Positions 1 to 64,000 of a DNA stretch of 64,000 nucleotides are shown here, one piece after another. The translations under genes and the position numbers were made by a program. The notes beneath the pieces were generated by a model, which was not told where the DNA came from, searched no databases, and saw only the letters and a list, made by a program, of their open reading frames with translations. Numbering within the stretch: the first letter of the stretch is position 1; each line of letters begins with the position of its first letter. The DNA comes from a virus: positions 79,855-143,854 of IMG/VR virus record IMGVR_UViG_3300042261_000588. One strand, 5' to 3'.

Positions 1-2
1 TT

Positions 3-389
3 GACCGTCTGGATGTGATGACCCCAGACATGGACATCATTGATCTCAAGACGCAGAAGAACGCCTTTGAACCGGACGAGCTAAGTGATAATTGGCAGGC
101 TCGAATTTACAATATCGGCGCAAGGCGTCTTAGGCCGGACATAACAGGGATTGCTACCGTTTCATTTTGGGTATTGCGCCATCAGGTTCAGAGGGTTATA
201 CTAAATTCCCAAGATGCGGATAACGACATTATTCGTCTTGCGAGTATAGTAGATGAGATTCGTGCATGCAAGGACCCTGAAGGCAAGCCTTCTGGATTGT
301 GTCCTTGGTGTCCGTATGAGAAGCAGTGTCCTACGAAGAATGGCAATGCAAGGTATCGGTTGAAAAATGCAAAAAACAAAAAAGCGTAG
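3..389 (+). CDS. PD-(D/E)XK nuclease, C-terminal part (Cas4/RecB-like)
   Basis: The reading frame is already open at base 3, so the N-terminus lies upstream. The first residues contain a DRLD segment followed about ten residues later by DIIDLKT, the spacing and form of motifs II and III of PD-(D/E)XK nucleases. Near the C-terminus is CPWCPYEKQC, a cysteine cluster like the Fe-S anchoring cysteines of Cas4, AddB and RecB-like nucleases. Family knowledge suggests DNA end processing; the phage role is inferred. The gene that follows overlaps or abuts it in a region of small ORFs. Confidence 0.75.
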   Translation, partial: DRLDVMTPDMDIIDLKTQKNAFEPDELSDNWQARIYNIGARRLRPDITGIATVSFWVLRHQVQRVILNSQDADNDIIRLASIVDEIRACKDPEGKPSGLCPWCPYEKQCPTKNGNARYRLKNAKNKKA

Positions 390-446
390 TCCGGCGCATC
401 ATTTATCTAAGGGGTTCCACCCGAGTTAAAAGAGAATTGCCAAAAG

Positions 447-548
447 TTGAAGACTGGGGTTTGCACAGAATGTGGTATGTTCCCTTACAGTGGAAGGCTT
501 ACCAGAAAGCACAAGTGTTTGAAAAAGACTCCACAATTGTTTGTGTAG
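447..548 (+). CDS. Small C2HC zinc-finger-like protein
   Basis: A TTG start gives a 33-residue product containing CTECG, then SGRLTRKHKC, which fits a compact C-x2-C...H-x-C metal site. The same frame runs upstream without a stop to about base 411, and a short ATG ORF at 367-429 in another frame could be its true N-terminus after a frameshift. No family is recognised beyond the zinc-finger pattern. Confidence 0.35.
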   Translation: MKTGVCTECGMFPYSGRLTRKHKCLKKTPQLFV

Positions 549-607
549 ATGGTGATAATTTCCTGTTCGATTTACAATGTAAAATCAGTAGAAACAAAGG
601 AGACAGT

Positions 608-685
608 ATGGATCAGCTATGGATATGTGGAAAACTCATCGCCAAAGTTGAGTTTTCTGAAAGGAGCGAAGCGAGTGAAAGATAA
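608..685 (+). CDS. Possible 25-residue peptide
   Basis: A short ORF with an excellent ribosome site (AAAGGAG, 5 bases before ATG). It overlaps the start of the next small gene by 11 bases. No recognisable domain. Kept because of the strong ribosome site only. Confidence 0.25.
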   Translation: MDQLWICGKLIAKVEFSERSEASER

Positions 686-836
686 ACTCAAACGCCTTGT
701 TCGGCGTTTTCTATGGGGGTGGATTGGCTTGCTGGGCGACAATCTCATAGTGTGGCACGCCCGCAAGACAGGACGCCCCGGTGTGGAAAACTCGCCGGGA
801 CCAATTCAACAGTGGTGCAGGGAGCAGTGGCGATGA
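675..836 (+). CDS. Small basic protein of unknown function
   Basis: A GTG start preceded by AAGGAG at 661-666 gives a 53-residue protein with an Arg/Lys-rich N-terminus and a short Trp-rich hydrophobic stretch. Its TGA overlaps the ATG of the next gene by four bases, as in coupled translation, which supports it being real. Its early codons form a hairpin (AACGCC/GGCGTT, about 688-705) resembling one at 57279-57298. Confidence 0.4.
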   Translation: MKDKLKRLVRRFLWGWIGLLGDNLIVWHARKTGRPGVENSPGPIQQWCREQWR

Positions 837-1054
837 CGCCGAACAGTGAATGGGAAGATACTGGAATTGTGTGGGCATTTCAGGGAGTCTTCGATGATGA
901 AAAGAAGGCCGACGCTGCATGTAAGGATGCGAGCTATTTCATCTTCCCGGCAGTCTTGAATCAGGAATTGCCTCGTGAAGACAAGGATGCTGAAAACGTA
1001 AGGTTTCCTCGAATTGAAGAAGACATCCCTTCTGTCGAGCAAGAAGGAAAGTAG
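833..1054 (+). CDS. Small phage-type hypothetical protein
   Basis: 73 residues, starting at an ATG with GGGAG 8 bases upstream and overlapping the preceding stop. It contains GVFDDEKKADAAC and YFIFPAVLNQELP, a pattern that recurs in small phage proteins of unknown function (Cys followed by an aromatic-rich strand and an N-x-LP element). No enzymatic motif is visible. Confidence 0.6.
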   Translation: MTPNSEWEDTGIVWAFQGVFDDEKKADAACKDASYFIFPAVLNQELPREDKDAENVRFPRIEEDIPSVEQEGK

Positions 1055-1063
1055 GACTTGAAT

Positions 1064-1654
1064 ATGTCAGAAGAACAAGAGAAGTATGTTGCCGGTCAGT
1101 CTTTTTGCGGGCTCGATCTTTCGTTGACCAACACAGGATTCTGTCTTAAAAATGGGAGCACTATAACCATTGACACAATCAAGACGGAGCCGAAGAACTT
1201 CAAGAACGACTTGGATCGTCTGATTCACATTAGGAATACCATTATCTCCAAGCTTCCAGTAGGTGTGAAAATGGTTTGCATCGAGGACTTTTTCGTACCA
1301 TCCAACAGACTTCAGATCGGGTCCGGCATAAAGTTGGCTATGTTAGGAACGGCTATTAGGTTGTCTCTGTATGAGAGAGGTATTCCTTTCGTGATCGTAT
1401 CACCCCTTCAGCTTAAGAAATTCGTCACCGGAAAGGGCGTTGGCGACAAGAGCATGATTCTACGGGAAGTTTTCAAACGATGGGGGATCGATGCCAAGGA
1501 TGACAATCAGGCAGACGCATCTGTTCTTTCGTATTTGGCAGAGGCATTACTATCTGAAATAACCGATGATACTCCAAAGTTTCAAGCGGAGGTCATTCGG
1601 ACTGTTAGGCAGGATAGACCCAGATACAATGTCAATGCAGAGTGGGCCGTATAG
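1064..1654 (+). CDS. RuvC-like Holliday junction resolvase
   Basis: The N-terminus has GLDLSLTNTGFC, the first-strand aspartate motif of RuvC-type RNase H folds. VCIEDFF supplies the second acidic residue and DDNQADASVLSYLA the C-terminal acidic pair. The length (196 residues) fits RuvC. Family knowledge: a metal-dependent endonuclease that cuts four-way junctions, used by phages to resolve recombination intermediates. The ATG at 1064 is chosen because AGGA lies 7 bases upstream. Confidence 0.75.
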   Translation: MSEEQEKYVAGQSFCGLDLSLTNTGFCLKNGSTITIDTIKTEPKNFKNDLDRLIHIRNTIISKLPVGVKMVCIEDFFVPSNRLQIGSGIKLAMLGTAIRLSLYERGIPFVIVSPLQLKKFVTGKGVGDKSMILREVFKRWGIDAKDDNQADASVLSYLAEALLSEITDDTPKFQAEVIRTVRQDRPRYNVNAEWAV

Positions 1655-1677
1655 GGAAACAAATTGGGGGAAATAAC

Positions 1678-1779
1678 ATGGACAAAGAAACACTGAACGC
1701 GTACACTATCTGGATTGCTCGTGAGGCTATAGTGGGGGACAATACATTCGGCAGTCCGAGTTGCAAGTGCGGCGCTTGA
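1678..1779 (+). CDS. Small peptide with CxC end
   Basis: 33 residues, ATG preceded by GGGGGAAA. The N-terminus (YTIWIAREAI) resembles the short helix seen in phage accessory peptides, and the C-terminus ends in CKCGA. Sits between the resolvase and the amidohydrolase in the same direction. Function unknown. Confidence 0.4.
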   Translation: MDKETLNAYTIWIAREAIVGDNTFGSPSCKCGA

Positions 1780-1812
1780 GCAAGCAGAAGAGGACGAATA
1801 GGAGGATTGTTC

Positions 1813-2793
1813 ATGCTAAGATTCGATGCTCATTGTCATGTTTTTAATGGCCGAATTCTGGCCGATGCAACTAGGATGATGGCTAAGCCAGAAGTGGCCA
1901 AGGCTTCGTGGTTTAGTTGGATTACAGAGACTATCCTCAGTCTTATTCGATCTGAGTCTGGGAATAATCAATTCATCTGCAGGTCTATCAAGAGACGTTT
2001 TCCAGATGATACTCCTGCTACGATCCCTCTTGCAATGGACATACAATATCTCTTTACTCCTCCTTTGAAACAGTGTGAGATGTCTGGAGTCGAGGGCAAG
2101 CCACTTTCCATAAATTCTGGGCTGATGGATCAGATCAATGCTCTTAAGAAGCTATCGGCTCGTGGAAATTGCTTTCCATTCTTTCCAGTTGATCCTAGAC
2201 GGCCTGGAATCGTCAAGGCGGTGCTTGATGGCAATATTGTGACGAAGAAGAAGGGTGGGTTCTATGGAGTTAAGTTATACCCTCGCTTGGGGTATCATCC
2301 TCAATCAAGCAATCTATGTGACCTCTATCGCTACTGTGAGGCCAAGAAGATTCCCATAACATCACATGCTGGTGCGGGTGGATTTCCACCATTCGGAACG
2401 AATTCTGGCTGGTTCTCAAACCCCGAGGAATTCAGGCCAATCTTAAATCAGTTCCCTGATCTGAGAATCGACTTCGCACACTGGGGAATTGGGAATGATG
2501 CGTGGTCTGAATCAATTCTGTCGTTGATGCATGACTTTCCGAATGTCTACTCCGACTTGGCGTGTTTCAACTCGCCGGGAGACTTACCCAAATTCATTCG
2601 TAAGTATCTGGGGAATTCTCTTGTTCTCAAAAGGACCTTGTATGGAAGCGATTTCGATGTGTTCTACCTTACAGAAACAAAATTCGATATGGATTCATAT
2701 TTGGATTCATTTATCAATCTAGTAGGGATGGATGATTTGGATAGTATGATGTGTTTGAATCCGGTAAAATTTTTAGGTATCGAGCCGAGATAG
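1813..2793 (+). CDS. Amidohydrolase-2/TatD-like metal-dependent hydrolase
   Basis: Starts FDAHCHVFNG, the H-x-H metal motif at the first strand of the amidohydrolase TIM barrel. Later GVKLYPRLGYHP, TSHAGAGG, FAHWG and LYGSDFDV provide the Lys, His, His and Asp positions typical of the amidohydrolase-2 family. The 326-residue length is full. The substrate cannot be told from sequence. ATG at 1813 follows AGGAGG by 7 bases. An amidohydrolase of this kind is unusual in phage genomes. Confidence 0.75.
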   Translation: MLRFDAHCHVFNGRILADATRMMAKPEVAKASWFSWITETILSLIRSESGNNQFICRSIKRRFPDDTPATIPLAMDIQYLFTPPLKQCEMSGVEGKPLSINSGLMDQINALKKLSARGNCFPFFPVDPRRPGIVKAVLDGNIVTKKKGGFYGVKLYPRLGYHPQSSNLCDLYRYCEAKKIPITSHAGAGGFPPFGTNSGWFSNPEEFRPILNQFPDLRIDFAHWGIGNDAWSESILSLMHDFPNVYSDLACFNSPGDLPKFIRKYLGNSLVLKRTLYGSDFDVFYLTETKFDMDSYLDSFINLVGMDDLDSMMCLNPVKFLGIEPR

Positions 2794-2805
2794 AAGGAGT
2801 GGGAT

Positions 2806-3027
2806 ATGCCTCGTAAGATCGTCGACAGTTCATGTAATCAGAGAACTCTTTGGGAGATCAAGGTGCCTAATCGGGAGCCTAATCGGGAGCCAGCTTCAGG
2901 CGTTACTTGTCCGTCATGTGGCGGAGAAATGACCAGAGGTTCGGTTCCTTGTCCAGATGGTAAGCCTTGGTGCATTGTCAATCATCAAGGACTTCAGTGT
3001 TCTAAATGCAGTAAGTTTTGGAATTGA
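2806..3027 (+). CDS. Zinc-ribbon small protein
   Basis: 73 residues with CPSCGGEM and CSKCSKFW, a two-knuckle zinc ribbon. A tandem PNREPNREP repeat precedes the ribbon. ATG follows GAAGGAG. Likely a nucleic-acid or protein adaptor, but nothing more specific is visible. Confidence 0.6.
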   Translation: MPRKIVDSSCNQRTLWEIKVPNREPNREPASGVTCPSCGGEMTRGSVPCPDGKPWCIVNHQGLQCSKCSKFWN

Positions 3028-3039
3028 TTGGAATATAAA

Positions 3040-3363
3040 ATGAGTGTTTATCTTGCACACCTGATCGGCGACTACCTATTGCAAACGGACCGGATGGCTA
3101 TCGGGAAGAAGAAGTCGTCTTGGATTTGTCTCGTTCATGTTCTGACATATTTGATTCCATTTATATTCACGCCATTGGTTTGGTGGAAGCTGGCTCTGAT
3201 AGGGCTACAGCACTTCTTACAGGACAGATGGAACTTCGTTCCTTGGTTTATGTGTGTTAAGGGTAGTGGTCAGTTTACCCTCCCTCCTTGTGGTCCATGG
3301 TCGGTGATTGTGACCGATAACATCCTACATATCTTGTTTATCGCTTGGATCGCTTCGATCTGA
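3040..3363 (+). CDS. DUF3307-like membrane protein
   Basis: Begins with LAHLIGDYLLQTDRMA, a good match to the DUF3307 signature (H-x-x-x-D-x-x-L-Q-T), followed by several hydrophobic segments and a DNILHILF C-terminal segment. DUF3307 proteins are small polytopic membrane proteins common in phages and bacteria; their function is unknown. A TTG at 3028 is an alternative start. Confidence 0.7.
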   Translation: MSVYLAHLIGDYLLQTDRMAIGKKKSSWICLVHVLTYLIPFIFTPLVWWKLALIGLQHFLQDRWNFVPWFMCVKGSGQFTLPPCGPWSVIVTDNILHILFIAWIASI

Positions 3364-3365
3364 AA

Positions 3366-4334
3366 TCAGATCGCCTGCTCAAGCGAGTCAGTCAAGACAG
3401 TCCGTAGTGTCCTAATCGGAGAGGGCGGACGACCACTGAACGTGAAGTGTAGAGAATCACCAACCTTCATTTTAGCCCATCGAATCTCTTTCATTGCTTT
3501 TCGGATCGCTTTCATTGTCAAGCAGTGTTGTTCGACAGTTATCCCAATATGTTTCTTGAGCTTATCTAGACCGATAAAGTAATGATTTCTACCCGCTTGC
3601 ATTCCCAACCAAAGTCTTAGACAAAGCACACACATGGAGTTTGTTTCTACTTCGTTTAATGGGACGAACCATGGATTTTCATTCAGCATGTTCAAGTATT
3701 CTTTCGATATATGAATTTCAATACTATGATCTTGTCGATGATGACCACAGATAACGCCGACGACTTGGAGTTGATTGAGAGCATCATCTAATGACGCGAA
3801 GAATGATTTTCCAGGTTTCTTACCAATCAATTCTGCAAAACGTCTACGATGTACGTTCAAAATCCTACTTTCGACATGACCGTTCATCAAGTGCCAGCCA
3901 ATACCTAGTAGAGTTTGATAAGCAATCAATCCAACCGTCCCTGCTCGCCGAATCTTCGTCGAATGATTGGGAATGAGATTAAGCATTCGAGGGATGACAC
4001 ACCAAGTGTCTTTGTTGACCGGCTGATAGGAGGTTGATAGGACTCTTCCAGGATGTCTGGACTCATGGCATTTAAGACAAAGGGAGTAACCTTCCAACAT
4101 GTCGTTCTCGTGATAGGAGATAGCATGGTTGAATGTTTCCTCCTCATCTCCGTAAAACTTCCATAGCCCTAAAAGAACATGATAGAGATCGATCATGTGA
4201 TGCGTTTCAAGCTTCTCAGTGGAATGACATTTAACACAAGCGATGCCACGATTACGTTTCTCCCATCCAGAATATGCCAGAGATGAACGAACTCGATGGT
4301 CTAATGTTTTGAGGATAACTGATTGATTTTGCAT
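3366..4334 (-). CDS. HNH-type protein with C-terminal DNA-binding region
   Basis: The only convincing minus-strand gene. The N-terminal part has CVKCHSTEKLETHHM and, later, SLCLKCHESRH, the C-x2-C...HH...C-x2-C-x3-H layout of HNH nucleases. The remaining 200 residues are helical and basic, possibly a winged-helix or replication-initiator-like region. It could be a free-standing homing nuclease or a regulator. It ends three bases from the stop of the convergent DUF3307 gene and is divergently arranged with the 4587 operon. Confidence 0.6.
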   Translation of the reverse strand: MQNQSVILKTLDHRVRSSLAYSGWEKRNRGIACVKCHSTEKLETHHMIDLYHVLLGLWKFYGDEEETFNHAISYHENDMLEGYSLCLKCHESRHPGRVLSTSYQPVNKDTWCVIPRMLNLIPNHSTKIRRAGTVGLIAYQTLLGIGWHLMNGHVESRILNVHRRRFAELIGKKPGKSFFASLDDALNQLQVVGVICGHHRQDHSIEIHISKEYLNMLNENPWFVPLNEVETNSMCVLCLRLWLGMQAGRNHYFIGLDKLKKHIGITVEQHCLTMKAIRKAMKEIRWAKMKVGDSLHFTFSGRPPSPIRTLRTVLTDSLEQAI

Positions 4335-4586
4335 GTTCGATTATACTCTTGATACTTACACTCACGAAATGCGGTATTTACACTCACTTTGGGTTTTTTA
4401 CAGCAAATTTTATAATCTGTTGTCGTGTGGGTGGTTATGGTCTGTTTTTCGAACAAACGATTTATAGCTTTTCAGGTGGTTATTATATTATTACACTCAT
4501 ACTTTGCTGTATTCGGCAGTAGTTTCCTGCAAATAACTGTGATAATTTTTCGATATTTTACTAAGTGTTAGTGGGGAGTATAATTT
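4335..4586. promoter_or_regulatory. Divergent intergenic region with three TTACACTCA repeats
   Basis: AT-rich 252-base space between the minus-strand HNH gene and the tagged-protein operon. TTACACTCA occurs at 4356-4364, 4378-4386 and 4491-4499; the first two are 22 bases apart, about two helical turns, as expected for operators. A TATAAT on the minus strand (complement of about 4340-4345) could serve the HNH gene. The GTATAAT at 4578-4584 is too close to the ATG at 4587 to be its promoter; GGGGAG there is the ribosome site. Confidence 0.4.
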
Positions 4587-4973
4587 ATGAGATCAGAGAG
4601 AATAGCAAATAGCTTAGTTAAGCGGATTACTGGTAATTACTCTGTTTTTGGGTGGAATCATGTAGTTGATGGGATGGTAGATCGATTGGAAGACCTATCT
4701 TCTGAAATAAGTATTTCCAAGTTTGATAATCTGGATGCTGTAGCTGGATGGTCCAAGCTGGTCGAGAGGGAACAGATCGACTTATACGACGAGGTATTAT
4801 CTCGTGAGGTTGACGAACTTAGGGGTGAGTTGGCAAATATCTTAAATGAGGCAGAGTCAATCAATCGTTGGTGGAGCGACGAATTGAGAAAAATGAAGCA
4901 GAAATGTCAGAAGGTATCGAAAGACATGCTTAGTTTAGCCGCTAAGTTCAAGAAAATGGAGAAAAGATCATGA
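4587..4973 (+). CDS. Tagged helical protein of unknown function (1)
   Basis: 128 residues. The first 15 (SERIANSLVKRITG) carry the short R-I-A-x-x-[IVL]-x-x tag seen in many genes up to 30 kb. The rest is Glu/Lys-rich helix, probably coiled coil. GGGGAG is 8 bases before ATG. Its stop overlaps the next start (ATGA). First gene of the 4.6-20 kb operon. Confidence 0.6.
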   Translation: MRSERIANSLVKRITGNYSVFGWNHVVDGMVDRLEDLSSEISISKFDNLDAVAGWSKLVEREQIDLYDEVLSREVDELRGELANILNEAESINRWWSDELRKMKQKCQKVSKDMLSLAAKFKKMEKRS

Positions 4974-5464
4974 ATAGAGAAGAGCGGATTATTGGTCGTG
5001 TAGCTAGTAAGTCTCTAGAGAGTTGGCAGATGATGGACATCAGTAAGGTATTGCGTAGAGAGCAAAATTTAAGGGGGAAGATAGCTGATGCGATTAGAGA
5101 CATCAAGACATGGATGGCAGACATACGACATGATAACACGATGAAGATGGCGGCAGAGGAAGCGATGAGTGCGCTCGTAGGTGCATTGAAGGCGACGGAC
5201 ATACTAATTGGCATTAGTTTGGGTGAGATGCATGGGGAGATGACTTATCTAGCCGGAGAGAAGACGGCTGCGAACAATTGGATGAATATAATTCACATGA
5301 GGAGGGATTTAGATGATATGGTGGCACAAGCTAAGATGTGGGTAAGAAGCGAAAAGGATGCAACATCTGATGGTGGTTTTTCAAATGTTAAACATTATGA
5401 GTCTGTAGTGAGTGCTCTCGCCGAGTGCTCTGACAAACTTCGTAAAGTCGAACATATCACCTAA
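4970..5464 (+). CDS. Tagged helical protein of unknown function (2)
   Basis: 164 residues with an N-terminal tag (REERIIGRVASKSLE) then long amphipathic helices rich in Asp, Lys and Ala. No catalytic motif is visible. Overlaps the previous gene by four bases, so the two are probably translated together. Confidence 0.6.
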   Translation: MNREERIIGRVASKSLESWQMMDISKVLRREQNLRGKIADAIRDIKTWMADIRHDNTMKMAAEEAMSALVGALKATDILIGISLGEMHGEMTYLAGEKTAANNWMNIIHMRRDLDDMVAQAKMWVRSEKDATSDGGFSNVKHYESVVSALAECSDKLRKVEHIT

Positions 5465-5484
5465 TAAAAACTGGAGAAATTTCT

Positions 5485-5871
5485 ATGAAAGATGTTGATA
5501 AGATTATTGAGCGTGTAGCCAAGGGGGTTACTGGGGCTGGCAAGTGGGGTTGGGAAATATTTGAAGTCAATAAGACAGGGGCCTTGCTTCAAATCAGACA
5601 TGATACATTGGCGAGATTCATCAAATTGGGAGAGTTGACTAGAATCACGAATGAGATGGCTGGAAAGGTTAGGTCTGATTTGGCTCAGTTGGTAGCTTAT
5701 GGGTTATCGATCAACATGGCGAAAATAGAGATTGGTGAGAAAGAAGTTGCTATCGAGGATGGCAAGATCACTATTTTTGTTAATGTGACTGTGAAGTGGT
5801 TGCCGGGAGAACAAAATATAGTCTGGGAAGATATTTATGAGGGGATGCGAGATAATGGGCTATTGCGTTAA
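5485..5871 (+). CDS. Tagged protein of unknown function (3)
   Basis: 128 residues. N-terminal tag DKIIERVAKGVTG, followed by a mixed alpha/beta C-terminal part ending in a strand-rich segment (KITIFVNVTVKWLPG). ATG is preceded by CTGGAGAAA. Unknown family. Confidence 0.6.
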   Translation: MKDVDKIIERVAKGVTGAGKWGWEIFEVNKTGALLQIRHDTLARFIKLGELTRITNEMAGKVRSDLAQLVAYGLSINMAKIEIGEKEVAIEDGKITIFVNVTVKWLPGEQNIVWEDIYEGMRDNGLLR

Positions 5872-5946
5872 GAAATATTGGGAGTCGGTAATTATCAAGC
5901 CATTGGTCGACGAGTGGGTGTACGGTGATAATTAGGAGTTAAGAAT

Positions 5947-6573
5947 ATGAATAGAGAAGTGAAGATAGCTAATCGGGTGATGATGGCGGCGACGTTTTCT
6001 CAGTTTGAGCAAGCTCTTAAGCAGCATGACTGGACGTATAATTACAGTGATGATGGTAGGGTATGGCGTCGTGGCGAGGCACAAGCCAAGGATATTGAGT
6101 CTATGGCTAAGGAGTTGGTATTGGTTGATGCTGATCGGACGGTTGATTTATACAACAAGTATGGTCGAGAAGGATGGAGCGGGGACTGGACTGATGTTAC
6201 GGCTGATAAGTGGATGAATATTCATAGGCATGAGGCTGAGTTGGCGGCGTATCGCAAGACATTGGAAAAGGAGATACGGGAAGGTGGGCGTTTATTTGGT
6301 ACGCCTATAGCGGGGAAGTGGTCAGATAATGGATGGATTGGGTATCCGCCGAATTTCACGTTATTAGTTCGAGGAAAGGATCATTCTGAGTTCACCATTG
6401 TATTATCTGGTACGGGTCGTGGGAGTCATTTAGCGATTCGGAAGGGGACATTGGTAGCACAGGAGAAGGTGGAAGGGTATTACAGCATCGTGGGTGGGGT
6501 AAAGCCAGAGGAAGTTGCTCGAACGATTCAGAAGATGTATAAGGATTTGGTAGAGAGAGGGGTTATTGAGTGA
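5947..6573 (+). CDS. Tagged protein of unknown function (4)
   Basis: 208 residues with the tag REVKIANRVMMAA at the N-terminus. The middle is acidic and helical; the C-terminal third is Gly-rich with strands (FTIVLSGTGRGSHLAI). TAGGAG precedes the ATG. Its stop overlaps the GTG of the next gene. No known domain recognised. Confidence 0.6.
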   Translation: MNREVKIANRVMMAATFSQFEQALKQHDWTYNYSDDGRVWRRGEAQAKDIESMAKELVLVDADRTVDLYNKYGREGWSGDWTDVTADKWMNIHRHEAELAAYRKTLEKEIREGGRLFGTPIAGKWSDNGWIGYPPNFTLLVRGKDHSEFTIVLSGTGRGSHLAIRKGTLVAQEKVEGYYSIVGGVKPEEVARTIQKMYKDLVERGVIE

Positions 6574-7274
6574 TACCTCGTGGGATACAGGCATGGAGCA
6601 AGAACAAGAAGGTGGAGCGGACAGCACCTGGTTCCAAGAATCATTACAAGGTCACTTACTGGGATGGGCAGGAGAAGTGGACGGATCAATACCCCGGAGC
6701 CGGGAAGCCGGGTAAAAGAGAACAAAAACTGGAAAATAAGAAGCAGGGAAGACCATCGGTTCAGGATGCAAAGGGGACATTGGCAGCAGCAGTGAAGAAG
6801 TATGTTAGTGGAGGGGAGAAGGGAATATTAGAGAATGCTGTAGATAATGTGATTGTTCACTTAGGTCGTGAGATGGCTAAAGAGACAATCAGAAAATATC
6901 TGAAAGAGAACAAGACAGATGAAGATGGGAAGGTGAAAGAGGCGCAGGGTGTGATACGGGATCGGATGACGGACAAACTAAGGGGCAAGAAGGTTATGAA
7001 TGGCAGGATAGACAAGATAGCGAGTCGAGTGGCGGGTTCTACTTATCCGACTATGCAGCAGGTAGAACATGCCGAGTTGTATCAGTTGGTGCATTGGAAT
7101 CGGTATTTGCCTAGTCCGGGAGAATGGGCGATAGGCGGTAGGAATAGGGCAGAATTTGAGAGGGCGTTAAATCACGAGGCACCGATCATCACTCGGATCG
7201 TCGAAAGAATTAAGGAATTGGGTGGTATCACGCCATCAGTGAGTAAGGCGGTTGGTTGGGATAGGTATCGGTAG
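6570..7274 (+). CDS. Phage-type protein with internal tag
   Basis: 234 residues from a GTG overlapping the previous stop. The N-terminal half is basic and linker-like. The R-I-x-K-I-A-S-R-V tag lies internally near residue 148. It is followed by EHAELYQLVHWNRYLPSPG, which resembles a conserved phage domain of the form I-x-x-W-x-R-[FY]-L-P-S-P. Unknown function. The internal tag suggests a junction between two modules. Confidence 0.55.
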   Translation: MIPRGIQAWSKNKKVERTAPGSKNHYKVTYWDGQEKWTDQYPGAGKPGKREQKLENKKQGRPSVQDAKGTLAAAVKKYVSGGEKGILENAVDNVIVHLGREMAKETIRKYLKENKTDEDGKVKEAQGVIRDRMTDKLRGKKVMNGRIDKIASRVAGSTYPTMQQVEHAELYQLVHWNRYLPSPGEWAIGGRNRAEFERALNHEAPIITRIVERIKELGGITPSVSKAVGWDRYR

Positions 7275-7406
7275 GGGGCTAGGACCGTCAAGGCGTGGCT
7301 TTATAGGTAGGGGCTATGGCCATGGTAGTGGGGCAGGGCATCAAAACTCGATTTTAAGGGCTCTGGGTGTGTTGTGGCTTGAATAAAGAAAGAGTAGAGT
7401 TTAGAA

Positions 7407-7502
7407 ATGATTATTTTAAGATATTGGCTTTGTTTTTGTGAGTGGTTATTACGATTAGGGAGGACGCTAGAAGTTATAGCAGATGAGGAGAAGACAATCT
7501 AG
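7407..7502 (+). CDS. Possible 31-residue membrane peptide
   Basis: Short ORF with a hydrophobic N-terminus (IILRYWLCFCEWLLRLG) and acidic tail. No strong ribosome site (weak AGAG). Lies in the 262-base space between two tagged genes; the remainder of that space holds no recognised feature. Confidence 0.25.
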   Translation: MIILRYWLCFCEWLLRLGRTLEVIADEEKTI

Positions 7503-7569
7503 AGGTTTAAAATGAATTGGGTATCAAGCAATTCATATGGGTATTTTATTAGGAATTGGGGATAGAGTA

Positions 7570-9381
7570 ATGGGATTGGAGAGGACAAACAGGATTCGAA
7601 GGATGGTCTCAAGTCTCATGGTGACAGCCTCAGAGATTTTAGGTAGCTCTGCGTGGATGAAGGGGTGGATTGATCCACACGGGAATTTTCATGCGATTCC
7701 TGGTGGATTAACGCATGAACATCTTGCTCGTAAAATATGGGATGGGAAGACTGAGACAGAGGATATGGCATCTCCGCTTTGGGGATCAAAACAGATGTAT
7801 AAAAATGGGTGGGCTAGGGTAGTCCCATATGGGAGAGACACGCTTTCAGCGGAGGTTTCTAGAGGAGTTCGATCACTAACATACTCTCAGCTTGAAAAGT
7901 TAAAGGACTTGGCGATAGAAGAAGGGATGACTAGCATAAGATTGGATAATGGAAACTCATTGACGGCAATCTGGGAGGACGAAGATTTGTTGGTTGCTCG
8001 ATCCAAAGTTGGTTTTGAGTTCCCTTCACAGGATGCCATGAGCAAATACCTTAAGGATCATCCCAAGGCGAAGAAAGAAAATCATTGGGTTCAAGATCAA
8101 AAACCGAAGAAAAATCTTCAGGAAAATGCTCCTAAAACTGAAGAAAAAGCTGATGATTCTGGCAAGGCTGGGAAATTCAGAGTGCCGGAACACAAGTTGT
8201 TGAAGTTCGAAATGGACGGGGATTTGGGGAACATGGACAATTGGAGGGCAAGGATAGTTCTCGGCAACTCGATGGGCGAAGACAAGAAGGTCGGGGATAT
8301 GGATAAGATCGGTTATGTGGCGTTCAGCACGGTGAATGATGAGATTGTGCCGATAGCGAGAGCCGACGAGCATCAGGCAGGATATGAGTTGTTATATCAT
8401 CTGGATAAGAATGGTGCGATCAGGAGCAGACCACAGGATTTTATCACATTGTTTAATGGAAGCAATTATCCGCATTGCACGACGAAAGATACGAAGGCGT
8501 ATGCAAGTGCGGTGAAGAAGTGGTTGGCTTGTGGTGGTCCAAATGTGTGCGTTCACTCCCAGAAAAATGGAAAGAATTATGTGACTGACATGGAAGAATA
8601 TGCGGCATTAGGGGGAGATGTGCCGTATGAACAAAAGGGACCGTCAAAGGCTGGGCGTGAGATTTTAGATCACTTGGAAGGTGCGATTGGTAGTTTAAGA
8701 GAAGGTAAGGATAAAGAAGCCCTTGAACATGCTAAAAAGTTAGCAAATAGGTTAGAAGTTTTTAGAAGTTATGTAGGTTATCCAGACGTATTTATTGATG
8801 AGTTGGATAAGATGGAGAAGGACAGGGATATATCGGGTCTTGGCAGGGCAATTAAGGCAGTAGCGAAAGATATTTGGGATCATCTCAAAGAGGAACGTGA
8901 TCGTAAATATTCGTATGTGTCGGGGCTTTACGGAACAGGAGATGATGCAGATAAGAGGTTGGAGAAAGCGGCTGGTGCAGACACAGAGCCTCCTAAGAAG
9001 GAAGGCGAGACCGAGAGACCTCGTTTATCTGATGTTGGGCATAATATCGTTAGTCATTTAGAGAAGGCGGCGAAGGCAGGAATTCAGGAATTTGGCCGTG
9101 GAATTGATCGAATGAAAGATTCGGCAATGGATTTAATTTTTTATTTACAGCCTATGATGGAGGATGTAGATGATTTAGGACCTGCCTTAGAGAGATTGCA
9201 TCGTGCGATGGCAGGGGAGGATAGTGACGAGATACAACAAGCGTTGTTCTCGTATAACGGGGTTAAGAATTTATTGCATCAGCGGTTGAGGAAGTTGATG
9301 GCGGATGGTGTGGTGAAGGACAAGCATTTTGGAGATGTGAAGTCGGCTTTTGAGGAGTTTGAGAGGTTGGGACAGATTTGA
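7570..9381 (+). CDS. Large tagged polyvalent-type protein
   Basis: About 603 residues. The N-terminus carries the tag (TNRIRRMVSSLMVTASEIL), then a WIDPHGNFHAIPGG...HEHLARKIW domain followed by GWARVVPYG, a module widespread in phage and plasmid multidomain proteins. A Lys/Glu linker follows, then HQAGYELLYHLDKNG and a long helical C-terminal half. The internal ATG at 7570 is preferred over 7537 because GGGGA precedes it and it puts the tag at the N-terminus. No enzymatic motif is certain. Confidence 0.6.
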   Translation: MGLERTNRIRRMVSSLMVTASEILGSSAWMKGWIDPHGNFHAIPGGLTHEHLARKIWDGKTETEDMASPLWGSKQMYKNGWARVVPYGRDTLSAEVSRGVRSLTYSQLEKLKDLAIEEGMTSIRLDNGNSLTAIWEDEDLLVARSKVGFEFPSQDAMSKYLKDHPKAKKENHWVQDQKPKKNLQENAPKTEEKADDSGKAGKFRVPEHKLLKFEMDGDLGNMDNWRARIVLGNSMGEDKKVGDMDKIGYVAFSTVNDEIVPIARADEHQAGYELLYHLDKNGAIRSRPQDFITLFNGSNYPHCTTKDTKAYASAVKKWLACGGPNVCVHSQKNGKNYVTDMEEYAALGGDVPYEQKGPSKAGREILDHLEGAIGSLREGKDKEALEHAKKLANRLEVFRSYVGYPDVFIDELDKMEKDRDISGLGRAIKAVAKDIWDHLKEERDRKYSYVSGLYGTGDDADKRLEKAAGADTEPPKKEGETERPRLSDVGHNIVSHLEKAAKAGIQEFGRGIDRMKDSAMDLIFYLQPMMEDVDDLGPALERLHRAMAGEDSDEIQQALFSYNGVKNLLHQRLRKLMADGVVKDKHFGDVKSAFEEFERLGQI

Positions 9382-9485
9382 TTTCATCTGGGATATTTGC
9401 GAGCTAACAAATAACCTTGCCAAAAATGCAATCTGGTATGTTATGCGGACGGTATCCTGGATGGATTTTCAAGAGGAGGATGAGG

Positions 9486-9992
9486 ATGAGTATTGCAAGC
9501 GACATTGTTTCAGTAGCCAAGGACTTAATAGCTGGTGAAGGTTTGTTCGACATAATGTCAGAAATGATGAAGGGCATGAAGATAATGATCTACACGCCAG
9601 ATGTAGGTGATGTTCAACTTATTGGAGGTAGTTATGCTCCTTCTCCAACTACTTTCATACCACGGAGAAAGAGTTGTGTGGCTATGCTTGTTTCGAGTAT
9701 CACAGTAATGCCAGAGAGGCCGTATATCAATGCGGAGGTTGTGCCGGGTCGGCGATACATGATGGTTATTACTATAACGACCGCTGGTGGTCACATGTCA
9801 GATAAGATTGAGGCCCCGCTGATTTTGAGGGCTAACGCCGAGGATGATCTTAATCGGTTTTTACAAACATATGTTCCTCATTTGGTTTCTAGATATTTGC
9901 GGGAACATGGAGCGAAGATGATGGAAGTGAGTGAAGGGATTCACAAGAGCATTTCAGAGATGTATGACGGTGGTCGTGACATGGGTGACTGA
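9486..9992 (+). CDS. Tagged protein of unknown function (5)
   Basis: 168 residues from an ATG preceded by GAGGAGGATGAGG. The N-terminus (SIASDIVSVAKDLIAGE) is the variant S-x-[IV]-V-x-[VI]-A-K-x-L form of the shared tag. The remainder is strand-rich, then helical. No family recognised. Confidence 0.6.
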   Translation: MSIASDIVSVAKDLIAGEGLFDIMSEMMKGMKIMIYTPDVGDVQLIGGSYAPSPTTFIPRRKSCVAMLVSSITVMPERPYINAEVVPGRRYMMVITITTAGGHMSDKIEAPLILRANAEDDLNRFLQTYVPHLVSRYLREHGAKMMEVSEGIHKSISEMYDGGRDMGD

Positions 9993-10006
9993 TAAAGGAG
10001 ACGACC

Positions 10007-10057
10007 ATGAAGACGAGAAGAGGATCAGATACAGAGGTTTTTAGGAGGATGTTGTAG
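10007..10057 (+). CDS. Possible 16-residue peptide
   Basis: Very short ORF with a perfect AAAGGAG ribosome site. Probably a remnant or leader. The rest of 9993-10141 shows nothing recognisable. Confidence 0.2.
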   Translation: MKTRRGSDTEVFRRML

Positions 10058-10141
10058 ACTTAGAATATCTGAATGATGGATTGGATCACTTACTTCTTTA
10101 TCATTAAAGAATCACTATAAGACTCTTAGTGAAAGGTTTTT

Positions 10142-10363
10142 ATGATTATTGATCCATGGCTTAGTGTAGATCAAGTTGGGTTGGTATGCCAGTCTTGTGC
10201 CGAGTCTATGAAGAACAAGGGGATTAAGGCGATCAGGGCGTCTGTGTTGAGGAATGCTCAGATAACGTGGCAGGAGTGTGTGGACAAAGCGATTAAGAAG
10301 AATATGGCGAAGGATGCTGGCGCGTTGTGTGGATGGTTGAAGAGTAGGGATCAGAGTGTCTAA
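10142..10363 (+). CDS. Small protein of unknown function
   Basis: 73 residues with CQSCAESMK and two further cysteines; possibly a small metal site. AAAGG precedes the ATG. Immediately upstream of a broken tagged gene. Unknown family. Confidence 0.45.
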   Translation: MIIDPWLSVDQVGLVCQSCAESMKNKGIKAIRASVLRNAQITWQECVDKAIKKNMAKDAGALCGWLKSRDQSV

Positions 10364-10375
10364 ACAGGGGGAATC

Positions 10376-10517
10376 ATGAATAGGGAAATCTAGGATTGCC
10401 GAGCGGATTGTTGCGAGGTATCCTGATACAGCCAACAGAGCAGGAGCGTAACTCTGGCGTGAGCAGGCAGAGGAGCCTCGACGGAAAGAGGGAATTCGTC
10501 CTCGCAAGGAAGATTAG
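10376..10517 (+). pseudogene. Broken tagged gene
   Basis: ATG (GGGGG four bases upstream) reads MNREI then TAG. Shifting one base at about 10391 opens a frame from 10392 reading RIAERIVARYPDTANRAGA, the shared tag, up to a TAA at 10449-10451. The same frame continues as LWREQAEEPRRKEGIRPRKE to TAG at 10515. It therefore needs one frameshift and one stop to be removed. Decay or sequencing error are both possible. Confidence 0.5.
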
Positions 10518-10561
10518 GTCATCTATAGATGCCAGCGACGTGAATTTAGAGAGGATAAGCT

Positions 10562-10717
10562 ATGAAAAAAAGTAAAAACGGGAAGGGTAAGATTTTTATC
10601 GACTTGCTTTTAATTCTTCTCGTTGCTTGTTTTTTTATGGGTTTGATTCTGTTTTCTTTTCAGGGTTTGTCTAACATTCTTAATTCGGGAGTAGCGAATG
10701 AGATCAGTTCTAAATAA
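10562..10717 (+). CDS. Small single-span membrane protein
   Basis: 51 residues: a basic N-terminus (KKSKNGKGK), one hydrophobic helix (residues about 11-35) and a short polar tail. GAGAGGA precedes the ATG. It overlaps the topoisomerase start by 20 bases, so the pair is probably cotranslated. Function unknown. Confidence 0.55.
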   Translation: MKKSKNGKGKIFIDLLLILLVACFFMGLILFSFQGLSNILNSGVANEISSK

Positions 10718-11789
10718 TCGAGTTTCGAGAATTGCCGATATTGTGGCCGAACACCGCTCTTCGCAGTCAAGAATCTCCGCTATTGTAGATAGAATTATTG
10801 CTCTTGAGTTTGATAATCGCAAGCAGATGGAAGACTATCGGCGCGAACATGATGTTAGGCCGGGAACAAAACTGGTTGTAAAAACTCCGGCGAAGCATCA
10901 AACCGGTCCTTTGGAAAGTCCGTCTTCACCTCGACCACGTCATCTGACGAGCAAGGCGGTTTATACTAAGAAGGATGGGTGGAGAGCAGTAGATGGGAAA
11001 GAGTTGCCAGAGCATGTAAGGAAGCAAGCTATTCCTCCGGCGTGGAAAGACGTTCATTACGATCCTAATCCAAAAGCAGACTTAGTTGTTCAAGGCAGGG
11101 ATTCTAAAGGTCGGATTCAGAGTCGGTATTCTGATTCTCACAAGGCAATGGTTGCAGCAGAGAAGTTTGCCAGAATATCAGAGTTGATCAAGAAGATAGG
11201 CGAGATCAAAGGTGAGAATGAGAAGAATGGTAAAGGGGGCAAGAAAGATGATGCGGAATGTTTGAGACTGATTATGGAGACAGGGATTCGTCCGGGAAGC
11301 GATCGGGATACGAAGGCTGAGAAGCAGGCTTATGGTGCGACGACATTACGGGGGCGTCATGTGGTCGTCAAAAAAGATGGTGTTCATCTAGATTTTATTG
11401 GAAAGAAGGGGGTTCATCTTGACATCCCGGTAATGGATAAAAAGACGGCTGAAAATTTGTTGGGTCGTGCAAAAGAGGCTGGTAAATCAGGGCGTCTTTT
11501 CAACACGAATGAGGGCAAGTTATTGGAGTATACACACACACTTGATGGTGGTGGTTTCAAGGTTAAGGATATGAGAACGATGGTTGGAACAACGACGGCA
11601 ATCAGTTTGGTAAAGAAAATGCCCGTGCCGCAATCTGAATCTGAATACAGAAAGCAAGTAAAAGAAGTTGCTGTTTCTGTTTCAAAAAAACTAGGCAATA
11701 CACCAGTCGTTTGTCTTCAAGCTTATATCAGCCCGGTCGTTTTTACAACATGGAGACAAATTGGGTGGGAATTAAAGGGGGCGGCATGA
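10698..11789 (+). CDS. Type IB DNA topoisomerase (vaccinia/bacterial type) with tag
   Basis: 363 residues. After an N-terminal double tag (SRIADIVAEHR...RISAIVDRII) and linker comes the type IB core: IPPAWKDVHYDPNPKADL, QGRDSKGRIQSRYSDSH, the ETGIRPGS catalytic arginine region, KVKDMRTMVGT, and LGNTPVVCLQAYISP with the active-site tyrosine near residue 343. These enzymes nick and relax duplex DNA through a 3'-phosphotyrosine. A phage-borne copy with a tag at the N-terminus suggests a virion-associated or infection-stage role (inference). Confidence 0.85.
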   Translation: MRSVLNNRVSRIADIVAEHRSSQSRISAIVDRIIALEFDNRKQMEDYRREHDVRPGTKLVVKTPAKHQTGPLESPSSPRPRHLTSKAVYTKKDGWRAVDGKELPEHVRKQAIPPAWKDVHYDPNPKADLVVQGRDSKGRIQSRYSDSHKAMVAAEKFARISELIKKIGEIKGENEKNGKGGKKDDAECLRLIMETGIRPGSDRDTKAEKQAYGATTLRGRHVVVKKDGVHLDFIGKKGVHLDIPVMDKKTAENLLGRAKEAGKSGRLFNTNEGKLLEYTHTLDGGGFKVKDMRTMVGTTTAISLVKKMPVPQSESEYRKQVKEVAVSVSKKLGNTPVVCLQAYISPVVFTTWRQIGWELKGAA

Positions 11790-11950
11790 AAAAGGTTTTT
11801 GACTTGGATGCTGATGTTGAGTTTGGCACGGATGTTTTGCCGGACTGGAGAAAGGCAGATGATGTCGCCGATACAGACGATGAAGAAATGAAAGAAACCC
11901 CGATAGACGTGTTGATGATTCTAGGGTTCGATCCAAAAGAATTATTTTGA
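11786..11950 (+). CDS. Small acidic protein
   Basis: 54 residues, strongly acidic (DTDDEEMKE). Starts at an ATG overlapping the topoisomerase stop, with GGGGGCGG just upstream, and ends overlapping the next start, so it is embedded in a coupled operon. Unknown function; possibly an inhibitor or adaptor of a neighbour. Confidence 0.5.
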   Translation: MKKVFDLDADVEFGTDVLPDWRKADDVADTDDEEMKETPIDVLMILGFDPKELF

Positions 11951-13725
11951 TGAATACTAAGGTCATAGAGTTGACAAAGCCATTTGATAGTGCAGCACTT
12001 GAATGTGACGGCATGACTAGGGTATTGAGAACAGTTCTTTCAGATAATCATATTTCACATACTCCAAAGGTTGGACGGGTGGAGTGGAATGGAAAATACT
12101 TCAGTCCACATTTTTGGATCGAGCTGCCTAATGGTGATGTAGTGGACTATAGACTTCGGATGTGGTTTGGTGGACAGGCACCGCATGGAGTTTTCAATCC
12201 AGAGAAATCAGGGGTGATCTACGAAGGACGGACGGCGAACATGCCGGTGTTGACAGATTTTCTGTTTGGTGTGCTGGCAGGTAAACCGAGAGTTGCTGGC
12301 GTCAAAGAGGTGGTAGATAAAATAACCAAGAGAATCAGGGACAGCGAATTGGTTCAACGATTGACGGATAAAGTGCTTCGATTCATTAAAACCAAGCATC
12401 CTTCTGATGATCTAACACCAGAGGAAGTGGCTGCGATTTATAGACAGGAAGATTATGGTGATGATTTTGACATGCCGGGAGGTCAAGAGTTGGATGTGGG
12501 TTGGACGAATCATGCAGAGTATCGATGTGATTTAAGGGATGTTGATCCATCAAGAGTGAATGAGACCATTAGAGATTTTGCCGAGACACATCCTCATCAA
12601 CATAAGATGGTAAATTTGACGAATCGGAGTTTAGGGAAGGCGGTAGTGGACGTGAATACAATGACAACCCCGGAAGAGGCTCGTGTTGTTACAGTAATGG
12701 CAAACGACGATATTGAATCCAGTCTTCTCATCTCAACTCTTTCTGAGTTGGGTGTAGTTGGGTTGTCAAAGGTTGCTGGACCCAATGATATTAGATGGCA
12801 GGCCGTCTTTATGATGGGTTCATCGGGTTCTGGGAAGTCACACTATCGAGAGAAGACTTACTTGAAATACATGAAGTTCAAGGTGGTTGATCCAGATGCG
12901 TTGGTTATGGCACATCCTGATTACGATCCAGAGAGACCCTATCTCCTACATGAGTGGTCGAAAGATGTGAGTGATGTGGAGTTCAACTCAATCATAAGTA
13001 ATGGGACTGGCGATCCTGTTGTCGTAGACGGAACGGGTAGAAATCCCGAAGGAATCTTGAGGAAGATGGCTGCGGCGAAGAAGAATGGCTATAGGATTTT
13101 TCTCGTTTATATTTGGGTTCCAGTAGAGGTATCGATATGGAGAAATAGGAATCGTTCCAGATTTGTGCCGGAAGAGAAGATCGTGAATGTGTATAAGGGA
13201 TATGATGAATCTTTTGCAAGGCTTCGGGGTTATGCGGATAGTTTTAAGGTGATTCCGAATTACACAAGCGAAGATTTGAGAGCTGCTAAAAAAGACATTG
13301 AGGTTTATCCTGCACCGCAAAAAGTGAGACCGCCAAGGCCAGGAGACAGTGATTATGGGAAAGACGAGATGAGTAAGGCAGCTTCAGATGTCATCTTGTT
13401 TCCGGGACAAGGAAACGGTAACGATGACGGGGATCAGACTCATAACTACAGGCTCGGGAGTGTGAAGACGTTCTACCAGATTGATAGTGAGGGTGGTAAG
13501 AAACACGAACATCACTGGCGCAAGACTTGTGTGGAGTGCGGAGGCGTCGATACTTGTCGCTGTTCCGCTCCGAAGGTGGATGTTTCAGGGATTTGCTATG
13601 ATTGTTGTGAAAAAGAAGGTATCGACTTTAAAACAGGGAAGAAGATTGTGATCTCTGCCGTAAAGGACAGGCAGGCGAGAATTGTTGATCGTCTTATTCA
13701 GAAGGTGCTTGAAAGGAAATTATGA
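11950..13725 (+). CDS. Polyvalent-type protein: papain-like, zeta-toxin-like kinase and zinc modules
   Basis: 591 residues. Residues 15-80 (ECDGMTRVL...SPHFWIELPNGDVVDY) show the Cys...His...Asp order of papain-like/transglutaminase folds. Around residue 290 a Walker A, GSSGSGKS, begins a zeta-toxin/polynucleotide-kinase-like P-loop domain (VVDGTGRN, WRNRNR lid). The C-terminus has a Cys-rich segment (CVECGGVDTCRC...CYDCC) and ends in a tag-like helix (RQARIVDRLIQKVLE). Fused unrelated activities are the hallmark of phage polyvalent proteins; injection with the genome is an inference. Confidence 0.65.
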   Translation: MNTKVIELTKPFDSAALECDGMTRVLRTVLSDNHISHTPKVGRVEWNGKYFSPHFWIELPNGDVVDYRLRMWFGGQAPHGVFNPEKSGVIYEGRTANMPVLTDFLFGVLAGKPRVAGVKEVVDKITKRIRDSELVQRLTDKVLRFIKTKHPSDDLTPEEVAAIYRQEDYGDDFDMPGGQELDVGWTNHAEYRCDLRDVDPSRVNETIRDFAETHPHQHKMVNLTNRSLGKAVVDVNTMTTPEEARVVTVMANDDIESSLLISTLSELGVVGLSKVAGPNDIRWQAVFMMGSSGSGKSHYREKTYLKYMKFKVVDPDALVMAHPDYDPERPYLLHEWSKDVSDVEFNSIISNGTGDPVVVDGTGRNPEGILRKMAAAKKNGYRIFLVYIWVPVEVSIWRNRNRSRFVPEEKIVNVYKGYDESFARLRGYADSFKVIPNYTSEDLRAAKKDIEVYPAPQKVRPPRPGDSDYGKDEMSKAASDVILFPGQGNGNDDGDQTHNYRLGSVKTFYQIDSEGGKKHEHHWRKTCVECGGVDTCRCSAPKVDVSGICYDCCEKEGIDFKTGKKIVISAVKDRQARIVDRLIQKVLERKL

Positions 13726-16403
13726 CCAAGATTTTGTGGCACATCTCGAATAGTCTGTTCAAGAGGTTTGACCCGAGGATGACGGCTCAGGGGATCATTT
13801 GGTTTGCAGAAGACGGGAATCATCTAGTCAAGGACTTGCATGGGGCATCTGTCAACAATAGATTGCCAGTATACTTATACAAGTGCGAAGTAAGGATGGG
13901 TAAAGTTGCGGGCTGGGATGAGTATGATAAGAAGGGGCTCGGACAATTAAGAGATGATGGATTTGACACAATCGAGCTTGATGGCGACGTGGCAGTTTTA
14001 AACAAGAACTTCATTAGAATTCTGGGAGTGCAGCAGATTGGAAAGAAGGAGCATGTAATGACAGCATCAGAAAACAAGTGTAAGGTAATTAGGCCACCGG
14101 AAGTGTTTGACTTCAAGCAGCCTCCTGAGCCGCCAGTAGTCTTTTTGGGTGGTGCTATTGATATGGGGCAGGCAGAAGATTGGCAGTCAAAACTTGCCGA
14201 GACTCTCGATGATGTTTCATGTGTGTTGCTCAATCCCAGACGCAATGATTGGGATTCTTCATGGGAGCAGAGCATTCATAATCCCCAGTTCAAGGAGCAA
14301 GTTGAGTGGGAATTGAAGGGTTTGGAGCAGGCGACTTTTGTTGTGATTGTCTTGCCGAAGGATTCCAAGGCTCCGATTTCGCTTTTGGAACTTGGGTTGC
14401 ATGTGATTGGCAGGCGGATGATTGTCTTCTGTCAGGAAGGGTACTGGCGCAAGGGGAATGTGGATGTGGTTTGCAATCGGTATGGGGTGCCTGTTTACGA
14501 GGATTTCGACTCTTTTGCGACTTTTGTGAAGGCGAGGATTTTGGAAACGACGGCGGGAGCGCATGAGCCGGAAGTATTGCCCGAAGGGACGGTACAGCAG
14601 CAGAAACAGCATTTCGTCGTGGCGTCGGATCGGATGGCATGGCGAATCATGGCAAGAGAGTTCGTAATTGGAACGAAGGAGGTGCGTGTGGCTTCAAATA
14701 TGAGTGCGTCTAAAAATAAAAAGGTGGTTTGTCCTGACTGCGGTCAGATGGTTGGTGTTAGGTTGGTTCCAGGAGGAGGATCGTGGAATCATTTCATTAC
14801 ACATATGGATCGCAAGGGAGATCACTGCAAGGGATCGGGATGGTCAGTTCCTAAATATCCAGATAAGGAAGAGTGGGGAAAGCAGGAGCGTGTATCAAGT
14901 AGATCGAGATATTGTTCCGTGCCGAGATATTGTGATTTTTACAAGGCGGTGAATGGCAAGTGGTATATGAACTTGGCGAATGATGAGGATGGGGGGTATC
15001 GCGACTCAGAAACATACGGTCCATTTGAATCACTTGATAGTGCTAAGAAGTACTTGCATAATTTCTCGAATCCGGGCTCCTATCGGACGGATGATAGTGG
15101 AAAGAAGTCTGTTCCAACTCATAGTCCAAATGGACGGCCTGTGCAAAAACCGGAAAGTCGTACGTGGAGCAGCAAAATGATGGCAACAATGACAGTTAAA
15201 GAAGGCGATATTTGCAATGTTAGTGGTCATACGGAGGCAGAAGCTGATCCGATGGCCGGAGAGAATCTGACGAGTCTTTTCTTGACATTACAGTCTTGGG
15301 CTACTAGGAAGGCCAATAGCCTGCATTTCGGGGCACCAGTGGCCTTGCAGATACTGGACAGGCTGGATGATGTGGAGACAGCATTGAAGGGCAAGATGGG
15401 TCTCCGTGGGCGGGAAGCGGTCATTGCGCTATTGAAAGCTATGAAAGGCTGCTTTACTATGGATGCTCAGCCGATTCCGGCTCTGATTCACAGATACGGC
15501 GTGGATGCGATTCGGGAGTGTGCAGGTCGTCGTTCTGCATCGGTTGAGTCCGGCATGGGAGATACTCACCCATTTGGTTCTCCTTTGCGTGGCAGACCGG
15601 ATTACGGCGAAAGAGATGGGGAAGTTGGAGAAAAATACGGATTGAAATTACCAAGTGAGGGTATAATGACATCGGAGGATAAGAATATGAGTGTTACAGC
15701 AGAGACTTTACGAGTCCGTGTAATTGCAGACAGGATCGCCTCTATGGCGAAAGAGTTTTTAGGATCGGAGAGATGGGATGGCGAGATACAGGGACAACAT
15801 ATACGGTTTCAATGGGTAGATCGTAGTGAGCGTCAATATCGGCTAACAGAGATGCCCATGCCAGGAAAGAAGCGTCTGAGGGTAAGGTCTGGTGGATTCC
15901 CAGCATGGTTGGGAGGATCACAGAAGAGGGAATATGGATTCTTGCTGATGGCAAATGTTGCACCTCGCATCAAGGCGTCGATGACATACGAGCAAGCAGC
16001 GTCCGAGATTGATAAGAGAATGAAGGAGTTGGTGGCCGAGTCGAATGACAAGTCTTCAGAACCAAAACAAGAGCAGGATTTGATTTCGGGGCCATGGGAG
16101 ACGTTGGTGTTCTATCTTGAAGTTGAGCCTGCGGATATGAAGCCATTTGTTGTTGATGCTAAGGATTTTAAGGTTTCTGTTGGTTGGGATAAGTTTGAGG
16201 CATACGATCCGTCTTCGATTTTTGAACAGTCTGATCCGTTCTACACGAAGTATCAATCAAAGAGTCCTACGGCTGCACGTAAGATGTATAAGGTCTTAAA
16301 CGCCGATCCAGACGCATTGAAGAACGTCTCTTGGAGCGACTTTGGTGGTTGGATGAGGAGGAGTGGAATTAGCTATGACAGTCATTCGAGTCAGTGGCAT
16401 TAA
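13722..16403 (+). CDS. Polyvalent-type protein: ART-like, deoxyribosyltransferase-like and zinc modules
   Basis: 893 residues. Residues 1-60 (LWHISNSLFKRFDP...GIIWFAEDG) resemble polyvalent ADP-ribosyltransferase domains. Residues about 125-270 (VFLGGAIDMGQAEDW, VLLNPRR, ELKGLEQATFVVIVLP, SLLELG) match the nucleoside 2-deoxyribosyltransferase-like fold. A zinc segment follows (CPDCGQM...HMDRKGDHC), then a helical region. A tag near residue 660 (RVRVIADRIASMAKEFLG) precedes a C-terminal module. Internal ATGs at 14058 and 15687 each have purine-rich ribosome sites, so shorter products are possible. Overlaps the preceding gene by four bases. Confidence 0.6.
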   Translation: MTKILWHISNSLFKRFDPRMTAQGIIWFAEDGNHLVKDLHGASVNNRLPVYLYKCEVRMGKVAGWDEYDKKGLGQLRDDGFDTIELDGDVAVLNKNFIRILGVQQIGKKEHVMTASENKCKVIRPPEVFDFKQPPEPPVVFLGGAIDMGQAEDWQSKLAETLDDVSCVLLNPRRNDWDSSWEQSIHNPQFKEQVEWELKGLEQATFVVIVLPKDSKAPISLLELGLHVIGRRMIVFCQEGYWRKGNVDVVCNRYGVPVYEDFDSFATFVKARILETTAGAHEPEVLPEGTVQQQKQHFVVASDRMAWRIMAREFVIGTKEVRVASNMSASKNKKVVCPDCGQMVGVRLVPGGGSWNHFITHMDRKGDHCKGSGWSVPKYPDKEEWGKQERVSSRSRYCSVPRYCDFYKAVNGKWYMNLANDEDGGYRDSETYGPFESLDSAKKYLHNFSNPGSYRTDDSGKKSVPTHSPNGRPVQKPESRTWSSKMMATMTVKEGDICNVSGHTEAEADPMAGENLTSLFLTLQSWATRKANSLHFGAPVALQILDRLDDVETALKGKMGLRGREAVIALLKAMKGCFTMDAQPIPALIHRYGVDAIRECAGRRSASVESGMGDTHPFGSPLRGRPDYGERDGEVGEKYGLKLPSEGIMTSEDKNMSVTAETLRVRVIADRIASMAKEFLGSERWDGEIQGQHIRFQWVDRSERQYRLTEMPMPGKKRLRVRSGGFPAWLGGSQKREYGFLLMANVAPRIKASMTYEQAASEIDKRMKELVAESNDKSSEPKQEQDLISGPWETLVFYLEVEPADMKPFVVDAKDFKVSVGWDKFEAYDPSSIFEQSDPFYTKYQSKSPTAARKMYKVLNADPDALKNVSWSDFGGWMRRSGISYDSHSSQWH

Positions 16404-16467
16404 ATCCATTTTTTCTTTATATTTGGCCCTTTCGTAGAGGGTTTGACAAAAATGAGGTTGGAGGTTT

Positions 16468-17274
16468 ATGAATCGAACAGTATTGGCTAGTCGTCTGTTA
16501 GAGATTGCGAGTGATGTTTCTGTATTAGCGCAGTCACGGGATAGTGTTATTGCAGGCATGGCAAAGACGATCAATTCGTTTCAATTGGGTCCAGAGGTAG
16601 TCGCATCTGCAAAAGCTGTTGCGAAGTTGGCTCAGGACTTTAAGGATCATCATGCTGATTTGATTGCACAGATAGCAGCTATGGAGAGAGCAGTAGACGC
16701 AAAGCGTGATGTTCTCAAGGCGTATTACAAGGATTGGAAGACAGAGACTGGATATGAGAGGTCTCGCCGTGAGTTGCTTGCGCAGGCATCCACTTGTATG
16801 CAAGTTGGTGACGCCATGACAGAACTTGCTGATGACCTATCCATTGTCAAAAGGGAGTCGGAGCAAGAGTCGTATAAAGAGAAATACAATATTTTGGTTT
16901 CGACTTTGAATGAGGCGGAATTGAATAAATATCGTAGAATCTTAGATTCTTTCTTTTCCAAACAGATCACCGAGTTGAAGACTGGTGTTAAGGAACTGGA
17001 TGGTGCGGTGAAGGAGTGGCATGATAGTGCTCAGGCGATTGCCGATGAGAGAGGCGTTAGATTGCCGAAGGCAAGTGATAATATTCGTCAGGCAGGCGTT
17101 GTGGATGAATTCATGGATGTTCTTAAGGGAATTATCCCCAAGTTGAAGGTGAGCCTCCAGAGGTGGGGGCAGAATCTTTGGAGGAACATCACGCAAAACA
17201 GCAGTCAATTAAGCGACATCAGTCAGAAGCTGCTTGATATGACAAGTAAGGCGCATGAAGTGTTGGCTTCGTAG
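16468..17274 (+). CDS. Tagged coiled-coil protein
   Basis: 268 residues. N-terminal tag (RTVLASRLLEIASDVS), then almost entirely helical with heptad-like Leu/Ala/Glu content, suggesting an elongated structural protein. GGTTGGAGG precedes the ATG. The 64-base gap before it ends the upstream coupled run and holds a weak CCCT/AGGG hairpin. Confidence 0.55.
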   Translation: MNRTVLASRLLEIASDVSVLAQSRDSVIAGMAKTINSFQLGPEVVASAKAVAKLAQDFKDHHADLIAQIAAMERAVDAKRDVLKAYYKDWKTETGYERSRRELLAQASTCMQVGDAMTELADDLSIVKRESEQESYKEKYNILVSTLNEAELNKYRRILDSFFSKQITELKTGVKELDGAVKEWHDSAQAIADERGVRLPKASDNIRQAGVVDEFMDVLKGIIPKLKVSLQRWGQNLWRNITQNSSQLSDISQKLLDMTSKAHEVLAS

Positions 17275-17296
17275 TCTTGTGTGGGAAGGGCATGTT

Positions 17297-17914
17297 TTGA
17301 AACGGCGAATTGCGTTTTCATATGGCTGTGTGATGGTGAGACTCCCAGAACCTCTCTCTGAAGAAGTTAGAAGTTATGGAGCTTCCATACCTTCGGCTTA
17401 TCTGGTAAAGGGCAACGAGGATGCTCCGTCGGGTTTATCAAATGATGTTCATATTACCGTCAAATATGGACTCTTGGAAGATGACCTAGAGAAGGTTGCA
17501 GGAGTCATAGCAGGGACAGAGCCGATTGTGGTGAGACTTGGTCGTGCGAGCATCTTTCATAATGAGAGTCAGGCAGTTCTTAAATTGGGTGTCGAGAGTC
17601 CGGGTCTGAAGGCGTTACATCATAAGTTGGCTGGTTCTCTTCGTAATGTCAACACATACCGGGATTATCGTCCACATGTTACAGTAGCATACATGGTGAA
17701 AAAGGAAGATGACCCTTATTACTATCGCACGTTTTTTAATGACAGTTTTGAGGGTAGGGAGTTCACGGTTGGACAGATATTACTTTCTAGGTCGAATGGA
17801 CAGAAGTTTGAAATTTCATTTGGAGGGGATGTCAAATCAATAGAATCCGAAAGAATAGATCGGATAGCCAGCGTCGTGTCTGATTCGGCATTAAGAATCT
17901 CACAGAGAAGGTAA
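17297..17914 (+). CDS. 2H phosphoesterase (LigT-like) with C-terminal tag
   Basis: About 205 residues from a TTG preceded by GGGAAGGG. Two H-x-[TS] motifs, DVHITVKYG and RPHVTVAYM, define the 2H phosphoesterase/2'-5' RNA ligase fold. Phage members can degrade 2'-5' or cyclic phosphodiesters, including host immune signals. That role here is inferred. The C-terminus ends in the shared tag (SERIDRIASVVSDSALRI), so the tag can sit at either end. Confidence 0.75.
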   Translation: MKRRIAFSYGCVMVRLPEPLSEEVRSYGASIPSAYLVKGNEDAPSGLSNDVHITVKYGLLEDDLEKVAGVIAGTEPIVVRLGRASIFHNESQAVLKLGVESPGLKALHHKLAGSLRNVNTYRDYRPHVTVAYMVKKEDDPYYYRTFFNDSFEGREFTVGQILLSRSNGQKFEISFGGDVKSIESERIDRIASVVSDSALRISQRR

Positions 17915-17947
17915 ACGTAAAACGTATAATATGAAAAGGAGACAAGG

Positions 17948-18373
17948 ATGAATGTTGAAGAGGTTAAGGGTGCAATTATCAAGTATGGCAGCCAACGAGC
18001 GGCGGCTAGGAAGTTAGGTCTCACAAGAGGCCAACTGAGGCATATCTTAGGGATAGGAAGAGGAACTTTTAAGGTAATTAATTCGGTTCCTAGAAATACG
18101 ATGAGTCGATCAACAAGCGCCAAATCGCTCAAGGATTTCAGGATGTTGTATGATAAAAACGTGATCGTTCCAAGGAAGATTAAGGAGGCTTTAAAGCGAC
18201 TAGGTGTTAATGGTTGGACATACGAGGCCGAGCTTATTCACGATGCTGGCATATCGCAGACGGATATGGGAAATTTCAGACATCTGTTTTCAGACTTCTA
18301 TGTGGAGATGAAGTTGAAGAGGGTGTGGGCGGGTTCTGCGAAATTTGCACAAACACTGAGAGGCATGATATGA
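17948..18373 (+). CDS. Helix-turn-helix DNA-binding protein
   Basis: 141 residues. The N-terminal SQRAAARKLGLTRGQLRHIL is a classic helix-turn-helix. A second helical region follows. AAGGAGACAAGG precedes the ATG and a TATAAT at about 17926-17931 may be a promoter. Overlaps the metallophosphoesterase start. Could be a small terminase-like protein or a regulator. Confidence 0.55.
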   Translation: MNVEEVKGAIIKYGSQRAAARKLGLTRGQLRHILGIGRGTFKVINSVPRNTMSRSTSAKSLKDFRMLYDKNVIVPRKIKEALKRLGVNGWTYEAELIHDAGISQTDMGNFRHLFSDFYVEMKLKRVWAGSAKFAQTLRGMI

Positions 18374-19227
18374 AAAAGAGAACACTGGGAGATTTTGAAG
18401 TGGCTCATGGACAGCCGAAGATCGCTCGTATGGAACGCCAGCTTGAAGTGGAGCGGGCAAAGGTTTCTGCATTGTCTGATGTTCAAGGGAAAGTTCGCAA
18501 GGTTGTTTCAAAGGGCAATACATTCGTTTTCGGTTTGTTCGGAGACACTCAGACTGGAAGTATATATTCAGCTCCAGAGTGTTGGAAGGCGTGGGCAGAA
18601 CATGCCAAGGCTCGTGGCGCAACAGCTCTCTATCATACCGGCGATGTTTTGGATGGGCATCGTATTTATAAGGGGCAGGAATTTGAACTGCGTGATGTGG
18701 GCATGGAGAGACAGTTGGAGCGTCTTGTAAAGGATGCGCCAGATGTGGGTATCCCGGTGGAGTTTATCGTAGGAAATCACGATTTGTCCCTCAAACATCT
18801 CGCCGGTGTAAACATTGGGAAGGCTATCGAAGAGAGGATGTTGAAAGCCGGGCAGAAGTGGAAATTCCTCGGAGAGGAAACAGGCTATGTGGAAGTGATG
18901 ACTCCCATAGGTAAGATATTCAGGCTGAGATTGTTACATCCTGGCGGTGGTAGCAGTTACGCAATTTCCTATAGACTTCAGAAGATCATTGAGTCGTTAG
19001 AAGGCGGAACAAAACCCGATATGCTGGCAGTCGGTCACTATCACAAGGCTGAGATGTTGCCGAATTATCGGAACGTATGTGGAATTCAGACTGGGGCATT
19101 CCAGTGGCAATCTCCATTCATGGCAAGAATGGGCTTGGCGGCTCATGTCGGTGGATGGATCGTTGAGGTAACAACGGGTGCGGACTTAATCTCCATTCGT
19201 GGAGAGTTTGTCGCATTCTTTAGATAA
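18370..19227 (+). CDS. Calcineurin-like metallophosphoesterase (1)
   Basis: 285 residues. Motifs in order: FGLFGDTQTGS, HTGDVLDGH, VGNHDLS, and GHYHKAE, with a preceding LLHPGGG, covering the di-metal ligands. The 50-residue N-terminal extension is helical and charged. Such phage enzymes may hydrolyse nucleotides, phosphodiesters or nucleic-acid ends. ATG overlaps the stop of the HTH gene. Confidence 0.75.
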   Translation: MKKRTLGDFEVAHGQPKIARMERQLEVERAKVSALSDVQGKVRKVVSKGNTFVFGLFGDTQTGSIYSAPECWKAWAEHAKARGATALYHTGDVLDGHRIYKGQEFELRDVGMERQLERLVKDAPDVGIPVEFIVGNHDLSLKHLAGVNIGKAIEERMLKAGQKWKFLGEETGYVEVMTPIGKIFRLRLLHPGGGSSYAISYRLQKIIESLEGGTKPDMLAVGHYHKAEMLPNYRNVCGIQTGAFQWQSPFMARMGLAAHVGGWIVEVTTGADLISIRGEFVAFFR

Positions 19228-19247
19228 AGGAAGAAAGGAAGAAAAGA

Positions 19248-19631
19248 ATGAAAAAGAGAGAAGTTGCATCAGAGTTGGTTAAGATCGCTAAGAGTTTGTT
19301 GGCTCTTCCGATGACGTTTAATTCACCATCGACGGAAACAACTCGGTGGGCTAAGAAGACGTTGATGCTTGCACTGAATGTGGATGCAAGTTGGAAACAG
19401 ATATACGAATCGTTTATGACAGTCCAAGAAGGTGGTAGTAATAAGTTCCACTACTTTGGAGTCTTCAAGTCTCGCACGGGGGGGTGTGTTGGCGGTAACG
19501 CCTATGGGCGAATCGGATATAATCCTAGAGCCATCGAGGTAGCTCGTGGTAGCGAGAGCTCGGTTATGTCGAGTGTTCGTGAGAAGGCCAGCGACAAACA
19601 GAGAAAGGGTTATCGAGTAACCGAAGTGTAA
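19248..19631 (+). CDS. Tagged WGR-domain protein
   Basis: 127 residues. N-terminal tag KKREVASELVKIAKSLLA, then FHYFGVFKSRTGGCVGGNAYGRIGY and a KASDKQRKGY end, which match the order of the WGR domain (GRIG core and a K-x-x-K-G-[YW] tail). WGR domains bind nucleic acid, e.g. in PARPs and MolR-like proteins. The pairing of tag and WGR is a clear two-part design. Confidence 0.65.
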   Translation: MKKREVASELVKIAKSLLALPMTFNSPSTETTRWAKKTLMLALNVDASWKQIYESFMTVQEGGSNKFHYFGVFKSRTGGCVGGNAYGRIGYNPRAIEVARGSESSVMSSVREKASDKQRKGYRVTEV

Positions 19632-19681
19632 TAGACTTCATGTCGGCGGAAGAAGGGTAAAGCCTATGGCTGATGCAAAAC

Positions 19682-19867
19682 ATGGCTTATGACGCCAAGA
19701 AAAAGGAAGTCAGCCGCCGCATGAGGTTACTGGAAGATTAGCTTGAAAAGCATGATCGTCGGCAGAAGAATCGTCCGAATGAAACAGAGTTTGTCAAAGA
19801 CTTGGATGATGTTGTGAAAAGTCTGGACGAACTTATGAGAGAGTTGGGGGTGATTTATGCCTTATAA
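19682..19867 (+). pseudogene. Small charged protein interrupted by TAG
   Basis: An ATG ORF reads AYDAKKKEVSRRMRLLED, then TAG at 19739-19741, then LEKHDRRQKNRPNETEF and on to a TAA at 19865. The two parts read as one helical charged protein. Other genes here end normally in TAG, so wholesale amber recoding is unlikely. A point nonsense change, error or leaky amber are possible. Confidence 0.45.
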
Positions 19868-20174
19868 TCCTGATAATCCTCCAGATGTGATACGTCGTAA
19901 GTTGCCGAAGGAAAAACAGAGGAAGTGGTGTGAGGTTTTCAACTCGGTATTTGATAAGACTAAAAGCGAGGAAAAAGCATTTCAAACAGCTTGGAGTGTA
20001 GTTAAGAAATCCTCTTGTAACTGCGACGTAGATAAGGGTTGTGGCGGCAACTGTGGCTGTTTTGGACAGCTTATTGGGCCGTCTGAGAGTGAAGGTTCTA
20101 TAGCAGATGCTACTAGGACTCAAGACATCCTTAATGCAAAAGAGTTGTTGGTTCTAGCTAGAAGTCTGATTTAG
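19857..20174 (+). CDS. ChaB-like protein with zinc segment and C-terminal tag
   Basis: 105 residues. Residues 1-52 (YNPDNPPDVIRRKLPKEKQ...AFQTAWSVVKK) match ChaB family proteins, common small phage proteins of unclear role. A Cys-rich linker (CNCDVDKGCGGNCGC) follows and the C-terminus (DILNAKELLVLARSLI) is a tag-like helix. ATG is preceded by GTTGGGGG. Confidence 0.6.
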   Translation: MPYNPDNPPDVIRRKLPKEKQRKWCEVFNSVFDKTKSEEKAFQTAWSVVKKSSCNCDVDKGCGGNCGCFGQLIGPSESEGSIADATRTQDILNAKELLVLARSLI

Positions 20175-20182
20175 GGAGAAAA

Positions 20183-20380
20183 ATGAGAGATGAGAATGGA
20201 ATTTATATTGGCAACCAACATTGTGGTCATTGGAGGGGTGCTGAAAAGATCGAGGAGAGGACATGTTGCGGAGGAAGGAAGTCAAAGTTCGCCTTTGTTC
20301 GATGTGTTGCAAACGGGATCGTTCTTGCTGATGTGAAGTGTATGAGTCAGTGTGAGGATGCAATACCTAAAGGGGAATAA
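20183..20380 (+). CDS. Small cysteine-rich protein
   Basis: 65 residues with six cysteines including CGHW, TCCGG and KCMSQC. GGGAG precedes the ATG. Ends one base before the next gene. Unknown family. Confidence 0.5.
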   Translation: MRDENGIYIGNQHCGHWRGAEKIEERTCCGGRKSKFAFVRCVANGIVLADVKCMSQCEDAIPKGE

Positions 20381-20381
20381 T

Positions 20382-21236
20382 ATGAAGAAAAGGATCGTAA
20401 CTGCTTTTGCTTTAGTTTTGGCAGGATGTGTGACAATACCAAATGGAGGTAATATTCCCATGAATGAGACAGACAACATGATTGGAGCATCAAACAGAGT
20501 TGCAGTTTGTATTGGGTTGACTTCTGTTAATCCTGGTGCCTATCAGGGATGGGCAGGCGATTGTCCTGGATGTGATATTGATGCAAAGGGTCTTTATAGA
20601 CTCTTTTTGAATGAAGGATTTTCTGCTCATCTCATACTTAATTCGGCTGCCACATGGGAGTATGTTCGTAATACAATTTTGGATTCATCCAAATTTCTCA
20701 AGGCGGGCGATTTATTGGTCGTTTCGATTTCTGGTCATGGAGGTCAAATACCGGACGACGATGGTGATGAACCAAGTGGTCAGGATTCCACCCTCTGCTT
20801 ACGTGATGGACAGGTGCGTGATGATGACTTCCTAAAGATGATTCAAAAGCTTCCCAATGGCATACGGCTCGTGCTTATAAATGATCAATGTCATAGTGAG
20901 GGAAATTTCAAGGCGTTGTGGCGTCAGGTGAAGCGTGGTGTCACTCTGGGATCATCGGGTAAGAAGGTAGCTATTCCTTTGATTCGTGGAGTGGGTACAA
21001 ATCAAGTTCAACTCATTCAGTTTGCAGGATGTCGTGAAGCTAATTATTCATACGGATCGTCAAAAGGTGGGACGTGGACTCAGAATCTTCTATCAGCATA
21101 CAAGCCAGAACTAACATGGAGACAGTGGTTTGACAATGCTAATAAGTTGATGCCTAGACAACAGGTTCCAGTCTGGACTCTCTATCCTGAAGGGGGCGTA
21201 TCAGAAGAATTTATCAACGGATCGGTGCTTCGGTAG
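20382..21236 (+). CDS. Caspase-like (peptidase C14) lipoprotein
   Basis: 284 residues. The N-terminus is a lipoprotein signal (VTAFALVLAGC lipobox), predicting membrane anchoring after export. The mature part has the caspase-hemoglobinase fold markers: AVCIGLTSVNP first strand, LLVVSISGHGGQ with catalytic His near residue 119, and LVLINDQCHSEG with catalytic Cys near residue 170. Metacaspase-like proteases cleave after Arg/Lys. Role in a phage is unknown. AAAGGGGAA precedes the ATG. Confidence 0.8.
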   Translation: MKKRIVTAFALVLAGCVTIPNGGNIPMNETDNMIGASNRVAVCIGLTSVNPGAYQGWAGDCPGCDIDAKGLYRLFLNEGFSAHLILNSAATWEYVRNTILDSSKFLKAGDLLVVSISGHGGQIPDDDGDEPSGQDSTLCLRDGQVRDDDFLKMIQKLPNGIRLVLINDQCHSEGNFKALWRQVKRGVTLGSSGKKVAIPLIRGVGTNQVQLIQFAGCREANYSYGSSKGGTWTQNLLSAYKPELTWRQWFDNANKLMPRQQVPVWTLYPEGGVSEEFINGSVLR

Positions 21237-21283
21237 TATAATGAGGCGAGGTAATGTGCCTCGGCAATATGAGGAGGGTGTTT

Positions 21284-21574
21284 ATGGAGAAGGTAGATCG
21301 TTTATTTCTTGAGAAGGACTGTCCGCATTGTGGAGTGATTCGTGCGGAAGTTGATATGGTTGCTGTCACTCAGGATTCTTTCCGGGGGCAAGCAGATCAA
21401 AAGTTTTTCGTTTTCTCTGCGCTCTCAAATGAGGCGTCTATAGACCTCCTAGAGAAATATGGACTGGCTGGCAAAAATATGCCGGTTCTTGTCACATATG
21501 AAGGAGAGGTTCGGACTGATACGAACCAAATTCTCGGCTGGCTGCGTGTGAACAAGATGTCTACTCAGGGTTGA
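21284..21574 (+). CDS. Thioredoxin/glutaredoxin-like protein
   Basis: 96 residues. FLEKDCPHCGVIRAEVD supplies a CPHC redox motif, and NMPVLVTYEGEVRTDTNQILGWL gives the cis-Pro strand and C-terminal helix. ATG follows GAGGAGGG. Likely reduces a protein or supplies electrons to ribonucleotide reductase, which in this window is class II (inference). A GTATAAT at 21236-21242 lies 41 bases upstream. Confidence 0.7.
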   Translation: MEKVDRLFLEKDCPHCGVIRAEVDMVAVTQDSFRGQADQKFFVFSALSNEASIDLLEKYGLAGKNMPVLVTYEGEVRTDTNQILGWLRVNKMSTQG

Positions 21575-21592
21575 CAACAGGTTAATTCCTGA

Positions 21593-22201
21593 ATGATCGG
21601 CACTCTTCACATCGTTTTGGCAATGAAGCCACTTGAAGGCAATTTCGTGCAAAATGCCTTCAAGCACGGTGTTGCTGGTTTGAACATCGACGGTTCTAGA
21701 ATTTCTGGTCCAAAGGGTGATGGCGTATGGGGTACTAGTAACAAGACGATCAATCGGGACAGGAAGTTCAATGCGTCGCCTACTATGGGGGAATACCGGA
21801 GTGAGGCGCATGCAGGGGGCAGATGGCCCTCCAATGTTATTCTTGGTCATCTAGAGGGTTGTCGATGCGTTGGTAACAAGAAAGTAGCCGGAGAGAAGTT
21901 CAGAGGATTGAAGGGAACGAAGGCTCGGTCTTGGAAGAATCAAAGCGTTGACGGCATCAATCGAGTTGGTCATGCTGATGCAGATGGCAAGGAGACTGTA
22001 GAAGCATGGGACTGTCAAGAAGGATGTCCTGCGAAGGCTATGGACGAACAAAGTGGAGTGCGAAAGACAACTTGGGTGTCAAAGTCGCACAAGAACAATC
22101 GTAAGGATGGTTTTCTTGGAGCGGTGGGGCATCCAGGAGAACAGGGATTTAATGATTCTGGTGGTGCTTCACGATTTTTTAAGCAGGTGAAGGAAAGATG
22201 A
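21593..22201 (+). CDS. Free-standing methyltransferase insert module (copy 1)
   Basis: 202 residues beginning LHIVLAMKPLEGNFVQNAFK, then GVAGLNIDG, GRWPSNVILGH, CQEGCPAKAMDEQSG and GGASRFFKQV. In known phage DNA methyltransferases of the DPPY class this segment is internal, directly following a HEPI sequence. Here it stands alone with no AdoMet site, upstream of a methyltransferase lacking it. It may be a separable target-recognition subunit (inference). It is a paralogue of the gene at 24711 and overlaps the methyltransferase start by four bases. Confidence 0.65.
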   Translation: MIGTLHIVLAMKPLEGNFVQNAFKHGVAGLNIDGSRISGPKGDGVWGTSNKTINRDRKFNASPTMGEYRSEAHAGGRWPSNVILGHLEGCRCVGNKKVAGEKFRGLKGTKARSWKNQSVDGINRVGHADADGKETVEAWDCQEGCPAKAMDEQSGVRKTTWVSKSHKNNRKDGFLGAVGHPGEQGFNDSGGASRFFKQVKER

Positions 22202-24714
22202 ATAAAAACACAAGAGATCAGATCAGGCAGTGGATTGCACAAAAGCAAGTTTCGGTAGTTGAGTTACCAACTTCTGTTGAAGTTCAAACTCAACCAACTC
22301 AACCAACTCAACCAACTCAACCAACGGAATTGGTGGAGCCTCGATCAGTCATTCGTGATGAAATCATTCTTGGAAACTGCATCAAAGAGTTGAAAAGGAT
22401 TCCTAGCAATACTTTCACTGCAGTCATTTGCGATCCGCCGTATGGATTGGAGTTCATGGGCAAGGAGTTCGATTCACCGTGGAAGCAGTTGTCAGGATGG
22501 CAAAACGGTGGTGGATTCTCGAAGCCGGGAATTGGGGATCGCAAGACGGAATGGCCTTCGTTTAGTTCGACATCACTCTATGGAGGAGCTAATCCAACCT
22601 GTGGGACTTGTGGAGGCAGGGCAAGGGGAGAGAAAAAGTGTTCTTGCGAGACTCCGAATTGGAAGCCCATTGGGAAGCGAAAGAATCCTGAGAATGAGGG
22701 ATTGCAGGATGATGTAACCAGCATGGGCCTTGCTAAACAGATGAAGATGTTTCAGGAGTGGAACGAGGCTTGGGCAAAGGAAGTTTTGCGGGTGCTTAAG
22801 CCGGGTGGACATCTCCTGTCATTCGGTGGGTGCTATGATGAACACACGGAAGTTTTAACCAAGAGAGGCTGGGTGCGATTTCCAGATGTAAGGGAGGATG
22901 ATTTATTCGCATCTCTGATTCCCGAAACGCATATCGTGGAATGGCTCCCGGCCATCGAACGAGTGTGTTTGAGGCATACTGGCCCGATGTATCACTACAA
23001 GACCAATCTGATCGATCTCGTAGTGACGCCGAACCATAAGATGTTTGTGTCCACGGTTGGGGATAAGGAGCATTTCAGACTTGTAAGGGCAGACGAACAT
23101 GGCAAGGCGATCCGAATGACGAAGACGAGTAGTGGGCAACTGGGAAGTGTGGCGGGTGGAGATTTCATATTGCCAGCAACGACGATTTCGGTTGGACATG
23201 GACACATTCGAGAAGTCCCCGAAAAACGTATTCCGATGAGTGCTTGGTTGCCGTTCTTTGGAATGTGGATTGCTGAAGGAAGTGCGTCTGTTGTCAAAGT
23301 CAAAACGGGTTATGGGTACAACGTGTCTATTGCTCATTTTGATCTTGATAATCTTCGAGAAATCAAGAGGTTGCTCGCTCCGTATTTCAATGCGATCATC
23401 GACGAGAAGCGTGGGAAGATGCGGATCAACGACAAGCAACTGACTGAGTATCTTCGTCAATTCGGAAAGGCGTGGGAGAAGTACATTCCAGAGTGGTTGA
23501 AGGGGTTGGATCAGGACGGGATACGGACATTTCTTGACTGGTATGCGAGGGTGGATGGAGACGACGATGGTCGAATCTATACTTGTTCTCATCATCTGAG
23601 GGATGGGGTGCAAGAGATTGCGATGTATGCCGGATGGGCGGCAGATTGGACTGTTGCTTGTCCGAAAAAGATGCCGCCAAAGATTCGTGATGGAGAGATT
23701 CACTCTCGTCGTCCGCATTACATAATTCGATTACTAAAGGCACAGATAAGGCCATCTTTGTATACTGGCGGGAAAGGCGGCAGGACCGAGATTTCAGAAG
23801 AGGAATGGGACGGCGGAAATGTGTACTGTGTGGAACTTATCAGAAATCATACACTCTATGTAAGAAGGAATGGGAAGGCGGTGTGGTGTGGTAACACTCG
23901 AACCTATCATCGGATGGTTTGTGGGATCGAGGATGCTGGTTTTCAGATTCGGGATAAGATAGATGAGTATTGCGAGCTTGACGGCTATCTGGCTTGGGTT
24001 CATGGACAAGGCTTTCCAAAAAGTTTGAATATCGGAAAGCAGATGGAGAAAATGGAGCGTGGGTGTTCACAGGGAAGACCCGATCCAGAGAGTCCTATGC
24101 ATGGGAAGTGGAAAGGTGGAAAGTCTTTCGGTGGTGGGCAAGCGATGTGGGCAGAAGGAGATGTTGTCAAATCAGAGGATAAGGAATTGACAGGTGATGC
24201 AAAATTGTGGGAAGGATACGGGACCAGTTTAAAGCCGGCGCATGAGCCTATTGCCGTTTTTGGTAAGGATTCAGAGCCTTTGAATCCAGACGTTTCTTTC
24301 AAGTATGAAGCCAAAGCTTCTGGAAAGGAACGCAATGCGGGTTGTGAGAATCTATTCTGGCTGAAAGGGGATGACGGCAAGGATGTCTTAATCTCGAAAG
24401 AAGACTATGACAGGATGGCAGTCGAGAATGAGTCTCGGAAGGATGAAGAAGGATTTCAGAAACATAACATTTCACAGGGCAACAATCATCCGACTGTAAA
24501 GCCATTGGACTTGATGAGATATTTAGTCCGTATGGCCAAAATGCCTGGCGACAATCTGATTCTCGATCCTTTTATGGGCAGTGGGACTCTCGGAGTTGCC
24601 TGTGTTCTGGAAGGATGTAACTTCGTGGGTATTGATATGGACGAGAACTATGTCAAGATAGCGCAGGCACGAGTGGACTATGCCAAGAAACATGGGGAAG
24701 ACGGATATAAGTGA
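22198..24714 (+). CDS. Intein-containing DNA methyltransferase (DPPY class)
   Basis: 838 residues, 483 without the intein. Extein: a TQP tandem repeat (four 9-base units at 22289-22324), ICDPPYGLEFMG catalytic loop, a zinc segment (CGTCGGRARGEKKCSC), VLKPGGHLLSFGG joined across the intein to TRTYHRMVCGIEDAGF, then HPTVKPLDLMRYLVR and LDPFMGSGTLGVAC (AdoMet site). The motif order fits an N6-adenine/N4-cytosine beta-class enzyme. The usual segment after HEPI is missing and is found in the two flanking genes. Confidence 0.85.
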   Translation: MNKNTRDQIRQWIAQKQVSVVELPTSVEVQTQPTQPTQPTQPTELVEPRSVIRDEIILGNCIKELKRIPSNTFTAVICDPPYGLEFMGKEFDSPWKQLSGWQNGGGFSKPGIGDRKTEWPSFSSTSLYGGANPTCGTCGGRARGEKKCSCETPNWKPIGKRKNPENEGLQDDVTSMGLAKQMKMFQEWNEAWAKEVLRVLKPGGHLLSFGGCYDEHTEVLTKRGWVRFPDVREDDLFASLIPETHIVEWLPAIERVCLRHTGPMYHYKTNLIDLVVTPNHKMFVSTVGDKEHFRLVRADEHGKAIRMTKTSSGQLGSVAGGDFILPATTISVGHGHIREVPEKRIPMSAWLPFFGMWIAEGSASVVKVKTGYGYNVSIAHFDLDNLREIKRLLAPYFNAIIDEKRGKMRINDKQLTEYLRQFGKAWEKYIPEWLKGLDQDGIRTFLDWYARVDGDDDGRIYTCSHHLRDGVQEIAMYAGWAADWTVACPKKMPPKIRDGEIHSRRPHYIIRLLKAQIRPSLYTGGKGGRTEISEEEWDGGNVYCVELIRNHTLYVRRNGKAVWCGNTRTYHRMVCGIEDAGFQIRDKIDEYCELDGYLAWVHGQGFPKSLNIGKQMEKMERGCSQGRPDPESPMHGKWKGGKSFGGGQAMWAEGDVVKSEDKELTGDAKLWEGYGTSLKPAHEPIAVFGKDSEPLNPDVSFKYEAKASGKERNAGCENLFWLKGDDGKDVLISKEDYDRMAVENESRKDEEGFQKHNISQGNNHPTVKPLDLMRYLVRMAKMPGDNLILDPFMGSGTLGVACVLEGCNFVGIDMDENYVKIAQARVDYAKKHGEDGYK
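22831..23895 (+). other. Intein with LAGLIDADG-type homing nuclease (in methyltransferase)
   Basis: Residues 212-566 of the host protein. Block A CYDEHTEVLTKRGW, block B LVVTPNHKMFV, two dodecapeptide-like motifs (FGMWIAEGS and FLDWYARVDGDDDG) typical of DOD homing nucleases, and terminal blocks VYCVELIRNHTLYV...VWCGN. The C-terminal residue is Asn preceded by Gly rather than His. The next extein residue is Thr. Removal rejoins LSFGG with TRTYHR, the continuous sequence expected in this family. Confidence 0.85.
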
Positions 24715-25352
24715 CCGGAACTCTTCATATTGTTCTTGCAATGAAACCGATAGAAGGCAATTTTGTACAAAATGCCTTCAAGCATGGTGTTGCAGGTTTG
24801 AATATCGACGGGGCTAGGATCGGGTTTGCCAGTGAAAAGGATTTCAAGTCAGCGAAGTTCGGGACGCAGACAGACATAAGAGGCGGAGGGTTTGGCTCCA
24901 AGAGACCTTCTGATGGAAACGTATTGGCTAAAGGAGTCGAGGCTGACGCCAAGGGTAGATGGCCGTCAAATGTCTTGCTCGGTCATCTTTCCGGCTGCAA
25001 GAAGATTGGAGTAAAGAAGGTCAGTGGGACGGCCACTTCTAATGGCGACGCAGAAATTGGCAAAGAGAGTAATGGCGTGGTAAAGTCATTGCGACGTGGT
25101 AAGTTCATAAATAGGACTATTGATGGTAAAGAAACGGTAGATGCGTGGGAGTGTCAAGAAGGCTGTCCTATTAAGGCCATGGATAAACAGAGTGGGAACA
25201 AGTGTGGGGCTGCCGCACCAGTTAAAGGGACAGAAGAGAGTGAGACTGGACAGAATGGGATTTATGGCAGATATAAGAGAGTCGCCAGTTCTTTCCATGA
25301 TGATGGTGTCGGTGGTGCTTCACGATTTTTCAAACAGGTAAAGGGAGATTGA
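24711..25352 (+). CDS. Free-standing methyltransferase insert module (copy 2)
   Basis: 213 residues from a GTG overlapping the methyltransferase stop. Shares LHIVLAMKP, EGNFVQNAFKHGVAGLNIDG, GRWPSN, CQEGCP and GASRFFKQVK with the 21593 gene, but the central part (between GARI and GRWPSN) and the region after QSG differ completely. That is the pattern expected if the variable parts set target specificity. Contains no AdoMet or DPPY motif. Confidence 0.65.
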   Translation: MTGTLHIVLAMKPIEGNFVQNAFKHGVAGLNIDGARIGFASEKDFKSAKFGTQTDIRGGGFGSKRPSDGNVLAKGVEADAKGRWPSNVLLGHLSGCKKIGVKKVSGTATSNGDAEIGKESNGVVKSLRRGKFINRTIDGKETVDAWECQEGCPIKAMDKQSGNKCGAAAPVKGTEESETGQNGIYGRYKRVASSFHDDGVGGASRFFKQVKGD

Positions 25353-25354
25353 CT

Positions 25355-25759
25355 ATGAATGAATGTAAGAAGATCGCTGTTGACTTTGATGGGGTTCTGG
25401 TAAAGTGTTTGCCATCGGATGTTGGTTACGTTCCTGATCGGTTCGGAGAGCCTATCCTCGTGATGATTGAACGAGTCAGGGGCTGGCTGTCAGAGGGTAA
25501 GGATGTTGTGATCTTTACAGCTCGTGTTCATCCAGCGAATCCAGAAGAAGCTGAGATTGCTAGGTTGGCTATTCAGAGGTTTTGCCTCAACAACTTCGGG
25601 ATTGTCATGGAAGTCACTTGCATGAAGTCTCCAAAGATGGCTCGGTTTTATGATGATCTGGCTGTGACGGTGGAGCAAGATACTGGCAGAATCCTGACTC
25701 CGGGATTCGATGAAGAAAGAGAAGCTCCTGACGCACTTGGATCGTTGCTTTCGGAGTAG
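25355..25759 (+). CDS. HAD-superfamily phosphatase-like protein
   Basis: 134 residues. IAVDFDGVLVK is the HAD nucleophile motif, VVIFTAR the second motif, and FYDDLAVTVEQD the acidic motif. Small phage HAD proteins of this size may act as 5'-nucleotidases or polynucleotide phosphatases; substrate unknown. AAGGGAG precedes the ATG. Confidence 0.7.
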   Translation: MNECKKIAVDFDGVLVKCLPSDVGYVPDRFGEPILVMIERVRGWLSEGKDVVIFTARVHPANPEEAEIARLAIQRFCLNNFGIVMEVTCMKSPKMARFYDDLAVTVEQDTGRILTPGFDEEREAPDALGSLLSE

Positions 25760-25767
25760 AATGATCC

Positions 25768-26598
25768 ATGAATAATGAATTAAAATCTCCGGTTACGTTT
25801 CAGGGTGCCAAAGTCCGGTTGGCAAGTCAAATCGTTGATGTTCTATGGGCGGGTAAAGATACGAAGTATTTCGATCTCTGTTGTGGCGGAGGTTCGATCT
25901 CGTTAGAGTTGTTTCGTCGAGGAGTCACTCCTGAGAATATCACCATGATTGATGCCGGACCTTGGGGCAACTTTTGGCAGGCTATAGCCAATGGAAGTTT
26001 TGATCTGAGCGTCTTGAAGATGTTGTTGGATATGGTTCCGAATGATAAGGGCAAGATTAGGGATCATATCGAGCGGTTGTCGAATACCAATGCCAGTGTA
26101 ATGACTCCTTATGTCTATCTTGTGCTTCAAGCCAGCAGTTTTGGAGGCAAGGCGATATGGCGTGAAGGGGACAAGTGGAAGAATACGACGTTTAGGGGCT
26201 ACTGGGAGCCCAAGGATGGCTGTAACAGGCAGTCCCATGTAAACCCTATGATGCCTATGCCGGACGAGCTGTATCGCCGTGTAGAGGCTATTGTGAGAAG
26301 CGAGCTTTATGGCAGGGTCAAAGGACGGCAGGATGTATTACCCGGATGCATAGAAGGTTTGGGACATGGTGTGGCATACATTGATCCTCCTTACAAGGGT
26401 GCTACTGGTTATGGACGGTTTTTCGATGTGATTTCGGCGGCGAAGAAGTTTGGTGGTGTCTGCTACGTTACAGAAGGAGTTCCACTGACGGAAGAAGCTT
26501 ACAAGCTTTCGGAACACAGACAAAAGGGTGGAGTTAGTGGGAATCGAGAAAGGAAACAGGAAGAATGGATAAGCATATTCAGAAACAAGGCACTGTAA
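25768..26598 (+). CDS. Dam-like N6-adenine DNA methyltransferase (D12 class)
   Basis: 276 residues. FQGAKVRLASQIVDVL, YFDLCCGGGSISLELFRRG (AdoMet site) and GVAYIDPPYKGATGY (catalytic DPPY) in the order of D12-class adenine methylases. Full length for the family. Target sequence unknown. Overlaps the glycosyltransferase start by 34 bases. Confidence 0.75.
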   Translation: MNNELKSPVTFQGAKVRLASQIVDVLWAGKDTKYFDLCCGGGSISLELFRRGVTPENITMIDAGPWGNFWQAIANGSFDLSVLKMLLDMVPNDKGKIRDHIERLSNTNASVMTPYVYLVLQASSFGGKAIWREGDKWKNTTFRGYWEPKDGCNRQSHVNPMMPMPDELYRRVEAIVRSELYGRVKGRQDVLPGCIEGLGHGVAYIDPPYKGATGYGRFFDVISAAKKFGGVCYVTEGVPLTEEAYKLSEHRQKGGVSGNRERKQEEWISIFRNKAL

Positions 26599-27932
26599 CA
26601 GATAATGAAATCGTTTCGGTGTTTCCCGTCGAGGCTCGTAAACGGTTATTGCCGACGTTAATTTCCAGATTGGTCATGGGAGCTAATGTAATTAGTCCTT
26701 GGCATGGGAGGCAAGACGTTGTTGTTATCGAGGATGTGTATGGATTGACGAAATTAAGCGTTCAGGACTTCGCCATAGCCAAGGAAGTTGCGGAGAGGAT
26801 TACCAAGGAACTTGGATTACAAATGATTGTGCCGTCACATCAAGTATTGGTTATTCGAGACAGGGCGCAGGAGATTGTCGCTTCGATGACGGATTGTCGT
26901 GCGGGCAAGAAGGGCATTATCATGCTCAAGGATCAAGGTGGTTGTGGATATTGGAGGATGTCGCTTCCTGCAAAATACATTAATCGGGATGGGATATACA
27001 TTGATGTTACCGGAGGGACATTGGGATTAGATGGTTTGTTGGAGTATGATACGATCTTTGTTCAGCGTGTATGCAATTGGGATTACTTACTTGTTTTGGA
27101 GAGATTGAAGAAAGCTGGGAAAAGGATCGTTTACGATGTTGATGATGATATTTTTGCAATTCCGAGTGACAATCCTGCCTCAAAGGGAATGGGACGATCA
27201 GAGCAGATGGCGGCGGTTGAGTGCATGAAGATTGCTGATGTTGTTACAACTACGACAAGTATATTGCAGGAACGATTTACTTCATTGCTTGGTCGTGCTC
27301 CGGTTGTAGTGCCTAATGCTATTGACCCAGATGACGGTTGGAATCCAACTCCGATGACGGGAAGTCCGGATGGCAAGAAGAGAATTTTCTGGCAGGGAAG
27401 CAACACACATGACGAAGACTGGAATGAGTGTTTTGATGCAGTAGATCGAGTCATGAAAAAGAGGTCGGATGTTAGAGTCGTCATCATGGGGTTCTTGCCC
27501 ACTCTAGTGAAGGAGAGTCTCGGAGAGCCACATTGGAAGGATCGGGTTGAATACATTGGGTCGATGGCTCCAGAGGCATATTTCAGACTTATTAAACATG
27601 TTCGAGGGGATGTGGGACTGGCACCACTTCGGCATGAACACTTTAATCTTGGCAAATCGTCCATAAAGTGGATCGAGAACAGTGTCATCGGTATGCCAAC
27701 AGTTGCATCGGATGTTGCGCCTTATTCAGATGTGATAGAACATGGAGTCGATGGATTCATTTGTTCGGATACGGATGAGTGGGAAGACGCCATTGATGTG
27801 TGTCTTGATAATGATAGTGTGAGACGGCAGGTGGTTGAAAATGCTCGGGTAAAGGTGCGTCGGGAGTTCAACATCAAGACAGTTTCTGAGACATGGCGGA
27901 GAGTGTTGGTTGGAGATGATCGAAATGGGTGA
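26565..27932 (+). CDS. GT4-like glycosyltransferase
   Basis: 455 residues. The N-terminal half includes VYDVDDDIFAIP, typical of GT1/GT4 enzymes that recognise modified surfaces. The C-terminal half has VVPNAIDP, IFWQGSNTHDEDW, VGLAPL, FNLGKSSIKWIE and PTVASDVAPY, the nucleotide-sugar binding end of GT-B folds. Such enzymes in phages decorate DNA bases or surface glycans; with several methyltransferases next door, DNA glycosylation is possible but unproven. A C-terminal helical tail completes the fold. Confidence 0.7.
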   Translation: MDKHIQKQGTVTDNEIVSVFPVEARKRLLPTLISRLVMGANVISPWHGRQDVVVIEDVYGLTKLSVQDFAIAKEVAERITKELGLQMIVPSHQVLVIRDRAQEIVASMTDCRAGKKGIIMLKDQGGCGYWRMSLPAKYINRDGIYIDVTGGTLGLDGLLEYDTIFVQRVCNWDYLLVLERLKKAGKRIVYDVDDDIFAIPSDNPASKGMGRSEQMAAVECMKIADVVTTTTSILQERFTSLLGRAPVVVPNAIDPDDGWNPTPMTGSPDGKKRIFWQGSNTHDEDWNECFDAVDRVMKKRSDVRVVIMGFLPTLVKESLGEPHWKDRVEYIGSMAPEAYFRLIKHVRGDVGLAPLRHEHFNLGKSSIKWIENSVIGMPTVASDVAPYSDVIEHGVDGFICSDTDEWEDAIDVCLDNDSVRRQVVENARVKVRREFNIKTVSETWRRVLVGDDRNG

Positions 27933-27939
27933 TTAAATA

Positions 27940-28140
27940 GTGGATAGGAACATTTCAGTCTGTATTGAGAACAAATGTCTGGAGTGAAATTCAAGTGATC
28001 TGGTTGTTCCGAGTGATTGCCCGTATGAGATATTCCACCCTTTGGAATTAGATACGAGCAGAATGCAGATTAAGAAATGGATTGATATGCAAATACTGAA
28101 GTGGAGGGATAAGAACTTGGGAAAGATTGATGGCTCCTAG
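27940..28140 (+). pseudogene. Small ORF interrupted by TGA
   Basis: A GTG start reads DRNISVCIENKCLE, then TGA at 27985-27987, then NSSDLVVPSDCPYEIFHPLE and on to TAG at 28138. It looks like one 65-residue protein with a stop replacing a residue, possibly Trp. Readthrough is possible but decay or error is simpler. Confidence 0.35.
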
Positions 28141-28201
28141 TTGGGTGGTTCATAGTAACATTTCCTTTATATTTATCCTATCTATGAAAGGGAGAATAAT
28201 C

Positions 28202-29155
28202 ATGAGAGACTTTTTTGCTGGCTTGAGACTGGTGTTGGCTTATACTAATCTAGAGAAGATGAATATTGGGGCTATTGCTCATCAGTTCATCCGTGATACG
28301 ATTATCCCCAGTCTTCAGAAAAGGAGGGGAAAAGCGAAGACGGATACTGATATAGATAGGTATGACCGGCTGATCGAGCAATATGAGTTGTATTCAGATA
28401 TGAGGAATCCCGAAGCGAAGGTTTTTGATTCTGTGGCGGCAAATATTATTCGTCGTCGTGCCCAGCAGTCTGGTTTGAATGATGAGGATACGGAAGACTT
28501 GATGCAGACATTGGCTCTTGGATTTTTCCAGCCATTACGTGTGGATGGAAACGATCTCAGGCAAACGATGGAGAAGTATATGAAGGATCAGGAAAAGGGT
28601 CCTCTATTTCTGAAAAACTATTGGGCTCATATTGTAGACCTTCGGACGAAGTATTTCATTCGTGAATGGCAGAGAAAGCATCAGGAAACGACTTTTCCTC
28701 GTGAGGAGAACGATGAAGGTGAAGAACTTGACCCAATGGTCAATATACGCGCTCCGTCTCAAACAGATGAAGGTTATGTTCGCCAAGTAATGAAGGATTT
28801 GGAGAGTTATGTCCATAAGAATGCTCGTAACTCCAAATATTCAGAATTGTTTGATGTTTGGTTCGACCTTGCTCAGAAGAAGGGCGCTGATAAAGTGAAT
28901 ATGCATCGGGATGTTTATCCGGTGCTTAGAGATCGTGGATTTGAAGGAACTGAGCCAACTTTCAATTATCACTGGATGGCACTCAAGCAGATCATTGCGA
29001 GATTCTTCCAAAATGAGCTTGATGGCGAGGGATATAGTGGAATCAAAAAGATTCTTCGGATGAGTTCTGTGGAGTTTGTCGCATATGCTGAGTATCGCAA
29101 GCGTCTGGCTGCTTGGATGCTTAGTGGAGCTGTTCGCAATCTGTTAGAATCTTAA
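28202..29155 (+). CDS. Possible divergent sigma-factor-like protein with tag-like end
   Basis: 317 residues from an ATG preceded by AAAGGGAG. VAANIIRRRAQQSGLNDEDTEDLMQTLALGFF resembles sigma region 2.1-2.2 (E-D-x-x-Q element), and FLKNYWAHIVDLRTKYFIREWQR could be region 2.4. A later helical region may correspond to sigma4. The C-terminus (YRKRLAAWMLSGAVRNLLE) is tag-like. Alternatively an unrelated helical phage protein. If a sigma factor, it could read the non-standard promoters at 41-62 kb (inference). Confidence 0.4.
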   Translation: MRDFFAGLRLVLAYTNLEKMNIGAIAHQFIRDTIIPSLQKRRGKAKTDTDIDRYDRLIEQYELYSDMRNPEAKVFDSVAANIIRRRAQQSGLNDEDTEDLMQTLALGFFQPLRVDGNDLRQTMEKYMKDQEKGPLFLKNYWAHIVDLRTKYFIREWQRKHQETTFPREENDEGEELDPMVNIRAPSQTDEGYVRQVMKDLESYVHKNARNSKYSELFDVWFDLAQKKGADKVNMHRDVYPVLRDRGFEGTEPTFNYHWMALKQIIARFFQNELDGEGYSGIKKILRMSSVEFVAYAEYRKRLAAWMLSGAVRNLLES

Positions 29156-29222
29156 GCGATAGTTGGTTCAAGACTGACGAGTGCGGCAATGCCGTGCTAC
29201 GATTTATGAATGGAGATGAAGT

Positions 29223-29699
29223 ATGGTTCCGGCCTATGATTACGGTTGTAGTAACTGTGATAAAACATTTGAGGTTCGGCATCCTATGAAGGAATCGCCG
29301 ATTGTCGTCTGTCCCAAATGTTCGTCTCGTTCTACATATAAGGTTCCTACCTTAATTGGGATTGTAACTCGTTCCAGTCGATCTATCGGGATGGATCGTG
29401 CCGTGGACCAGGTAAAACGGAATGTCGAGATGCAGGATGAGATGAGGAGAGATATGGGTATCGAGAATATTTCCCCTCTTCGTGGTTCCACAATGAAGCA
29501 GATCTATGATGATGCCAAGGCTCAGAAATCAGAGATCAAGGAAAGCATGGCGGCACAAGCAGAGAAGAGGTCAAAGGAGACGGCTTTAAAGCAAAGGGAG
29601 TGGTCAAGAAAGGCTTTGCAGAGGATGCCACAGAGACGGAAAGAGATGTCTGAGAGAAAGGCTGCTGAAGCGTCAGCTAAAAGGGCTATCAGGATTTGA
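29223..29699 (+). CDS. FmdB-like zinc-ribbon protein
   Basis: 158 residues. YDYGCSNCDKTFEVRHP...CPKCSS matches the FmdB-type regulatory zinc ribbon at the N-terminus. The rest is a highly charged helix (Lys, Arg, Glu, Ala), probably a coiled coil. Common in phages near nucleotide-metabolism genes. Stop overlaps the next TTG start. Confidence 0.65.
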   Translation: MVPAYDYGCSNCDKTFEVRHPMKESPIVVCPKCSSRSTYKVPTLIGIVTRSSRSIGMDRAVDQVKRNVEMQDEMRRDMGIENISPLRGSTMKQIYDDAKAQKSEIKESMAAQAEKRSKETALKQREWSRKALQRMPQRRKEMSERKAAEASAKRAIRI

Positions 29700-29980
29700 A
29701 AAAGAAACCAGAAACAGATGTTAATATCACATGCGAAGTGTTTCGCGTGCTTCGGAGTGACCCGGTAGGTGATACATCAACCAATCGGGCCGAACTCAGA
29801 ATTGTAAAATGGTCAGGAGGTAAAACACGAGTATTGGAAAAACGAAGGGTTTGGAATCTAAAGAACGGGACTTTGCGTTGCAGACAATTAGTAGGACTTT
29901 CTGCCGATGATGTAGAGTGCATCGTGGCAAACAAAAACGAAATCATAACGATCTTACAAGGAGTTTCAAATGAAGCATGA
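29696..29980 (+). CDS. Small protein of unknown function
   Basis: 94 residues from a TTG overlapping the FmdB-like stop. Basic N-terminus with strand-rich core (ELRIVKWSGGKTRVLEKRRVW). Its end overlaps the ribonucleotide reductase start by 11 bases, so it is in the same operon. Confidence 0.5.
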   Translation: MKKKPETDVNITCEVFRVLRSDPVGDTSTNRAELRIVKWSGGKTRVLEKRRVWNLKNGTLRCRQLVGLSADDVECIVANKNEIITILQGVSNEA

Positions 29981-31874
29981 TCTTCCGACTGCCTACCAAG
30001 AATTCATTCATTTATCGAGATACGCCAGATGGATAGATGGCGAGGGAAGACGGGAAACATGGCATGAGACTGTAGATCGGTATATTACATTCTTCGATAA
30101 GACTTGTGGTGGAAAGATTCCCAAAGAGACGTTGGAGGAGATTAGGGAGGCTATTCTAAATCTTGAGGTGATGCCTTCTATGCGTTGTTTGATGACGGCG
30201 GGAAAGGCTTTGGAGCTAGACCATGCCGCAGCTTTTAACTGCTCTACAATGGCTATCAATCACCCATTCGCATTTGATGAGTTGTTGTATTTATTGATGC
30301 TTGGAACAGGATGCGGGATTTCGGTTGAGCGTCAATTTTTAGTGAGTCTGCCCGTTATCGCCGAAAGTTTTCGAACATCGAAAAGTGTTATTAAAGTCGA
30401 GGACTCCAGAATTGGATGGGCAAATGCTCTTCGAGAGATGATTGGGATGTTGTATCAAGGTCGTATTCCTGAATGGGATGTATCTGGTGTGCGTCCAGCA
30501 GGAGCTAAGTTAAAGACTTTTGGTGGAAGGTCTAGCGGACCAGAACCTTTGGTTGATTTGTTTAAATTTGTGATTGAGATATTCAAGGGAGCATCTGGAA
30601 GAAGGTTGAATTCGATAGAATGTCACGATATTTGCTGTAAGATCGCCGAAGTTGTTGTCTCTGGTGGAGTCAGGCGTAGCGCTATTCTATCTTTGACAAA
30701 TCCGTCGGATGATAGAATGAGACATGCTAAAGATGGCAATTGGTTCGAGACAACTCCGTGGAGATCAATGGCGAACATCAGTGCTGCATACACCGAGAAG
30801 CCAAGTATGGATGTATTCTTCAGGGAGTGGTTAGCACTATATGAATCAAAAAGTGGAGAGCGTGGAATCTTCAATCGTGAGGCAGCAAAAGCGCAAGCAT
30901 TGAAGTATGGTCGTCGTGATCCCAATCACGAGTTTCTATGCAATCCTTGTTCGGAAATTTTGGCACGAGATCAAGGGTTGTGCAATCTATCCGAGGTTGT
31001 TATACGACCGAAAGATGATTTGAAGTCGCTGCTTAGAAAAGCGAGGATCGCCGCTATCATGGGGACAATGCAGGCAACTTTGACAAACTTTCGATATCTT
31101 CGTTCTACATGGAAGAAAAATGCCGACGAAGAAGCCTTGTTGGGAGTTAGCTTGACAGGAATCATGGACAACGAAGTTATGTCAGGTAGAAAAGGGAAAA
31201 GAGAACTGGCAGAAATTCTTGAAAAATTGAGGCTTCATGTAGTGTCAGTGAACAAGGAATGGTCTAAGATTCTCGGAATCAATCAAGCAGCAGCGACGAC
31301 TTGTATAAAGCCGAGCGGAACTGTCGGTCAGTTGAATGACTGTGCCAGCGGAATTCATCCTCGTTACTCAGGAATGTATATCAGGAGAGTCCGTTGTGAT
31401 AAGCATGATCCTCTGGCAAAAATGATGATAGATGCCGGATTCCCAGCAGAAGATGATGTGATGAGGCCAGAGCGTCAGGTGGTATTCTCCTTTCCAATGA
31501 GATCGCCGGAGGGAGCAATTACTACTGATGATGTGACGGCAATTGAGCAGCTTGAATTGTGGAAAGTCTATCAGACACATTGGGCTGAACATAAGATCAG
31601 CATGACAGTTTATGTTGGAGAGTCGGAGTGGATGGAGGTTGGTGCATGGGTTTATAAAAACTTCGACTTGATGAGTGGCATAGCTTTTCTGCCTCGCATC
31701 CATCATAGTTATAAGCAAACTCCTTATGAGACTATAACTGAAAATAAGTGTGTTGAACTTGAGGCAGGAATGCCAAAGGATGTGGATTGGTCGAAGATTA
31801 GGGAATATGAGAAGGATGACGCAACTACCAATGCCAGAGAGATTGCCTGTTCAGCAGGTCAATGCGAGCTTTAA
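29970..31874 (+). CDS. nrdJ: Class II (B12-dependent) ribonucleotide reductase, monomeric type
   Basis: 634 residues. AAAFNCSTMAI, LLMLGTGCGISVER, VVVSGGVRRSA, FLCNPCSEI, GLCNLSEVV and CIKPSGTVGQL are the glycyl-barrel and cysteine motifs of the adenosylcobalamin-dependent ribonucleoside-triphosphate reductase group. The redox pair is near the C-terminus (CSAGQCEL). Makes dNTPs without oxygen or a small subunit. A free-standing B12 enzyme implies that the host supplies cobalamin. AAGGAG precedes the ATG. Confidence 0.9.
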   Translation: MKHDLPTAYQEFIHLSRYARWIDGEGRRETWHETVDRYITFFDKTCGGKIPKETLEEIREAILNLEVMPSMRCLMTAGKALELDHAAAFNCSTMAINHPFAFDELLYLLMLGTGCGISVERQFLVSLPVIAESFRTSKSVIKVEDSRIGWANALREMIGMLYQGRIPEWDVSGVRPAGAKLKTFGGRSSGPEPLVDLFKFVIEIFKGASGRRLNSIECHDICCKIAEVVVSGGVRRSAILSLTNPSDDRMRHAKDGNWFETTPWRSMANISAAYTEKPSMDVFFREWLALYESKSGERGIFNREAAKAQALKYGRRDPNHEFLCNPCSEILARDQGLCNLSEVVIRPKDDLKSLLRKARIAAIMGTMQATLTNFRYLRSTWKKNADEEALLGVSLTGIMDNEVMSGRKGKRELAEILEKLRLHVVSVNKEWSKILGINQAAATTCIKPSGTVGQLNDCASGIHPRYSGMYIRRVRCDKHDPLAKMMIDAGFPAEDDVMRPERQVVFSFPMRSPEGAITTDDVTAIEQLELWKVYQTHWAEHKISMTVYVGESEWMEVGAWVYKNFDLMSGIAFLPRIHHSYKQTPYETITENKCVELEAGMPKDVDWSKIREYEKDDATTNAREIACSAGQCEL

Positions 31875-31887
31875 GCGTGAAAGGATT

Positions 31888-32107
31888 ATGAGCGACCCTT
31901 TTCAAAGTGCTTGACTTGGCTCGACAAGTGAATGGAGGAACAGGTCGGGAATTTACTGGTGAGTTCCATCCAGACCATGAAGCTGTCGAGGCATGGAGAA
32001 CGCCGTTATCACAAAAAGATGATGGGGAGTTCAGGTATGGAAATAAGAGTCCGACAGAATTACGTCGGATGATCGAGGGTCCCGGAGGAGTATGGGAAGA
32101 ATTATGA
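31888..32107 (+). pseudogene. Small phage protein with apparent frameshift
   Basis: ATG at 31888 with AAAGGA upstream reads SDPFQSA then TGA. The +1 frame from GTG 31907 reads LDLARQVNGGTGREFTGEFHPDHEAVEAWR and on to TAA at 32105-32107, with no ribosome site of its own. Joining them gives a natural protein, so a one-base shift near 31905 is likely, or the GTG is used after ribosome slippage. Function unknown. Confidence 0.45.
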
Positions 32108-32134
32108 GTGAAAGATTTTTAAGGGAGTGTGATT

Positions 32135-32770
32135 ATGCTGTCTGATCCGATTGTGAAAAAGATGAAGTTGGCAGAATTGAAGCCAGCAGACTATAACCCG
32201 AGAAAGATTACCGACGAGGCGTTTGATGGACTTGGAGAGTCAATCTCTCAGTTCGGCATGCTTTCTCATATTGTTTGGAACAAGAGAAGTGGGAATATCG
32301 TAGGAGGACATCAGCGATATAAACATCTCATAAAGATGGGCGAAGTCGAAACAGATGTCGTTGTTGTCGACTTGGATGACAACGAAGAAGTCGCTCTTAA
32401 CATCACCCTGAATAGTAAAATGGTGAGAGGTGATTTTACGAGCGACGTAATGGATATTCTCAGAGAGACTGAGGCACGACTAGGAAGCGCCTTTCAAAAA
32501 ATCGGATTGCTCGATCTTTTTGGACATCTAAAAAGTCGTGGATTAGAAAAAGAGCCCAAGAAAAAGAAGACTACTAAAACTAGTGAGCCGAAGAAGTCGA
32601 AAACATCTAGTAGTTCTTTAAATGATGGCGACGTTGAGCCTCCGAAGAGTGATGGAAAGCCGCAGGCTATGATAACTTGTCCAAAGTGCCGGAGTCAGTG
32701 GAAGTTGACTGATAACGAGGTTGTTTACAACGGGGTGTTGAATCAGGGCAATAAGATTGGAGCCAATTAA
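32135..32770 (+). CDS. ParB/Srx-domain protein with C-terminal zinc ribbon (type A, copy 1)
   Basis: 212 residues. LKPADYNPRKITDEAFDGLGESI...IVGGHQRYKHL is the ParB N-terminal/Srx fold with its G-G-H-Q-R active-site motif. A Lys/Ser-rich linker leads to a zinc ribbon (CPKCRSQW). Such domains are CTP- or ATP-binding and often precede methyltransferases in phages. AAGGGAG is 7 bases before the ATG. First of four tandem relatives. Confidence 0.75.
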   Translation: MLSDPIVKKMKLAELKPADYNPRKITDEAFDGLGESISQFGMLSHIVWNKRSGNIVGGHQRYKHLIKMGEVETDVVVVDLDDNEEVALNITLNSKMVRGDFTSDVMDILRETEARLGSAFQKIGLLDLFGHLKSRGLEKEPKKKKTTKTSEPKKSKTSSSSLNDGDVEPPKSDGKPQAMITCPKCRSQWKLTDNEVVYNGVLNQGNKIGAN

Positions 32771-33312
32771 TGTTGATCAAGAAGTGGGAAACCAGAGTCG
32801 TAAAATTGAGTGATGTTGTTCCACAGAGCAACAATCCTAGAGTCATTGATCTTGCATCTCTTAATGGCCTACGGGCATCGCTGGGTCGTTTTGGGTATGT
32901 GGAGCTTGTCGTCTGGAATGAGCGAACGAGGCATATCATCAGCGGGCATCAGAGGTTCGCCGTATTGCAACAGGAGGGCGTCATAGAGGCCCCTATGATC
33001 GTGGTGGACATGTCCGTGGAAGAAGAGATGGGCGCAAGTCTCACTATGAACAATCCCATGATTGAGGGCGAGTTTGATGAGCCGGTCATGGAGCTTCTCG
33101 GACAAATAGAGAAATCGGTTCCCGAATTGTTCAAAGCAGTTCGGATGGAGGAACTTAGGTCATCTCTTGACAAGAGCATGGATAGGAATTTAGGAGATAG
33201 CGACACACCTGACAGAGGAGATGATGTGGACTGGGACACGGAATGCCCTTGTTGTGGAAACAAATGGAAAGTGGAAAGTTCGGATATAATAGTCGTAAAG
33301 GGTAATGTATGA
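32770..33312 (+). CDS. ParB/Srx-domain protein with zinc ribbon (type B, copy 1)
   Basis: 180 residues. VVPQSNNPRVIDLASLNGLRASL...IISGHQRFAVL is a ParB/Srx domain of a second subtype (S-G-H-Q-R instead of G-G-H-Q-R), followed by CPCCGNKWKV. Start overlaps the stop of type A copy 1 (TAATG). Confidence 0.75.
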   Translation: MLIKKWETRVVKLSDVVPQSNNPRVIDLASLNGLRASLGRFGYVELVVWNERTRHIISGHQRFAVLQQEGVIEAPMIVVDMSVEEEMGASLTMNNPMIEGEFDEPVMELLGQIEKSVPELFKAVRMEELRSSLDKSMDRNLGDSDTPDRGDDVDWDTECPCCGNKWKVESSDIIVVKGNV

Positions 33313-33869
33313 ACTGTTTGATGGAACGAAAAAAGTTGGCTGATCTCAATCCTGCGGAATACAATCCTCGTGAGATCAGGCAAGAATCTCTTGATGGACT
33401 GCAAGGGTCTATTGATCGTTTCGGAGTGTTAGTTCCTATTATCTGGAATAGGCGTTCTGGGCGTATTGTTGGAGGACATCAACGATACAAGGTATTGACA
33501 TCTAAGGGTGTTGAGGAAACAGATGTCGTTGTTGTCGACTTGGATAACAACGAAGAAGTTGCTCTCAATATCACCTTGAACAATCCTGCCACTAGAGGGA
33601 AATTCACCAAGAGCGTGGTCGGATTATTAGAGCAGTCTGAAAAAACAATGAAGGAAGAATTTAAGAAGGTTGGACTTTCGGATATGTTGAATTATCTGAG
33701 CCGCTTCAAGTTTGATGGTCCGGCGGGGTCTGGAGAGACTGGGAGTGGCAAGGGCAAGGGCAAAGGTGAGGGAAAGATCAAAGAGGGGATGAAGTGTCCG
33801 AGGTGTCAGAGTATTTGGAGAAAATCTGATGGTGAAGTGCTTTATAGAAGTGGGGTGGCCAATGGGTGA
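33309..33869 (+). CDS. ParB/Srx-domain protein with zinc ribbon (type A, copy 2)
   Basis: 186 residues. Closely matches the 32135 gene: LNPAEYNPREI, IVGGHQRYKVL, EETDVVVVDLDNNEEVALN, and a CPRCQSIW ribbon, with a Gly/Ser/Lys linker in place of the Lys/Ser one. Overlaps the previous stop by four bases. Confidence 0.75.
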   Translation: MNCLMERKKLADLNPAEYNPREIRQESLDGLQGSIDRFGVLVPIIWNRRSGRIVGGHQRYKVLTSKGVEETDVVVVDLDNNEEVALNITLNNPATRGKFTKSVVGLLEQSEKTMKEEFKKVGLSDMLNYLSRFKFDGPAGSGETGSGKGKGKGEGKIKEGMKCPRCQSIWRKSDGEVLYRSGVANG

Positions 33870-34425
33870 TCTGGGCAAAGTTGAAGTTCGGGTCATCAAG
33901 TTTGCCGAAGTAATACCGATGCCGAATAATCCGCGGGTCATTGATGATGTGGCACTGAATGGCCTGAAGGCGTCGCTAGATCGTTTCGGTTATGTTGAGC
34001 CTATCGTCTGGAACAAGAGGACTGGACATATCGTGGGAGGGCATCAGCGATTTAAGGTGCTCAACATGCAGGGATTGATTGAAGCTCAGATGGTTGTCGT
34101 GGATATGAATCCTGACGACGAGATGTCAGCGAATCTGACTTTGAATAATCCAGAGATCGAAGGTGAGTTTTCCGAGAAGGCATTGGAACTCCTAAAGGCT
34201 CTCAAAGGAGAAGAGTCTGATTTGTTTGGAAAACTTAGGATGGACGATTTGATGGGTAATCTTGAAAAGCGTTTCGTTCAAGTAAATGATAAGTCTTACG
34301 AGAATAAGGAGATCGATATACAGGAGTTGGTTTCCGGCTGTAATGACAAGTGTCCTTGTTGTGGGTTTGTATGGACGGCGGATGATAAAGACCAAGTTGA
34401 CTTGGAGACACTAAAAGATGGTTGA
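33862..34425 (+). CDS. ParB/Srx-domain protein with zinc ribbon (type B, copy 2)
   Basis: 187 residues. MPNNPRVIDDVALNGLKASL...IVGGHQRFKVL and CPCCGFVW; nearest relative is the 32770 gene. ATG lies just before the previous stop, so the four genes form one coupled unit leading into two C5 methyltransferases. Confidence 0.75.
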   Translation: MGDLGKVEVRVIKFAEVIPMPNNPRVIDDVALNGLKASLDRFGYVEPIVWNKRTGHIVGGHQRFKVLNMQGLIEAQMVVVDMNPDDEMSANLTLNNPEIEGEFSEKALELLKALKGEESDLFGKLRMDDLMGNLEKRFVQVNDKSYENKEIDIQELVSGCNDKCPCCGFVWTADDKDQVDLETLKDG

Positions 34426-35488
34426 CGGTCACAGATTCCCTTATTGTTGGAAGAGGACTGATTTAGACCGTGTTCGGAAGCATGGTCACACGGTCTTGTC
34501 TACATTTGCTTGCGGCGGTGGATCGTCATTCGGTTATAAGATGGCAGGATTTGATGTGATCGGATTCAACGAGATTGATAAGGAAATGGTCTCGCTTTAT
34601 CTGGCGAATCATCATCCCAAGTTTACTTTTCATGAGCCGATTCAGACTTTCAAGAATCGGACAGACTTGCCTGATGAATTATTCAATCTGGATATATTGG
34701 ATTCTAGTCCTCCATGCAGTTTGTTTTCCATAGCGGGCGATAGGGAAGAAAACTGGGGAAAGAGTAAGAAGTTTAGAGAAGGACAGGCCGATCAGATATT
34801 GTCGGACTTGTTTTTCGACTATCTCGATCTCGTAGGGAAGCTGAGACCGAAGGTAACTGTCGCAGAGAATGTCAAGGGAATGCTCCTTGGTAAAGCAAAG
34901 GGATATTGTGATCTGATTTTCAAGCGGTATGATAGTCTTGGCTATGACGTTCAGTTGTTCTTAATCAATGCCGCAACACTAGGTGTTCCACAGAGGCGAG
35001 AGAGGGTATTCTTCGTCGCTCGAAGAAGGGACTTGAATCTTCCTAAGTTGGTTTTGAATATTAAGGAAAAGCCGATCACATTCAGGGATTTATCTGGCAA
35101 GCTACCATTTCAGGATTTGAAGGATACGGATGCAAATGATGTGTCGAGGGCATTCTGGCACAAGACAATACCAGGGAAAGGTTTCGAGGATGCATCAGGT
35201 GGAAACTATTTCAATCATAAACGACTTGCATTAGATGAGCCAACTCTGACTTTGACTGCCGGTTGTTGTCTCCAACATCCAACGGAGATGAGGAATATCA
35301 GTTGGATCGAGGCGTGTTTGATTGGATCATATCCTTATGACTATGATTTTCTCGATAAGGGTTGGAAGATGAAGGTGTATTGCATTGGGATGAGTGTCCC
35401 ACCAGTGATGACCGCTCAGATAGCAGCACAGATTGCCGAGCAATGGTTTGGGGTAAAGGCAGAACAGATTGATGAGGCATGGAAGTGA
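34418..35488 (+). CDS. C5-cytosine DNA methyltransferase (copy 1, no intein)
   Basis: 356 residues. STFACGGGSSFGYKMAGF (AdoMet), SSPPCSLFS (catalytic Cys), VAENVKGML (E-N-V), PQRRERVFFVARR (Q-x-R-x-R) and a C-terminal motif X region (YCIGMSVPP). The complete Dcm-type set is present. Overlaps the last ParB-like gene and is the tandem paralogue of the next gene. Confidence 0.85.
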   Translation: MVDGHRFPYCWKRTDLDRVRKHGHTVLSTFACGGGSSFGYKMAGFDVIGFNEIDKEMVSLYLANHHPKFTFHEPIQTFKNRTDLPDELFNLDILDSSPPCSLFSIAGDREENWGKSKKFREGQADQILSDLFFDYLDLVGKLRPKVTVAENVKGMLLGKAKGYCDLIFKRYDSLGYDVQLFLINAATLGVPQRRERVFFVARRRDLNLPKLVLNIKEKPITFRDLSGKLPFQDLKDTDANDVSRAFWHKTIPGKGFEDASGGNYFNHKRLALDEPTLTLTAGCCLQHPTEMRNISWIEACLIGSYPYDYDFLDKGWKMKVYCIGMSVPPVMTAQIAAQIAEQWFGVKAEQIDEAWK

Positions 35489-36966
35489 CAGGGAAACATA
35501 GATTTCCTTATTGTTGGAAGAGGACTGATTTGAGTCGTGTGAAGAAACACGGTCACACGGTCTTTTCCACTTTTGCTTGTGGAGGAGGGTCTTCTTTCGG
35601 ATACAAGATGGCTGGTTTTGACTTGATAGGATGCAATGAGATTGATAAGGAGATGATGAATTTCTATCAAGCCAATCATCATCCAAGGTATCCATTCCTG
35701 GAGCCGATACAAACCTTTAAGAGTCGGACTGATCTTCCCGATGAGTTGTTCAATCTGGACGTTTTAGATGGTAGTCCGCCTTGTTTTGTTGCGGGCACTC
35801 TCATATTTACAATTAAGGGAGTCGTTCCGATAGAGATGATTAAGGAAGGGGACATCGTTTTGACCCACCTCGGAAGATGGAGGAAGGTGGTAGCAACGAT
35901 GAGCAGGATGAGTCCTACAGTTTTGGTGGACAATCGTATTGAGGCTACTCCAGATCACAGATTTTATGCGAGAAAGTCTGGGGACGATATTCCAGAATGG
36001 GTTAAGGCAAAGGATTTAGAGGGATTTTATCTTGCATCATATCACGAAAATTATAAAGATATGGGCGGGTGGATATGGAAGAAGCTAACGAGGCCGGTGG
36101 TGCCAGCTTCCGAACTAACAGAAGTATTCGATTTTGAGGTTGAGGAGGACCATAGTTTTGTGGCCGACGGATATGTGGTTCATAATTGCTCAACTTTTTC
36201 AATGGCTGGTGATAGAGAGAAGGGCTGGGGTAAGAATAAAAAGTTTCGAGAAGGACAGGCAGAACAGGTTCTTTCAGACCTGTTTTTCGAGTATCTTGAT
36301 CTCGTAGGGAAGCTGAGACCCAAGATCGCCGTAGCCGAGAATGTTCAGGGGATGTTGACGGGCAAAGCAAAGGGATATTGCAAGCTCATCGTGGATCGTT
36401 TCAACTCAATGGGGTATGACGCCCAATTGTTTCTGCTGAATGCGGCAACGATGGGAGTGCCACAATTCAGGGAAAGGGTGTTCTTTATTGCCAGAAGGAG
36501 AGACTTGAATCTTCCGGCATTGAATATGGCATTCAATGAGCCAATCATACCATTTAAAGAGGTTGTGGAGGCATTGCCGTTTCAGGACTTGTCTGGGATA
36601 GCCCCAAATCAGGTTGATAGGGCTTATTGGCACAGGACTAGACCCGGCGATACATATTCCACCGTGTCAGGAGGAAGCTATTTTAGTTGGTGCCGATTGA
36701 GTATGGATAGAGTTAGTCCAACCGTGCTTGCCACGGAGAACATGAAGTATCCAACAGAGATGAGGAATTTAAGTTGGGTAGAGATATGTTTGATTGGGTC
36801 ATATCCGTATGATTATGATTTTCTTGGTGTTACGAGGAATAAGAGAGTATACTGTGTGGGTATGAGTGTTCCACCAGTAATGATGGCACAGATCGCTGCG
36901 AAGATTGCAGAGCAGTGTTTTGGAGTGGATGCAGATAAAATTGATGAGGCTTGGAGAAAAAAATGA
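35479..36966 (+). CDS. C5-cytosine DNA methyltransferase (copy 2) with mini-intein
   Basis: 495 residues, 360 after intein removal, matching the 356 of copy 1. STFACGGGSSFGYKMAGF, DGSPP | CSTFSMAG (intein splits at the bar), VAENVQGML, PQFRERVFFIARR. Note PQFRER where copy 1 has PQRRER. Until the intein splices, the catalytic loop is broken, so activity depends on splicing. Confidence 0.85.
   Translation: MEVTGKHRFPYCWKRTDLSRVKKHGHTVFSTFACGGGSSFGYKMAGFDLIGCNEIDKEMMNFYQANHHPRYPFLEPIQTFKSRTDLPDELFNLDVLDGSPPCFVAGTLIFTIKGVVPIEMIKEGDIVLTHLGRWRKVVATMSRMSPTVLVDNRIEATPDHRFYARKSGDDIPEWVKAKDLEGFYLASYHENYKDMGGWIWKKLTRPVVPASELTEVFDFEVEEDHSFVADGYVVHNCSTFSMAGDREKGWGKNKKFREGQAEQVLSDLFFEYLDLVGKLRPKIAVAENVQGMLTGKAKGYCKLIVDRFNSMGYDAQLFLLNAATMGVPQFRERVFFIARRRDLNLPALNMAFNEPIIPFKEVVEALPFQDLSGIAPNQVDRAYWHRTRPGDTYSTVSGGSYFSWCRLSMDRVSPTVLATENMKYPTEMRNLSWVEICLIGSYPYDYDFLGVTRNKRVYCVGMSVPPVMMAQIAAKIAEQCFGVDADKIDEAWRKK
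35782..36186 (+). other. Mini-intein at the catalytic cysteine of a C5 methyltransferase
   Basis: Residues 102-236 (135 residues). Starts CFVAGTLIFTIKG, contains EATPDHRFYA (block B T-x-x-H) and ends FVADGYVVHN, followed by Cys +1. No homing-nuclease blocks. The +1 Cys is the methyltransferase active-site Cys itself. Confidence 0.9.
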
Positions 36967-37787
36967 AAATCCTGACATTGGATGGTGGTGGGGTTTTTGG
37001 GCGAGTACAGTCACGCATATTGGCAGAGGCGAACTGTTATGACAAGTTCGACGTACTCGCAGGGACATCTATTGGTGCTCCACAAATATTGGCAATAGCT
37101 CTTGGTAAGCAAGATATGGTGAAGCCACCATTCTTTGACAAATGGATGTATCCTGTATTCAAAACGAATTGGTTTAGAAGGATCAATATCTTTCAGCCGG
37201 AGTATCCCGATACAGGACTAAATGCTGCATTACAGGATGTGTTCGATTCATCGGTGTTAGGCGATGTAAAGAAACCCGTGTTTATTACTGCGGCGAATAT
37301 CGGTCAAAAGACATTGAAGGTGTTTTCATCTCTTAATTTTGATGATCAATCATGGCCGTGTTGGGAAGTTTGCCGGGCAGCAACAGCAGCAGAAACCTAT
37401 TTCGCTCCTTGGAAGGGATTTGCAGATGGAGGTATCTATGCTAATAATCCTAGCATGGTTGCTCTTGCTGGTGTGGTGAGAGTACTCAAGGCAAAGATGG
37501 AAGATATTGAGATTCTCTCCATAGGTACAGGCAGGAAAGTAGATGGAGGAAAACCTCCCAGTGGCAGAATGACCACGGCATTGTGGGTATTGAGAGCTAT
37601 GTTAAATGGTTCCGCCAGCGAAATGCACGAATACTTTGTTAAGTCTCTCCCTATTAAGAAGTTTGTTCGTATACAATTTGGTATGGATTCAGATTGGGAG
37701 ATGGATAACCCAAAGGATATGCATAGGGCAGAACGCAAGTGGGCAGTTGACATCATGGAGGCCGTTAAAACTGTCAAGGAATTCTAA
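36963..37787 (+). CDS. Patatin-like phospholipase
   Basis: 274 residues. LTLDGGGVFGRVQ (oxyanion hole), AGTSIGA with nucleophile Ser near residue 36, and FADGGIYANNP with catalytic Asp near residue 155 define the patatin Ser-Asp dyad. Predicted lipid acyl hydrolase, cytoplasmic (no signal). Related domains are effectors in anti-phage systems (CapV); here it could serve lysis, membrane remodelling or superinfection exclusion (inference). Start overlaps the methyltransferase stop. Confidence 0.75.
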   Translation: MKILTLDGGGVFGRVQSRILAEANCYDKFDVLAGTSIGAPQILAIALGKQDMVKPPFFDKWMYPVFKTNWFRRINIFQPEYPDTGLNAALQDVFDSSVLGDVKKPVFITAANIGQKTLKVFSSLNFDDQSWPCWEVCRAATAAETYFAPWKGFADGGIYANNPSMVALAGVVRVLKAKMEDIEILSIGTGRKVDGGKPPSGRMTTALWVLRAMLNGSASEMHEYFVKSLPIKKFVRIQFGMDSDWEMDNPKDMHRAERKWAVDIMEAVKTVKEF

Positions 37788-37797
37788 GGAGGTTCTT

Positions 37798-38214
37798 ATG
37801 GCATCATTTGGGGAAATTTTAGCATCCTTTAAAAAGGATGAGGAAGCCGAAAATATCGTGGCTGTCATTAATGATGATGAGCTTCAAAATGGACTAATTG
37901 CTTGGAAGTCTGTCAGAATCAAGTATAAGACTGCCACAGACTGTAATGAGAGTGACCCTACAGCAAAGTGGAATTGGCTATGGGATCAGATCGATTATGA
38001 TTCTCAGGCATTTGGTGTTGTTGCCGGTGCAAAAGCACAGGATGTGGGTAGGTTGATCGCTCGATTGATTGGATTGAGGCTGATATACCCAGATGGAACG
38101 ATCAATACTTTATCAAAACAATACCTTCAGACGATAATTATGAGCAAGATTCGTCAATCTGCACCTAGAGGACAAAGATCCGCTGCACAATCCGGCTCGG
38201 TTCAACAGAAATAA
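37798..38214 (+). CDS. Protein of unknown function
   Basis: 138 residues from an ATG with AAGGAGG 5 bases upstream. Mixed charged helix, then AWKSVRIKYKT and a Ser/Gln-rich basic tail. Tail and size resemble nucleic-acid-associated phage proteins but no family is recognised. Confidence 0.5.
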   Translation: MASFGEILASFKKDEEAENIVAVINDDELQNGLIAWKSVRIKYKTATDCNESDPTAKWNWLWDQIDYDSQAFGVVAGAKAQDVGRLIARLIGLRLIYPDGTINTLSKQYLQTIIMSKIRQSAPRGQRSAAQSGSVQQK

Positions 38215-38238
38215 TTAAAAACAAGTTTGTGTTTTGTG

Positions 38239-38244
38239 TATAAT
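38239..38244 (+). promoter_or_regulatory. TATAAT -10 element, 5 bases before an ATG
   Basis: GTGTATAAT ends 5 bases before the ATG at 38250, the spacing expected for a leaderless transcript. Upstream TTAAAA, 18 bases away, is only a weak -35 match. Confidence 0.4.
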
Positions 38245-38249
38245 GGGGC

Positions 38250-38696
38250 ATGAGTGGGCTTGTTGGCAAATATGTTTGTTGGGGTGATGAGGATGGGATG
38301 TTCTGTTGGGGTCGCATCAAAGCAGAAGTCGTTATTAATACGGCTGAAGGTCCCAAGGATGCATTTGTTTTGGATCAGAGGATGACTGGTCCGCATAACA
38401 TTCCTGAAAGAATCCAGAGGTATTCTCGGGATACGCTTCTTCGGAAGGATATGATTGATGTTGATATGGACATCTTTGACCGAGATGTTCAGGAATTTGA
38501 ATCGGTATCAAATGACGATTTGTTCTTGTTGATGATGGATGCAGAGGCAGAACTTGAAAGCATGAAAGAGCAGAAGAATTTAGGGCCGTTGAATATGTTG
38601 AAATCGCTTCTAGGACAAACTGGGGGAGAGAATGTGGCGGCAGAATTGTTGAAGAAGAGGATGGCAATAACACAGGACGATGTCCTGAAAGTATAG
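38250..38696 (+). CDS. Protein of unknown function
   Basis: 148 residues. CWGDEDGMFCWGRIKAEVV at the N-terminus, then an acidic helical C-terminal half. No Shine-Dalgarno sequence but a TATAAT 5 bases before ATG. Possibly leaderless. Unknown family. Confidence 0.5.
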   Translation: MSGLVGKYVCWGDEDGMFCWGRIKAEVVINTAEGPKDAFVLDQRMTGPHNIPERIQRYSRDTLLRKDMIDVDMDIFDRDVQEFESVSNDDLFLLMMDAEAELESMKEQKNLGPLNMLKSLLGQTGGENVAAELLKKRMAITQDDVLKV

Positions 38697-38710
38697 AAGT
38701 GGAGAAGGCA

Positions 38711-38965
38711 ATGGCAACAGAACCAGTAAGCATGACAATGGCGAATCACGAAGCGTTGATCGGTTTGTATGCTGTGTTTTATCGGAATTCTCAAAAGGTT
38801 CCGGCTAAGATCCTTCGGATTGAGAAAGGTAATCCGAATAAAATCGAGTACGAGTTGATTGCAGGTCCTGAGACGGGTCAGGTGTGGAGGAGCAAATTTG
38901 ATGACTCTCAGAAAGCGAAGTTTTATGACGAAGAAAGTCTCGTATTAGCTTTGTTGGAACCATAA
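38711..38965 (+). CDS. Small protein of unknown function
   Basis: 84 residues, ATG preceded by GGAGAAGGCA. Strand-rich core (YAVFYRNSQKVPAKILRIEKG). Unknown family. Confidence 0.45.
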   Translation: MATEPVSMTMANHEALIGLYAVFYRNSQKVPAKILRIEKGNPNKIEYELIAGPETGQVWRSKFDDSQKAKFYDEESLVLALLEP

Positions 38966-38966
38966 A

Positions 38967-39206
38967 ATGGCAAATTTAAAAATATGTAGGAAGTGCAGTA
39001 ATGGACTGGAGTTCTATCCTGCACTTCTTGATCATACTGATAAAAAAGTGTGCGGGACGCAGGTCTGGTGCATATTATCGGCTATATATATCGAATGGGA
39101 TTCCGAGGTGCCAGAAAAATGCCCGTATCGGATGGAACATATTGTGTCTCAGGATGCCATTTCCGATCTTGCAGATGAATCAATAGAGATGAAGGAGTCA
39201 AAATGA
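38967..39206 (+). CDS. Small zinc-binding-like protein
   Basis: 79 residues with CRKCSNG and two later cysteines (VWC, EKCPY), possibly one metal site. Overlaps the cysteine desulfurase start by four bases, so it may be a partner of it. Confidence 0.45.
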   Translation: MANLKICRKCSNGLEFYPALLDHTDKKVCGTQVWCILSAIYIEWDSEVPEKCPYRMEHIVSQDAISDLADESIEMKESK

Positions 39207-40381
39207 AGCCGAATTTTCAATTACAAGATATTGAAGTCTATATGGATAATGCGGCGACAACAGCCATAGATGAAGAGGTTGTTTCAGCTATGAGACCATA
39301 CTTAGAGGAGCGGTATGGCAATCCTGAGACTGTATATCGTCTTGGAAGGGAGTCGAGGAAAGCCGTCGAGGACTCTCGTGCGACTATCGCAGATATTCTG
39401 AAATGCACCCCAGAGGAGATATTCTTCACTTCTGGCGGCACCGAGGCGAATAACTGGGCTATCAAGGGCATTCGTCTTCAGGGATATGGAGGAATTATAG
39501 TCGGAGCCATCGAACATGCGTCTGTCTTAGAGCCTGCCAGCAGTGTTTTTGGAAAAGCAGATAAGAGAGCACTTTTTGAGATTCCGGTCGACTCATTCGG
39601 TCTTGTCGACTTGAATGCGCTTGAAACACACCTTCAAATGCCACAAGGGAAGCAGTGGCTCGTCTCCATTCAGTATGCCAATAACGAGATTGGGACAGTG
39701 CAGCCGGTTGAAAAGATCGCCGAGCTGTGCAAGAAGTATGGGGCAGTCTTCCATTGTGACGCAGTTCAGGCATTCGGGAAGATCGATTTCGACGTGGACG
39801 ATGTGGGTGCGGACATGATTTCATTATCGGCACACAAGATTCACGGTCCGATGGGTATGGGCGCTCTCTACGTCAAGAAGGGCACCCTTCTTGAGCCTCT
39901 GTTACATGGGGGTGGACAGGAGAGGGGGATGAGGTCTGGAACGCTGGCAGTGCCAGAGATAGTGGGGTTTGCGAAGGCTGCGGAGCTGGCTATGGAAGTA
40001 CTTCCAAAACAGATGCCGAGATTGATGCGTATTTCAGAGTGGTTGGCTGAGCAGTTGAGGCTTTCTAGTGACGGGAGACGTAACGGTCATACGACACAAC
40101 GGCTTCCCAATATCGTGAGCATAACCTTTCCGGGAATAGAATCCGAGGTCGTCTGCGGGATCATGTGCTCGAAATACAAGTCATGTCTGTCGGCTGGATC
40201 GGCTTGCTCGACGACGAAGAGGCGTTCTCATGTCCTGGAAGCCATAGGGCGGGACCATCGTGATGTTCTGTCGACGCTGAGGATCAGTTTGAGTCGGTAT
40301 AACTCGGATAGTGATGTGATGGTTGCCATGGGTCATATCCAAACAGCAATTAAACAATCGAAGGCAAGAGAGCTGATTTGA
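39203..40381 (+). CDS. Cysteine desulfurase (NifS/IscS family)
   Basis: 392 residues. YMDNAATTAIDEEV, FFTSGGTEANNWAIKG, EHASVLEP, SLSAHKIHGPMGMG (PLP lysine near residue 212), GGGQERGMRSGT, and SAGSACST with the catalytic Cys near residue 335. Provides persulfide sulfur for Fe-S, tRNA thiolation or DNA phosphorothioation. No DndB-E, IscU or MnmA homologue is visible nearby, so the sulfur acceptor is unknown. Confidence 0.85.
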   Translation: MKPNFQLQDIEVYMDNAATTAIDEEVVSAMRPYLEERYGNPETVYRLGRESRKAVEDSRATIADILKCTPEEIFFTSGGTEANNWAIKGIRLQGYGGIIVGAIEHASVLEPASSVFGKADKRALFEIPVDSFGLVDLNALETHLQMPQGKQWLVSIQYANNEIGTVQPVEKIAELCKKYGAVFHCDAVQAFGKIDFDVDDVGADMISLSAHKIHGPMGMGALYVKKGTLLEPLLHGGGQERGMRSGTLAVPEIVGFAKAAELAMEVLPKQMPRLMRISEWLAEQLRLSSDGRRNGHTTQRLPNIVSITFPGIESEVVCGIMCSKYKSCLSAGSACSTTKRRSHVLEAIGRDHRDVLSTLRISLSRYNSDSDVMVAMGHIQTAIKQSKARELI

Positions 40382-40587
40382 AAAAGGTATCTAAGAAAGA
40401 AAAGCCTGTCGATATCAAGGAAGTGAATGTCGATGTTGGCGAACGTGATGATGTAGTGGTGGTGTCTTTCAATAAGGTGGTGTCATGGATAGGATTGGAA
40501 CCAGTGCAGGCGATAAAGCTGGCGGAGAGCCTCAAAGCGTCAGCGGTGGGGATACTGAGAAGCACTCCGAAGTCTCAGAAAGACTGA
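40378..40587 (+). CDS. Small acidic protein
   Basis: 69 residues from a TTG overlapping the desulfurase stop. VVVSFNKVVSWIGLEPVQAIKLAESL suggests a strand-helix core. Overlaps the next gene by about 100 bases in another frame. Confidence 0.4.
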   Translation: MKKVSKKEKPVDIKEVNVDVGERDDVVVVSFNKVVSWIGLEPVQAIKLAESLKASAVGILRSTPKSQKD

Positions 40588-41060
40588 TCTATCAGCGTGT
40601 GATCTGTGGAATATTCCTATTCTTGATCTGCATATCCTCAGTCATCGGTTTTGCAGCATCGAAGTTGTCTTGGTATTTTGCGATACCGTTTGGGATATTC
40701 GGTGGGTTGATCGGCATGTTCTTGGGGATAGGAATAGAATGGATACGCTTAAGTATTGAAATCACGGATGTCAAAAAGGAACTCATCTTAGAAAGGATGA
40801 TGAATGATGCCAAGTGTCGTAAGCAGACACGTAAAGCCGTTGATGATGCAAGGCATGAGTATGTTAGTTTGGCTATCGAGTCAGCTAGGGTATTGGCAAA
40901 CCGAGTGGCGAACAGGATCATCGCAAGACATGCCAGCCGGCTCCTCGAAGCTGAATATAGAGAGGCAACGATACAGGATACTGACGAGATTGTTGAGGAT
41001 GAATTGAAGTCGTTGAAGCAGTCAATTCGGGACGAGTTTGATGCTGAAAAAAATATTTGA
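40485..41060 (+). CDS. Membrane protein with coiled coil and tag-like repeats
   Basis: 191 residues. Two hydrophobic spans (about residues 39-60 and 65-85, Gly-rich hairpin) then a charged helix containing RVLANRVANRIIARHASRLLE, a repeated form of the R-x-A-N-R-[IV] tag. AAGGTGG precedes the ATG. Could anchor tagged proteins at the membrane (speculative). Confidence 0.5.
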   Translation: MDRIGTSAGDKAGGEPQSVSGGDTEKHSEVSERLIYQRVICGIFLFLICISSVIGFAASKLSWYFAIPFGIFGGLIGMFLGIGIEWIRLSIEITDVKKELILERMMNDAKCRKQTRKAVDDARHEYVSLAIESARVLANRVANRIIARHASRLLEAEYREATIQDTDEIVEDELKSLKQSIRDEFDAEKNI

Positions 41061-41069
41061 AGATTTTTG

Positions 41070-41099
41070 TTGCAATGTTTCAGGCAGATGGAGTATAGT
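41070..41099 (+). promoter_or_regulatory. Sigma70-like promoter
   Basis: TTGCAA (41070-41075), 18-base spacer, TATAGT (41094-41099). Lies between the 40485 gene and a small ORF, and would drive 41142 onward. Confidence 0.5.
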
Positions 41100-41141
41100 A
41101 TCTCTGTGCGGTAGAAAAGGCCGTAAGGAGTGGATGAGAAA

Positions 41142-41249
41142 ATGAGACTGATACATACAGGTAAAGAGCAGAAGCCGATGGCAGGAGCGATTGAAGATCG
41201 CCCAGCCACGTGGTTTTCACTCTTTTCTGTCTTGTTCAATCAGGATTAA
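41142..41249 (+). CDS. Possible 35-residue peptide ending in a hairpin
   Basis: ATG with AAGGAG about 13 bases upstream. The last codons lie in the left arm of a 20-base inverted repeat, so it could be a leader peptide or a remnant. Confidence 0.3.
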   Translation: MRLIHTGKEQKPMAGAIEDRPATWFSLFSVLFNQD

Positions 41250-41281
41250 AGCAAGAAGAAGACAAGACAGAAAAGAGTGAA
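41216..41281 (+). repeat. Perfect 20-base inverted repeat
   Basis: Arms at 41216-41235 and 41262-41281 are exactly complementary with a 26-base loop. Directly followed by a terminator-like hairpin. In RNA it forms a very stable stem overlapping the end of the 41142 ORF. Confidence 0.75.
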
Positions 41282-41283
41282 GA

Positions 41284-41313
41284 CCGCAGCCGAAAGGCAG
41301 GCGGTTTTTTTAT
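41284..41313 (+). terminator. Rho-independent terminator
   Basis: CCGC-A-GCC GAAA GGC-A-GGCGG hairpin followed by a run of seven T. Separates the upstream genes from the tRNA array. Confidence 0.7.
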
Positions 41314-41314
41314 T

Positions 41315-41344
41315 TTCCTTATTTTACTGATGAGTCGGTAATGT
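41315..41344 (+). promoter_or_regulatory. Conserved promoter-like element, copy 1 (tRNA array)
   Basis: TTCCTTATT, 13 bases, GGTAATGT. One of seven matching elements in the window (others at 49279, 52326, 53172, 59019, 59862, 61690). Lies just after a terminator and before the first tRNA. Confidence 0.55.
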
Positions 41345-41633
41345 GGGGTATGTCGGGACGAGAACGACGAGCGATCATTGACAACTGAATATCGAAATGC
41401 GAAACAGCCACCCGGCTGTAGGCAGGTTGGAGCCATTTTGCGGACGAAGCCCTTCGGGGTTCGACGTTCGATGTGAGTGGATGACTGTAGCCGAAATGCG
41501 GGTGGTTGTCTTCGCTCCATACTGCCTTGGTTCTCGACTAGGGGCCGAATTTGATGTTCGGCGAACCCGCAGAGGGGGCGTAGTGTAGACTCAGCACTCG
41601 GTTGGGATTGCGAGGGTAGTACAGAGCGGAGAT
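41345..41633 (+). other. Non-coding leader of the tRNA array
   Basis: No convincing gene. Contains several GC-rich pairing segments (e.g. GCCC TTC GGGG near 41448) and probably folds. It may be the 5' leader of the tRNA precursor. Confidence 0.3.
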
Positions 41634-41709
41634 GTCCCTATCTGCTAACTGGTGAGGCAATCAGATTCTCAATCTGATAATCCGGGTTCGAGTCCCGGTG
41701 GGGATGCCA
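41634..41709 (+). tRNA. tRNA-Glu(CTC)
   Basis: Acceptor GTCCCTA/TGGGGAT, anticodon arm TCAGA-TTCTCAA-TCTGA, T arm CCGGG-TTCGAGT-CCCGG, encoded CCA. Confidence 0.85.
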
Positions 41710-42024
41710 ATATAAGTATGGAGATGTGGGGCGAAGTCGGCAGCAGCGAAGCGGGTTTGGGCGTCTCATAAGAGTGATTGGAGACGATCCACCAAGAAGA
41801 AGTAGGATTTATGATCATGGGAATACGACTCGAAAAGTCGCCGGACGGATAGGTGAATGTACAGCACCACAGTAAGTCTGGACTACCCATGATCGGATGG
41901 AGACACCTGCCAGATCAATGAAGTGTGAAAGCCGAGGGGCGGCCCGAACGGATAGTTCATGCAGAGATCAAGTGGTGTGGCTACCGGGGAGAAGCACCCG
42001 GCCTATTTATGAAATGACGGTGAT
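41710..42024 (+). ncRNA. Structured spacer 1 in the tRNA array
   Basis: No gene. Has an inverted pair GATCATGGG (about 41814) / CCCATGATC (about 41886) enclosing 60 bases, and ends in a CCGGGGAGAAGCACCCGG hairpin (41979-42003). A similar CGGGGnnGCnnCCG hairpin ends spacers 2 and 3. Possibly an undescribed RNA. Confidence 0.35.
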
Positions 42025-42100
42025 GCGAGTGTAGCTCAGTTGGTAGAGTAACTGACTCTTAATCAGTGGGTCGTCGGTTCAAATCCGTCCACTCGTACCA
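42025..42100 (+). tRNA. tRNA-Lys(CTT)
   Basis: Acceptor GCGAGTG/CACTCGT, anticodon arm ACTGA-CTCTTAA-TCAGT, CCA encoded. Confidence 0.9.
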
Positions 42101-42868
42101 GTTTACGGGCCTGAGTCTAGTGACAGTCCAGATGAATCATCCAGATGACCGGAGAACTTACCTCCGGCGGGTCCATCAGTTTTTGAACAGCGGCGTGGAA
42201 AGCATAGCCCCTCGAAAGGTTATTAGAGACACGCTAGGTCAAGCAGGTCATGTGGCCGAAAGCTCCACACTGCCATAGTAGAGATGATGGCGAACGGTAG
42301 TAAGATGCTCGTACTCAGAGAGGTGGAGATAGCCGGGGTAGCGTCCGGCCTGTTCGATTCAGCTTGCAAGAGGTGAGCCGAGACCGTAGGCATACGGTAA
42401 TCATTTACAAAAACCCTGATGAGTTGATGGCCTTCGGCCTGATGAGTTGATGGGTGTAAATGTTTGGCTGAGACCTACCGAGGATAGACGATACGTGGTG
42501 TATAGAGCACGCCCGAAGGGAGGATCAGGTTCGAGTCCTGAACGTTGGAACAATTTCTTGCTGCAAGGCAACAGTGAAATCCCTCATAACTTTTCAATTT
42601 CGTACTTGCGAGTCAGGCCACGATTCAATGCAGTGATGTACGACTGCGATAGTGGATAAACCAGACCGCCCAATTTTTAGGAGCAAGCAGCACGGGAGGC
42701 AGACGTGCCGACGAATGCCGCAGTAGAGCAAAGTCGGGTGGACGAACATTGTCGAACCGGGAGCAGTAATGCAACCCGTGGATGTCCAAGGTAAAGCCCT
42801 TAGCGGGGTTGGAAGTAGGATGAACAGTCCGCTGATCGGGGTGGCGTCCGATCTGCTCCTTTTTTTAT
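42101..42868 (+). ncRNA. Long structured spacers 2 and 3 in the tRNA array
   Basis: 768 bases without a supported gene. GCCGGGGTAGCGTCCGGC (42332-42349) and GATCGGGGTGGCGTCCGATC (42834-42853, followed by a T run, so also a terminator) repeat the spacer 1 hairpin with different stems. At 42390-42460 a CATTTAC...GTAAATG stem encloses two copies of TGATGAGTTGATGG around a GGCCTTCGGCC hairpin. A lone T-arm-like CAGGTTCGAGTCCTG sits at 42526-42541. Confidence 0.35.
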
Positions 42869-42946
42869 GTTGGCCGTAGCTCAATTTGGCAGAGCGTCTG
42901 ATTGTGGGTCAGAATGTTGCGAGTTCAAACCTCGTCGGTCAACCCA
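42869..42946 (+). tRNA. tRNA-His(GTG)
   Basis: G-1 at 42869, acceptor TTGGCCG/CGGTCAA with C73, anticodon arm TCTGA-TTGTGGG-TCAGA, CCA encoded. Confidence 0.9.
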
Positions 42947-42955
42947 TAAGGAAAG

Positions 42956-43027
42956 CATGGCACACTTCAGCGTGATGGCTACTTCTACTTCTATGAAAAA
43001 AGCCTTTGTGCAATCATCGGTGCCATG
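42956..43027 (+). ncRNA. Two-helix RNA element, copy a (no tRNA inside)
   Basis: P1 CATGGCAC/GTGCCATG. Then ACTTCA, P2 left GCGTGATGG, CTACTTC, a short insert, P2 right CCTTTGTGC, AATCATCG, P1 right. Same architecture as the three permuted tRNA elements but enclosing only about 18 bases. May be an empty or reduced copy. Confidence 0.55.
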
Positions 43028-43042
43028 TGATCCTTGCCATTC

Positions 43043-43153
43043 TGAAGGCACACCTCAGTTGAGGGATACTTCGTTTGTTCGATTCAAACCCTCGGCAGAT
43101 GCCGGGGATGCCCTGTTGGTGGGCGTTTCTCTCAGCGATTATTGGTGCCTTTG
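43043..43153 (+). ncRNA. Two-helix RNA element, copy b
   Basis: P1 TGAAGGCAC/GTGCCTTTG, ACCTCA, P2 GTTGAGGG/CTCTCAGC (pairs with two G-U), ATACTTC, right loop GATTATTG. Encloses permuted tRNA segments (43073-43125). Confidence 0.65.
43073..43125 (+). tRNA. Permuted tRNA fragment without visible anticodon arm
   Basis: In order: T arm GTTTG-TTCGATT-CAAAC, acceptor 3' strand CCTCGGC, linker AGAT, acceptor 5' strand GCCGGGG, D arm GCCC-TGTTGGT-GGGC, G. The acceptor strands pair fully with one G-U. No anticodon stem or loop can be placed, so it may be defective or a tRNA mimic. Confidence 0.45.
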
Positions 43154-43164
43154 ATTTCACTTTT

Positions 43165-43307
43165 TCAGGTCACACTTCAGGGTAGGGATACTTCATTCCA
43201 ACCGCTAATCGAGGTTCGATTCCTCGTCTCTCGACCATAACATCGGGAGATCGTCTAATGGCTAGGACAGCGGCACAAGACACCTTGCTCGCTTATTGGT
43301 GATCTGA
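43165..43307 (+). ncRNA. Two-helix RNA element, copy c
   Basis: P1 TCAGGTCAC/GTGATCTGA, ACTTCA, P2 GGGTAGGG/CCTTGCTC (pairs with three G-U), ATACTTC, right loop GCTTATTG. Encloses a permuted tRNA. Confidence 0.7.
43195..43273 (+). tRNA. Circularly permuted tRNA, probably Gly(TCC)
   Basis: 3' part first: loop end ATTCCAA, stem CCGCT, T arm CGAGG-TTCGATT-CCTCG, acceptor TCTCTCG, A, CCA (to 43237). A six-base linker TAACAT follows. Then the 5' part: acceptor CGGGAGA, D arm, stem AGCGG (to 43273). Acceptor strands pair with one G-U. Joined, AGCGG-ATTCCAA-CCGCT makes a 7-base loop with TCC. The exact junction is uncertain by a few bases, so the anticodon is tentative. Confidence 0.55.
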
Positions 43308-43312
43308 TTTTC

Positions 43313-43389
43313 GGGCTCATAGCTCAGTTGGTTAGAGCACGGGACTCATAATCCCTTGGTCGCAGGTTCGAGTCTTGCTGAGCCCACCA
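43313..43389 (+). tRNA. tRNA with CAT anticodon (Met or Ile2), copy 1
   Basis: Acceptor GGGCTCA/TGAGCCC, anticodon loop CTCATAA, CCA encoded. Confidence 0.85.
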
Positions 43390-43395
43390 TCTTAT

Positions 43396-43471
43396 AGGCA
43401 TGTAACTCAGTTGGTAGAGTGCAACTCTGATACGGTTGATGTACCTGGTTCAATTCCAGGCATGCCTACCA
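43396..43471 (+). tRNA. tRNA-Ile(GAT)
   Basis: Acceptor AGGCATG/CATGCCT, anticodon arm CAACT-CTGATAC-GGTTG, CCA encoded. Confidence 0.85.
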
Positions 43472-43531
43472 TGAATTCAAAAAGAAAGGACGGTGATTGC
43501 AATGAAATGCGATGGTAAACGAGTGTAAAGA

Positions 43532-43606
43532 GGATGCGTAGCTCAGAGGTAGAGCAGTTGGCTTTTAACCAACGGGTCGAGATTTCAAAATTCTCCGCAT
43601 CCACCA
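43532..43606 (+). tRNA. tRNA-Lys(TTT)
   Basis: Acceptor GGATGCG/CGCATCC, anticodon arm GTTGG-CTTTTAA-CCAAC, CCA encoded; T stem has one mismatch. Confidence 0.85.
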
Positions 43607-43617
43607 AAATAGATTTT

Positions 43618-43763
43618 CTGTGAGGCACACTTCAGCGAAGAGTTACTTCAATGTTAATGACGTGGTTGTTGGTTCAACTCCAACCTCCGGAGTCGCAAGA
43701 TTCCGGAGTAGCTCAATGGTAGAGCACGAAAATCTCTCTTCGCGTTTTTTTGGTGCCTCACGG
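43618..43763 (+). ncRNA. Two-helix RNA element, copy d
   Basis: P1 CTGTGAGGCAC/GTGCCTCACGG (11 pairs, one wobble), ACTTCA, P2 GCGAAGAG/CTCTTCGC (8 Watson-Crick pairs), TTACT(TC), right loop GTTTTTTTG. Encloses the clearest permuted tRNA. Confidence 0.75.
43648..43728 (+). tRNA. Circularly permuted tRNA-Asn(GTT)
   Basis: 3' part 43648-43692: TCA-ATGTTAA-TGACG, TGGTT, T arm GTTGG-TTCAACT-CCAAC, acceptor CTCCGGA, G73. Linker TCGCAAGAT. 5' part 43702-43728: acceptor TCCGGAG, TA, D arm GCTC-AATGGTA-GAGC, A, CG. Joining CG to TCA completes stem CGTCA/TGACG and a canonical loop with GTT. All stems pair perfectly. No ordinary tRNA-Asn was found in the array. Confidence 0.75.
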
Positions 43764-43770
43764 ACCTATT

Positions 43771-43897
43771 TCATTCTATTCTACGACAGGTTTACCGGAA
43801 TTGCCTGTCGTAGTCTGCATACCCGGTTCAGCACCGGCTACCCGGAGGATGTGCCGCCAAGAAGCCAGTTTCCCGGAGTTCTGACAAACCGGGATTT
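43771..43897 (+). other. Structured spacer with a 10-bp hairpin
   Basis: CTACGACAGG/CCTGTCGTAG hairpin near 43780-43813, then CCGG-TTCAGCA-CCGG and further GC-rich pairing segments. No gene. Confidence 0.35.
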
Positions 43898-43972
43898 GCC
43901 CCCGTCGTCTAGTGGCTAGGACGCTGGTTTTTCAAGCCGGAGAAGGCGGATCGATACCGCTCGGGGGTGCCA
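43898..43972 (+). tRNA. tRNA-Glu(TTC)
   Basis: Acceptor GCCCCCG/CGGGGGT, anticodon loop TTTTCAA, CCA encoded. T loop ATCGATA departs from TTCGANN at the first base. Confidence 0.8.
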
Positions 43973-43996
43973 ACTTCCAATGGAATGGTGTATAAT

Positions 43997-44073
43997 GTGC
44001 CTATAGCTCAATTGGACAGAGCACTTGACTACGGACGAGAAGGCGGCTGGTTCAAATCCAGTCAGGAGCACCA
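43997..44073 (+). tRNA. tRNA-Arg(ACG)-like gene with damaged anticodon stem
   Basis: D arm GCTC/GAGC, loop CTACGGA typical of tRNA-Arg(ACG), T arm CTGG-TTCAAAT-CCAG, CCA encoded. The stem flanks CTTGA and CGAGA do not pair in register and the acceptor has two mismatches, so it may be nonfunctional or edited. Confidence 0.5.
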
Positions 44074-44212
44074 AGAAAGATTTTTTAATTTGGGGGGGTA
44101 AAGGGTTGGATGGATGCACGCCGCCCGAGCGGTCTGTCCAGTCTGCGTAAAGCAATCTGTCCGGTGCAGCGCCTCGTGGGCGTAGGATGGAAAAGTTGCT
44201 CCCTCCTTTTTT
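44074..44212 (+). other. Spacer between tRNA-Arg and tRNA-Asp
   Basis: GC-rich, pairing-rich, ends in a T run. No gene or known RNA recognised. Confidence 0.25.
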
Positions 44213-44287
44213 GGAGATGTGGCAGACCGGTAATGCGCCTGATTGTCTATCAGGTTTATGCGAGTTCAATTCTCGTCATCTTCGCCA
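44213..44287 (+). tRNA. tRNA-Asp(GTC)
   Basis: Acceptor GGAGATG/CATCTTC, anticodon arm CCTGA-TTGTCTA-TCAGG, CCA encoded. Confidence 0.85.
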
Positions 44288-44394
44288 ACGCTTGTTCGGG
44301 ATCAGGAGAAGCAGAAACCGCCTCTGTTCGTTAGGAGGGTAATCCCCCGATGCCAACTTGGATGTGTTCCATGGCAAGCATCTATTTCAGTTAT

Positions 44395-44480
44395 GCCGAG
44401 TTGGCTCAGCGGCGACAGCAACGGCTTCGTAAGTCGTCATGGTAACTACATCGGGGGTTCGAGTCCCTCACTCGGCTCCA
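44395..44480 (+). tRNA. tRNA with Thr anticodon CGT and long variable arm
   Basis: 86 bases. Acceptor GCCGAGT/ACTCGGC, anticodon arm ACGGC-TTCGTAA-GTCGT, variable region CATGGTAACTACATC (15 bases, can pair ATG/CAT), T arm GGGGG-TTCGAGT-CCCTC approximately, CCA encoded. Long variable arms normally mark Ser, Leu or Tyr tRNAs. Confidence 0.75.
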
Positions 44481-44491
44481 TGAAATATTTT

Positions 44492-44520
44492 TTCACATTT
44501 TACTGTGGGTCGAGTATAAT
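44492..44520 (+). promoter_or_regulatory. Sigma70 promoter for lipoprotein gene
   Basis: TTCACA (44492-44497), 17-base spacer, TATAAT (44515-44520), the best sigma70 match in the window. Leader of about 85 bases with a GAGCCA/TGGCTC hairpin precedes the lipoprotein ATG. Confidence 0.75.
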
Positions 44521-44612
44521 ATCTTGATCGGTATAGCAGCGAGCCAAAGTGGCTCCGATTAAGACGGTCATAGTTGGCCGTTGAATCGCTGAGGTAATTA
44601 GGAGAAGTTCAA

Positions 44613-45119
44613 ATGATTAGACGTGCAGTTGTGACGGTGTTGGCTGTTATGGGGCTGTGTCTTGCCGGATGCAAGATGTCGCCGAGTGAGATCAATGCGA
44701 TGTCAGAAGCCTCTGGCGTAGCGGCAACGGTGATCTGGATGTCCTATGACAATCCATCAGTCGAGCAGAAAACTGAAGTCGCCAATGTTCTTGGCGTCGT
44801 AACGGAGAACATCGGAATTGTCGGGACAAATTCGTATACTTCCGTGTTCATGCCGAAGGTTATGGCGTATGTTGTTGCCAGTCAGGATATTCCGGCCAAT
44901 GACAAGCCCATTGTCATCGCTGGGTCGCTGGCAGTTTTCGGAGGTATTGACCTGTTGTTTGCAAGTCATCCTGAATGGAAGGAAGACACGCAGAATGTCG
45001 GGTCGTATGTCAAGTCATTCATTACTGGCGTACAGCTCTCTCTGGCTTTGCCGGCAACGGACTCGAAGGTTATGAAGGCAACCGAGAATTACAAGGCACG
45101 CTCAGCACTCAAGAAGTAA
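44613..45119 (+). CDS. Lipoprotein of unknown function
   Basis: 168 residues. Lipobox GLCLAGC after a basic N-terminus predicts lipid anchoring. The mature part is Ala/Val-rich with several hydrophobic segments. TAGGAGAAG precedes ATG. Followed by a GGGGCGT/ACGCCTC hairpin (about 45145-45175), a possible terminator. Confidence 0.65.
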   Translation: MIRRAVVTVLAVMGLCLAGCKMSPSEINAMSEASGVAATVIWMSYDNPSVEQKTEVANVLGVVTENIGIVGTNSYTSVFMPKVMAYVVASQDIPANDKPIVIAGSLAVFGGIDLLFASHPEWKEDTQNVGSYVKSFITGVQLSLALPATDSKVMKATENYKARSALKK

Positions 45120-45184
45120 GATAAGTATCAGCGTGGTTCTTGAAGGGGCGTTTCGATGAAGAGTCGGACGCCTCTTGTATTTAT

Positions 45185-45271
45185 GCCAACGTGACCTGAA
45201 TTGGTAAAGGCCCTGATTTGTAATCAGGTAGTTCCGAAAGGATCGTGCAGGTTCGATGCCTGTCGTTGGCT
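45185..45271 (+). tRNA. tRNA with Thr anticodon TGT and long variable arm
   Basis: 87 bases. Acceptor GCCAACG/CGTTGGC, anticodon arm CCTGA-TTTGTAA-TCAGG, 18-base variable region with TCC-GAAA-GGA, T arm GCAGG-TTCGATG-CCTGT, T73, no encoded CCA. Confidence 0.75.
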
Positions 45272-45509
45272 CGGGAAGCAAAGTTGGGGCACCTCTACGT
45301 GGTGCTGACTAGAAACAGCAGGAGTGCTGGCTAAGACCCCAATCGAAGGTTGATGATGGTAAGGAACCTCATAGCCTTTTATTCTTTGAAATAGGTGAAT
45401 GTCGAGACATCAATGAGGCAGAGTTCGATGCTTTGTTCAAGACAGGCTTGTGCTTTGCGGTTGTCATTATTCTGAATGGATGCTAATTTTGCAGGGAGGA
45501 ACAAGAAGT
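45272..45509 (+). other. Spacer in tRNA array
   Basis: Contains pairing segments (GGGGCACC/GGTGCTG region near 45285-45315) but no gene or known RNA. Confidence 0.25.
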
Positions 45510-45585
45510 AGGCGTGTGGTCCAATTGGTCGGGCACCGGTCTCCAAAACCGGACTATGTGGGTTCGAGTCCCGCCACACCTGCCA
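45510..45585 (+). tRNA. tRNA-Trp(CCA)
   Basis: Acceptor AGGCGTG/CACACCT (one mismatch), anticodon arm CCGGT-CTCCAAA-ACCGG, CCA encoded. Confidence 0.85.
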
Positions 45586-45668
45586 AAACCAGAGAGGTGG
45601 ATTCGACTTCCGCTCACCATGCCAATCTGATCCGCAAAAAAATCTGAAGAAAAATCTACAATTTTTGT

Positions 45669-45698
45669 TTGACTTATCCCGTTGATTTGGTGTAATAT
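45669..45698 (+). promoter_or_regulatory. Sigma70-like promoter
   Basis: TTGACT (45669-45674), 18-base spacer, TAATAT (45693-45698). Would transcribe the structured region 45700-45995. Confidence 0.5.
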
Positions 45699-45889
45699 GG
45701 ACTGGAATGATGAGTCATGGAAGAGTTGTAAAATGATCAGAACTTCAAATCACTGGAAGTTGGTTGTCGGCTAGAGCGCTTTCAGCTTGCGGAAAACAAG
45801 TCAGGAGTCTATAGTTCCTGATGTTCAAAAGTCTCATAGAATAAAAATCTATGAAAAGGCAACTGAGTAGAAATTTTTGGATTTATAGG

Positions 45890-45992
45890 TCAGTGGCAGA
45901 GGGAAAATGCACGGGTATGCCCGGTCTCAGGGTTCGGTTAGTGGGCGAGCTGATCTCTGAGTGAAAGATACCAATCTTTCCTGACCTATTAA
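45890..45992 (+). ncRNA. tRNA-like structured RNA
   Basis: Closed by ATAGGTCAG/CTGACCTAT (9 perfect pairs). Inside: GCA/TGC arm, CGGG-TATG-CCCG hairpin, CTCAG/CTGAG long arm, and GAAAGAT-ACCA-ATCTTTC hairpin next to the closing stem. The layout mimics acceptor, D, anticodon, variable and T arms, but no canonical anticodon or TTCGA loop is present. Confidence 0.4.
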
Positions 45993-46022
45993 TCTTGTTG
46001 TGAAAACATTGTCTTGCCGGAG

Positions 46023-46028
46023 TATAAT
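46023..46028 (+). promoter_or_regulatory. TATAAT -10 element before ClpS gene
   Basis: GAGTATAAT ends 5 bases before the ATG at 46034, so transcription would begin at or near the start codon (leaderless). Confidence 0.45.
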
Positions 46029-46033
46029 GAGAC

Positions 46034-46372
46034 ATGAATACTAAAAAAGGCAACGGGATTGAAGAACTCTGGAAACAAACGAAGAAGAAAATTCGTATGG
46101 ATCAGGTTCACACAGAAATTGATCACAAGGTTCTTGCCGCTGGTGATCTCTGTCAGGTCGTCCTTTACAATGACGATCATCATACAAGCTCTCATGTGGT
46201 AAAGTCTTTGATTGCGATTTTTCAACATTCACAGGCAATAGCTGAGAAGATCATGCTCGATGCTCATAATTCTGGACGGTCGGTTGCCGAGGTTGAGGAT
46301 TATGAGAAGGCAGTTGAACATGCCAAGCAATTAGCTGAGGCTGGTTTGAAAGCAGAAGTAGAGTCGTTTTAA
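46034..46372 (+). CDS. clpS: ClpS-like N-degron adaptor
   Basis: 112 residues. CQVVLYNDDHHTSSHVVKSL matches the ClpS V-x-L-x-N-D-D core. QAIAEKIMLDAHNSGRSVAEV and YEKAVEHAKQLAEAGL follow in ClpS order. ClpS delivers N-end-rule substrates to ClpAP. A phage copy could redirect host ClpAP or protect phage proteins (inference). No Shine-Dalgarno; a TATAAT lies just upstream. Confidence 0.85.
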   Translation: MNTKKGNGIEELWKQTKKKIRMDQVHTEIDHKVLAAGDLCQVVLYNDDHHTSSHVVKSLIAIFQHSQAIAEKIMLDAHNSGRSVAEVEDYEKAVEHAKQLAEAGLKAEVESF

Positions 46373-46513
46373 GCAAAACTGTAACAAGCCAAAGATAAAG
46401 TGCGACAACGCTGATAACTGCGCAGGCAAACAAGAAAAGTAGGAGAAGTAATGGAAGCACACTAGTTGGCGAAGTTGTTATTGGACAATTAATCTCGAAT
46501 GAAGAGTAATTTT

Positions 46514-46589
46514 GGGGCTATAGCACAATTGGTAATGCGGCAGCTTTGCAAGCTGTTCGGTACGAGTTCAAGTCTCGTTAGCTCCACCA
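46514..46589 (+). tRNA. tRNA-Ala(TGC)
   Basis: Acceptor GGGGCTA/TAGCTCC, anticodon arm GCAGC-TTTGCAA-GCTGT, CCA encoded. Confidence 0.9.
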
Positions 46590-46668
46590 AAAATTCGGGA
46601 GTGTTGGACCTTGTTGCGTCCGACTACCCATGAACACAACAACCGCCAGCGGGCGGAAAGGAGCGCCT

Positions 46669-46911
46669 ATGCGCATGTCCTCACGAAAAGGCCAGACGAT
46701 GGTCGAGTACATCATCATTGTCGTCGTGATTGCCATCACCCTGATCTTGCTCTTCTCCAATTTGGGCAAGGCCATTGGCAAGAAGGTCACCGGCGCGACA
46801 GCCGCCATAGACCAAGAGGTCGGTGAGGCGGCGGCGGCGACGTATGACACCCTGAGCGCCAATCCGGTTCGGGATTTAAATGCAGACGGGACGATGGTTG
46901 GCACGCCCTAA
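46669..46911 (+). CDS. Flp-type pilin-like protein
   Basis: 80 residues. RKGQTMVEYIIIVVVIAITL is the Flp/Tad class III signal and hydrophobic N-terminal helix (G before Q, Glu at +5 from cleavage). Ala-rich C-terminal part. GAAAGGAG precedes ATG. GC-rich codon use unlike the surrounding tRNA region suggests acquisition from a bacterial chromosome. Confidence 0.7.
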   Translation: MRMSSRKGQTMVEYIIIVVVIAITLILLFSNLGKAIGKKVTGATAAIDQEVGEAAAATYDTLSANPVRDLNADGTMVGTP

Positions 46912-47077
46912 GCGGGAACGGGCACCATGGCAAGGGTGGCGATCAGGGCTCGTGATGCGCGTCGCCTCCGGTGCAGTAGTGGGCATTACACAAATTTGTT
47001 AGGCTTACAGAGAAGATATGGCGCGTAGCCGCGCCGATGTTCACCGCCGACGATAATCATCAAAAAGGAGAAGAAGT

Positions 47078-47491
47078 ATGAAGATTGGGTTTATGTCTTT
47101 GTTTTTCGTGTTTGTTGCAGGATGTGCCACTGGACCCTACACGCCGATTCGGACATCGAGTTTGAAGGGAGAAAAAGTCATTTATTTCGAGCAGGTAGAT
47201 CGGGTCCCGAAAGACGTATTGATGCTCTTGTGTGAGAAAAAGGATGACGGCACTATGAGTGCGAGAGTCATGCCTTGGATTGAACTTATCCCGATGATCG
47301 AGAAGCTGTCGGATGTCGCCCCAGAGATCGTCACTTCGTATAGCCAAGAGAGAATGGAAAACGCCATGATCACAAGGAGAATGCTGTTTCGTGGATATGA
47401 TGGCACGAATGACTTGGTGGAGATCGAGAGGATCATAAAGACGATGGGTGGAAACATCGAGAATTGGTCTGCGAAGAAGGACAAGCCGTGA
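47078..47491 (+). CDS. Lipoprotein of unknown function
   Basis: 137 residues. LFFVFVAGC lipobox. Mature part acidic/basic mixed, helical; no family recognised. AAGGAGAAG precedes ATG. Confidence 0.6.
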   Translation: MKIGFMSLFFVFVAGCATGPYTPIRTSSLKGEKVIYFEQVDRVPKDVLMLLCEKKDDGTMSARVMPWIELIPMIEKLSDVAPEIVTSYSQERMENAMITRRMLFRGYDGTNDLVEIERIIKTMGGNIENWSAKKDKP

Positions 47492-47646
47492 GAAAGCCTA
47501 GACTGACAGAGGACATCGCTCGTGGCATTATGGGTTGGATGAGCTTCGGCAGATATTGCTGCTGACTCTGATCGTCTTGCGGTAGATATGGAAGTTATCA
47601 CAGAAGTTTGAACGCAACCCAGTGTCGTGGAGTGAAAAGTAATTTT

Positions 47647-47722
47647 GGCGGGTTAGCTCAGTTGGTAGAGCAATGGAATCATAATCCGTGCGTCGGGGGT
47701 TCGAACCCCTCATCCGCCACCA
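47647..47722 (+). tRNA. tRNA with CAT anticodon (Met or Ile2), copy 2
   Basis: Acceptor GGCGGGT/ATCCGCC, anticodon loop ATCATAA, T arm GGGGG-TTCGAAC-CCCTC approximately, CCA encoded. Confidence 0.85.
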
Positions 47723-47735
47723 TGTTTAATTATGA

Positions 47736-47813
47736 CGGTAAGTAGTTCAGTCTGCTTAGAACGCTCGGTTTGGGTCCGAGAGGCCGTGGGTTGAAATCCC
47801 ACCTTACCGACCA
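47736..47813 (+). tRNA. tRNA-Pro(TGG)
   Basis: Acceptor CGGTAAG/CTTACCG, anticodon arm CTCGG-TTTGGGT-CCGAG, CCA encoded. Confidence 0.85.
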
Positions 47814-47875
47814 CCGGCTCCAGAGGAGGTTCGGCAGGGAAGGACAAACAAGAAACGGAAGGAGATTGGGACAAC

Positions 47876-47986
47876 ATGGAAGCAATGATCGTCGTTGGGC
47901 CGGAGAAGAGACAAATGAAAAGGGACGGAGCCATGGACCTTGCGCGCGGAACCTTACAAACACCAACACCAAGGAGAAGAAGATGA
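47876..47986 (+). CDS. Possible 36-residue peptide
   Basis: AAGGAG about 11 bases before ATG, and the stop overlaps the next start (ATGA). Arg-rich C-terminus. Kept because of the coupling only. Confidence 0.25.
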   Translation: MEAMIVVGPEKRQMKRDGAMDLARGTLQTPTPRRRR

Positions 47987-48540
47987 GTGATCTGAAGTTC
48001 AACTGTCCGCACTGCCAACAGTCCCTCGAAGCGCCCGAAGAACTCCTTGGCCAGACGATCAACTGCCCGTCATGTAATGGCCGCATTCAATTGCCAAGTC
48101 CACAGCCCCGGCAACCGGCCAAGCCATTGCCACCACCACAGAAGAAGGTCGTTCTCAACAAACCGCAAACGGCACCACCGCCACAAACCGGCCGGACAAA
48201 GCCCTGCCCGTTCTGCGGCGAACAGATCCTAGAAGTAGCGAAGAAATGCAAACACTGCGGCAGCACTGCCAGCCAAAGCAAGAAGCGCCTTCTTCCTGCC
48301 TTCTTGCTGTGCTTTTTCTTTGGCGTACTCGGTATCCATGCCTTCTACGTCGGCAAGGTCAGTCAAGGCATCGTCTTTCTGGTCCTCTTTTTTGGGGCAT
48401 TTGCCCTCGACGCCGCAAACAGTATGTTGAGTGAGTTGCCGGTACTACTGCTCTTCGTCTGCTTGTTCGGAGACCTCTTCCGCCTCGCGGTGGGAGCGTA
48501 CAAAGACACTGATGGAAACAAGATAACTCAGTGGATTTGA
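47983..48540 (+). CDS. Zinc-ribbon TM2-domain membrane protein
   Basis: 185 residues. Zinc knuckles CPHCQQ/CPSCNG and CPFCGE/CKHCGS, a Pro-rich linker, then LLPAFLLCFFFGVLGIHAFYVGK and GAYKDTDGNKITQW, the TM2 domain with its D-x-x-G-N-x-I-x-x-W end. Two transmembrane spans are predicted. AAGGAG precedes ATG. Host-like gene, GC-richer than the phage core. Confidence 0.8.
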   Translation: MSDLKFNCPHCQQSLEAPEELLGQTINCPSCNGRIQLPSPQPRQPAKPLPPPQKKVVLNKPQTAPPPQTGRTKPCPFCGEQILEVAKKCKHCGSTASQSKKRLLPAFLLCFFFGVLGIHAFYVGKVSQGIVFLVLFFGAFALDAANSMLSELPVLLLFVCLFGDLFRLAVGAYKDTDGNKITQWI

Positions 48541-48610
48541 GTGCATCGAGGCCAGATCAGAGCCGAACCAGCGCCTCCATTTTACGTCGCTTAGCGCCGA
48601 AGGGCTTCAA

Positions 48611-48940
48611 ATGATTGAGATCAAGAACGTCAAGACCTATAAGGGTGATGGATTCAGAGTTGATCGGTCTTCTCCTTTAGGAAACCCGTTCTTGGTTGAT
48701 GCCAAGACATCCCGGACGATGGCTATAGCACAATACCGGGAATGGCTCTTGAAGCGTCTGGAGACATACAATCCCACTTCCAAAGCTTTCATGGTGCTTG
48801 TCGAGTATTATCGTCGAGAGGGAAATATGACTTTGATTTGTCATTGCGCTCCGCTTCAATGTCACGCAGAGATCATAAGAGAGTTTGTCTTAGAGGCAGT
48901 TGATGTAATGGGAGATAAAAAAGTTGAAATCACGAGTTGA
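48611..48940 (+). CDS. DUF4326-like protein
   Basis: 109 residues. VDRSSPLGNPFLV and LICHCAPLQCHAEII match DUF4326, a small Cys/His-containing family frequent in phages and mobile elements. Function unknown. Confidence 0.7.
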   Translation: MIEIKNVKTYKGDGFRVDRSSPLGNPFLVDAKTSRTMAIAQYREWLLKRLETYNPTSKAFMVLVEYYRREGNMTLICHCAPLQCHAEIIREFVLEAVDVMGDKKVEITS

Positions 48941-49274
48941 CAAATTTGCCGCCAAGATGCGTAAGAACAAGTCGTGGCCTGAGAAGAAGCTTTGGGCTAA
49001 GATCAAGAACGATCAGCTAGGTGTTCGGTTCTATGCTCAGAAGGTCATTCTGGGTCACTACATCGCAGATTTCTATTGCCCAAAGGCTAATTTGGTCATC
49101 GAGACTGATGGCAAGCAGCATCTTAAGAAGGCGGCTCAGGAGCACGACAGGGAGCGTGATGAGGCGATGGCTAAAATAGGGATCAAGACAGTGAGGTTCA
49201 CGGCGCAGGAGGTTGCCAACAATCTTCCGGCTGTTGTCGTCATGATACAGAAGATCGTTCAAGAAAGAATCTGA
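48924..49274 (+). CDS. DUF559/Vsr-like endonuclease
   Basis: 116 residues. SWPEKKLWAKIKNDQLG, VRFYAQKVILGHYIADFYCPKANLVIETDGKQH carry the D-F...E-x-D-G-x-x-H core of DUF559 (Vsr-related PD-(D/E)XK fold). TTG start with GGGAG upstream, overlapping the previous gene; ATG 48957 is an alternative. Confidence 0.75.
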   Translation: MKSRVDKFAAKMRKNKSWPEKKLWAKIKNDQLGVRFYAQKVILGHYIADFYCPKANLVIETDGKQHLKKAAQEHDRERDEAMAKIGIKTVRFTAQEVANNLPAVVVMIQKIVQERI

Positions 49275-49278
49275 TTCA

Positions 49279-49308
49279 TTCCTTATTTGGGCAGGATTTT
49301 GGTAATGT
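49279..49308 (+). promoter_or_regulatory. Conserved promoter-like element, copy 2
   Basis: TTCCTTATT, 13 bases, GGTAATGT, then ATGGGTGTAAG. Upstream of the Lar-like gene. A CTGGC-GGCTT-GCCAG hairpin follows in the leader (49343-49357). Confidence 0.6.
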
Positions 49309-49372
49309 ATGGGTGTAAGGGCGATACAAAACACAAAGCTGACTGGCGGCTTGCCAGCCAAGGATGATTGAC

Positions 49373-49597
49373 ATGAAGAAGAACGCAACCGTGGAAGCCG
49401 TACAGCCCGACTTGTTGGAGTGCCCGTTCTGCGGGCCAGTCGAGATCGTTCACCGGTGGGCTGGCAACGTCGAGATCAAGCACAAGCCTGCGTGCTTTCT
49501 GCACGCGATCACTACACTGCACGGAGCGGCGCACATCGCGGCGTGGAATCGACGATACTCCAACGCCCGGCTTGATCGACAGGAGGAAGTACGATGA
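49373..49597 (+). CDS. Lar-like (restriction alleviation) zinc protein
   Basis: 74 residues. LECPFCGPVEIV, a Cys later, and AAHIAAWNRRY match the layout of Lar-like proteins (C-P-F-C-G ... W-N-R-R). Lar-type proteins modulate type I restriction. C-terminal tail SNARLDRQEEVR recurs in other genes here. Overlaps the next ATG. Confidence 0.6.
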   Translation: MKKNATVEAVQPDLLECPFCGPVEIVHRWAGNVEIKHKPACFLHAITTLHGAAHIAAWNRRYSNARLDRQEEVR

Positions 49598-50025
49598 GTG
49601 GATGCAAAGAACACCCGGATGGACAGCGTGGTTGTATGTATTGCGCAGAGGTTGGGTTACTTGAGCGAATTGCCGAGCACCCCCCTGTACGGTCGGAGCC
49701 GTTGTTGTCGAACGATCCCGTTCAACAGCCGGGGATCGGACCGCAAGGAGACCGTATGACTGAGACAAACACAACGCGGGCTGCCGGTAGTTCTGCACAG
49801 GCTTGTTGGCCGGATGAGCGTGCCGAGGAATTGAAGGTCTTGCAACAACTGCTGGCGACCATCTCAGGGTTGAATCACGGTAGCGGCTTCGTCGAATCGC
49901 TCCAATGGTGCATCGCGGCTGCAAAATGTCTGCAGCACAGCGACATCGCAGGGTTGAGGTCGAGTTTCATCGACCACCTATTGCGCGACTGCGTTGCGGA
50001 GCGTACGGCCAAACAGCCCGCATAG
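49594..50025 (+). CDS. Small protein sharing N-terminus with 63899 gene
   Basis: 143 residues. N-terminus SGCKEHPDGQRGC...CAEVGLLERIAE is almost identical to the gene at the window end. The C-terminal part is a separate helical region. AGGAGG precedes ATG. Unknown function. Confidence 0.55.
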   Translation: MSGCKEHPDGQRGCMYCAEVGLLERIAEHPPVRSEPLLSNDPVQQPGIGPQGDRMTETNTTRAAGSSAQACWPDERAEELKVLQQLLATISGLNHGSGFVESLQWCIAAAKCLQHSDIAGLRSSFIDHLLRDCVAERTAKQPA

Positions 50026-50116
50026 CTGCGGCTAAAAGAACCTGAAGGCGGACAAGGTTTTGAATGCGTTGAGCGACGAGTGCCTTGCTCAGAGGATGAA
50101 TGGAGTGTAGGTCAAA

Positions 50117-50386
50117 ATGAGTAATAACGTCAAGAGGGTTATCACAGTTGTCAAGGAATCCGACCACAATGGTCGATTTGCTCTGAATGAGTGTCTGGTG
50201 ACAGAAGGGAGCATCTCGCGGACGGCTTACTGGTCTGACGGGACTCTGAAGGTGGAGCAGATGCAGGACAAGCTGATTGCTGAGGGTGCTAATCCAGCCA
50301 CTGTTGAGGAGTTTCGACAAGTCGTCTATGACTATGGTTACGAGAATGGAATGGAAGTGGTTGAGGAGGCTGTGGCGTTGGGATGA
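50117..50386 (+). CDS. Small protein of unknown function
   Basis: 89 residues, strand then helix, acidic. Weak ribosome site. Unknown family. Confidence 0.45.
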   Translation: MSNNVKRVITVVKESDHNGRFALNECLVTEGSISRTAYWSDGTLKVEQMQDKLIAEGANPATVEEFRQVVYDYGYENGMEVVEEAVALG

Positions 50387-50392
50387 CATAAA

Positions 50393-50468
50393 GCACCAAT
50401 AGCTCAGTTGGTAGAGCGGGACCTTCCCAAGGTTCAGGTCGTCGGTTCAAACCCGATTTGGTGCTCCA
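50393..50468 (+). tRNA. tRNA-Gly(CCC)
   Basis: Acceptor GCACCAA/TTGGTGC, anticodon arm GGACC-TTCCCAA-GGTTC, CCA encoded. Confidence 0.9.
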
Positions 50469-50495
50469 ATAGTTGATGAAAAGAGGAGACAAGCG

Positions 50496-50729
50496 GTGAA
50501 AGTGATTGGATCAACGTGGTTCTCTGAGATGGGCAGCGCAACTCCGATTGGAATCGTTCTAGTCGAGTTTGACAAGGCAGAGCAGCAAGATTTTGGTGCG
50601 TTTGCCCTGGCGGCATATATTGGAACGTCTGCAGGTCTCTCAAAGGAGATGGACGAGGAAAGAATCGTGAAGAATGGTGCGAGGTTTCCTGTTTCTGCTG
50701 CCAAGATGATGATCGGGCGAGGAGTATGA
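50496..50729 (+). CDS. Small protein of unknown function
   Basis: 77 residues from a GTG. WFSEMGSATPIGIVLVEFD core; resembles small phage proteins of unknown role. GAGGAGAC lies upstream. Overlaps the next start. Confidence 0.45.
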   Translation: MKVIGSTWFSEMGSATPIGIVLVEFDKAEQQDFGAFALAAYIGTSAGLSKEMDEERIVKNGARFPVSAAKMMIGRGV

Positions 50730-50977
50730 AAAATCGTGGAGTTCGCAGGGATCATGAAAAACGGATTAAGGCCAGAGTCAAGAAGGTCTTAATTTCCAAG
50801 AAGAATTTTTGCAAGTCTGCTTGTGAACCTTCCGAAGCGCCTACGAAGAAGGTGATTGGTCGGCTGGCGGCTGTTCACGGCGCTGCTTGTTCTTGCCAAA
50901 TGTGCGGAAATCCTCGAAGATATGCCAAGGGAAAAGGAAAGATCACGATGCAGGAGCGGAGGTTGAAAGCGATTTGA
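50726..50977 (+). CDS. Small zinc-binding protein (CxCxMCGNPRR type)
   Basis: 83 residues. NRGVRRDHEKRIKARVKK, then CSCQMCGNPRR and TMQERRLKA. This basic, Cys-containing pattern is common in small bacterial and phage proteins of unknown function. Confidence 0.6.
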   Translation: MKNRGVRRDHEKRIKARVKKVLISKKNFCKSACEPSEAPTKKVIGRLAAVHGAACSCQMCGNPRRYAKGKGKITMQERRLKAI

Positions 50978-51075
50978 CTTACGACATCTACAACCCTGAC
51001 ACCATGTGATTCTGTTTCGGAATGTCGTGAATGACGCCGTTGTAGTCGGTTCAGAAAGGGTATAATGATTTAAGT

Positions 51076-51149
51076 GCGGGTGTAACTCAATGGTAGAGTG
51101 TCAGCCTTCCAAGCTGATTACGAGGGTTCGATTCCCTTCACCCGCTCCA
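51076..51149 (+). tRNA. tRNA-Gly(TCC)
   Basis: Acceptor GCGGGTG/CACCCGC, anticodon arm TCAGC-CTTCCAA-GCTGA, CCA encoded. A TATAAT at 51061-51066 lies 10 bases upstream. Confidence 0.9.
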
Positions 51150-51165
51150 ATGATTAATGTGATTT

Positions 51166-51242
51166 GGCCCTATGGCGCAATTGGACAGCGCAGCGGTTTC
51201 CTAAACCGACGGTTGGGGGTTCGATTCCCTCTAGGGCCGCCA
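51166..51242 (+). tRNA. tRNA-Arg(CCT)
   Basis: Acceptor GGCCCTA/TAGGGCC, anticodon loop TTCCTAA within CGGT/ACCG, CCA encoded. Confidence 0.85.
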
Positions 51243-51252
51243 ACGAAGATAT

Positions 51253-51329
51253 ACCCCCGTAGCTCAGATGTATAGAGCGGAAAATTTCTAATTTTCGGGT
51301 CGCAGGTTAGAGTCCTGCCGGGGGTACCA
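51253..51329 (+). tRNA. tRNA-Arg(TCT)
   Basis: Acceptor ACCCCCG/CGGGGGT, anticodon arm GAAAA-TTTCTAA-TTTTC, CCA encoded. T loop TTAGAGT has A for C56. Confidence 0.85.
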
Positions 51330-51340
51330 AGATGTTTGAT

Positions 51341-51415
51341 GAGTCTATGGTGTAATGGATAGCACCTTACCCTACGAAGGTAATAGTCTGGGTTCAACTC
51401 CCGGTAGACTCACCA
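51341..51415 (+). tRNA. tRNA-Arg(ACG)
   Basis: Acceptor GAGTCTA/TAGACTC, anticodon arm TTACC-CTACGAA-GGTAA, CCA encoded. Confidence 0.9.
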
Positions 51416-51428
51416 GTTTGTAGGAGAT

Positions 51429-51502
51429 TGGCTCGTGGTGTAATTGGCAGCACGTCACGCTCCAGTGAAGGATTGCAGGTTCGATTCCTGCCGAGTCAAC
51501 CA
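51429..51502 (+). tRNA. tRNA-like gene with 6-base anticodon loop (Trp-like)
   Basis: Acceptor TGGCTCG/CGAGTCA, D and T arms normal, CCA encoded. The anticodon hairpin pairs best as TCAC-GCTCCA-GTGA, a 6-base loop. If the T is U33 the anticodon would be CCA (Trp). One base may be missing. Confidence 0.55.
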
Positions 51503-51540
51503 AGTGTTTTCGATATTCAGATCAATGATGTTTTGGAGAT

Positions 51541-51617
51541 TGTCCTCTAGCTCAATTGGACAGAGCACCTGACTTTGACTCAGGTGGTTGGTGGTTCGAA
51601 TCCACCGGGGACAGCCA
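51541..51617 (+). tRNA. tRNA-Gln(TTG)
   Basis: Acceptor TGTCCTC/GGGGACA, anticodon arm CCTGA-CTTTGAC-TCAGG, CCA encoded. Confidence 0.9.
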
Positions 51618-51623
51618 GGAGAA

Positions 51624-52307
51624 ATGGAGTGTATTGTGACGACAGTGATTGGATGCAAGACTTTGGTATTGTCTTCTGACTGGAGGCCGATCAATGTTCT
51701 TCCTGTGTTAATGGCTATTAAGAAGGTCTTCTCTGGACGGGCTAAGTGCTTGGACCCGGAGTCATACCGTATTTATGACTACGAGGATTGGCTGACTGAG
51801 TGGAGCGATGTAGCGAAGGTCGCTCAGTATGCGAAAGATCGTGTCATCTCTTTGGCTGGCACGAATCTGGTATTGCCAGAAGTCATCGTCTGCACGGACT
51901 ATCACGGGTTAGGATTCAAGGTGAATCATCGGCGTAGCCCTAAGTTTAGTCGAAGAAATTTGGTCTTGAGAGACCAAAGCACCTGCCAATTTTGCGGGAA
52001 GAAGTTTCCCGTGCGTGAGTTGACGATGGACCATGTCATTCCTAGATCGAAGGGCGGAGAGGTTTCTTGGACGAATATCGTATGTGCATGTGTGTCTTGT
52101 AATAGACGCAAAGCCGACAAGAGTCTTGCTCAGGCAGGTATGAAGCTGATACGTCGTCCTGTGGCACCGACACACAATGATTTGCGTCTGGACCCTACGG
52201 ATCGGATTCGTATGCAGATCACCAGTCCCGCTCCGAAGACATGGGATGCGTTCCTTGGTGCAACGATAAATACGATGTATTGGAACACCTCGTTAAAGGA
52301 TGATTAA
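51624..52307 (+). CDS. HNH endonuclease
   Basis: 227 residues. CQFCGKKFPVRELTMDHVIPRSKGG...NIVCACVSCNRRKADK is a complete HNH with two zinc knuckles (D-H-V-I-P core). N-terminus LVLSSDWRPINVLP is typical of the bacterial/phage HNH group with an AIKKVFSGRAKCL segment. Begins 7 bases after tRNA-Gln. A truncated copy of its 3' end lies at 53014-53178. Confidence 0.85.
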   Translation: MECIVTTVIGCKTLVLSSDWRPINVLPVLMAIKKVFSGRAKCLDPESYRIYDYEDWLTEWSDVAKVAQYAKDRVISLAGTNLVLPEVIVCTDYHGLGFKVNHRRSPKFSRRNLVLRDQSTCQFCGKKFPVRELTMDHVIPRSKGGEVSWTNIVCACVSCNRRKADKSLAQAGMKLIRRPVAPTHNDLRLDPTDRIRMQITSPAPKTWDAFLGATINTMYWNTSLKDD

Positions 52308-52325
52308 ATGGGAGATTGAAAAATA

Positions 52326-52355
52326 TCCCTTATTCTGATCTCCTTTCGGTAATGT
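52326..52355 (+). promoter_or_regulatory. Conserved promoter-like element, copy 3
   Basis: TCCCTTATT, 13 bases, GGTAATGT. Followed by about 330 bases without a supported gene. Confidence 0.6.
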
Positions 52356-52665
52356 ATGGCTCGTAAGAGGTCAAACAGTTCTAGTCGGAAAGAGGCCAGA
52401 AATGCGGTAAGTAATGAAAACCTTGCGAGGGCAGCGGACGGTAAGCTGTTCTCGTAGAACCCGGAGTAGATGGTAGTCGGTGCTCCGGTGTGGGTCAAAA
52501 AGCCAGTCTACTCGTCTGCCAGACGGTGCTTAGAGCACAGCCAAAGGACTCGGAAGGATGGCCGAAAAAGGGAGTGGGCTGGCGGGTGATACCATGTGCC
52601 TCGAATTGGGTGAGAAGCCCGAAGTCGCTGGCAGGACCAAAGCCGTTGGTCCTGACCTGCGCAAA
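52356..52665 (+). ncRNA. Putative structured RNA
   Basis: No gene fits. Rich in self-complementary segments and ends with AGGACCAA-AGCCG-TTGGTCCT (about 52632-52652). Together with the upstream promoter-like element this suggests an independently transcribed RNA of about 300 bases. It does not show RNase P or tmRNA signatures. Confidence 0.4.
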
Positions 52666-52695
52666 TAGTTACGTGAAATAAAAACAAGGAGAAGT

Positions 52696-53034
52696 GTGCA
52701 AAAGCAAGATGTTCTGACGGATGTATGGCGTGAGCATACGGAATCCTGTAAGGACCACCATCATAACTGCCTTGGAAAGGACCACTATCATAACTGGCTT
52801 GAAGTGAAGATGGAAAGTAAGGGGAAGCCCAAGCCTGAAATGATGGCTTCGCAGGACACGAAGGATGCAGTGGCTACGAAGAAGATGGAAGAGAAGTTGT
52901 TCGGGCTGCTGCGAAGATGGCGGAGGTTTTGGCTGGCGATGCAGCTCTAATGGATCGATGGGCATTTGAATCGCAAAAAAACCATGGTTTGTCAACTCAT
53001 CTGTGTGCCTTGAAACAATCGTAAAGCAGATAAA
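52696..53034 (+). pseudogene. Frameshifted relative of the 56773 gene
   Basis: GTG with AAGGAG upstream; the N-terminal half has a repeated KDHxHNxL element. Near 52900 the frame must shift to read VVRAAAKMAEVLAGDAALMDRWA, which matches AAAKMAELLAGDVSQMDRWA in the 56773 gene at the DNA level too. The shifted frame ends at the TAA near 53024. Confidence 0.5.
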
Positions 53035-53178
53035 TCATCAAAGGATTCTGGCATGAAACTGATACGTCGTATGCAGATCGCCAGTCCCGCTCCGAAGACA
53101 TGGAAGGCGTTCCTTGGCTCAACGATAAATACGATGTATTGGGACACAGACCTGAAAAAATCGAAAAATATTTCCTAA
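53014..53178 (+). pseudogene. 3' remnant of the HNH gene
   Basis: Reads NRKADKSS...GMKLIRRMQIASPAPKTWKAF...STINTMYWDT, matching the HNH protein C-terminus with an internal deletion. Followed by another copy of the same promoter-like element. Confidence 0.75.
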
Positions 53179-53201
53179 TTCTGACTTGTTTTTGGTAATG
53201 T
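53172..53201 (+). promoter_or_regulatory. Conserved promoter-like element, copy 4
   Basis: TTCCTAATT, 13 bases, GGTAATGT. Precedes the GC-rich 53247 gene. Confidence 0.6.
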
Positions 53202-53246
53202 ATGATTGTAAGAGGCCAATAAAACAATCCGGGCAAGTAGGTTGAC

Positions 53247-54512
53247 ATGACTAAGATCACCACAGCGGATGTATCCGAGCTGCGTCAAAAGATTGCGGCC
53301 GACGCCTACGCCGCGCACCCCGGCGCGGCGGAGCAGAAATTAGCGTATGAAGACGCTGACTATCAGGATTGGTGTCCAGAGGCTACCGATCCCCGTTTCG
53401 GCGCGATGGCACGCGCCGAGGCGCAGTCTCAAGCGGACTGGGATGCCGCCGTCGAGCGGCTGATTGCCTCCCCTGCATACGCCGCCGCTGTTGCGGAGTT
53501 TGGCCGCGAGGCCGTCCGCGTTCGCATTGCGGGATGGTACGAAGGCAGCGTCGAGGTTGCGGCCACCCTCCGTGCCGAGGAGCAATTTGCGGCAGATCAC
53601 GAGGCGGTCGAGTTCGCCGAAAAGGCCGAGGCCGAGCGGCAGGAAGCCATCGCGGCGGCATGGTCGAATGTCGAAACGCTGGCCCAGCGGGCGAGTCTAC
53701 CCGTTGACCGGTCGAGCATCTACGGATCGACCAGCCGCGCCGAGTGTGGTGAGCACCCGGCCCGCTGGGTGGAGTCCGCCAGCATGTCAGACGACGGATA
53801 CCGGTCCGACGGCGAGGGCGGCCAGTATTACGCTGGCGTATCGCAGTCCGCGCACTCTGTCCGGTCGTCGCGGGTGGAACTCCGCGCAGACTGGCAGGCG
53901 CGGTGGGACGCGGCGCAGGCCAGCAAAGAGACGCTGGTGGCGTTTGTCGCCGCGTTCCGCGACGCCGTTGGTATCACGGCGGCAGAGCAGGCCGCCGAGG
54001 AAGACCGCCGTCGCGTTGCCGCCGACGCGGAGTTGCAGGCCGCCGAGCGCAATGCCGTCAGCGCAATCTGCGACGCGGCGCGGCTGCCAGACACGCGGGG
54101 CCGGAGTCCGGCGACGCGGCGGGAGTCCTCCACGCGGCGAGCCGACTTGGCCGCCGGACAGGCCGCACTCGCCGCCGTTTTGGCGGTTAAGTGCCCGACC
54201 GCTCTTGCCCGCGAGAGCCAAGAGCGCGAGGCCGGTAAACTCCGCGAGTATATCGCGGGGCGCGTGGCCTCAGCCGAACAGGCGGAGCGATGGGAGTCCG
54301 TCGTCGCCAAGTGCGACGACGCAAGCGACGACGACATCCGGGCGCTGATCGCGTCCGACTGGCTGTGGTCGTCCGAAGTCCGGGTGTGGCAGGCCCGGCT
54401 AGACCGTCGCGCCGGAGACCGCGAAGACAAGGCGCGAAAGGAAAAGTCCGAGCAGGCACGGAACGATTTTGGCCGGAGCGCATGGGGCGCACTGGCTGGG
54501 CTGAAACTGTAA
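53247..54512 (+). CDS. Ala/Glu-rich coiled-coil protein, GC-rich
   Basis: 421 residues, dominated by Ala, Glu, Arg and Asp, with repeated DADAELQAAER-like heptads. No known domain. GC content and codon use are far above the rest of the window, suggesting recent transfer from a GC-rich genome. The long open frame on the opposite strand is a composition shadow. Confidence 0.65.
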   Translation: MTKITTADVSELRQKIAADAYAAHPGAAEQKLAYEDADYQDWCPEATDPRFGAMARAEAQSQADWDAAVERLIASPAYAAAVAEFGREAVRVRIAGWYEGSVEVAATLRAEEQFAADHEAVEFAEKAEAERQEAIAAAWSNVETLAQRASLPVDRSSIYGSTSRAECGEHPARWVESASMSDDGYRSDGEGGQYYAGVSQSAHSVRSSRVELRADWQARWDAAQASKETLVAFVAAFRDAVGITAAEQAAEEDRRRVAADAELQAAERNAVSAICDAARLPDTRGRSPATRRESSTRRADLAAGQAALAAVLAVKCPTALARESQEREAGKLREYIAGRVASAEQAERWESVVAKCDDASDDDIRALIASDWLWSSEVRVWQARLDRRAGDREDKARKEKSEQARNDFGRSAWGALAGLKL

Positions 54513-54575
54513 CCGACAGTGGGAAATGACATCCAAAACCCGCGCCGGGCGGGAAGACCCGGCAAGGAGAATGAT

Positions 54576-54932
54576 ATGCGCATAATATGGTGCAGCCGAC
54601 ACAAGATTTCGGCCAAACAACTGATCGACCTGTGCCACACTGCGCAGATCGGCGATGACGTTGCAGTCGAAAACCGCAACGTCACATGGGCGGCGACGGC
54701 TGATGCGGCTGCGGACGCGGTGCACAACAGCGCACAATGGGAGGAATTGTATGCCGCAGCAGGGCGTGGCGGCATCATAGCGGGAGTTTTCCCGCCGGTG
54801 GCTCTGGAGACAAGGCGCCCCTTCGGGCAAACGGGTATCCGCCTCGCCTCGTCGGTATCACGGCAGGCGCCGGAACTCAGGGTCGGAGACGGGCCGATCC
54901 CGTTCGTGCACGTCCGCTGGGCGTTGCTGTGA
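54576..54932 (+). CDS. Small protein of unknown function
   Basis: 118 residues, ATG after CAAGGAG. IIWCSRHKISAKQLIDLC opening and FVHVRWALL end. Preceded by a GCCGGG/CCCGGC hairpin (54544-54562) that recurs before other genes here. Confidence 0.5.
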   Translation: MRIIWCSRHKISAKQLIDLCHTAQIGDDVAVENRNVTWAATADAAADAVHNSAQWEELYAAAGRGGIIAGVFPPVALETRRPFGQTGIRLASSVSRQAPELRVGDGPIPFVHVRWALL

Positions 54933-54982
54933 TCCACCAAACCCTCGCGTCGGGTGGGAAATCCCGACGGAAAAGCGGCACG

Positions 54983-55111
54983 ATGAAGACGAAATGGCAC
55001 AAAGTCAAACGCGGTGACGGCAAGATCGTTGGTGAAATCCTGTTGGTATGGTGTGAAACGCTGGAGCGTTGGTGCTCGCTGGAAGGTGTCACCAAGTGGC
55101 GGAGCGCGTGA
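54983..55111 (+). CDS. Small protein of unknown function
   Basis: 42 residues (KTKWHKVKRGDGKIVGEILLVWCE), strand-rich. Preceded by a CGTCGGG/CCCGACG hairpin (54947-54969) of the same family as the one at 54544. Confidence 0.45.
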   Translation: MKTKWHKVKRGDGKIVGEILLVWCETLERWCSLEGVTKWRSA

Positions 55112-55151
55112 AGCCGAACGACAAAGCTGAGACTTTCGAAAGGAGCGAAGT

Positions 55152-55373
55152 ATGAGAGCGGTCAAGGTAATAATCAACGGGGTGTGCACGGCCACGAAAG
55201 CGATGGAAGATTGGAACGGTTTACGGGACGTATTGGATGAATATTTTGGGATTGCTGGAGCAGAAATTCGTCCTGCGGAGGGGGAGGTGTTTGAAGGGTC
55301 TCGTTGTACTAGGTATGAGTTCAAGAATGGGGCGTGGTGGGTGTGGGTGCGCCCTCCGAAAGCGCTCTGGTGA
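55152..55373 (+). CDS. Small protein of unknown function
   Basis: 73 residues with AAAGGAG 5 bases before ATG. Ends in a Trp-rich strand (WWVWVRPPKALW). Unknown. Confidence 0.5.
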   Translation: MRAVKVIINGVCTATKAMEDWNGLRDVLDEYFGIAGAEIRPAEGEVFEGSRCTRYEFKNGAWWVWVRPPKALW

Positions 55374-55450
55374 GCGAGTGCTTACTTGTTTGACAAAACA
55401 AGTACAGGGTTGCGTGTGAGACAAAAGCCCGCGAGGGCAGAGAGAGTGAC

Positions 55451-55648
55451 ATGAAGACGACCAAGATCGGCACGACGGCGACGGAGATGACAAGCGACCG
55501 CTACCAGCAGCGGATCATCCGCGCGCAGCCGGGATACCGGCGCGGATCGCGGATGCGCGTGGCGCGGAGAGCAGGGAAAAAGACGTATAGGTTATACGTT
55601 GAGGTCGGCTCCAAGTGGATGGACGGCAGTCTTGAGGACATGCGCTGA
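55451..55648 (+). CDS. Small basic protein
   Basis: 65 residues, Arg-rich (YRRGSRMRVARRAGKKTYR), possibly nucleic-acid binding. Weak ribosome site. Unknown. Confidence 0.4.
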   Translation: MKTTKIGTTATEMTSDRYQQRIIRAQPGYRRGSRMRVARRAGKKTYRLYVEVGSKWMDGSLEDMR

Positions 55649-55736
55649 CAAAACCCCGCGCCGGGCGGTTTCCCGGCACGACCAGCCGCCAAAGGCGGCG
55701 GAGATGACAGCCCAAACGGACAGAAACGAGGGAACG

Positions 55737-56756
55737 ATGGAGCCGTATTACACGATCAGAGAGACGAGAAAAGGCGACTGGATCGTCTTTGATGGGAGGG
55801 GCGAAAACTTCCCGCAAACCCGTGGGGCGCAGGCACATGCGCAGGCGGAGGCGGACAAGATGAACGCAGCCTTTTGCGCTGAGAGCCAGCGCCGCGAGCA
55901 GGCGGCGGAGGCCGAGCGGGCGCGGCTGGCGGAGCGGCCTGACCTGACGCGAAGGTGGGCGGAGATCAGCGCGACGCGCCGCGAGTGGTATGGACTACTC
56001 AGACACCGCGAGGCGGAAGCCGGGAGTTGCGAAAGAGCGCTTATGAGGGGAATGGCCCACTTGGCCGCGCAGACGGAGACGGCGATCGAGGACTGCGAGA
56101 AGATGCGCTCGGTATACTCCACTCTGGAAGACACGCACCACCGGATCGCGGTGGCTTGCAGAGCTGGGCAGTGGGGAGAGGCTGAGCGAGAGATTGAAAG
56201 CGCCGAGGCGTATGTGTCTCGGTGGGCGTGGTCCTGCTATCATGTGCAGGAGGTAGCGCAAAACCAGCGTCGGTCGGTTTCTCTGAACGACCAGCCGCCA
56301 AAGGCGGCGGAGGCCGAGCTGGCGCGGCTGGCGGAGCGTCCTGATTTGACGCTGCGGTGGGTGACTCTCAGCACGACGCTCCGCGAGTGGTACAGACTAC
56401 TCAGGCACCGCGAGGTGTACGCCGGGCGCGTGGAGATGGCTGCGATTATGACGGATAAGGTACACATGGACGGACGCCCCCACAGTCTCGACTTGGTAGC
56501 GCAGGCGGCAGGCGCTCGCAAGGACTGCGCGAAAATGCGCGTGGTCTACCGTCCGCTTAGCGACATGCACGAGCGTATCGCGGTGGCTTGCCGCGCCGGG
56601 CAGTGGGGAGAGGCTGAGCGAGAGATTGTTCGCGCTGAGGAGTATGCGGCGCAATGGGAGTGGTCCTGCTACCATGTGCAGGAGGTAGCGCAAAACCCGC
56701 GCCGGGCGGTTTCCCAGCACGACCAGTCGGAAGTCCCTGCCTTCCTGCCTGTTTGA
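55737..56756 (+). CDS. Protein with internal duplication and embedded hairpin repeat
   Basis: 339 residues. Two repeats of about 140 residues, each with RLAERPDLT...REWY.LLRHRE and IAVACRAGQWGEAEREI...WSCYHVQEVAQN. The joining segment (RRSVSLNDQPPKAAEA) and the end are encoded by the same hairpin DNA that lies between other genes here (GCCGCC/GGCGGC), so the gene grew by duplicating together with the repeat. GAGGGA precedes ATG. Confidence 0.6.
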   Translation: MEPYYTIRETRKGDWIVFDGRGENFPQTRGAQAHAQAEADKMNAAFCAESQRREQAAEAERARLAERPDLTRRWAEISATRREWYGLLRHREAEAGSCERALMRGMAHLAAQTETAIEDCEKMRSVYSTLEDTHHRIAVACRAGQWGEAEREIESAEAYVSRWAWSCYHVQEVAQNQRRSVSLNDQPPKAAEAELARLAERPDLTLRWVTLSTTLREWYRLLRHREVYAGRVEMAAIMTDKVHMDGRPHSLDLVAQAAGARKDCAKMRVVYRPLSDMHERIAVACRAGQWGEAEREIVRAEEYAAQWEWSCYHVQEVAQNPRRAVSQHDQSEVPAFLPV

Positions 56757-56772
56757 GAGAAGGAGCTTCGTG

Positions 56773-56988
56773 ATGAACATCTACGAGAAGATTGAAAGGA
56801 TGAGTCAGTCAGAACTACGAGTGGCTGCTGCAAAGATGGCGGAGCTACTGGCTGGCGATGTATCTCAAATGGATCGATGGGCATCTAAATCCGACGTTGA
56901 AGGTTGCTCCACGAGTCAGGGAGCAATCATGAGGTCGAGGGCGATGGTCATTCGGAGAGGGATGTCGTCGGTCGGAATCTGGATTTAA
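56773..56988 (+). CDS. Small protein of unknown function
   Basis: 71 residues, AAGGAG 8 bases before ATG. VAAAKMAELLAGDVSQMDRWA matches the frameshifted 52696 locus. Unknown family. Confidence 0.5.
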   Translation: MNIYEKIERMSQSELRVAAAKMAELLAGDVSQMDRWASKSDVEGCSTSQGAIMRSRAMVIRRGMSSVGIWI

Positions 56989-57090
56989 TCTTGGGTGGCG
57001 ATGTGGAAAGCGGGCTTTCTTGGTAGGCGACCCCTAAAAGGTAGCTGGAAACTCGGATGGCCTAGAGACACATGAAACTGAATTGATGGG

Positions 57091-57240
57091 AGGTTAAGCC
57101 GTGCGTCGGTCTTACCATCAACGGAGGCTCATCAACGCACTGGATGTAGCCAGCAGAGTAGCGATCTGCCCACCCATTTAAACAAGGACGAGATAGAAGG
57201 TTAAGCCGTGCGTCGGTCTTACCATTAACGGAGGCTCATC
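57091..57240 (+). repeat. Direct repeats without gene
   Basis: A 43-base unit (57091-57133 and 57198-57240) flanks a 62-base unit (57134-57195) that recurs at 57957-58018, where it supplies the ribosome site for the 58018 gene. The surrounding 56989-57318 has no gene. Confidence 0.7.
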
Positions 57241-57294
57241 GATAAAGCTCAGTTTCGCGAGGAACGAGCGTAAAACTGGAACGCCTTGTTGGGC
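57223..57294 (+). repeat. attC-like imperfect palindrome 1
   Basis: CATTAAC...GTTGGGC ends; inside CAGTTT-CGC / GCG-T-AAAACTG pairing and AACGCC. The right end fits the GTTRRRY core, the left end misses RYYYAAC by one base. The next gene starts 24 bases later. Confidence 0.35.
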
Positions 57295-57318
57295 GTTCCG
57301 TAAACGAAGAGGAAGACT

Positions 57319-57528
57319 ATGCAATACCCAGAAACCGAACCGATTTGCTCTTGCGATGAATGTGTTTACAAATTCCCAAAGCAAGAGTGGTGCCATAGAC
57401 TTTCAGTAGAGTTGCCGAAGGGTAGGCGTTGTAGCCTTTCTATTCGCAAGACGCCCAACGCCCCGCATCAGGCGCAAGCGGTAGCGAGTCGCCCTGAATG
57501 CGGTTGTTCGCAGGAGGATCAACGATGA
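57319..57528 (+). CDS. Small cysteine-rich protein
   Basis: 69 residues: CSCDEC, EWC, RRC, CGC. The C-terminal third reads through an attC-like palindrome. GAGGAAG precedes ATG. Unknown family. Confidence 0.5.
   Translation: MQYPETEPICSCDECVYKFPKQEWCHRLSVELPKGRRCSLSIRKTPNAPHQAQAVASRPECGCSQEDQR
57453..57509 (+). repeat. attC-like imperfect palindrome 2
   Basis: Left end GCCCAAC fits RYYYAAC; GCAT-CAGG-CG pairs with CGCCCTGAATGC leaving single unpaired bases, as in attC; right end GTTGTTC only partly fits GTTRRRY. Confidence 0.4.
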
Positions 57529-57758
57529 AGTGCCACAAGTGCCAGAAGGAAATGACCATGACGCCGGTGTGCAGCGAGTGCGGCATCATCCCGATTGCAG
57601 ATGCATCGTTTCGGCAACGAGATGACGAAATCAAACGGCTACGATACGCGCTTGAGAAGATAGCCAACTGGACGGGCGGGACTGAGTGTCCAATGGAGAT
57701 TGCACGCAAGGCTCTCTCTGCCAACGCCCGGCTTGACCGGCAGGAGGAAGCGCGATGA
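57525..57758 (+). CDS. Zinc-ribbon small protein with shared tail
   Basis: 77 residues. CHKCQKEM and CSECG knuckles, then a helix, and tail NARLDRQEEAR shared with two other genes. AGGAGG precedes ATG; overlaps the next gene. Confidence 0.6.
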   Translation: MKCHKCQKEMTMTPVCSECGIIPIADASFRQRDDEIKRLRYALEKIANWTGGTECPMEIARKALSANARLDRQEEAR

Positions 57759-57946
57759 AGACGACAGCCAAACAGCGGAAGCATCGCCGCGCTTCCTCCT
57801 GTACTGGTCGAAGCTGTTGTTCGGTTTTTCGTGCGACGTTCAAGGCGACGTTGGCGCATTGCAACCGATGTGGCAGCACGTTCAACAACATCGACGGGTG
57901 CCCGGTGTGCGGCACGGACAGGTATCTGACGCATGACTGCAATTAA
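57755..57946 (+). CDS. Small zinc protein with sequestered ribosome site
   Basis: 63 residues; CNRCGSTF and CPVCGTD knuckles. The AGGAGG ribosome site (57742-57747) is inside a 14-base arm (57741-57754) exactly complementary to 57788-57801 in the coding region, so translation may be structure-controlled. Confidence 0.55.
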   Translation: MKTTAKQRKHRRASSCTGRSCCSVFRATFKATLAHCNRCGSTFNNIDGCPVCGTDRYLTHDCN

Positions 57947-58017
57947 TAAACCAAACAACGCACTGGATGTAGCCAGCAGAGTAGCGATCTTCCCACCCAT
58001 TTAAACAAGGACGAGAT

Positions 58018-58347
58018 ATGAAAGAAAAAGACCATCCTTTTTACTGCTACAAGACCAACCAGCGCAAGTCGGCATGGAATACGCCGGGCTATCTGACAAA
58101 AACCGACTGGCAACTCGTGGAGAAACTCATTGACGCCTCTGCTGACGAGGAAAAGTTCTTGAAATTCATCTGTGGTTGGTTGACTTGTGATGAGCGGTTT
58201 GCTATCTTCTATCGGATACTGGGTTGGCCCGAAGGAAACACTTATTGTTACGACCCGGAGTATGTGGCCAACACATTCTATCCGGGATTCCTAAAACACA
58301 TTTTGGCGAAGCTTAAAGAGGCATTGGACAAGCATGAGCAAGGGTAA
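58018..58347 (+). CDS. Protein of unknown function
   Basis: 109 residues, helical, with aromatic clusters (FYRILGWPEGNTYCYDPEYV). AAGGACGAG ribosome site is part of a 62-base direct repeat. Overlaps the next gene by 14 bases. Confidence 0.5.
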   Translation: MKEKDHPFYCYKTNQRKSAWNTPGYLTKTDWQLVEKLIDASADEEKFLKFICGWLTCDERFAIFYRILGWPEGNTYCYDPEYVANTFYPGFLKHILAKLKEALDKHEQG

Positions 58348-59014
58348 AAATAATGGTATCATAGTTATTGGGGATGTTCATGGTCGTTTCGGAGACATGA
58401 ACACTCTCATCAAAAAGAAGAAGCCGGAGCTTGTATTGGCTTGTGGGGACTTCGGTTATTGGCCCCGGTTTGCGAATCATGTAGATAAGTTCGGGAACAG
58501 AATCAAGATAACTGAACCGAAGGCTGGTAAGGCAAAGATTTACTGGTGTGATGGAAATCATGAGGATCATCATGCTCTGAAGGATGCCCCTCTGGATGGA
58601 CAGCTCTGGACTAACGTCTTCTATCAGCGTCGTGGAAGCACGATCACTCTACCTGATGGCAGAGTCGTGTTGTTTATGGGTGGGGCGGAGTCGGTTGACA
58701 AACAATCTCGAATTGAGGGGAAGACATGGTTTCCCGAGGAGAGCATCACTCAGGCGGATATTGACGCTATCCCTACTGGCAAGATAGACATTGTAATTAG
58801 TCATACCTGTCCGATGGAGTTCGAGATGCAAACGATGTATGGGAATCATCCCGAGAGGGGAAGTCGGATGGCATTGTCAATCATTCTAGAGAAGGTCCAG
58901 CCGAAGGAGTGGTTTTTCGGGCATTGGCATCAGAGGGTGTTCGGCGATTATTACGGCATTCGCTGGACGGCCCTGAATATGCTCATGGAGTCAGGATGTT
59001 GGACTTGGCTGTAA
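58334..59014 (+). CDS. Calcineurin-like metallophosphoesterase (2)
   Basis: 226 residues. VIGDVHGRFGD, LACGDFGYW, CDGNHEDHH, VISHTCP and FFGHWHQ give the complete di-metal set. Not closely similar to the 18370 enzyme. Substrate unknown; phage members often act on phosphorylated ends or nucleotides. Confidence 0.8.
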   Translation: MSKGKNNGIIVIGDVHGRFGDMNTLIKKKKPELVLACGDFGYWPRFANHVDKFGNRIKITEPKAGKAKIYWCDGNHEDHHALKDAPLDGQLWTNVFYQRRGSTITLPDGRVVLFMGGAESVDKQSRIEGKTWFPEESITQADIDAIPTGKIDIVISHTCPMEFEMQTMYGNHPERGSRMALSIILEKVQPKEWFFGHWHQRVFGDYYGIRWTALNMLMESGCWTWL

Positions 59015-59018
59015 AATC

Positions 59019-59048
59019 TTCCTTATTCTGACCTATTTTCGGTAATGT
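59019..59048 (+). promoter_or_regulatory. Conserved promoter-like element, copy 5
   Basis: TTCCTTATT, 13 bases, GGTAATGT. Upstream of the secreted protein gene. Confidence 0.6.
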
Positions 59049-59085
59049 ATGGGTGTGAGTTAATGTTCAAGAAAGGCGGGATGCT

Positions 59086-59856
59086 ATGAAAAAGTTGGTT
59101 AGTAAGGTTGTCATTCTGGCTGTCATCTCCTTGGCTATGTTTGCCTCGGCGCAAACACCATGGGCAGGACATGCGAATTTTGGCGGCAAGGCCAGCAAGA
59201 CTGGAAAACCCACTGGCACTAAGAAATATAAGGTGGACTCTGGTGTTCAGAATAAAAAAACGATGGAAGACACATTTGGCACAATAAAGCCTCTGAGTTC
59301 ATCTGGCTCTGCCAAAGCCGATGCAAATACAGTGATTTGGGACGGTCAAAAAGTAACAATCCGAAGTGGTCAGGTCTTTAATGGATTTGTTTTAGAGCTT
59401 TCCTATGGGACGATAGGTGCGTGTTCAAACACATATCTGATTAAAGAAGGATCAACCGGTAAGATCGTCTTTTCAGAAAGTGAGAAGGACGCTTACTGCG
59501 AAACATTCAGGAAGATCGGCGAAGAGATGGAACGGGCTAAAACGAAAAGAGCTAAATCATTTACAAAGAGTATTCCGTGTTCTGTAGATGGGGTACAATT
59601 TGTGTTTGAATGGACTTCAAAGCCGATTGCGTCTTCAAATAAGAATGCCTTGGAGATTCCAAAAACAATCGATTCCTGTCGTGTTGTTTTTACGAAAACC
59701 GATCTTGTTACGAAGAATGTTTTAACAGGTATTTTTAACAAGCCTGAAATGTTAGGCGAGTTTCTCAAAATATTGACCTCGAAGGATCGGGACATCGTGG
59801 TGGAGTTCAATAAGAGAAATGGGACTCCATCTGATGCTGAGAAAAACTCCAAGTAA
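59086..59856 (+). CDS. Secreted protein of unknown function
   Basis: 256 residues. N-terminal signal peptide (basic start, VVILAVISLAMFASA, cleavage probably after ASA). Mature part Lys/Ser/Thr-rich with two cysteine pairs. Unknown family. Confidence 0.6.
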   Translation: MKKLVSKVVILAVISLAMFASAQTPWAGHANFGGKASKTGKPTGTKKYKVDSGVQNKKTMEDTFGTIKPLSSSGSAKADANTVIWDGQKVTIRSGQVFNGFVLELSYGTIGACSNTYLIKEGSTGKIVFSESEKDAYCETFRKIGEEMERAKTKRAKSFTKSIPCSVDGVQFVFEWTSKPIASSNKNALEIPKTIDSCRVVFTKTDLVTKNVLTGIFNKPEMLGEFLKILTSKDRDIVVEFNKRNGTPSDAEKNSK

Positions 59857-59861
59857 GATTC

Positions 59862-59893
59862 TTCTCGTATTCCGGTTGATTTTTTGGTAATGT
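59862..59893 (+). promoter_or_regulatory. Conserved promoter-like element, copy 6
   Basis: TTCTCGTATT, 14 bases, GGTAATGT; TAATGT ends 6 bases before ATG 59900, suggesting a leaderless mRNA. Confidence 0.55.
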
Positions 59894-59899
59894 AGTGAT

Positions 59900-60067
59900 A
59901 TGGAAGAGACCAAAACTATCGAAGAACCACGCAAGGCAGTGGACTCAACCAATGCCGCCTATGGCGAAGTTCTGGCTGCCAGCCGAAAGGCTACAACTGC
60001 CGCTTACTGCGCTCATGCAGATGTTAAGGCTGTTTACACCGCTCTCGCCGACGCCATTTCGGGATAA
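59900..60067 (+). CDS. Small Ala-rich protein
   Basis: 55 residues, helical, Ala/Lys/Glu-rich. No Shine-Dalgarno; starts 6 bases after the TAATGT of the promoter-like element. Unknown. Confidence 0.45.
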   Translation: MEETKTIEEPRKAVDSTNAAYGEVLAASRKATTAAYCAHADVKAVYTALADAISG

Positions 60068-60076
60068 GGAGACTCT

Positions 60077-60778
60077 ATGAACAGGTGGTGGATCGCTGAT
60101 ACCCATTTTAATCACGCAAACATAGCGAAGTATACAAATCGTCCTCAATTGAAGCCGGGCGACTTGGATGCGTCTGGGGAATGGGTATCTCCAGATGTCG
60201 CTTTTCAGCGTGCTGAGAAGATGAATGCCGATCTTATTCGTGATTGCAATCAACGGGTTAAGATGGGTGATACGGTGGTCTGCGTGGGTGACTTCTCCTG
60301 CCGTGGTGGAGAGAAGGGAGTTCGTGGTCTGCATGTCGCTCCTGCAATAATTCAGGCTCAGTTGAATGGCAATTGGGTAATTATCGATGGCAATCACGAC
60401 AAACAAAATGGCGTCAAGTCTGTTGCCAACTTCATGTCCTGTGAGATCGCCAAGTATCGAGTTGGTGTCCAGCATCGTCCGCTTCAAGATGAGGAAGCCT
60501 ATCTGAAGTGGAAGGCTCTTTCTCCCGCTGAGAAGGCGGCTAATCCGTGGCGAGATCGCATGTCCGATCAGTGGCGGGAGCATGAGTTTATTCACGCTTC
60601 CTACTGCCGGAGAATGTTTGACTTCATGATTTGTGGACACGTTCACAATGCATGGAAGGTCAAGAAGGTCGCTGGTATCTGGCATGTGAATGTCGGTGTG
60701 GATGTGAATCGCTATATGCCTATCAATGATCAAGAGGTTGTCCAGATTTACGAGAAGGCCGTGAGAGGTGTAGAATGA
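60077..60778 (+). CDS. Calcineurin-like metallophosphoesterase (3)
   Basis: 233 residues. WIADTHFNHANI, CVGDFS, IIDGNHDKQ, FMICGHVHNAW. This is the phage/plasmid subtype with D-T-H-x-x-H at motif I. Third such enzyme in the window. Overlaps the next gene. Confidence 0.8.
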   Translation: MNRWWIADTHFNHANIAKYTNRPQLKPGDLDASGEWVSPDVAFQRAEKMNADLIRDCNQRVKMGDTVVCVGDFSCRGGEKGVRGLHVAPAIIQAQLNGNWVIIDGNHDKQNGVKSVANFMSCEIAKYRVGVQHRPLQDEEAYLKWKALSPAEKAANPWRDRMSDQWREHEFIHASYCRRMFDFMICGHVHNAWKVKKVAGIWHVNVGVDVNRYMPINDQEVVQIYEKAVRGVE

Positions 60779-61215
60779 CTAAGCAAGAACAAAAGATGCT
60801 TCAAGAGGTTGCTCTGAGGAACGCCATCGCAAGATATCGGGCAAAGTCCAAGACGGCATCGCTTCCAGAAGTGGGTATTTTCTGGATTGATCTCAAAGGG
60901 ACGATGTTCTCCGAGAGCGTTTCAATCAGGGACGCAGAGGATTTCGGAGACTTCAAAATCTTCGGTGGGGATCACTATAACTTGTGGTACAAGGCTGTGC
61001 GTGAAAACCCGCAGTGGGACGGTCTCGAATATGAGGATGTTCCTCGTGGTCGTGTTATCTGGCACAATATCCCGAAGAAGCCTGAGTTCGTCGTTTATCT
61101 GCCCAAGGAGATACTTCGGTATAAGGGCAAGGTGATTACTCAGTTCAATCTTCCAATTGGTCATGTTCGTTTCGATACGACCGACGAGCACTATCGGATG
61201 GTTGCTGGACAATAA
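60775..61215 (+). CDS. Protein of unknown function
   Basis: 146 residues; strand-rich middle (VGIFWIDLKGTMFSESVSI). Coupled to the phosphoesterase by a four-base overlap, so possibly functionally linked. Confidence 0.5.
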   Translation: MTKQEQKMLQEVALRNAIARYRAKSKTASLPEVGIFWIDLKGTMFSESVSIRDAEDFGDFKIFGGDHYNLWYKAVRENPQWDGLEYEDVPRGRVIWHNIPKKPEFVVYLPKEILRYKGKVITQFNLPIGHVRFDTTDEHYRMVAGQ

Positions 61216-61217
61216 CG

Positions 61218-61445
61218 ATGTGTGACGAAAAAGTCAAGCTGCGATTGAAGATGCCAGCAGACCTGAGCCGGACTGGAAAGGTCTATACAAGAGATGTGCC
61301 GATTGACGCTTGCATTGCTCCACTCGTTGACGCTCTGAACAAGGCTGGCATATTGACTCGACAATCGTGTTGTGGTCATGGTAAAGTCAATGGATTCATA
61401 GAGTTACAGGACGGAAGAACACTTATCATTCAAGGGAGTTTGTAA
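61218..61445 (+). CDS. Small protein with SCCGHG motif
   Basis: 75 residues. PLVDALNKAGILTRQSCCGHGKVNGFIEL is a recurrent small phage pattern of unknown function (L-N-x-x-G-I-x-T-x-x-S-C-x-G-H-G). Confidence 0.55.
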   Translation: MCDEKVKLRLKMPADLSRTGKVYTRDVPIDACIAPLVDALNKAGILTRQSCCGHGKVNGFIELQDGRTLIIQGSL

Positions 61446-61526
61446 CATGACATGGCGGGAGAAAGTAGACTCAGGTAACTGCTTCTAGAGCAGAAATACG
61501 ACCAGAGAAACGCCGGAGGCTGGCAG

Positions 61527-61604
61527 TGTTGGTCGGACCAGCACGCGCCATCAGGGCTTTGGACATCAGAAGTCAGAGCCCTGATGGCGGGCCGGTCCGA
61601 CACG
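61527..61604 (+). other. Large RNA hairpin
   Basis: Outer arms GTCGGACC/GGTCCGAC and inner arms CGCCATCAGGGCT/AGCCCTGATGGCG form a long stem. Lies in the 280-base gene-free region 61446-61725, upstream of the last promoter-like element. May terminate or protect the upstream transcript. Confidence 0.55.
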
Positions 61605-61689
61605 GGTTTAAAAACCTAAAAGGCATTGTCAAGTGTCGGCGAATAATACTGGGAAAAGGGTTGAAATCTCCCGTCATGTCGCCATTTTT

Positions 61690-61719
61690 TTTCATATTCT
61701 GACTGACTTTTGGTAATGT
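61690..61719 (+). promoter_or_regulatory. Conserved promoter-like element, copy 7
   Basis: TTTCATATT, 13 bases, GGTAATGT; TAATGT ends 6 bases before ATG 61726. Confidence 0.55.
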
Positions 61720-61725
61720 ATCGAC

Positions 61726-61878
61726 ATGAAGATCGAAGTTATTTTATTTTTCTCGCTTGCGATTCCACTCGCATACGCATGGGATGCTATTCGTGATTTA
61801 AGGAAAGAAATCAAGGAATTAAAGAAGGCCAACGCCGGGGCTCATGCTTCGGCACGTAGCGAAGCGGAGTGCCGATAG
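61726..61878 (+). CDS. Small membrane peptide ending in attC-like repeat
   Basis: 50 residues: hydrophobic helix (VILFFSLAIPLAYAW), charged helix, then KANAGAHASARSEAECR encoded by the repeat at 61827. No Shine-Dalgarno, probably leaderless. Confidence 0.45.
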   Translation: MKIEVILFFSLAIPLAYAWDAIRDLRKEIKELKKANAGAHASARSEAECR

Positions 61879-61898
61879 CATGAAGCCTATTGTTGGGC
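61827..61898 (+). repeat. attC-like imperfect palindrome 3
   Basis: Ends GGCCAAC (one mismatch to RYYYAAC) and GTTGGGC (fits GTTRRRY). Inside, GGGGCT-CATGCT-TCGGC pairs with GCCGATAGCATGAAGCCT with single unpaired bases. Contains the stop of the upstream gene and the ATG of the next (GATAGCATG). Confidence 0.5.
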
Positions 61899-62398
61899 CG
61901 TCTTCTGATTTCTGTCTAACGCCAGATGTTATTGCTGCGGATATTGTGCGTCATTTTGCGCCGACAGGATGTATGCTTGACCCGTGCAAGGGTGAAGGCG
62001 CATTCCTGCGCCACATGCCCGGTTCGGAATGGTGCGAGATTCGGGAGGGGCGGGACTTCTTCGAGTGGAATAGACCGGTTGACTGGATTGTGAGCAATCC
62101 GCCATATTCTTGTTTTCGGAAGTGGTTACGGCACAGCAGACAAATTGCAGAGAACATTGTGTATCTTGTTCCAGTGTTCAAGGCAACAAACTCCTGTCAG
62201 ATATGGAAAGATTCATTGTCGTGGGGGGAGGTAAGGGAAATGAGAATCTATATCAATTCTGGTATTCCGTGGCAACGAGGGCGACCATTATGTGCGACCC
62301 ATTGGCAGAAAGGTTATCACGGGGCAATGGATGTTTCATACTACAAGCCCAACGCCGGGGCTCATGCTTCGACACGAAGCGGAGGGCCGATAGCATGA
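61880..62398 (+). CDS. Small N6-adenine-type DNA methyltransferase
   Basis: 172 residues. TPDVIAADIVRHF, MLDPCKGEGAFLRHMP (AdoMet site), WIVSNPPYSCF (catalytic NPPY). Short for the family with no clear target domain. N-terminus MKPIV and C-terminal tail NAGAHASTRSGGPIA come from the flanking repeats. Confidence 0.7.
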   Translation: MKPIVGPSSDFCLTPDVIAADIVRHFAPTGCMLDPCKGEGAFLRHMPGSEWCEIREGRDFFEWNRPVDWIVSNPPYSCFRKWLRHSRQIAENIVYLVPVFKATNSCQIWKDSLSWGEVREMRIYINSGIPWQRGRPLCATHWQKGYHGAMDVSYYKPNAGAHASTRSGGPIA

Positions 62399-62413
62399 AG
62401 CCTATTGTTGTAC
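62347..62413 (+). repeat. attC-like imperfect palindrome 4
   Basis: Left GCCCAAC fits RYYYAAC, right GTTGTAC only partly fits. Same internal sequence as the 61827 copy. Spans the junction of the two methyltransferase genes. Confidence 0.45.
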
Positions 62414-63090
62414 GTCTTTCCGATTCCGTGATGATCATCCACGGGGACTGCCGGGATGTTTCGGCAATGTTTTCAAATGCGGACTGCCTGTTTATGGACC
62501 CTCCGTTTGATGAGTGGGAGGGCGTTTCTGTGGACGGCAAAGAAACGACCGTCTGTTTCACAAACTGGCAGAACCGCAACTATGTCGAGCAAAAGTATGG
62601 AAAGCCGCGTTGCGAAATTGTGTGGCACTTCAAAGATGGAAGATGGGTTAGCCATACCCTTCCGCGCATAACACATGAATCAATTTTGATCTATGGGAAA
62701 ACTGGTGATGCTTATGTTGGTGAAAAGAATGCCGACATGACTCCGAAAAACAAGGGGGCCGGGTGTGTCGGGCGCGACAAAATGCCAAAAAGAATGTGGA
62801 CGCCGAGGGAACGGAAGGCAATCAACTCGGTGGTTGAGTTTCCGCGCAATGTTTCTGGATCAATGGGGTGCTGGGGGAAACCCGTTGAGTTGATGGATTT
62901 GCTTGTTCGTTGGGTTTGTCCGCAAAAAATGGTGGCTGACCCGTTTATGGGTAGCGCGTCGTGCGGAGTTGCCTGCATAAGAAACGGGATTCCGTACATA
63001 GGCGTAGAAAAAGACGCAGACACATTCGCCACGGCGCGGAAACGGCTGGAGCAGGTGGTGCTGAACGTGAAGGAGGTGCATCATGGTTGA
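62395..63090 (+). CDS. DNA methyltransferase (DPPF class)
   Basis: 231 residues. IHGDCRDV, FMDPPFDEW (catalytic), then CWGKPVELMDLLVRWV and VADPFMGSASCGVACIRNG (AdoMet site), the beta-class order. Single-domain enzyme, target unknown. ATG lies inside the preceding repeat. Overlaps the next gene. Confidence 0.75.
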   Translation: MKPIVVRLSDSVMIIHGDCRDVSAMFSNADCLFMDPPFDEWEGVSVDGKETTVCFTNWQNRNYVEQKYGKPRCEIVWHFKDGRWVSHTLPRITHESILIYGKTGDAYVGEKNADMTPKNKGAGCVGRDKMPKRMWTPRERKAINSVVEFPRNVSGSMGCWGKPVELMDLLVRWVCPQKMVADPFMGSASCGVACIRNGIPYIGVEKDADTFATARKRLEQVVLNVKEVHHG

Positions 63091-63355
63091 AGTCATTATC
63101 TACATGGGTCAGTGGCACTCGCGCACGACGATTCCGCGCCCTGTCTCTGGAGACACCATCCGGCATCGCGGGAGGTTGCTCCCGGTCAAAGCCGTGACGC
63201 TCCGGTCTGGATCGCCAATCGTCGAGGTGAGCGTGGACGAAATGCACACATATTCCGAGTGGGACATGCGCAACGACGGATGGGAGTTCACTCCGAACAG
63301 CGCGATATGCGTCAACGCCGAGGCTCACGGGCTGGCGACCGAAGGGAGGCGATAG
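63083..63355 (+). CDS. Small protein of unknown function
   Basis: 90 residues, strand-rich. C-terminal tail VNAEAHGLATEGRR is encoded by a further copy of the attC-like repeat (63311-63375). Confidence 0.5.
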   Translation: MVEVIIYMGQWHSRTTIPRPVSGDTIRHRGRLLPVKAVTLRSGSPIVEVSVDEMHTYSEWDMRNDGWEFTPNSAICVNAEAHGLATEGRR

Positions 63356-63375
63356 CATGGAGCCTACTACTGACA
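63311..63375 (+). repeat. attC-like imperfect palindrome 5 (diverged)
   Basis: GTCAACGCCGAGGCTCA...GGCGATAGCATGGAGCCTACTAC aligns with the 62347 copy, again spanning stop and start codons. Ends are degraded. Confidence 0.4.
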
Positions 63376-63677
63376 CTACCGAAAGAAACAAGCGAATCTG
63401 GAAGAGCTACGTCTGGCACGGCGATAAGTGCTACTTCGTCTCTACGATAGAGCGCACCTTCGACACCTGTGGCGGGAGCAGAAGAGGTCAAGAGACACTC
63501 GTTTGGGACTACGACTGGGACAAATCAGAAAGAGGGGATTTGGTGCATCAAGGGAGAGGCGTGTGCGACCATGAGCGCATCTGCCGCTGTATAATCGCGG
63601 AGGGCATCATGCCGGATGAGGATGATCCTCGCACGGCACGGTTTTTTGGGGGATCAATAGCGCGAACACAAAGCTGA
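63357..63677 (+). CDS. Small protein of unknown function
   Basis: 106 residues. IWKSYVWHGDKCYFVSTIERTF strand region; ends GIMPDEDDP...ARTQS. Its end overlaps a hairpin (ACTGGCGGCTTGCCCGCC) also found at 49340. Unknown. Confidence 0.5.
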   Translation: MEPTTDTTERNKRIWKSYVWHGDKCYFVSTIERTFDTCGGSRRGQETLVWDYDWDKSERGDLVHQGRGVCDHERICRCIIAEGIMPDEDDPRTARFFGGSIARTQS

Positions 63678-63722
63678 CTGGCGGCTTGCCCGCCAAGGAG
63701 AACAAACCAAGGAGAACAAACC

Positions 63723-63902
63723 ATGAAGAACAACCAGAAACCATCGCGGGCCAGCCGTAGTGCTCGACGCTCTCGTTCGCCGGCAAAGCAGTGGGCGCAA
63801 CAAATCCAAGAGGAGGGCATGCTGCCGGATGACCCAAATGATCCACTGTTGCAGGACTCTGATAACAACGCCCGGCTTGACCGACAGGAGGAAGTACGAT
63901 GA
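63723..63902 (+). CDS. Small basic protein with shared tail
   Basis: 59 residues. Ser/Arg-rich start (RASRSARRSRSPAKQW), then EEGMLPDDPNDP and tail NARLDRQEEVR. A 15-base AAGGAGAACAAACC unit is duplicated just before the ATG. Confidence 0.5.
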   Translation: MKNNQKPSRASRSARRSRSPAKQWAQQIQEEGMLPDDPNDPLLQDSDNNARLDRQEEVR

Positions 63903-64000
63903 GTGGATGCAAAGAACACCCGGACGGACAGCGTGGCTGTGGGGATTGTGCAGAGGTTGGGCTACTTGAGCGAATTGCCGAGGGTCTTCCTGTGAATTCG
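63899..64000 (+). CDS. N-terminus of a paralogue of the 49594 gene (partial)
   Basis: SGCKEHPDGQRGC...CAEVGLLERIAE; runs off the window. AGGAGG precedes ATG. Confidence 0.55.
   Translation, partial: MSGCKEHPDGQRGCGDCAEVGLLERIAEGLPVNS

What the first reader, a model, noticed from the sequence alone, without database searches (positions are those of the whole stretch)
57223..63375. attC-like palindromes at gene junctions: an integron-like cassette zone
Sites at 57453, 61827, 62347 and, more weakly, 57223 and 63311 have AAC...GTT ends close to RYYYAAC/GTTRRRY and imperfect internal palindromes with unpaired bases, the features of attC. Small unrelated genes lie between them. Unusually, three sites contain the stop of one gene and the ATG of the next (GATAGCATG), so recombination would swap protein tails and starts.
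Basis: partly seen in the sequence, partly recalled or inferred. Interest (0 to 1): 0.65.

Follow-up and report, generated by a model that had tools for sequence, protein, structure and literature searches.

The report
Back-to-front integron cassettes in phage
This large bacterial virus carries genuine integron recombination sites (attC) at several gene junctions, but turned the opposite way to its genes, so that each site supplies the stop signal of the gene before it and often the start signal of the gene after it; the same back-to-front arrangement is typical of a whole lineage of viruses that carry their own integron integrase, a layout I found in none of the bacterial integrons used as controls.

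Summary
The attC-like sites are real. A covariance model built only from three other phages finds window sites 61831-61894, 62351-62409, 57457-57508 and 57723-57821 (39.8 to 29.9 bits), a weaker 57238-57290, and further sites elsewhere in the same 143,854-base virus. The model also finds class 1 integron attC sites and bacterial attC next to intI. Site 63314-63371 is degenerate (no GTT). Cassette ends match: the right box of one site is complementary to the left box of the next, not to its own partner (G001 array p about 1e-5; this virus p=0.003). No integrase was found in this virus, so it is a phage CALIN, a known kind (Qi et al. 2023, PMC9892861). New here: all 14 sites in this virus lie on the strand opposite to the genes. 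The hairpin travels with the downstream gene and often carries its ribosome-binding site and ATG, while the upstream gene has no stop of its own and ends in or just after the next hairpin. The same reversed layout dominates a virus-only clade of integron integrases (18 reversed, 6 forward contigs; bacterial controls 0 and 24). Two near-identical phages in that clade differ by clean cassette gain and loss. Mobility in this particular virus is inferred, not shown.

The parts
57238..57290 (-). weak attC site; right box GTTGGGCGT
   Evidence: model R1 19.7 bits, E 0.02; right box is a perfect complement of the left box of 57457
57319..57528 (+). cassette ORF of 69 aa without its own stop before the next attC; its tail runs through site 57457
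   Evidence: ORF list; phase 0 through AAC; no Pfam or PHROG hit
57457..57508 (-). attC site, on the strand opposite to the genes
   Evidence: R1 32.2 bits, E 5e-6
57525..57758 (+). cassette ORF, about 77 aa, zinc-ribbon-like; ends inside hairpin 57723
   Evidence: start after AGGAGG; weak Zn_ribbon_6 match, E 0.0016, below the Pfam cut-off
57723..57821 (-). long attC site with RBS and ATG (57755) of the next gene inside the hairpin
   Evidence: R1 29.9 bits, E 2e-5; start and stop inside hairpin
57755..57946 (+). ORF of 63 aa starting inside the hairpin of 57723
   Evidence: ORF list
61726..61878 (+). 50-aa ORF whose last codons (NAGAHASARSEAECR, stop TAG) are encoded by attC 61831
61831..61894 (-). 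best attC site; two bulged bases T-N6-A on the opposite strand; ATG of the next gene at 61880 inside the hairpin
   Evidence: R1 39.8 bits, E 3e-8; ssDNA fold z -4.4
61880..62398 (+). cassette gene, 172 aa, DNA methyltransferase-like; ends inside the next hairpin (ATGA overlap)
   Evidence: PHROG 799, E 9e-23
62351..62409 (-). attC site; left box GCCCAAC complements right box GTTGGGC of 61831; ATG of the next gene at 62395 inside
   Evidence: R1 36.7 bits, E 3e-7; box match 4 of 6 beyond the core
62395..63090 (+). DNA N4/N6 methyltransferase gene, 231 aa
   Evidence: Pfam N6_N4_Mtase, E 5e-11; PHROG 67, E 8e-26
63083..63355 (+). 90-aa ORF ending inside degenerate site 63314
63314..63371 (-). 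degenerate attC remnant: left half and GATAGCATGGAGCC conserved, GTT lost (ACTGAC)
   Evidence: R1 12.0 bits, E 3.4
638..701 (-). further attC-like site in the same virus (left box ATC instead of AAC)
   Evidence: R1 26.2 bits, E 3e-4

Best explanation
The zone is a set of integron gene cassettes carried by a large virulent-type phage that has no integrase of its own (a phage CALIN). The attC sites are genuine but oriented against the genes. On the coding strand a cassette runs: cut point in the left box (AA^C), then the attC hairpin with the RBS and usually the ATG inside or just after it, then the ORF, then the next left box. An integron integrase supplied in trans, by the host or a co-infecting phage, would bind the folded attC bottom strand, which here is the coding strand, and cut at the left box. 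The hairpin and its gene then move as a unit, while the upstream gene, which has no stop of its own, receives a new C-terminal tail and stop from the incoming hairpin. The stop-start overlap inside the hairpin (TAGCATG, ATGA) would couple translation of neighbours whatever their order. Shown: attC model hits, covariation, orientation, matching cassette ends, reading-frame phase, no integrase found in this record, and clean cassette gain and loss in phages with the same layout. Inferred: recombination in this phage, the source of the integrase, and translational coupling.
For: Model R1 from 15 sites in three other phages: all 15 inner stem pairs covary (score 0.643 against 0.159 shuffled and at most 0.173 slid). 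It hits 14 places in this virus, all on the strand opposite to the genes, and also class 1 integron attC (41.7, 36.9, 35.9 bits) and attC beside intI in bacteria, 37 of 37 on the canonical strand. Bulged bases have the classical N6 spacing (PMC3053210). The control Shewanella, Vibrio and class 1 integrons are mostly forward by the same code. Cassette-end complementarity: G001 5.56 of 6 to the next site, 2.6 within a site, p 1e-5; this virus 4.0 against 2.6, p 0.003, with three perfect pairs. Upstream genes read AAC in phase 0 at 27 of 29 sites, with stops in or just after the hairpin. L061 and L062 (identical IntI) differ by whole cassettes, and the hybrid sites place the cut at the left box.
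Against: No integrase in the record, and the record may be a fragment. No close relative of this virus to show cassette gain or loss in it. Only three of seven neighbouring site pairs in this virus have perfectly matching ends and one site is degenerate, so part of the array may be decayed. Homologues of the cassette methyltransferase in 13 other viral contigs have no attC. Model E-values come from a short calibration. Bulge orientation is ambiguous at L004 17999 and 18297, although the model puts both on the minus strand.
Confidence: 0.85

Rival explanations
1. The repeats are translational stop-start couplers (hairpin with RBS) that spread with phage gene duplication or homologous recombination, like the mobile regulatory cassettes of T4-type phages, and are not integrase substrates.
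For: They sit at stop-start junctions and contain RBS and ATG. Half-copies of the 57723 site recur at 49560 and 63865 as part of a longer direct repeat. No integrase in this record.
Against: A regulatory hairpin does not predict the N6-spaced bulge pair, the AAC/GTT ends, the complementarity between neighbouring sites rather than within a site, hits of the same model to class 1 and bacterial attC, or cassette gain and loss at the box.
Confidence: 0.08
2. The sites are dead remains of bacterial integron cassettes picked up by chance, with no function in the phage.
For: Site 63314 has lost GTT; several neighbouring pairs no longer match; the clusters are scattered.
Against: Bacterial cassettes run forward (24 of 24 called contigs) but these run backward like those of the phage integrase clade. 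Reading-frame phase is kept at 27 of 29 sites. Stems of the main sites are intact.
Confidence: 0.12
3. Chance palindromes in a GC-rich region.
For: Folding energy alone does not separate most of the sites from shuffles, and a naive AAC..GTT hairpin scan finds many equally strong chance hairpins.
Against: Independent covariance model hits down to E 3e-8, all 14 on one strand; covariation; ends matching at 8 to 10 nt.
Confidence: 0.01

Closest known systems
Phage CALINs (clusters of attC lacking integrase), Qi et al. 2023, PMC9892861
   Same: attC sites and small cassettes, often DNA methyltransferases, in virulent phages without an integrase; some recombine with IntI1
   Different: Qi et al. 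describe TJE1 and PH101 as having the typical same-direction structure; here genes run against attC, with start and stop codons inside the hairpin. Qi et al. mention divergent attC only for P12002L and draw no general rule
Bacterial integron arrays (class 1, Vibrio, Shewanella)
   Same: attC fold, two bulged bases, box chain, one or a few ORFs per cassette
   Different: Cassette genes face away from intI and have attC at their 3' end (36 of 36 called sites); here attC lies at the 5' end
Integron of Virus Rctr41k (KX853513)
   Same: Integron integrase plus a six-site attC array with methyltransferases in a phage
   Different: Forward orientation
Mobile regulatory cassettes (promoter-early stem-loops) of T4-type phages (from memory, not tested)
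   Same: Hairpins at gene junctions linked to gene shuffling in large phages
   Different: No attC fold, boxes or integrase link that I know of

Membership tests
Integron attC site | RYYYAAC ... GTTRRRY ends | tested here: met
   61831 and 62351 read GGCCCAAC / GTTGGCC and GTACAAC / GTTGGGC on the minus strand; some boxes are GTTCGGC rather than GTTRRRY; 63314 fails
Integron attC site | Imperfect stem with two extrahelical bases on one arm, about 6 nt apart | tested here: met
   spacing as in PMC3053210
Integron attC site | Recognised by a covariance model that also recognises known attC | tested here: met
   HattCI and IntegronFinder themselves were not available
Integron attC site | Recombined by an integron integrase | not testable with these tools
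   needs an attC x attI assay
Integron gene cassette array | The two ends of one cassette are complementary, so the circle re-forms attC | tested here: met
   G001 p 1e-5; this virus p 0.003, three perfect pairs of seven
Integron gene cassette array | ORF and attC in the same orientation (usual, not absolute) | tested here: not met
   14 of 14 model hits on the strand opposite to the genes
Complete integron | intI gene with attI | tested here: not met
   no TIGR02249 or PF00589 match in the 143,854-base record; the record may be incomplete
CALIN | At least two attC close together, without integrase | tested here: met
   clusters at 57238-57821 and 61831-62409

The most novel reading that the evidence does not exclude
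Phages have their own integron lineage. A virus-only clade of integron integrases, and integrase-less phages such as this one, use cassettes built back to front: attC at the 5' end of the gene, cut at the stop end of the upstream gene, with the hairpin serving as a stop-start translation coupler. Cassettes therefore enter the phage operon in the direction of transcription, toward intI, and can be shuffled without a Pc promoter. Phage and bacterial cassette pools would then be largely separate.
Probability: 0.65. Interest if true: 0.75.

Novelty: new variant of a known kind. Interest (0 to 1): 0.66.

Why it matters
Integrons are thought of as bacterial devices with one layout. If phages maintain a separate, inverted cassette system, they have a built-in way to trade small genes such as methyltransferases one at a time without disturbing operon translation. 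It would explain how phage operons acquire in-frame, translationally coupled genes, make phages a distinct reservoir of cassettes, and let standard recombination assays test whether cassettes cross between the two pools.

Tried and rejected
Thermodynamic folding of single sites: significant only for 61827. AAC..GTT hairpin scan with energy or stem score alone: not specific. Requiring long complementary ends across all weak hairpins of this virus: no better than the control pairing, 31 against 40, so sites were redefined by an independent model before retesting. Automated orientation with the longest ORF was unreliable in GC-rich contigs and was replaced by gene calls using codon-position GC and RBS. 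BLAST of the zone against public phages: nothing useful. Zone-flanking phosphoesterase against IMG/VR: no relative. Methyltransferase relatives: 13 contigs, none with attC. Rfam has no match in the zone at gathering scores.

Full report
What is there. The window is bases 79,855 to 143,854 of a 143,854-base IMG/VR virus record. It is a large phage with a DNA polymerase, ribonucleotide reductase, primase, UvsX-like recombinase, RNA ligase and 22 tRNA genes. I found no integron integrase (TIGR02249) and no tyrosine recombinase (PF00589). On folding energy alone only site 61827 stands out, z -4.4.

Finding relatives. A pattern from the site in viral contigs led to two phage contigs, G001 (L014/L021) and G002 (L018/L023), that share an identical 52-base site in different contexts. 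They carry many further bulged palindromes at successive gene junctions. A third contig, G004 (L027/L029), begins inside such a site and has an array at its other end. G002 encodes a major head protein, G001 a DnaB-like helicase and G004 an Erf-like annealing protein.

Cassette test. In an integron array the right box of one site and the left box of the next are the two ends of one cassette and must be complementary, while the two boxes of a single site come from different cassettes. In G001 the next-site complementarity is 5.56 of 6 bases beyond the core, against 2.6 within sites and 2.7 for other pairs (permutation p about 1e-5). A known integron, in Shewanella phage M16-3, shows the same chain. 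In the window's virus, with sites defined only by an independent model, the value is 4.0 against 2.6 (p 0.003), with three perfect pairs, among them 57290 to 57457 with GTTGGGCGT and ACGCCCAAC.

attC model. Fifteen sites from the three other phages were aligned (A3). All 15 inner stem pairs show compensatory changes, covariation 0.643 against 0.159 in shuffles. The model R1 hits this virus 14 times at E up to 5, nine of them at E up to 5e-4, including 61831-61894, 62351-62409, 57457-57508 and 57723-57821. The same model hits three class 1 integron attC sites and one site in phage TJE1, a published attC-bearing phage. It also hits attC beside intI in bacterial genomes, 37 of 37 on the canonical strand. 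These are therefore attC sites by structure. HattCI and IntegronFinder were not available.

Orientation. Classical attC has its two extrahelical bases, about six bases apart, on one arm of the folded bottom strand (PMC3053210). The Shewanella integron and the class 1 aadA2 site confirm with my code that they lie on the 5' arm when read in the gene direction. In the phage sites they lie on the opposite strand. All 14 model hits in this virus are on the minus strand while the genes are on the plus strand. The attC sites are reversed with respect to the genes.

Consequence for the genes. Upstream genes read through the left box in the same phase at 27 of 29 sites in this virus, G001 and G002, giving tails such as PNAGAHASTRSGGPIA, and stop inside or just after the hairpin. 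The next gene's RBS and ATG lie inside the hairpin at many sites, including 57755, 61880, 62395 and 63357. In the integrase-bearing phages below, TAAC boxes with a clear upstream gene mostly make a TAA stop exactly at the box (phase 1), other boxes are read through in phase 0, and phase 2 never occurs.

Is this general? An alignment of four integron integrases (A1) finds at least 272 viral contigs encoding a relative; 80 were kept. It also finds a large number of bacterial genomes, of which 80 were kept. Around model-defined attC sites, with one gene caller for both sets, bacterial arrays are forward at 36 sites and reversed at none (24 contigs forward). Viral arrays are reversed at 26 sites and forward at 8 (18 and 6 contigs). 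The site-level Fisher p is 2e-12, but sites are not independent and three viral contigs have identical integrases. In an integrase tree 16 of the 17 reversed viral rows and three other viral rows form one supported virus-only clade (96/94), beside a group of proteobacterial integrases. In that clade the coding bases upstream of intI run toward intI in 15 of 18 contigs; in 21 of 21 bacterial loci they run away from it. Tail, primase, ParB and RecE genes show that several of these contigs are phages.

Direct sign of movement. Contigs L061 and L062 have identical integrases and are 99.9% alike over the 4 kb that includes intI. They differ by whole cassettes. Site 6637 of L061 has the left box of L062 site 6889 and the interior of L062 site 7340, so the cassette between them is precisely absent; a second cassette shows the reverse. 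The junction lies in the left box, which is the canonical G^TT cut on the opposite strand. The moving unit is therefore the hairpin plus the downstream gene.

What is not shown. No relative of this virus was found, so exchange in this virus is inferred. The integrase would have to come in trans. Translational coupling is inferred from sequence. The gene caller is simple. IMG/VR classification is taken as given for most contigs.

Known and new. attC clusters in virulent phages, with methyltransferases and IntI1 activity, are published (PMC9892861). I found no paper in the held library that reports reversed cassettes as the rule in phages or start and stop codons inside attC; subscription papers and preprints were not searchable.

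Noticed in passing
L035 (KX853513 Virus Rctr41k) 4680-10097: A phage from a DAMO enrichment culture carries an integron integrase and a six-site attC array in the normal forward orientation; it is not listed in the main tables of Qi et al. 2023.
   Followed up: partly
L028 (G004) 16955-18643: Strong attC hits (best 55.3 bits) about 17 kb into a 93.8-kb phage contig whose first bases lie inside another attC site and whose far end holds an array; the contig may have broken at attC repeats.
   Followed up: no
window 49560-49688 and 63865-63993: A 128-base direct repeat (90%) starts with the left half of the 57723 attC (CCAACGCCCGGCTTGA..AGGAGGAAGTACGATGA) without a matching right half; the second copy lies at the contig end.
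   Followed up: partly
window 49279, 52317, 53172, 59019, 61681: Repeated intergenic motif TTCCTTATTCTGAC...TTTTGGTAATGTATGG, possibly a phage promoter class.
   Followed up: no
window 41634-51617: 22 predicted tRNA genes within 10 kb, two with unassigned anticodons.
   Followed up: no
window 57133-57195 and 57956-58018: A 63-base direct repeat, 98% identical, flanks the 57.2-57.9 kb cassette cluster.
   Followed up: no
L091 8558-8609 and 9224-9275: Two attC sites with identical scores 666 bases apart beside a viral intI; a recently duplicated cassette is likely.
   Followed up: no
L123, CAMDDY010000492.1, titled Bordetella parapertussis isolate MaH-09apr19-209: A metagenome-assembled contig with an integron integrase carries a pathogen name; the label may be wrong.
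   Followed up: no
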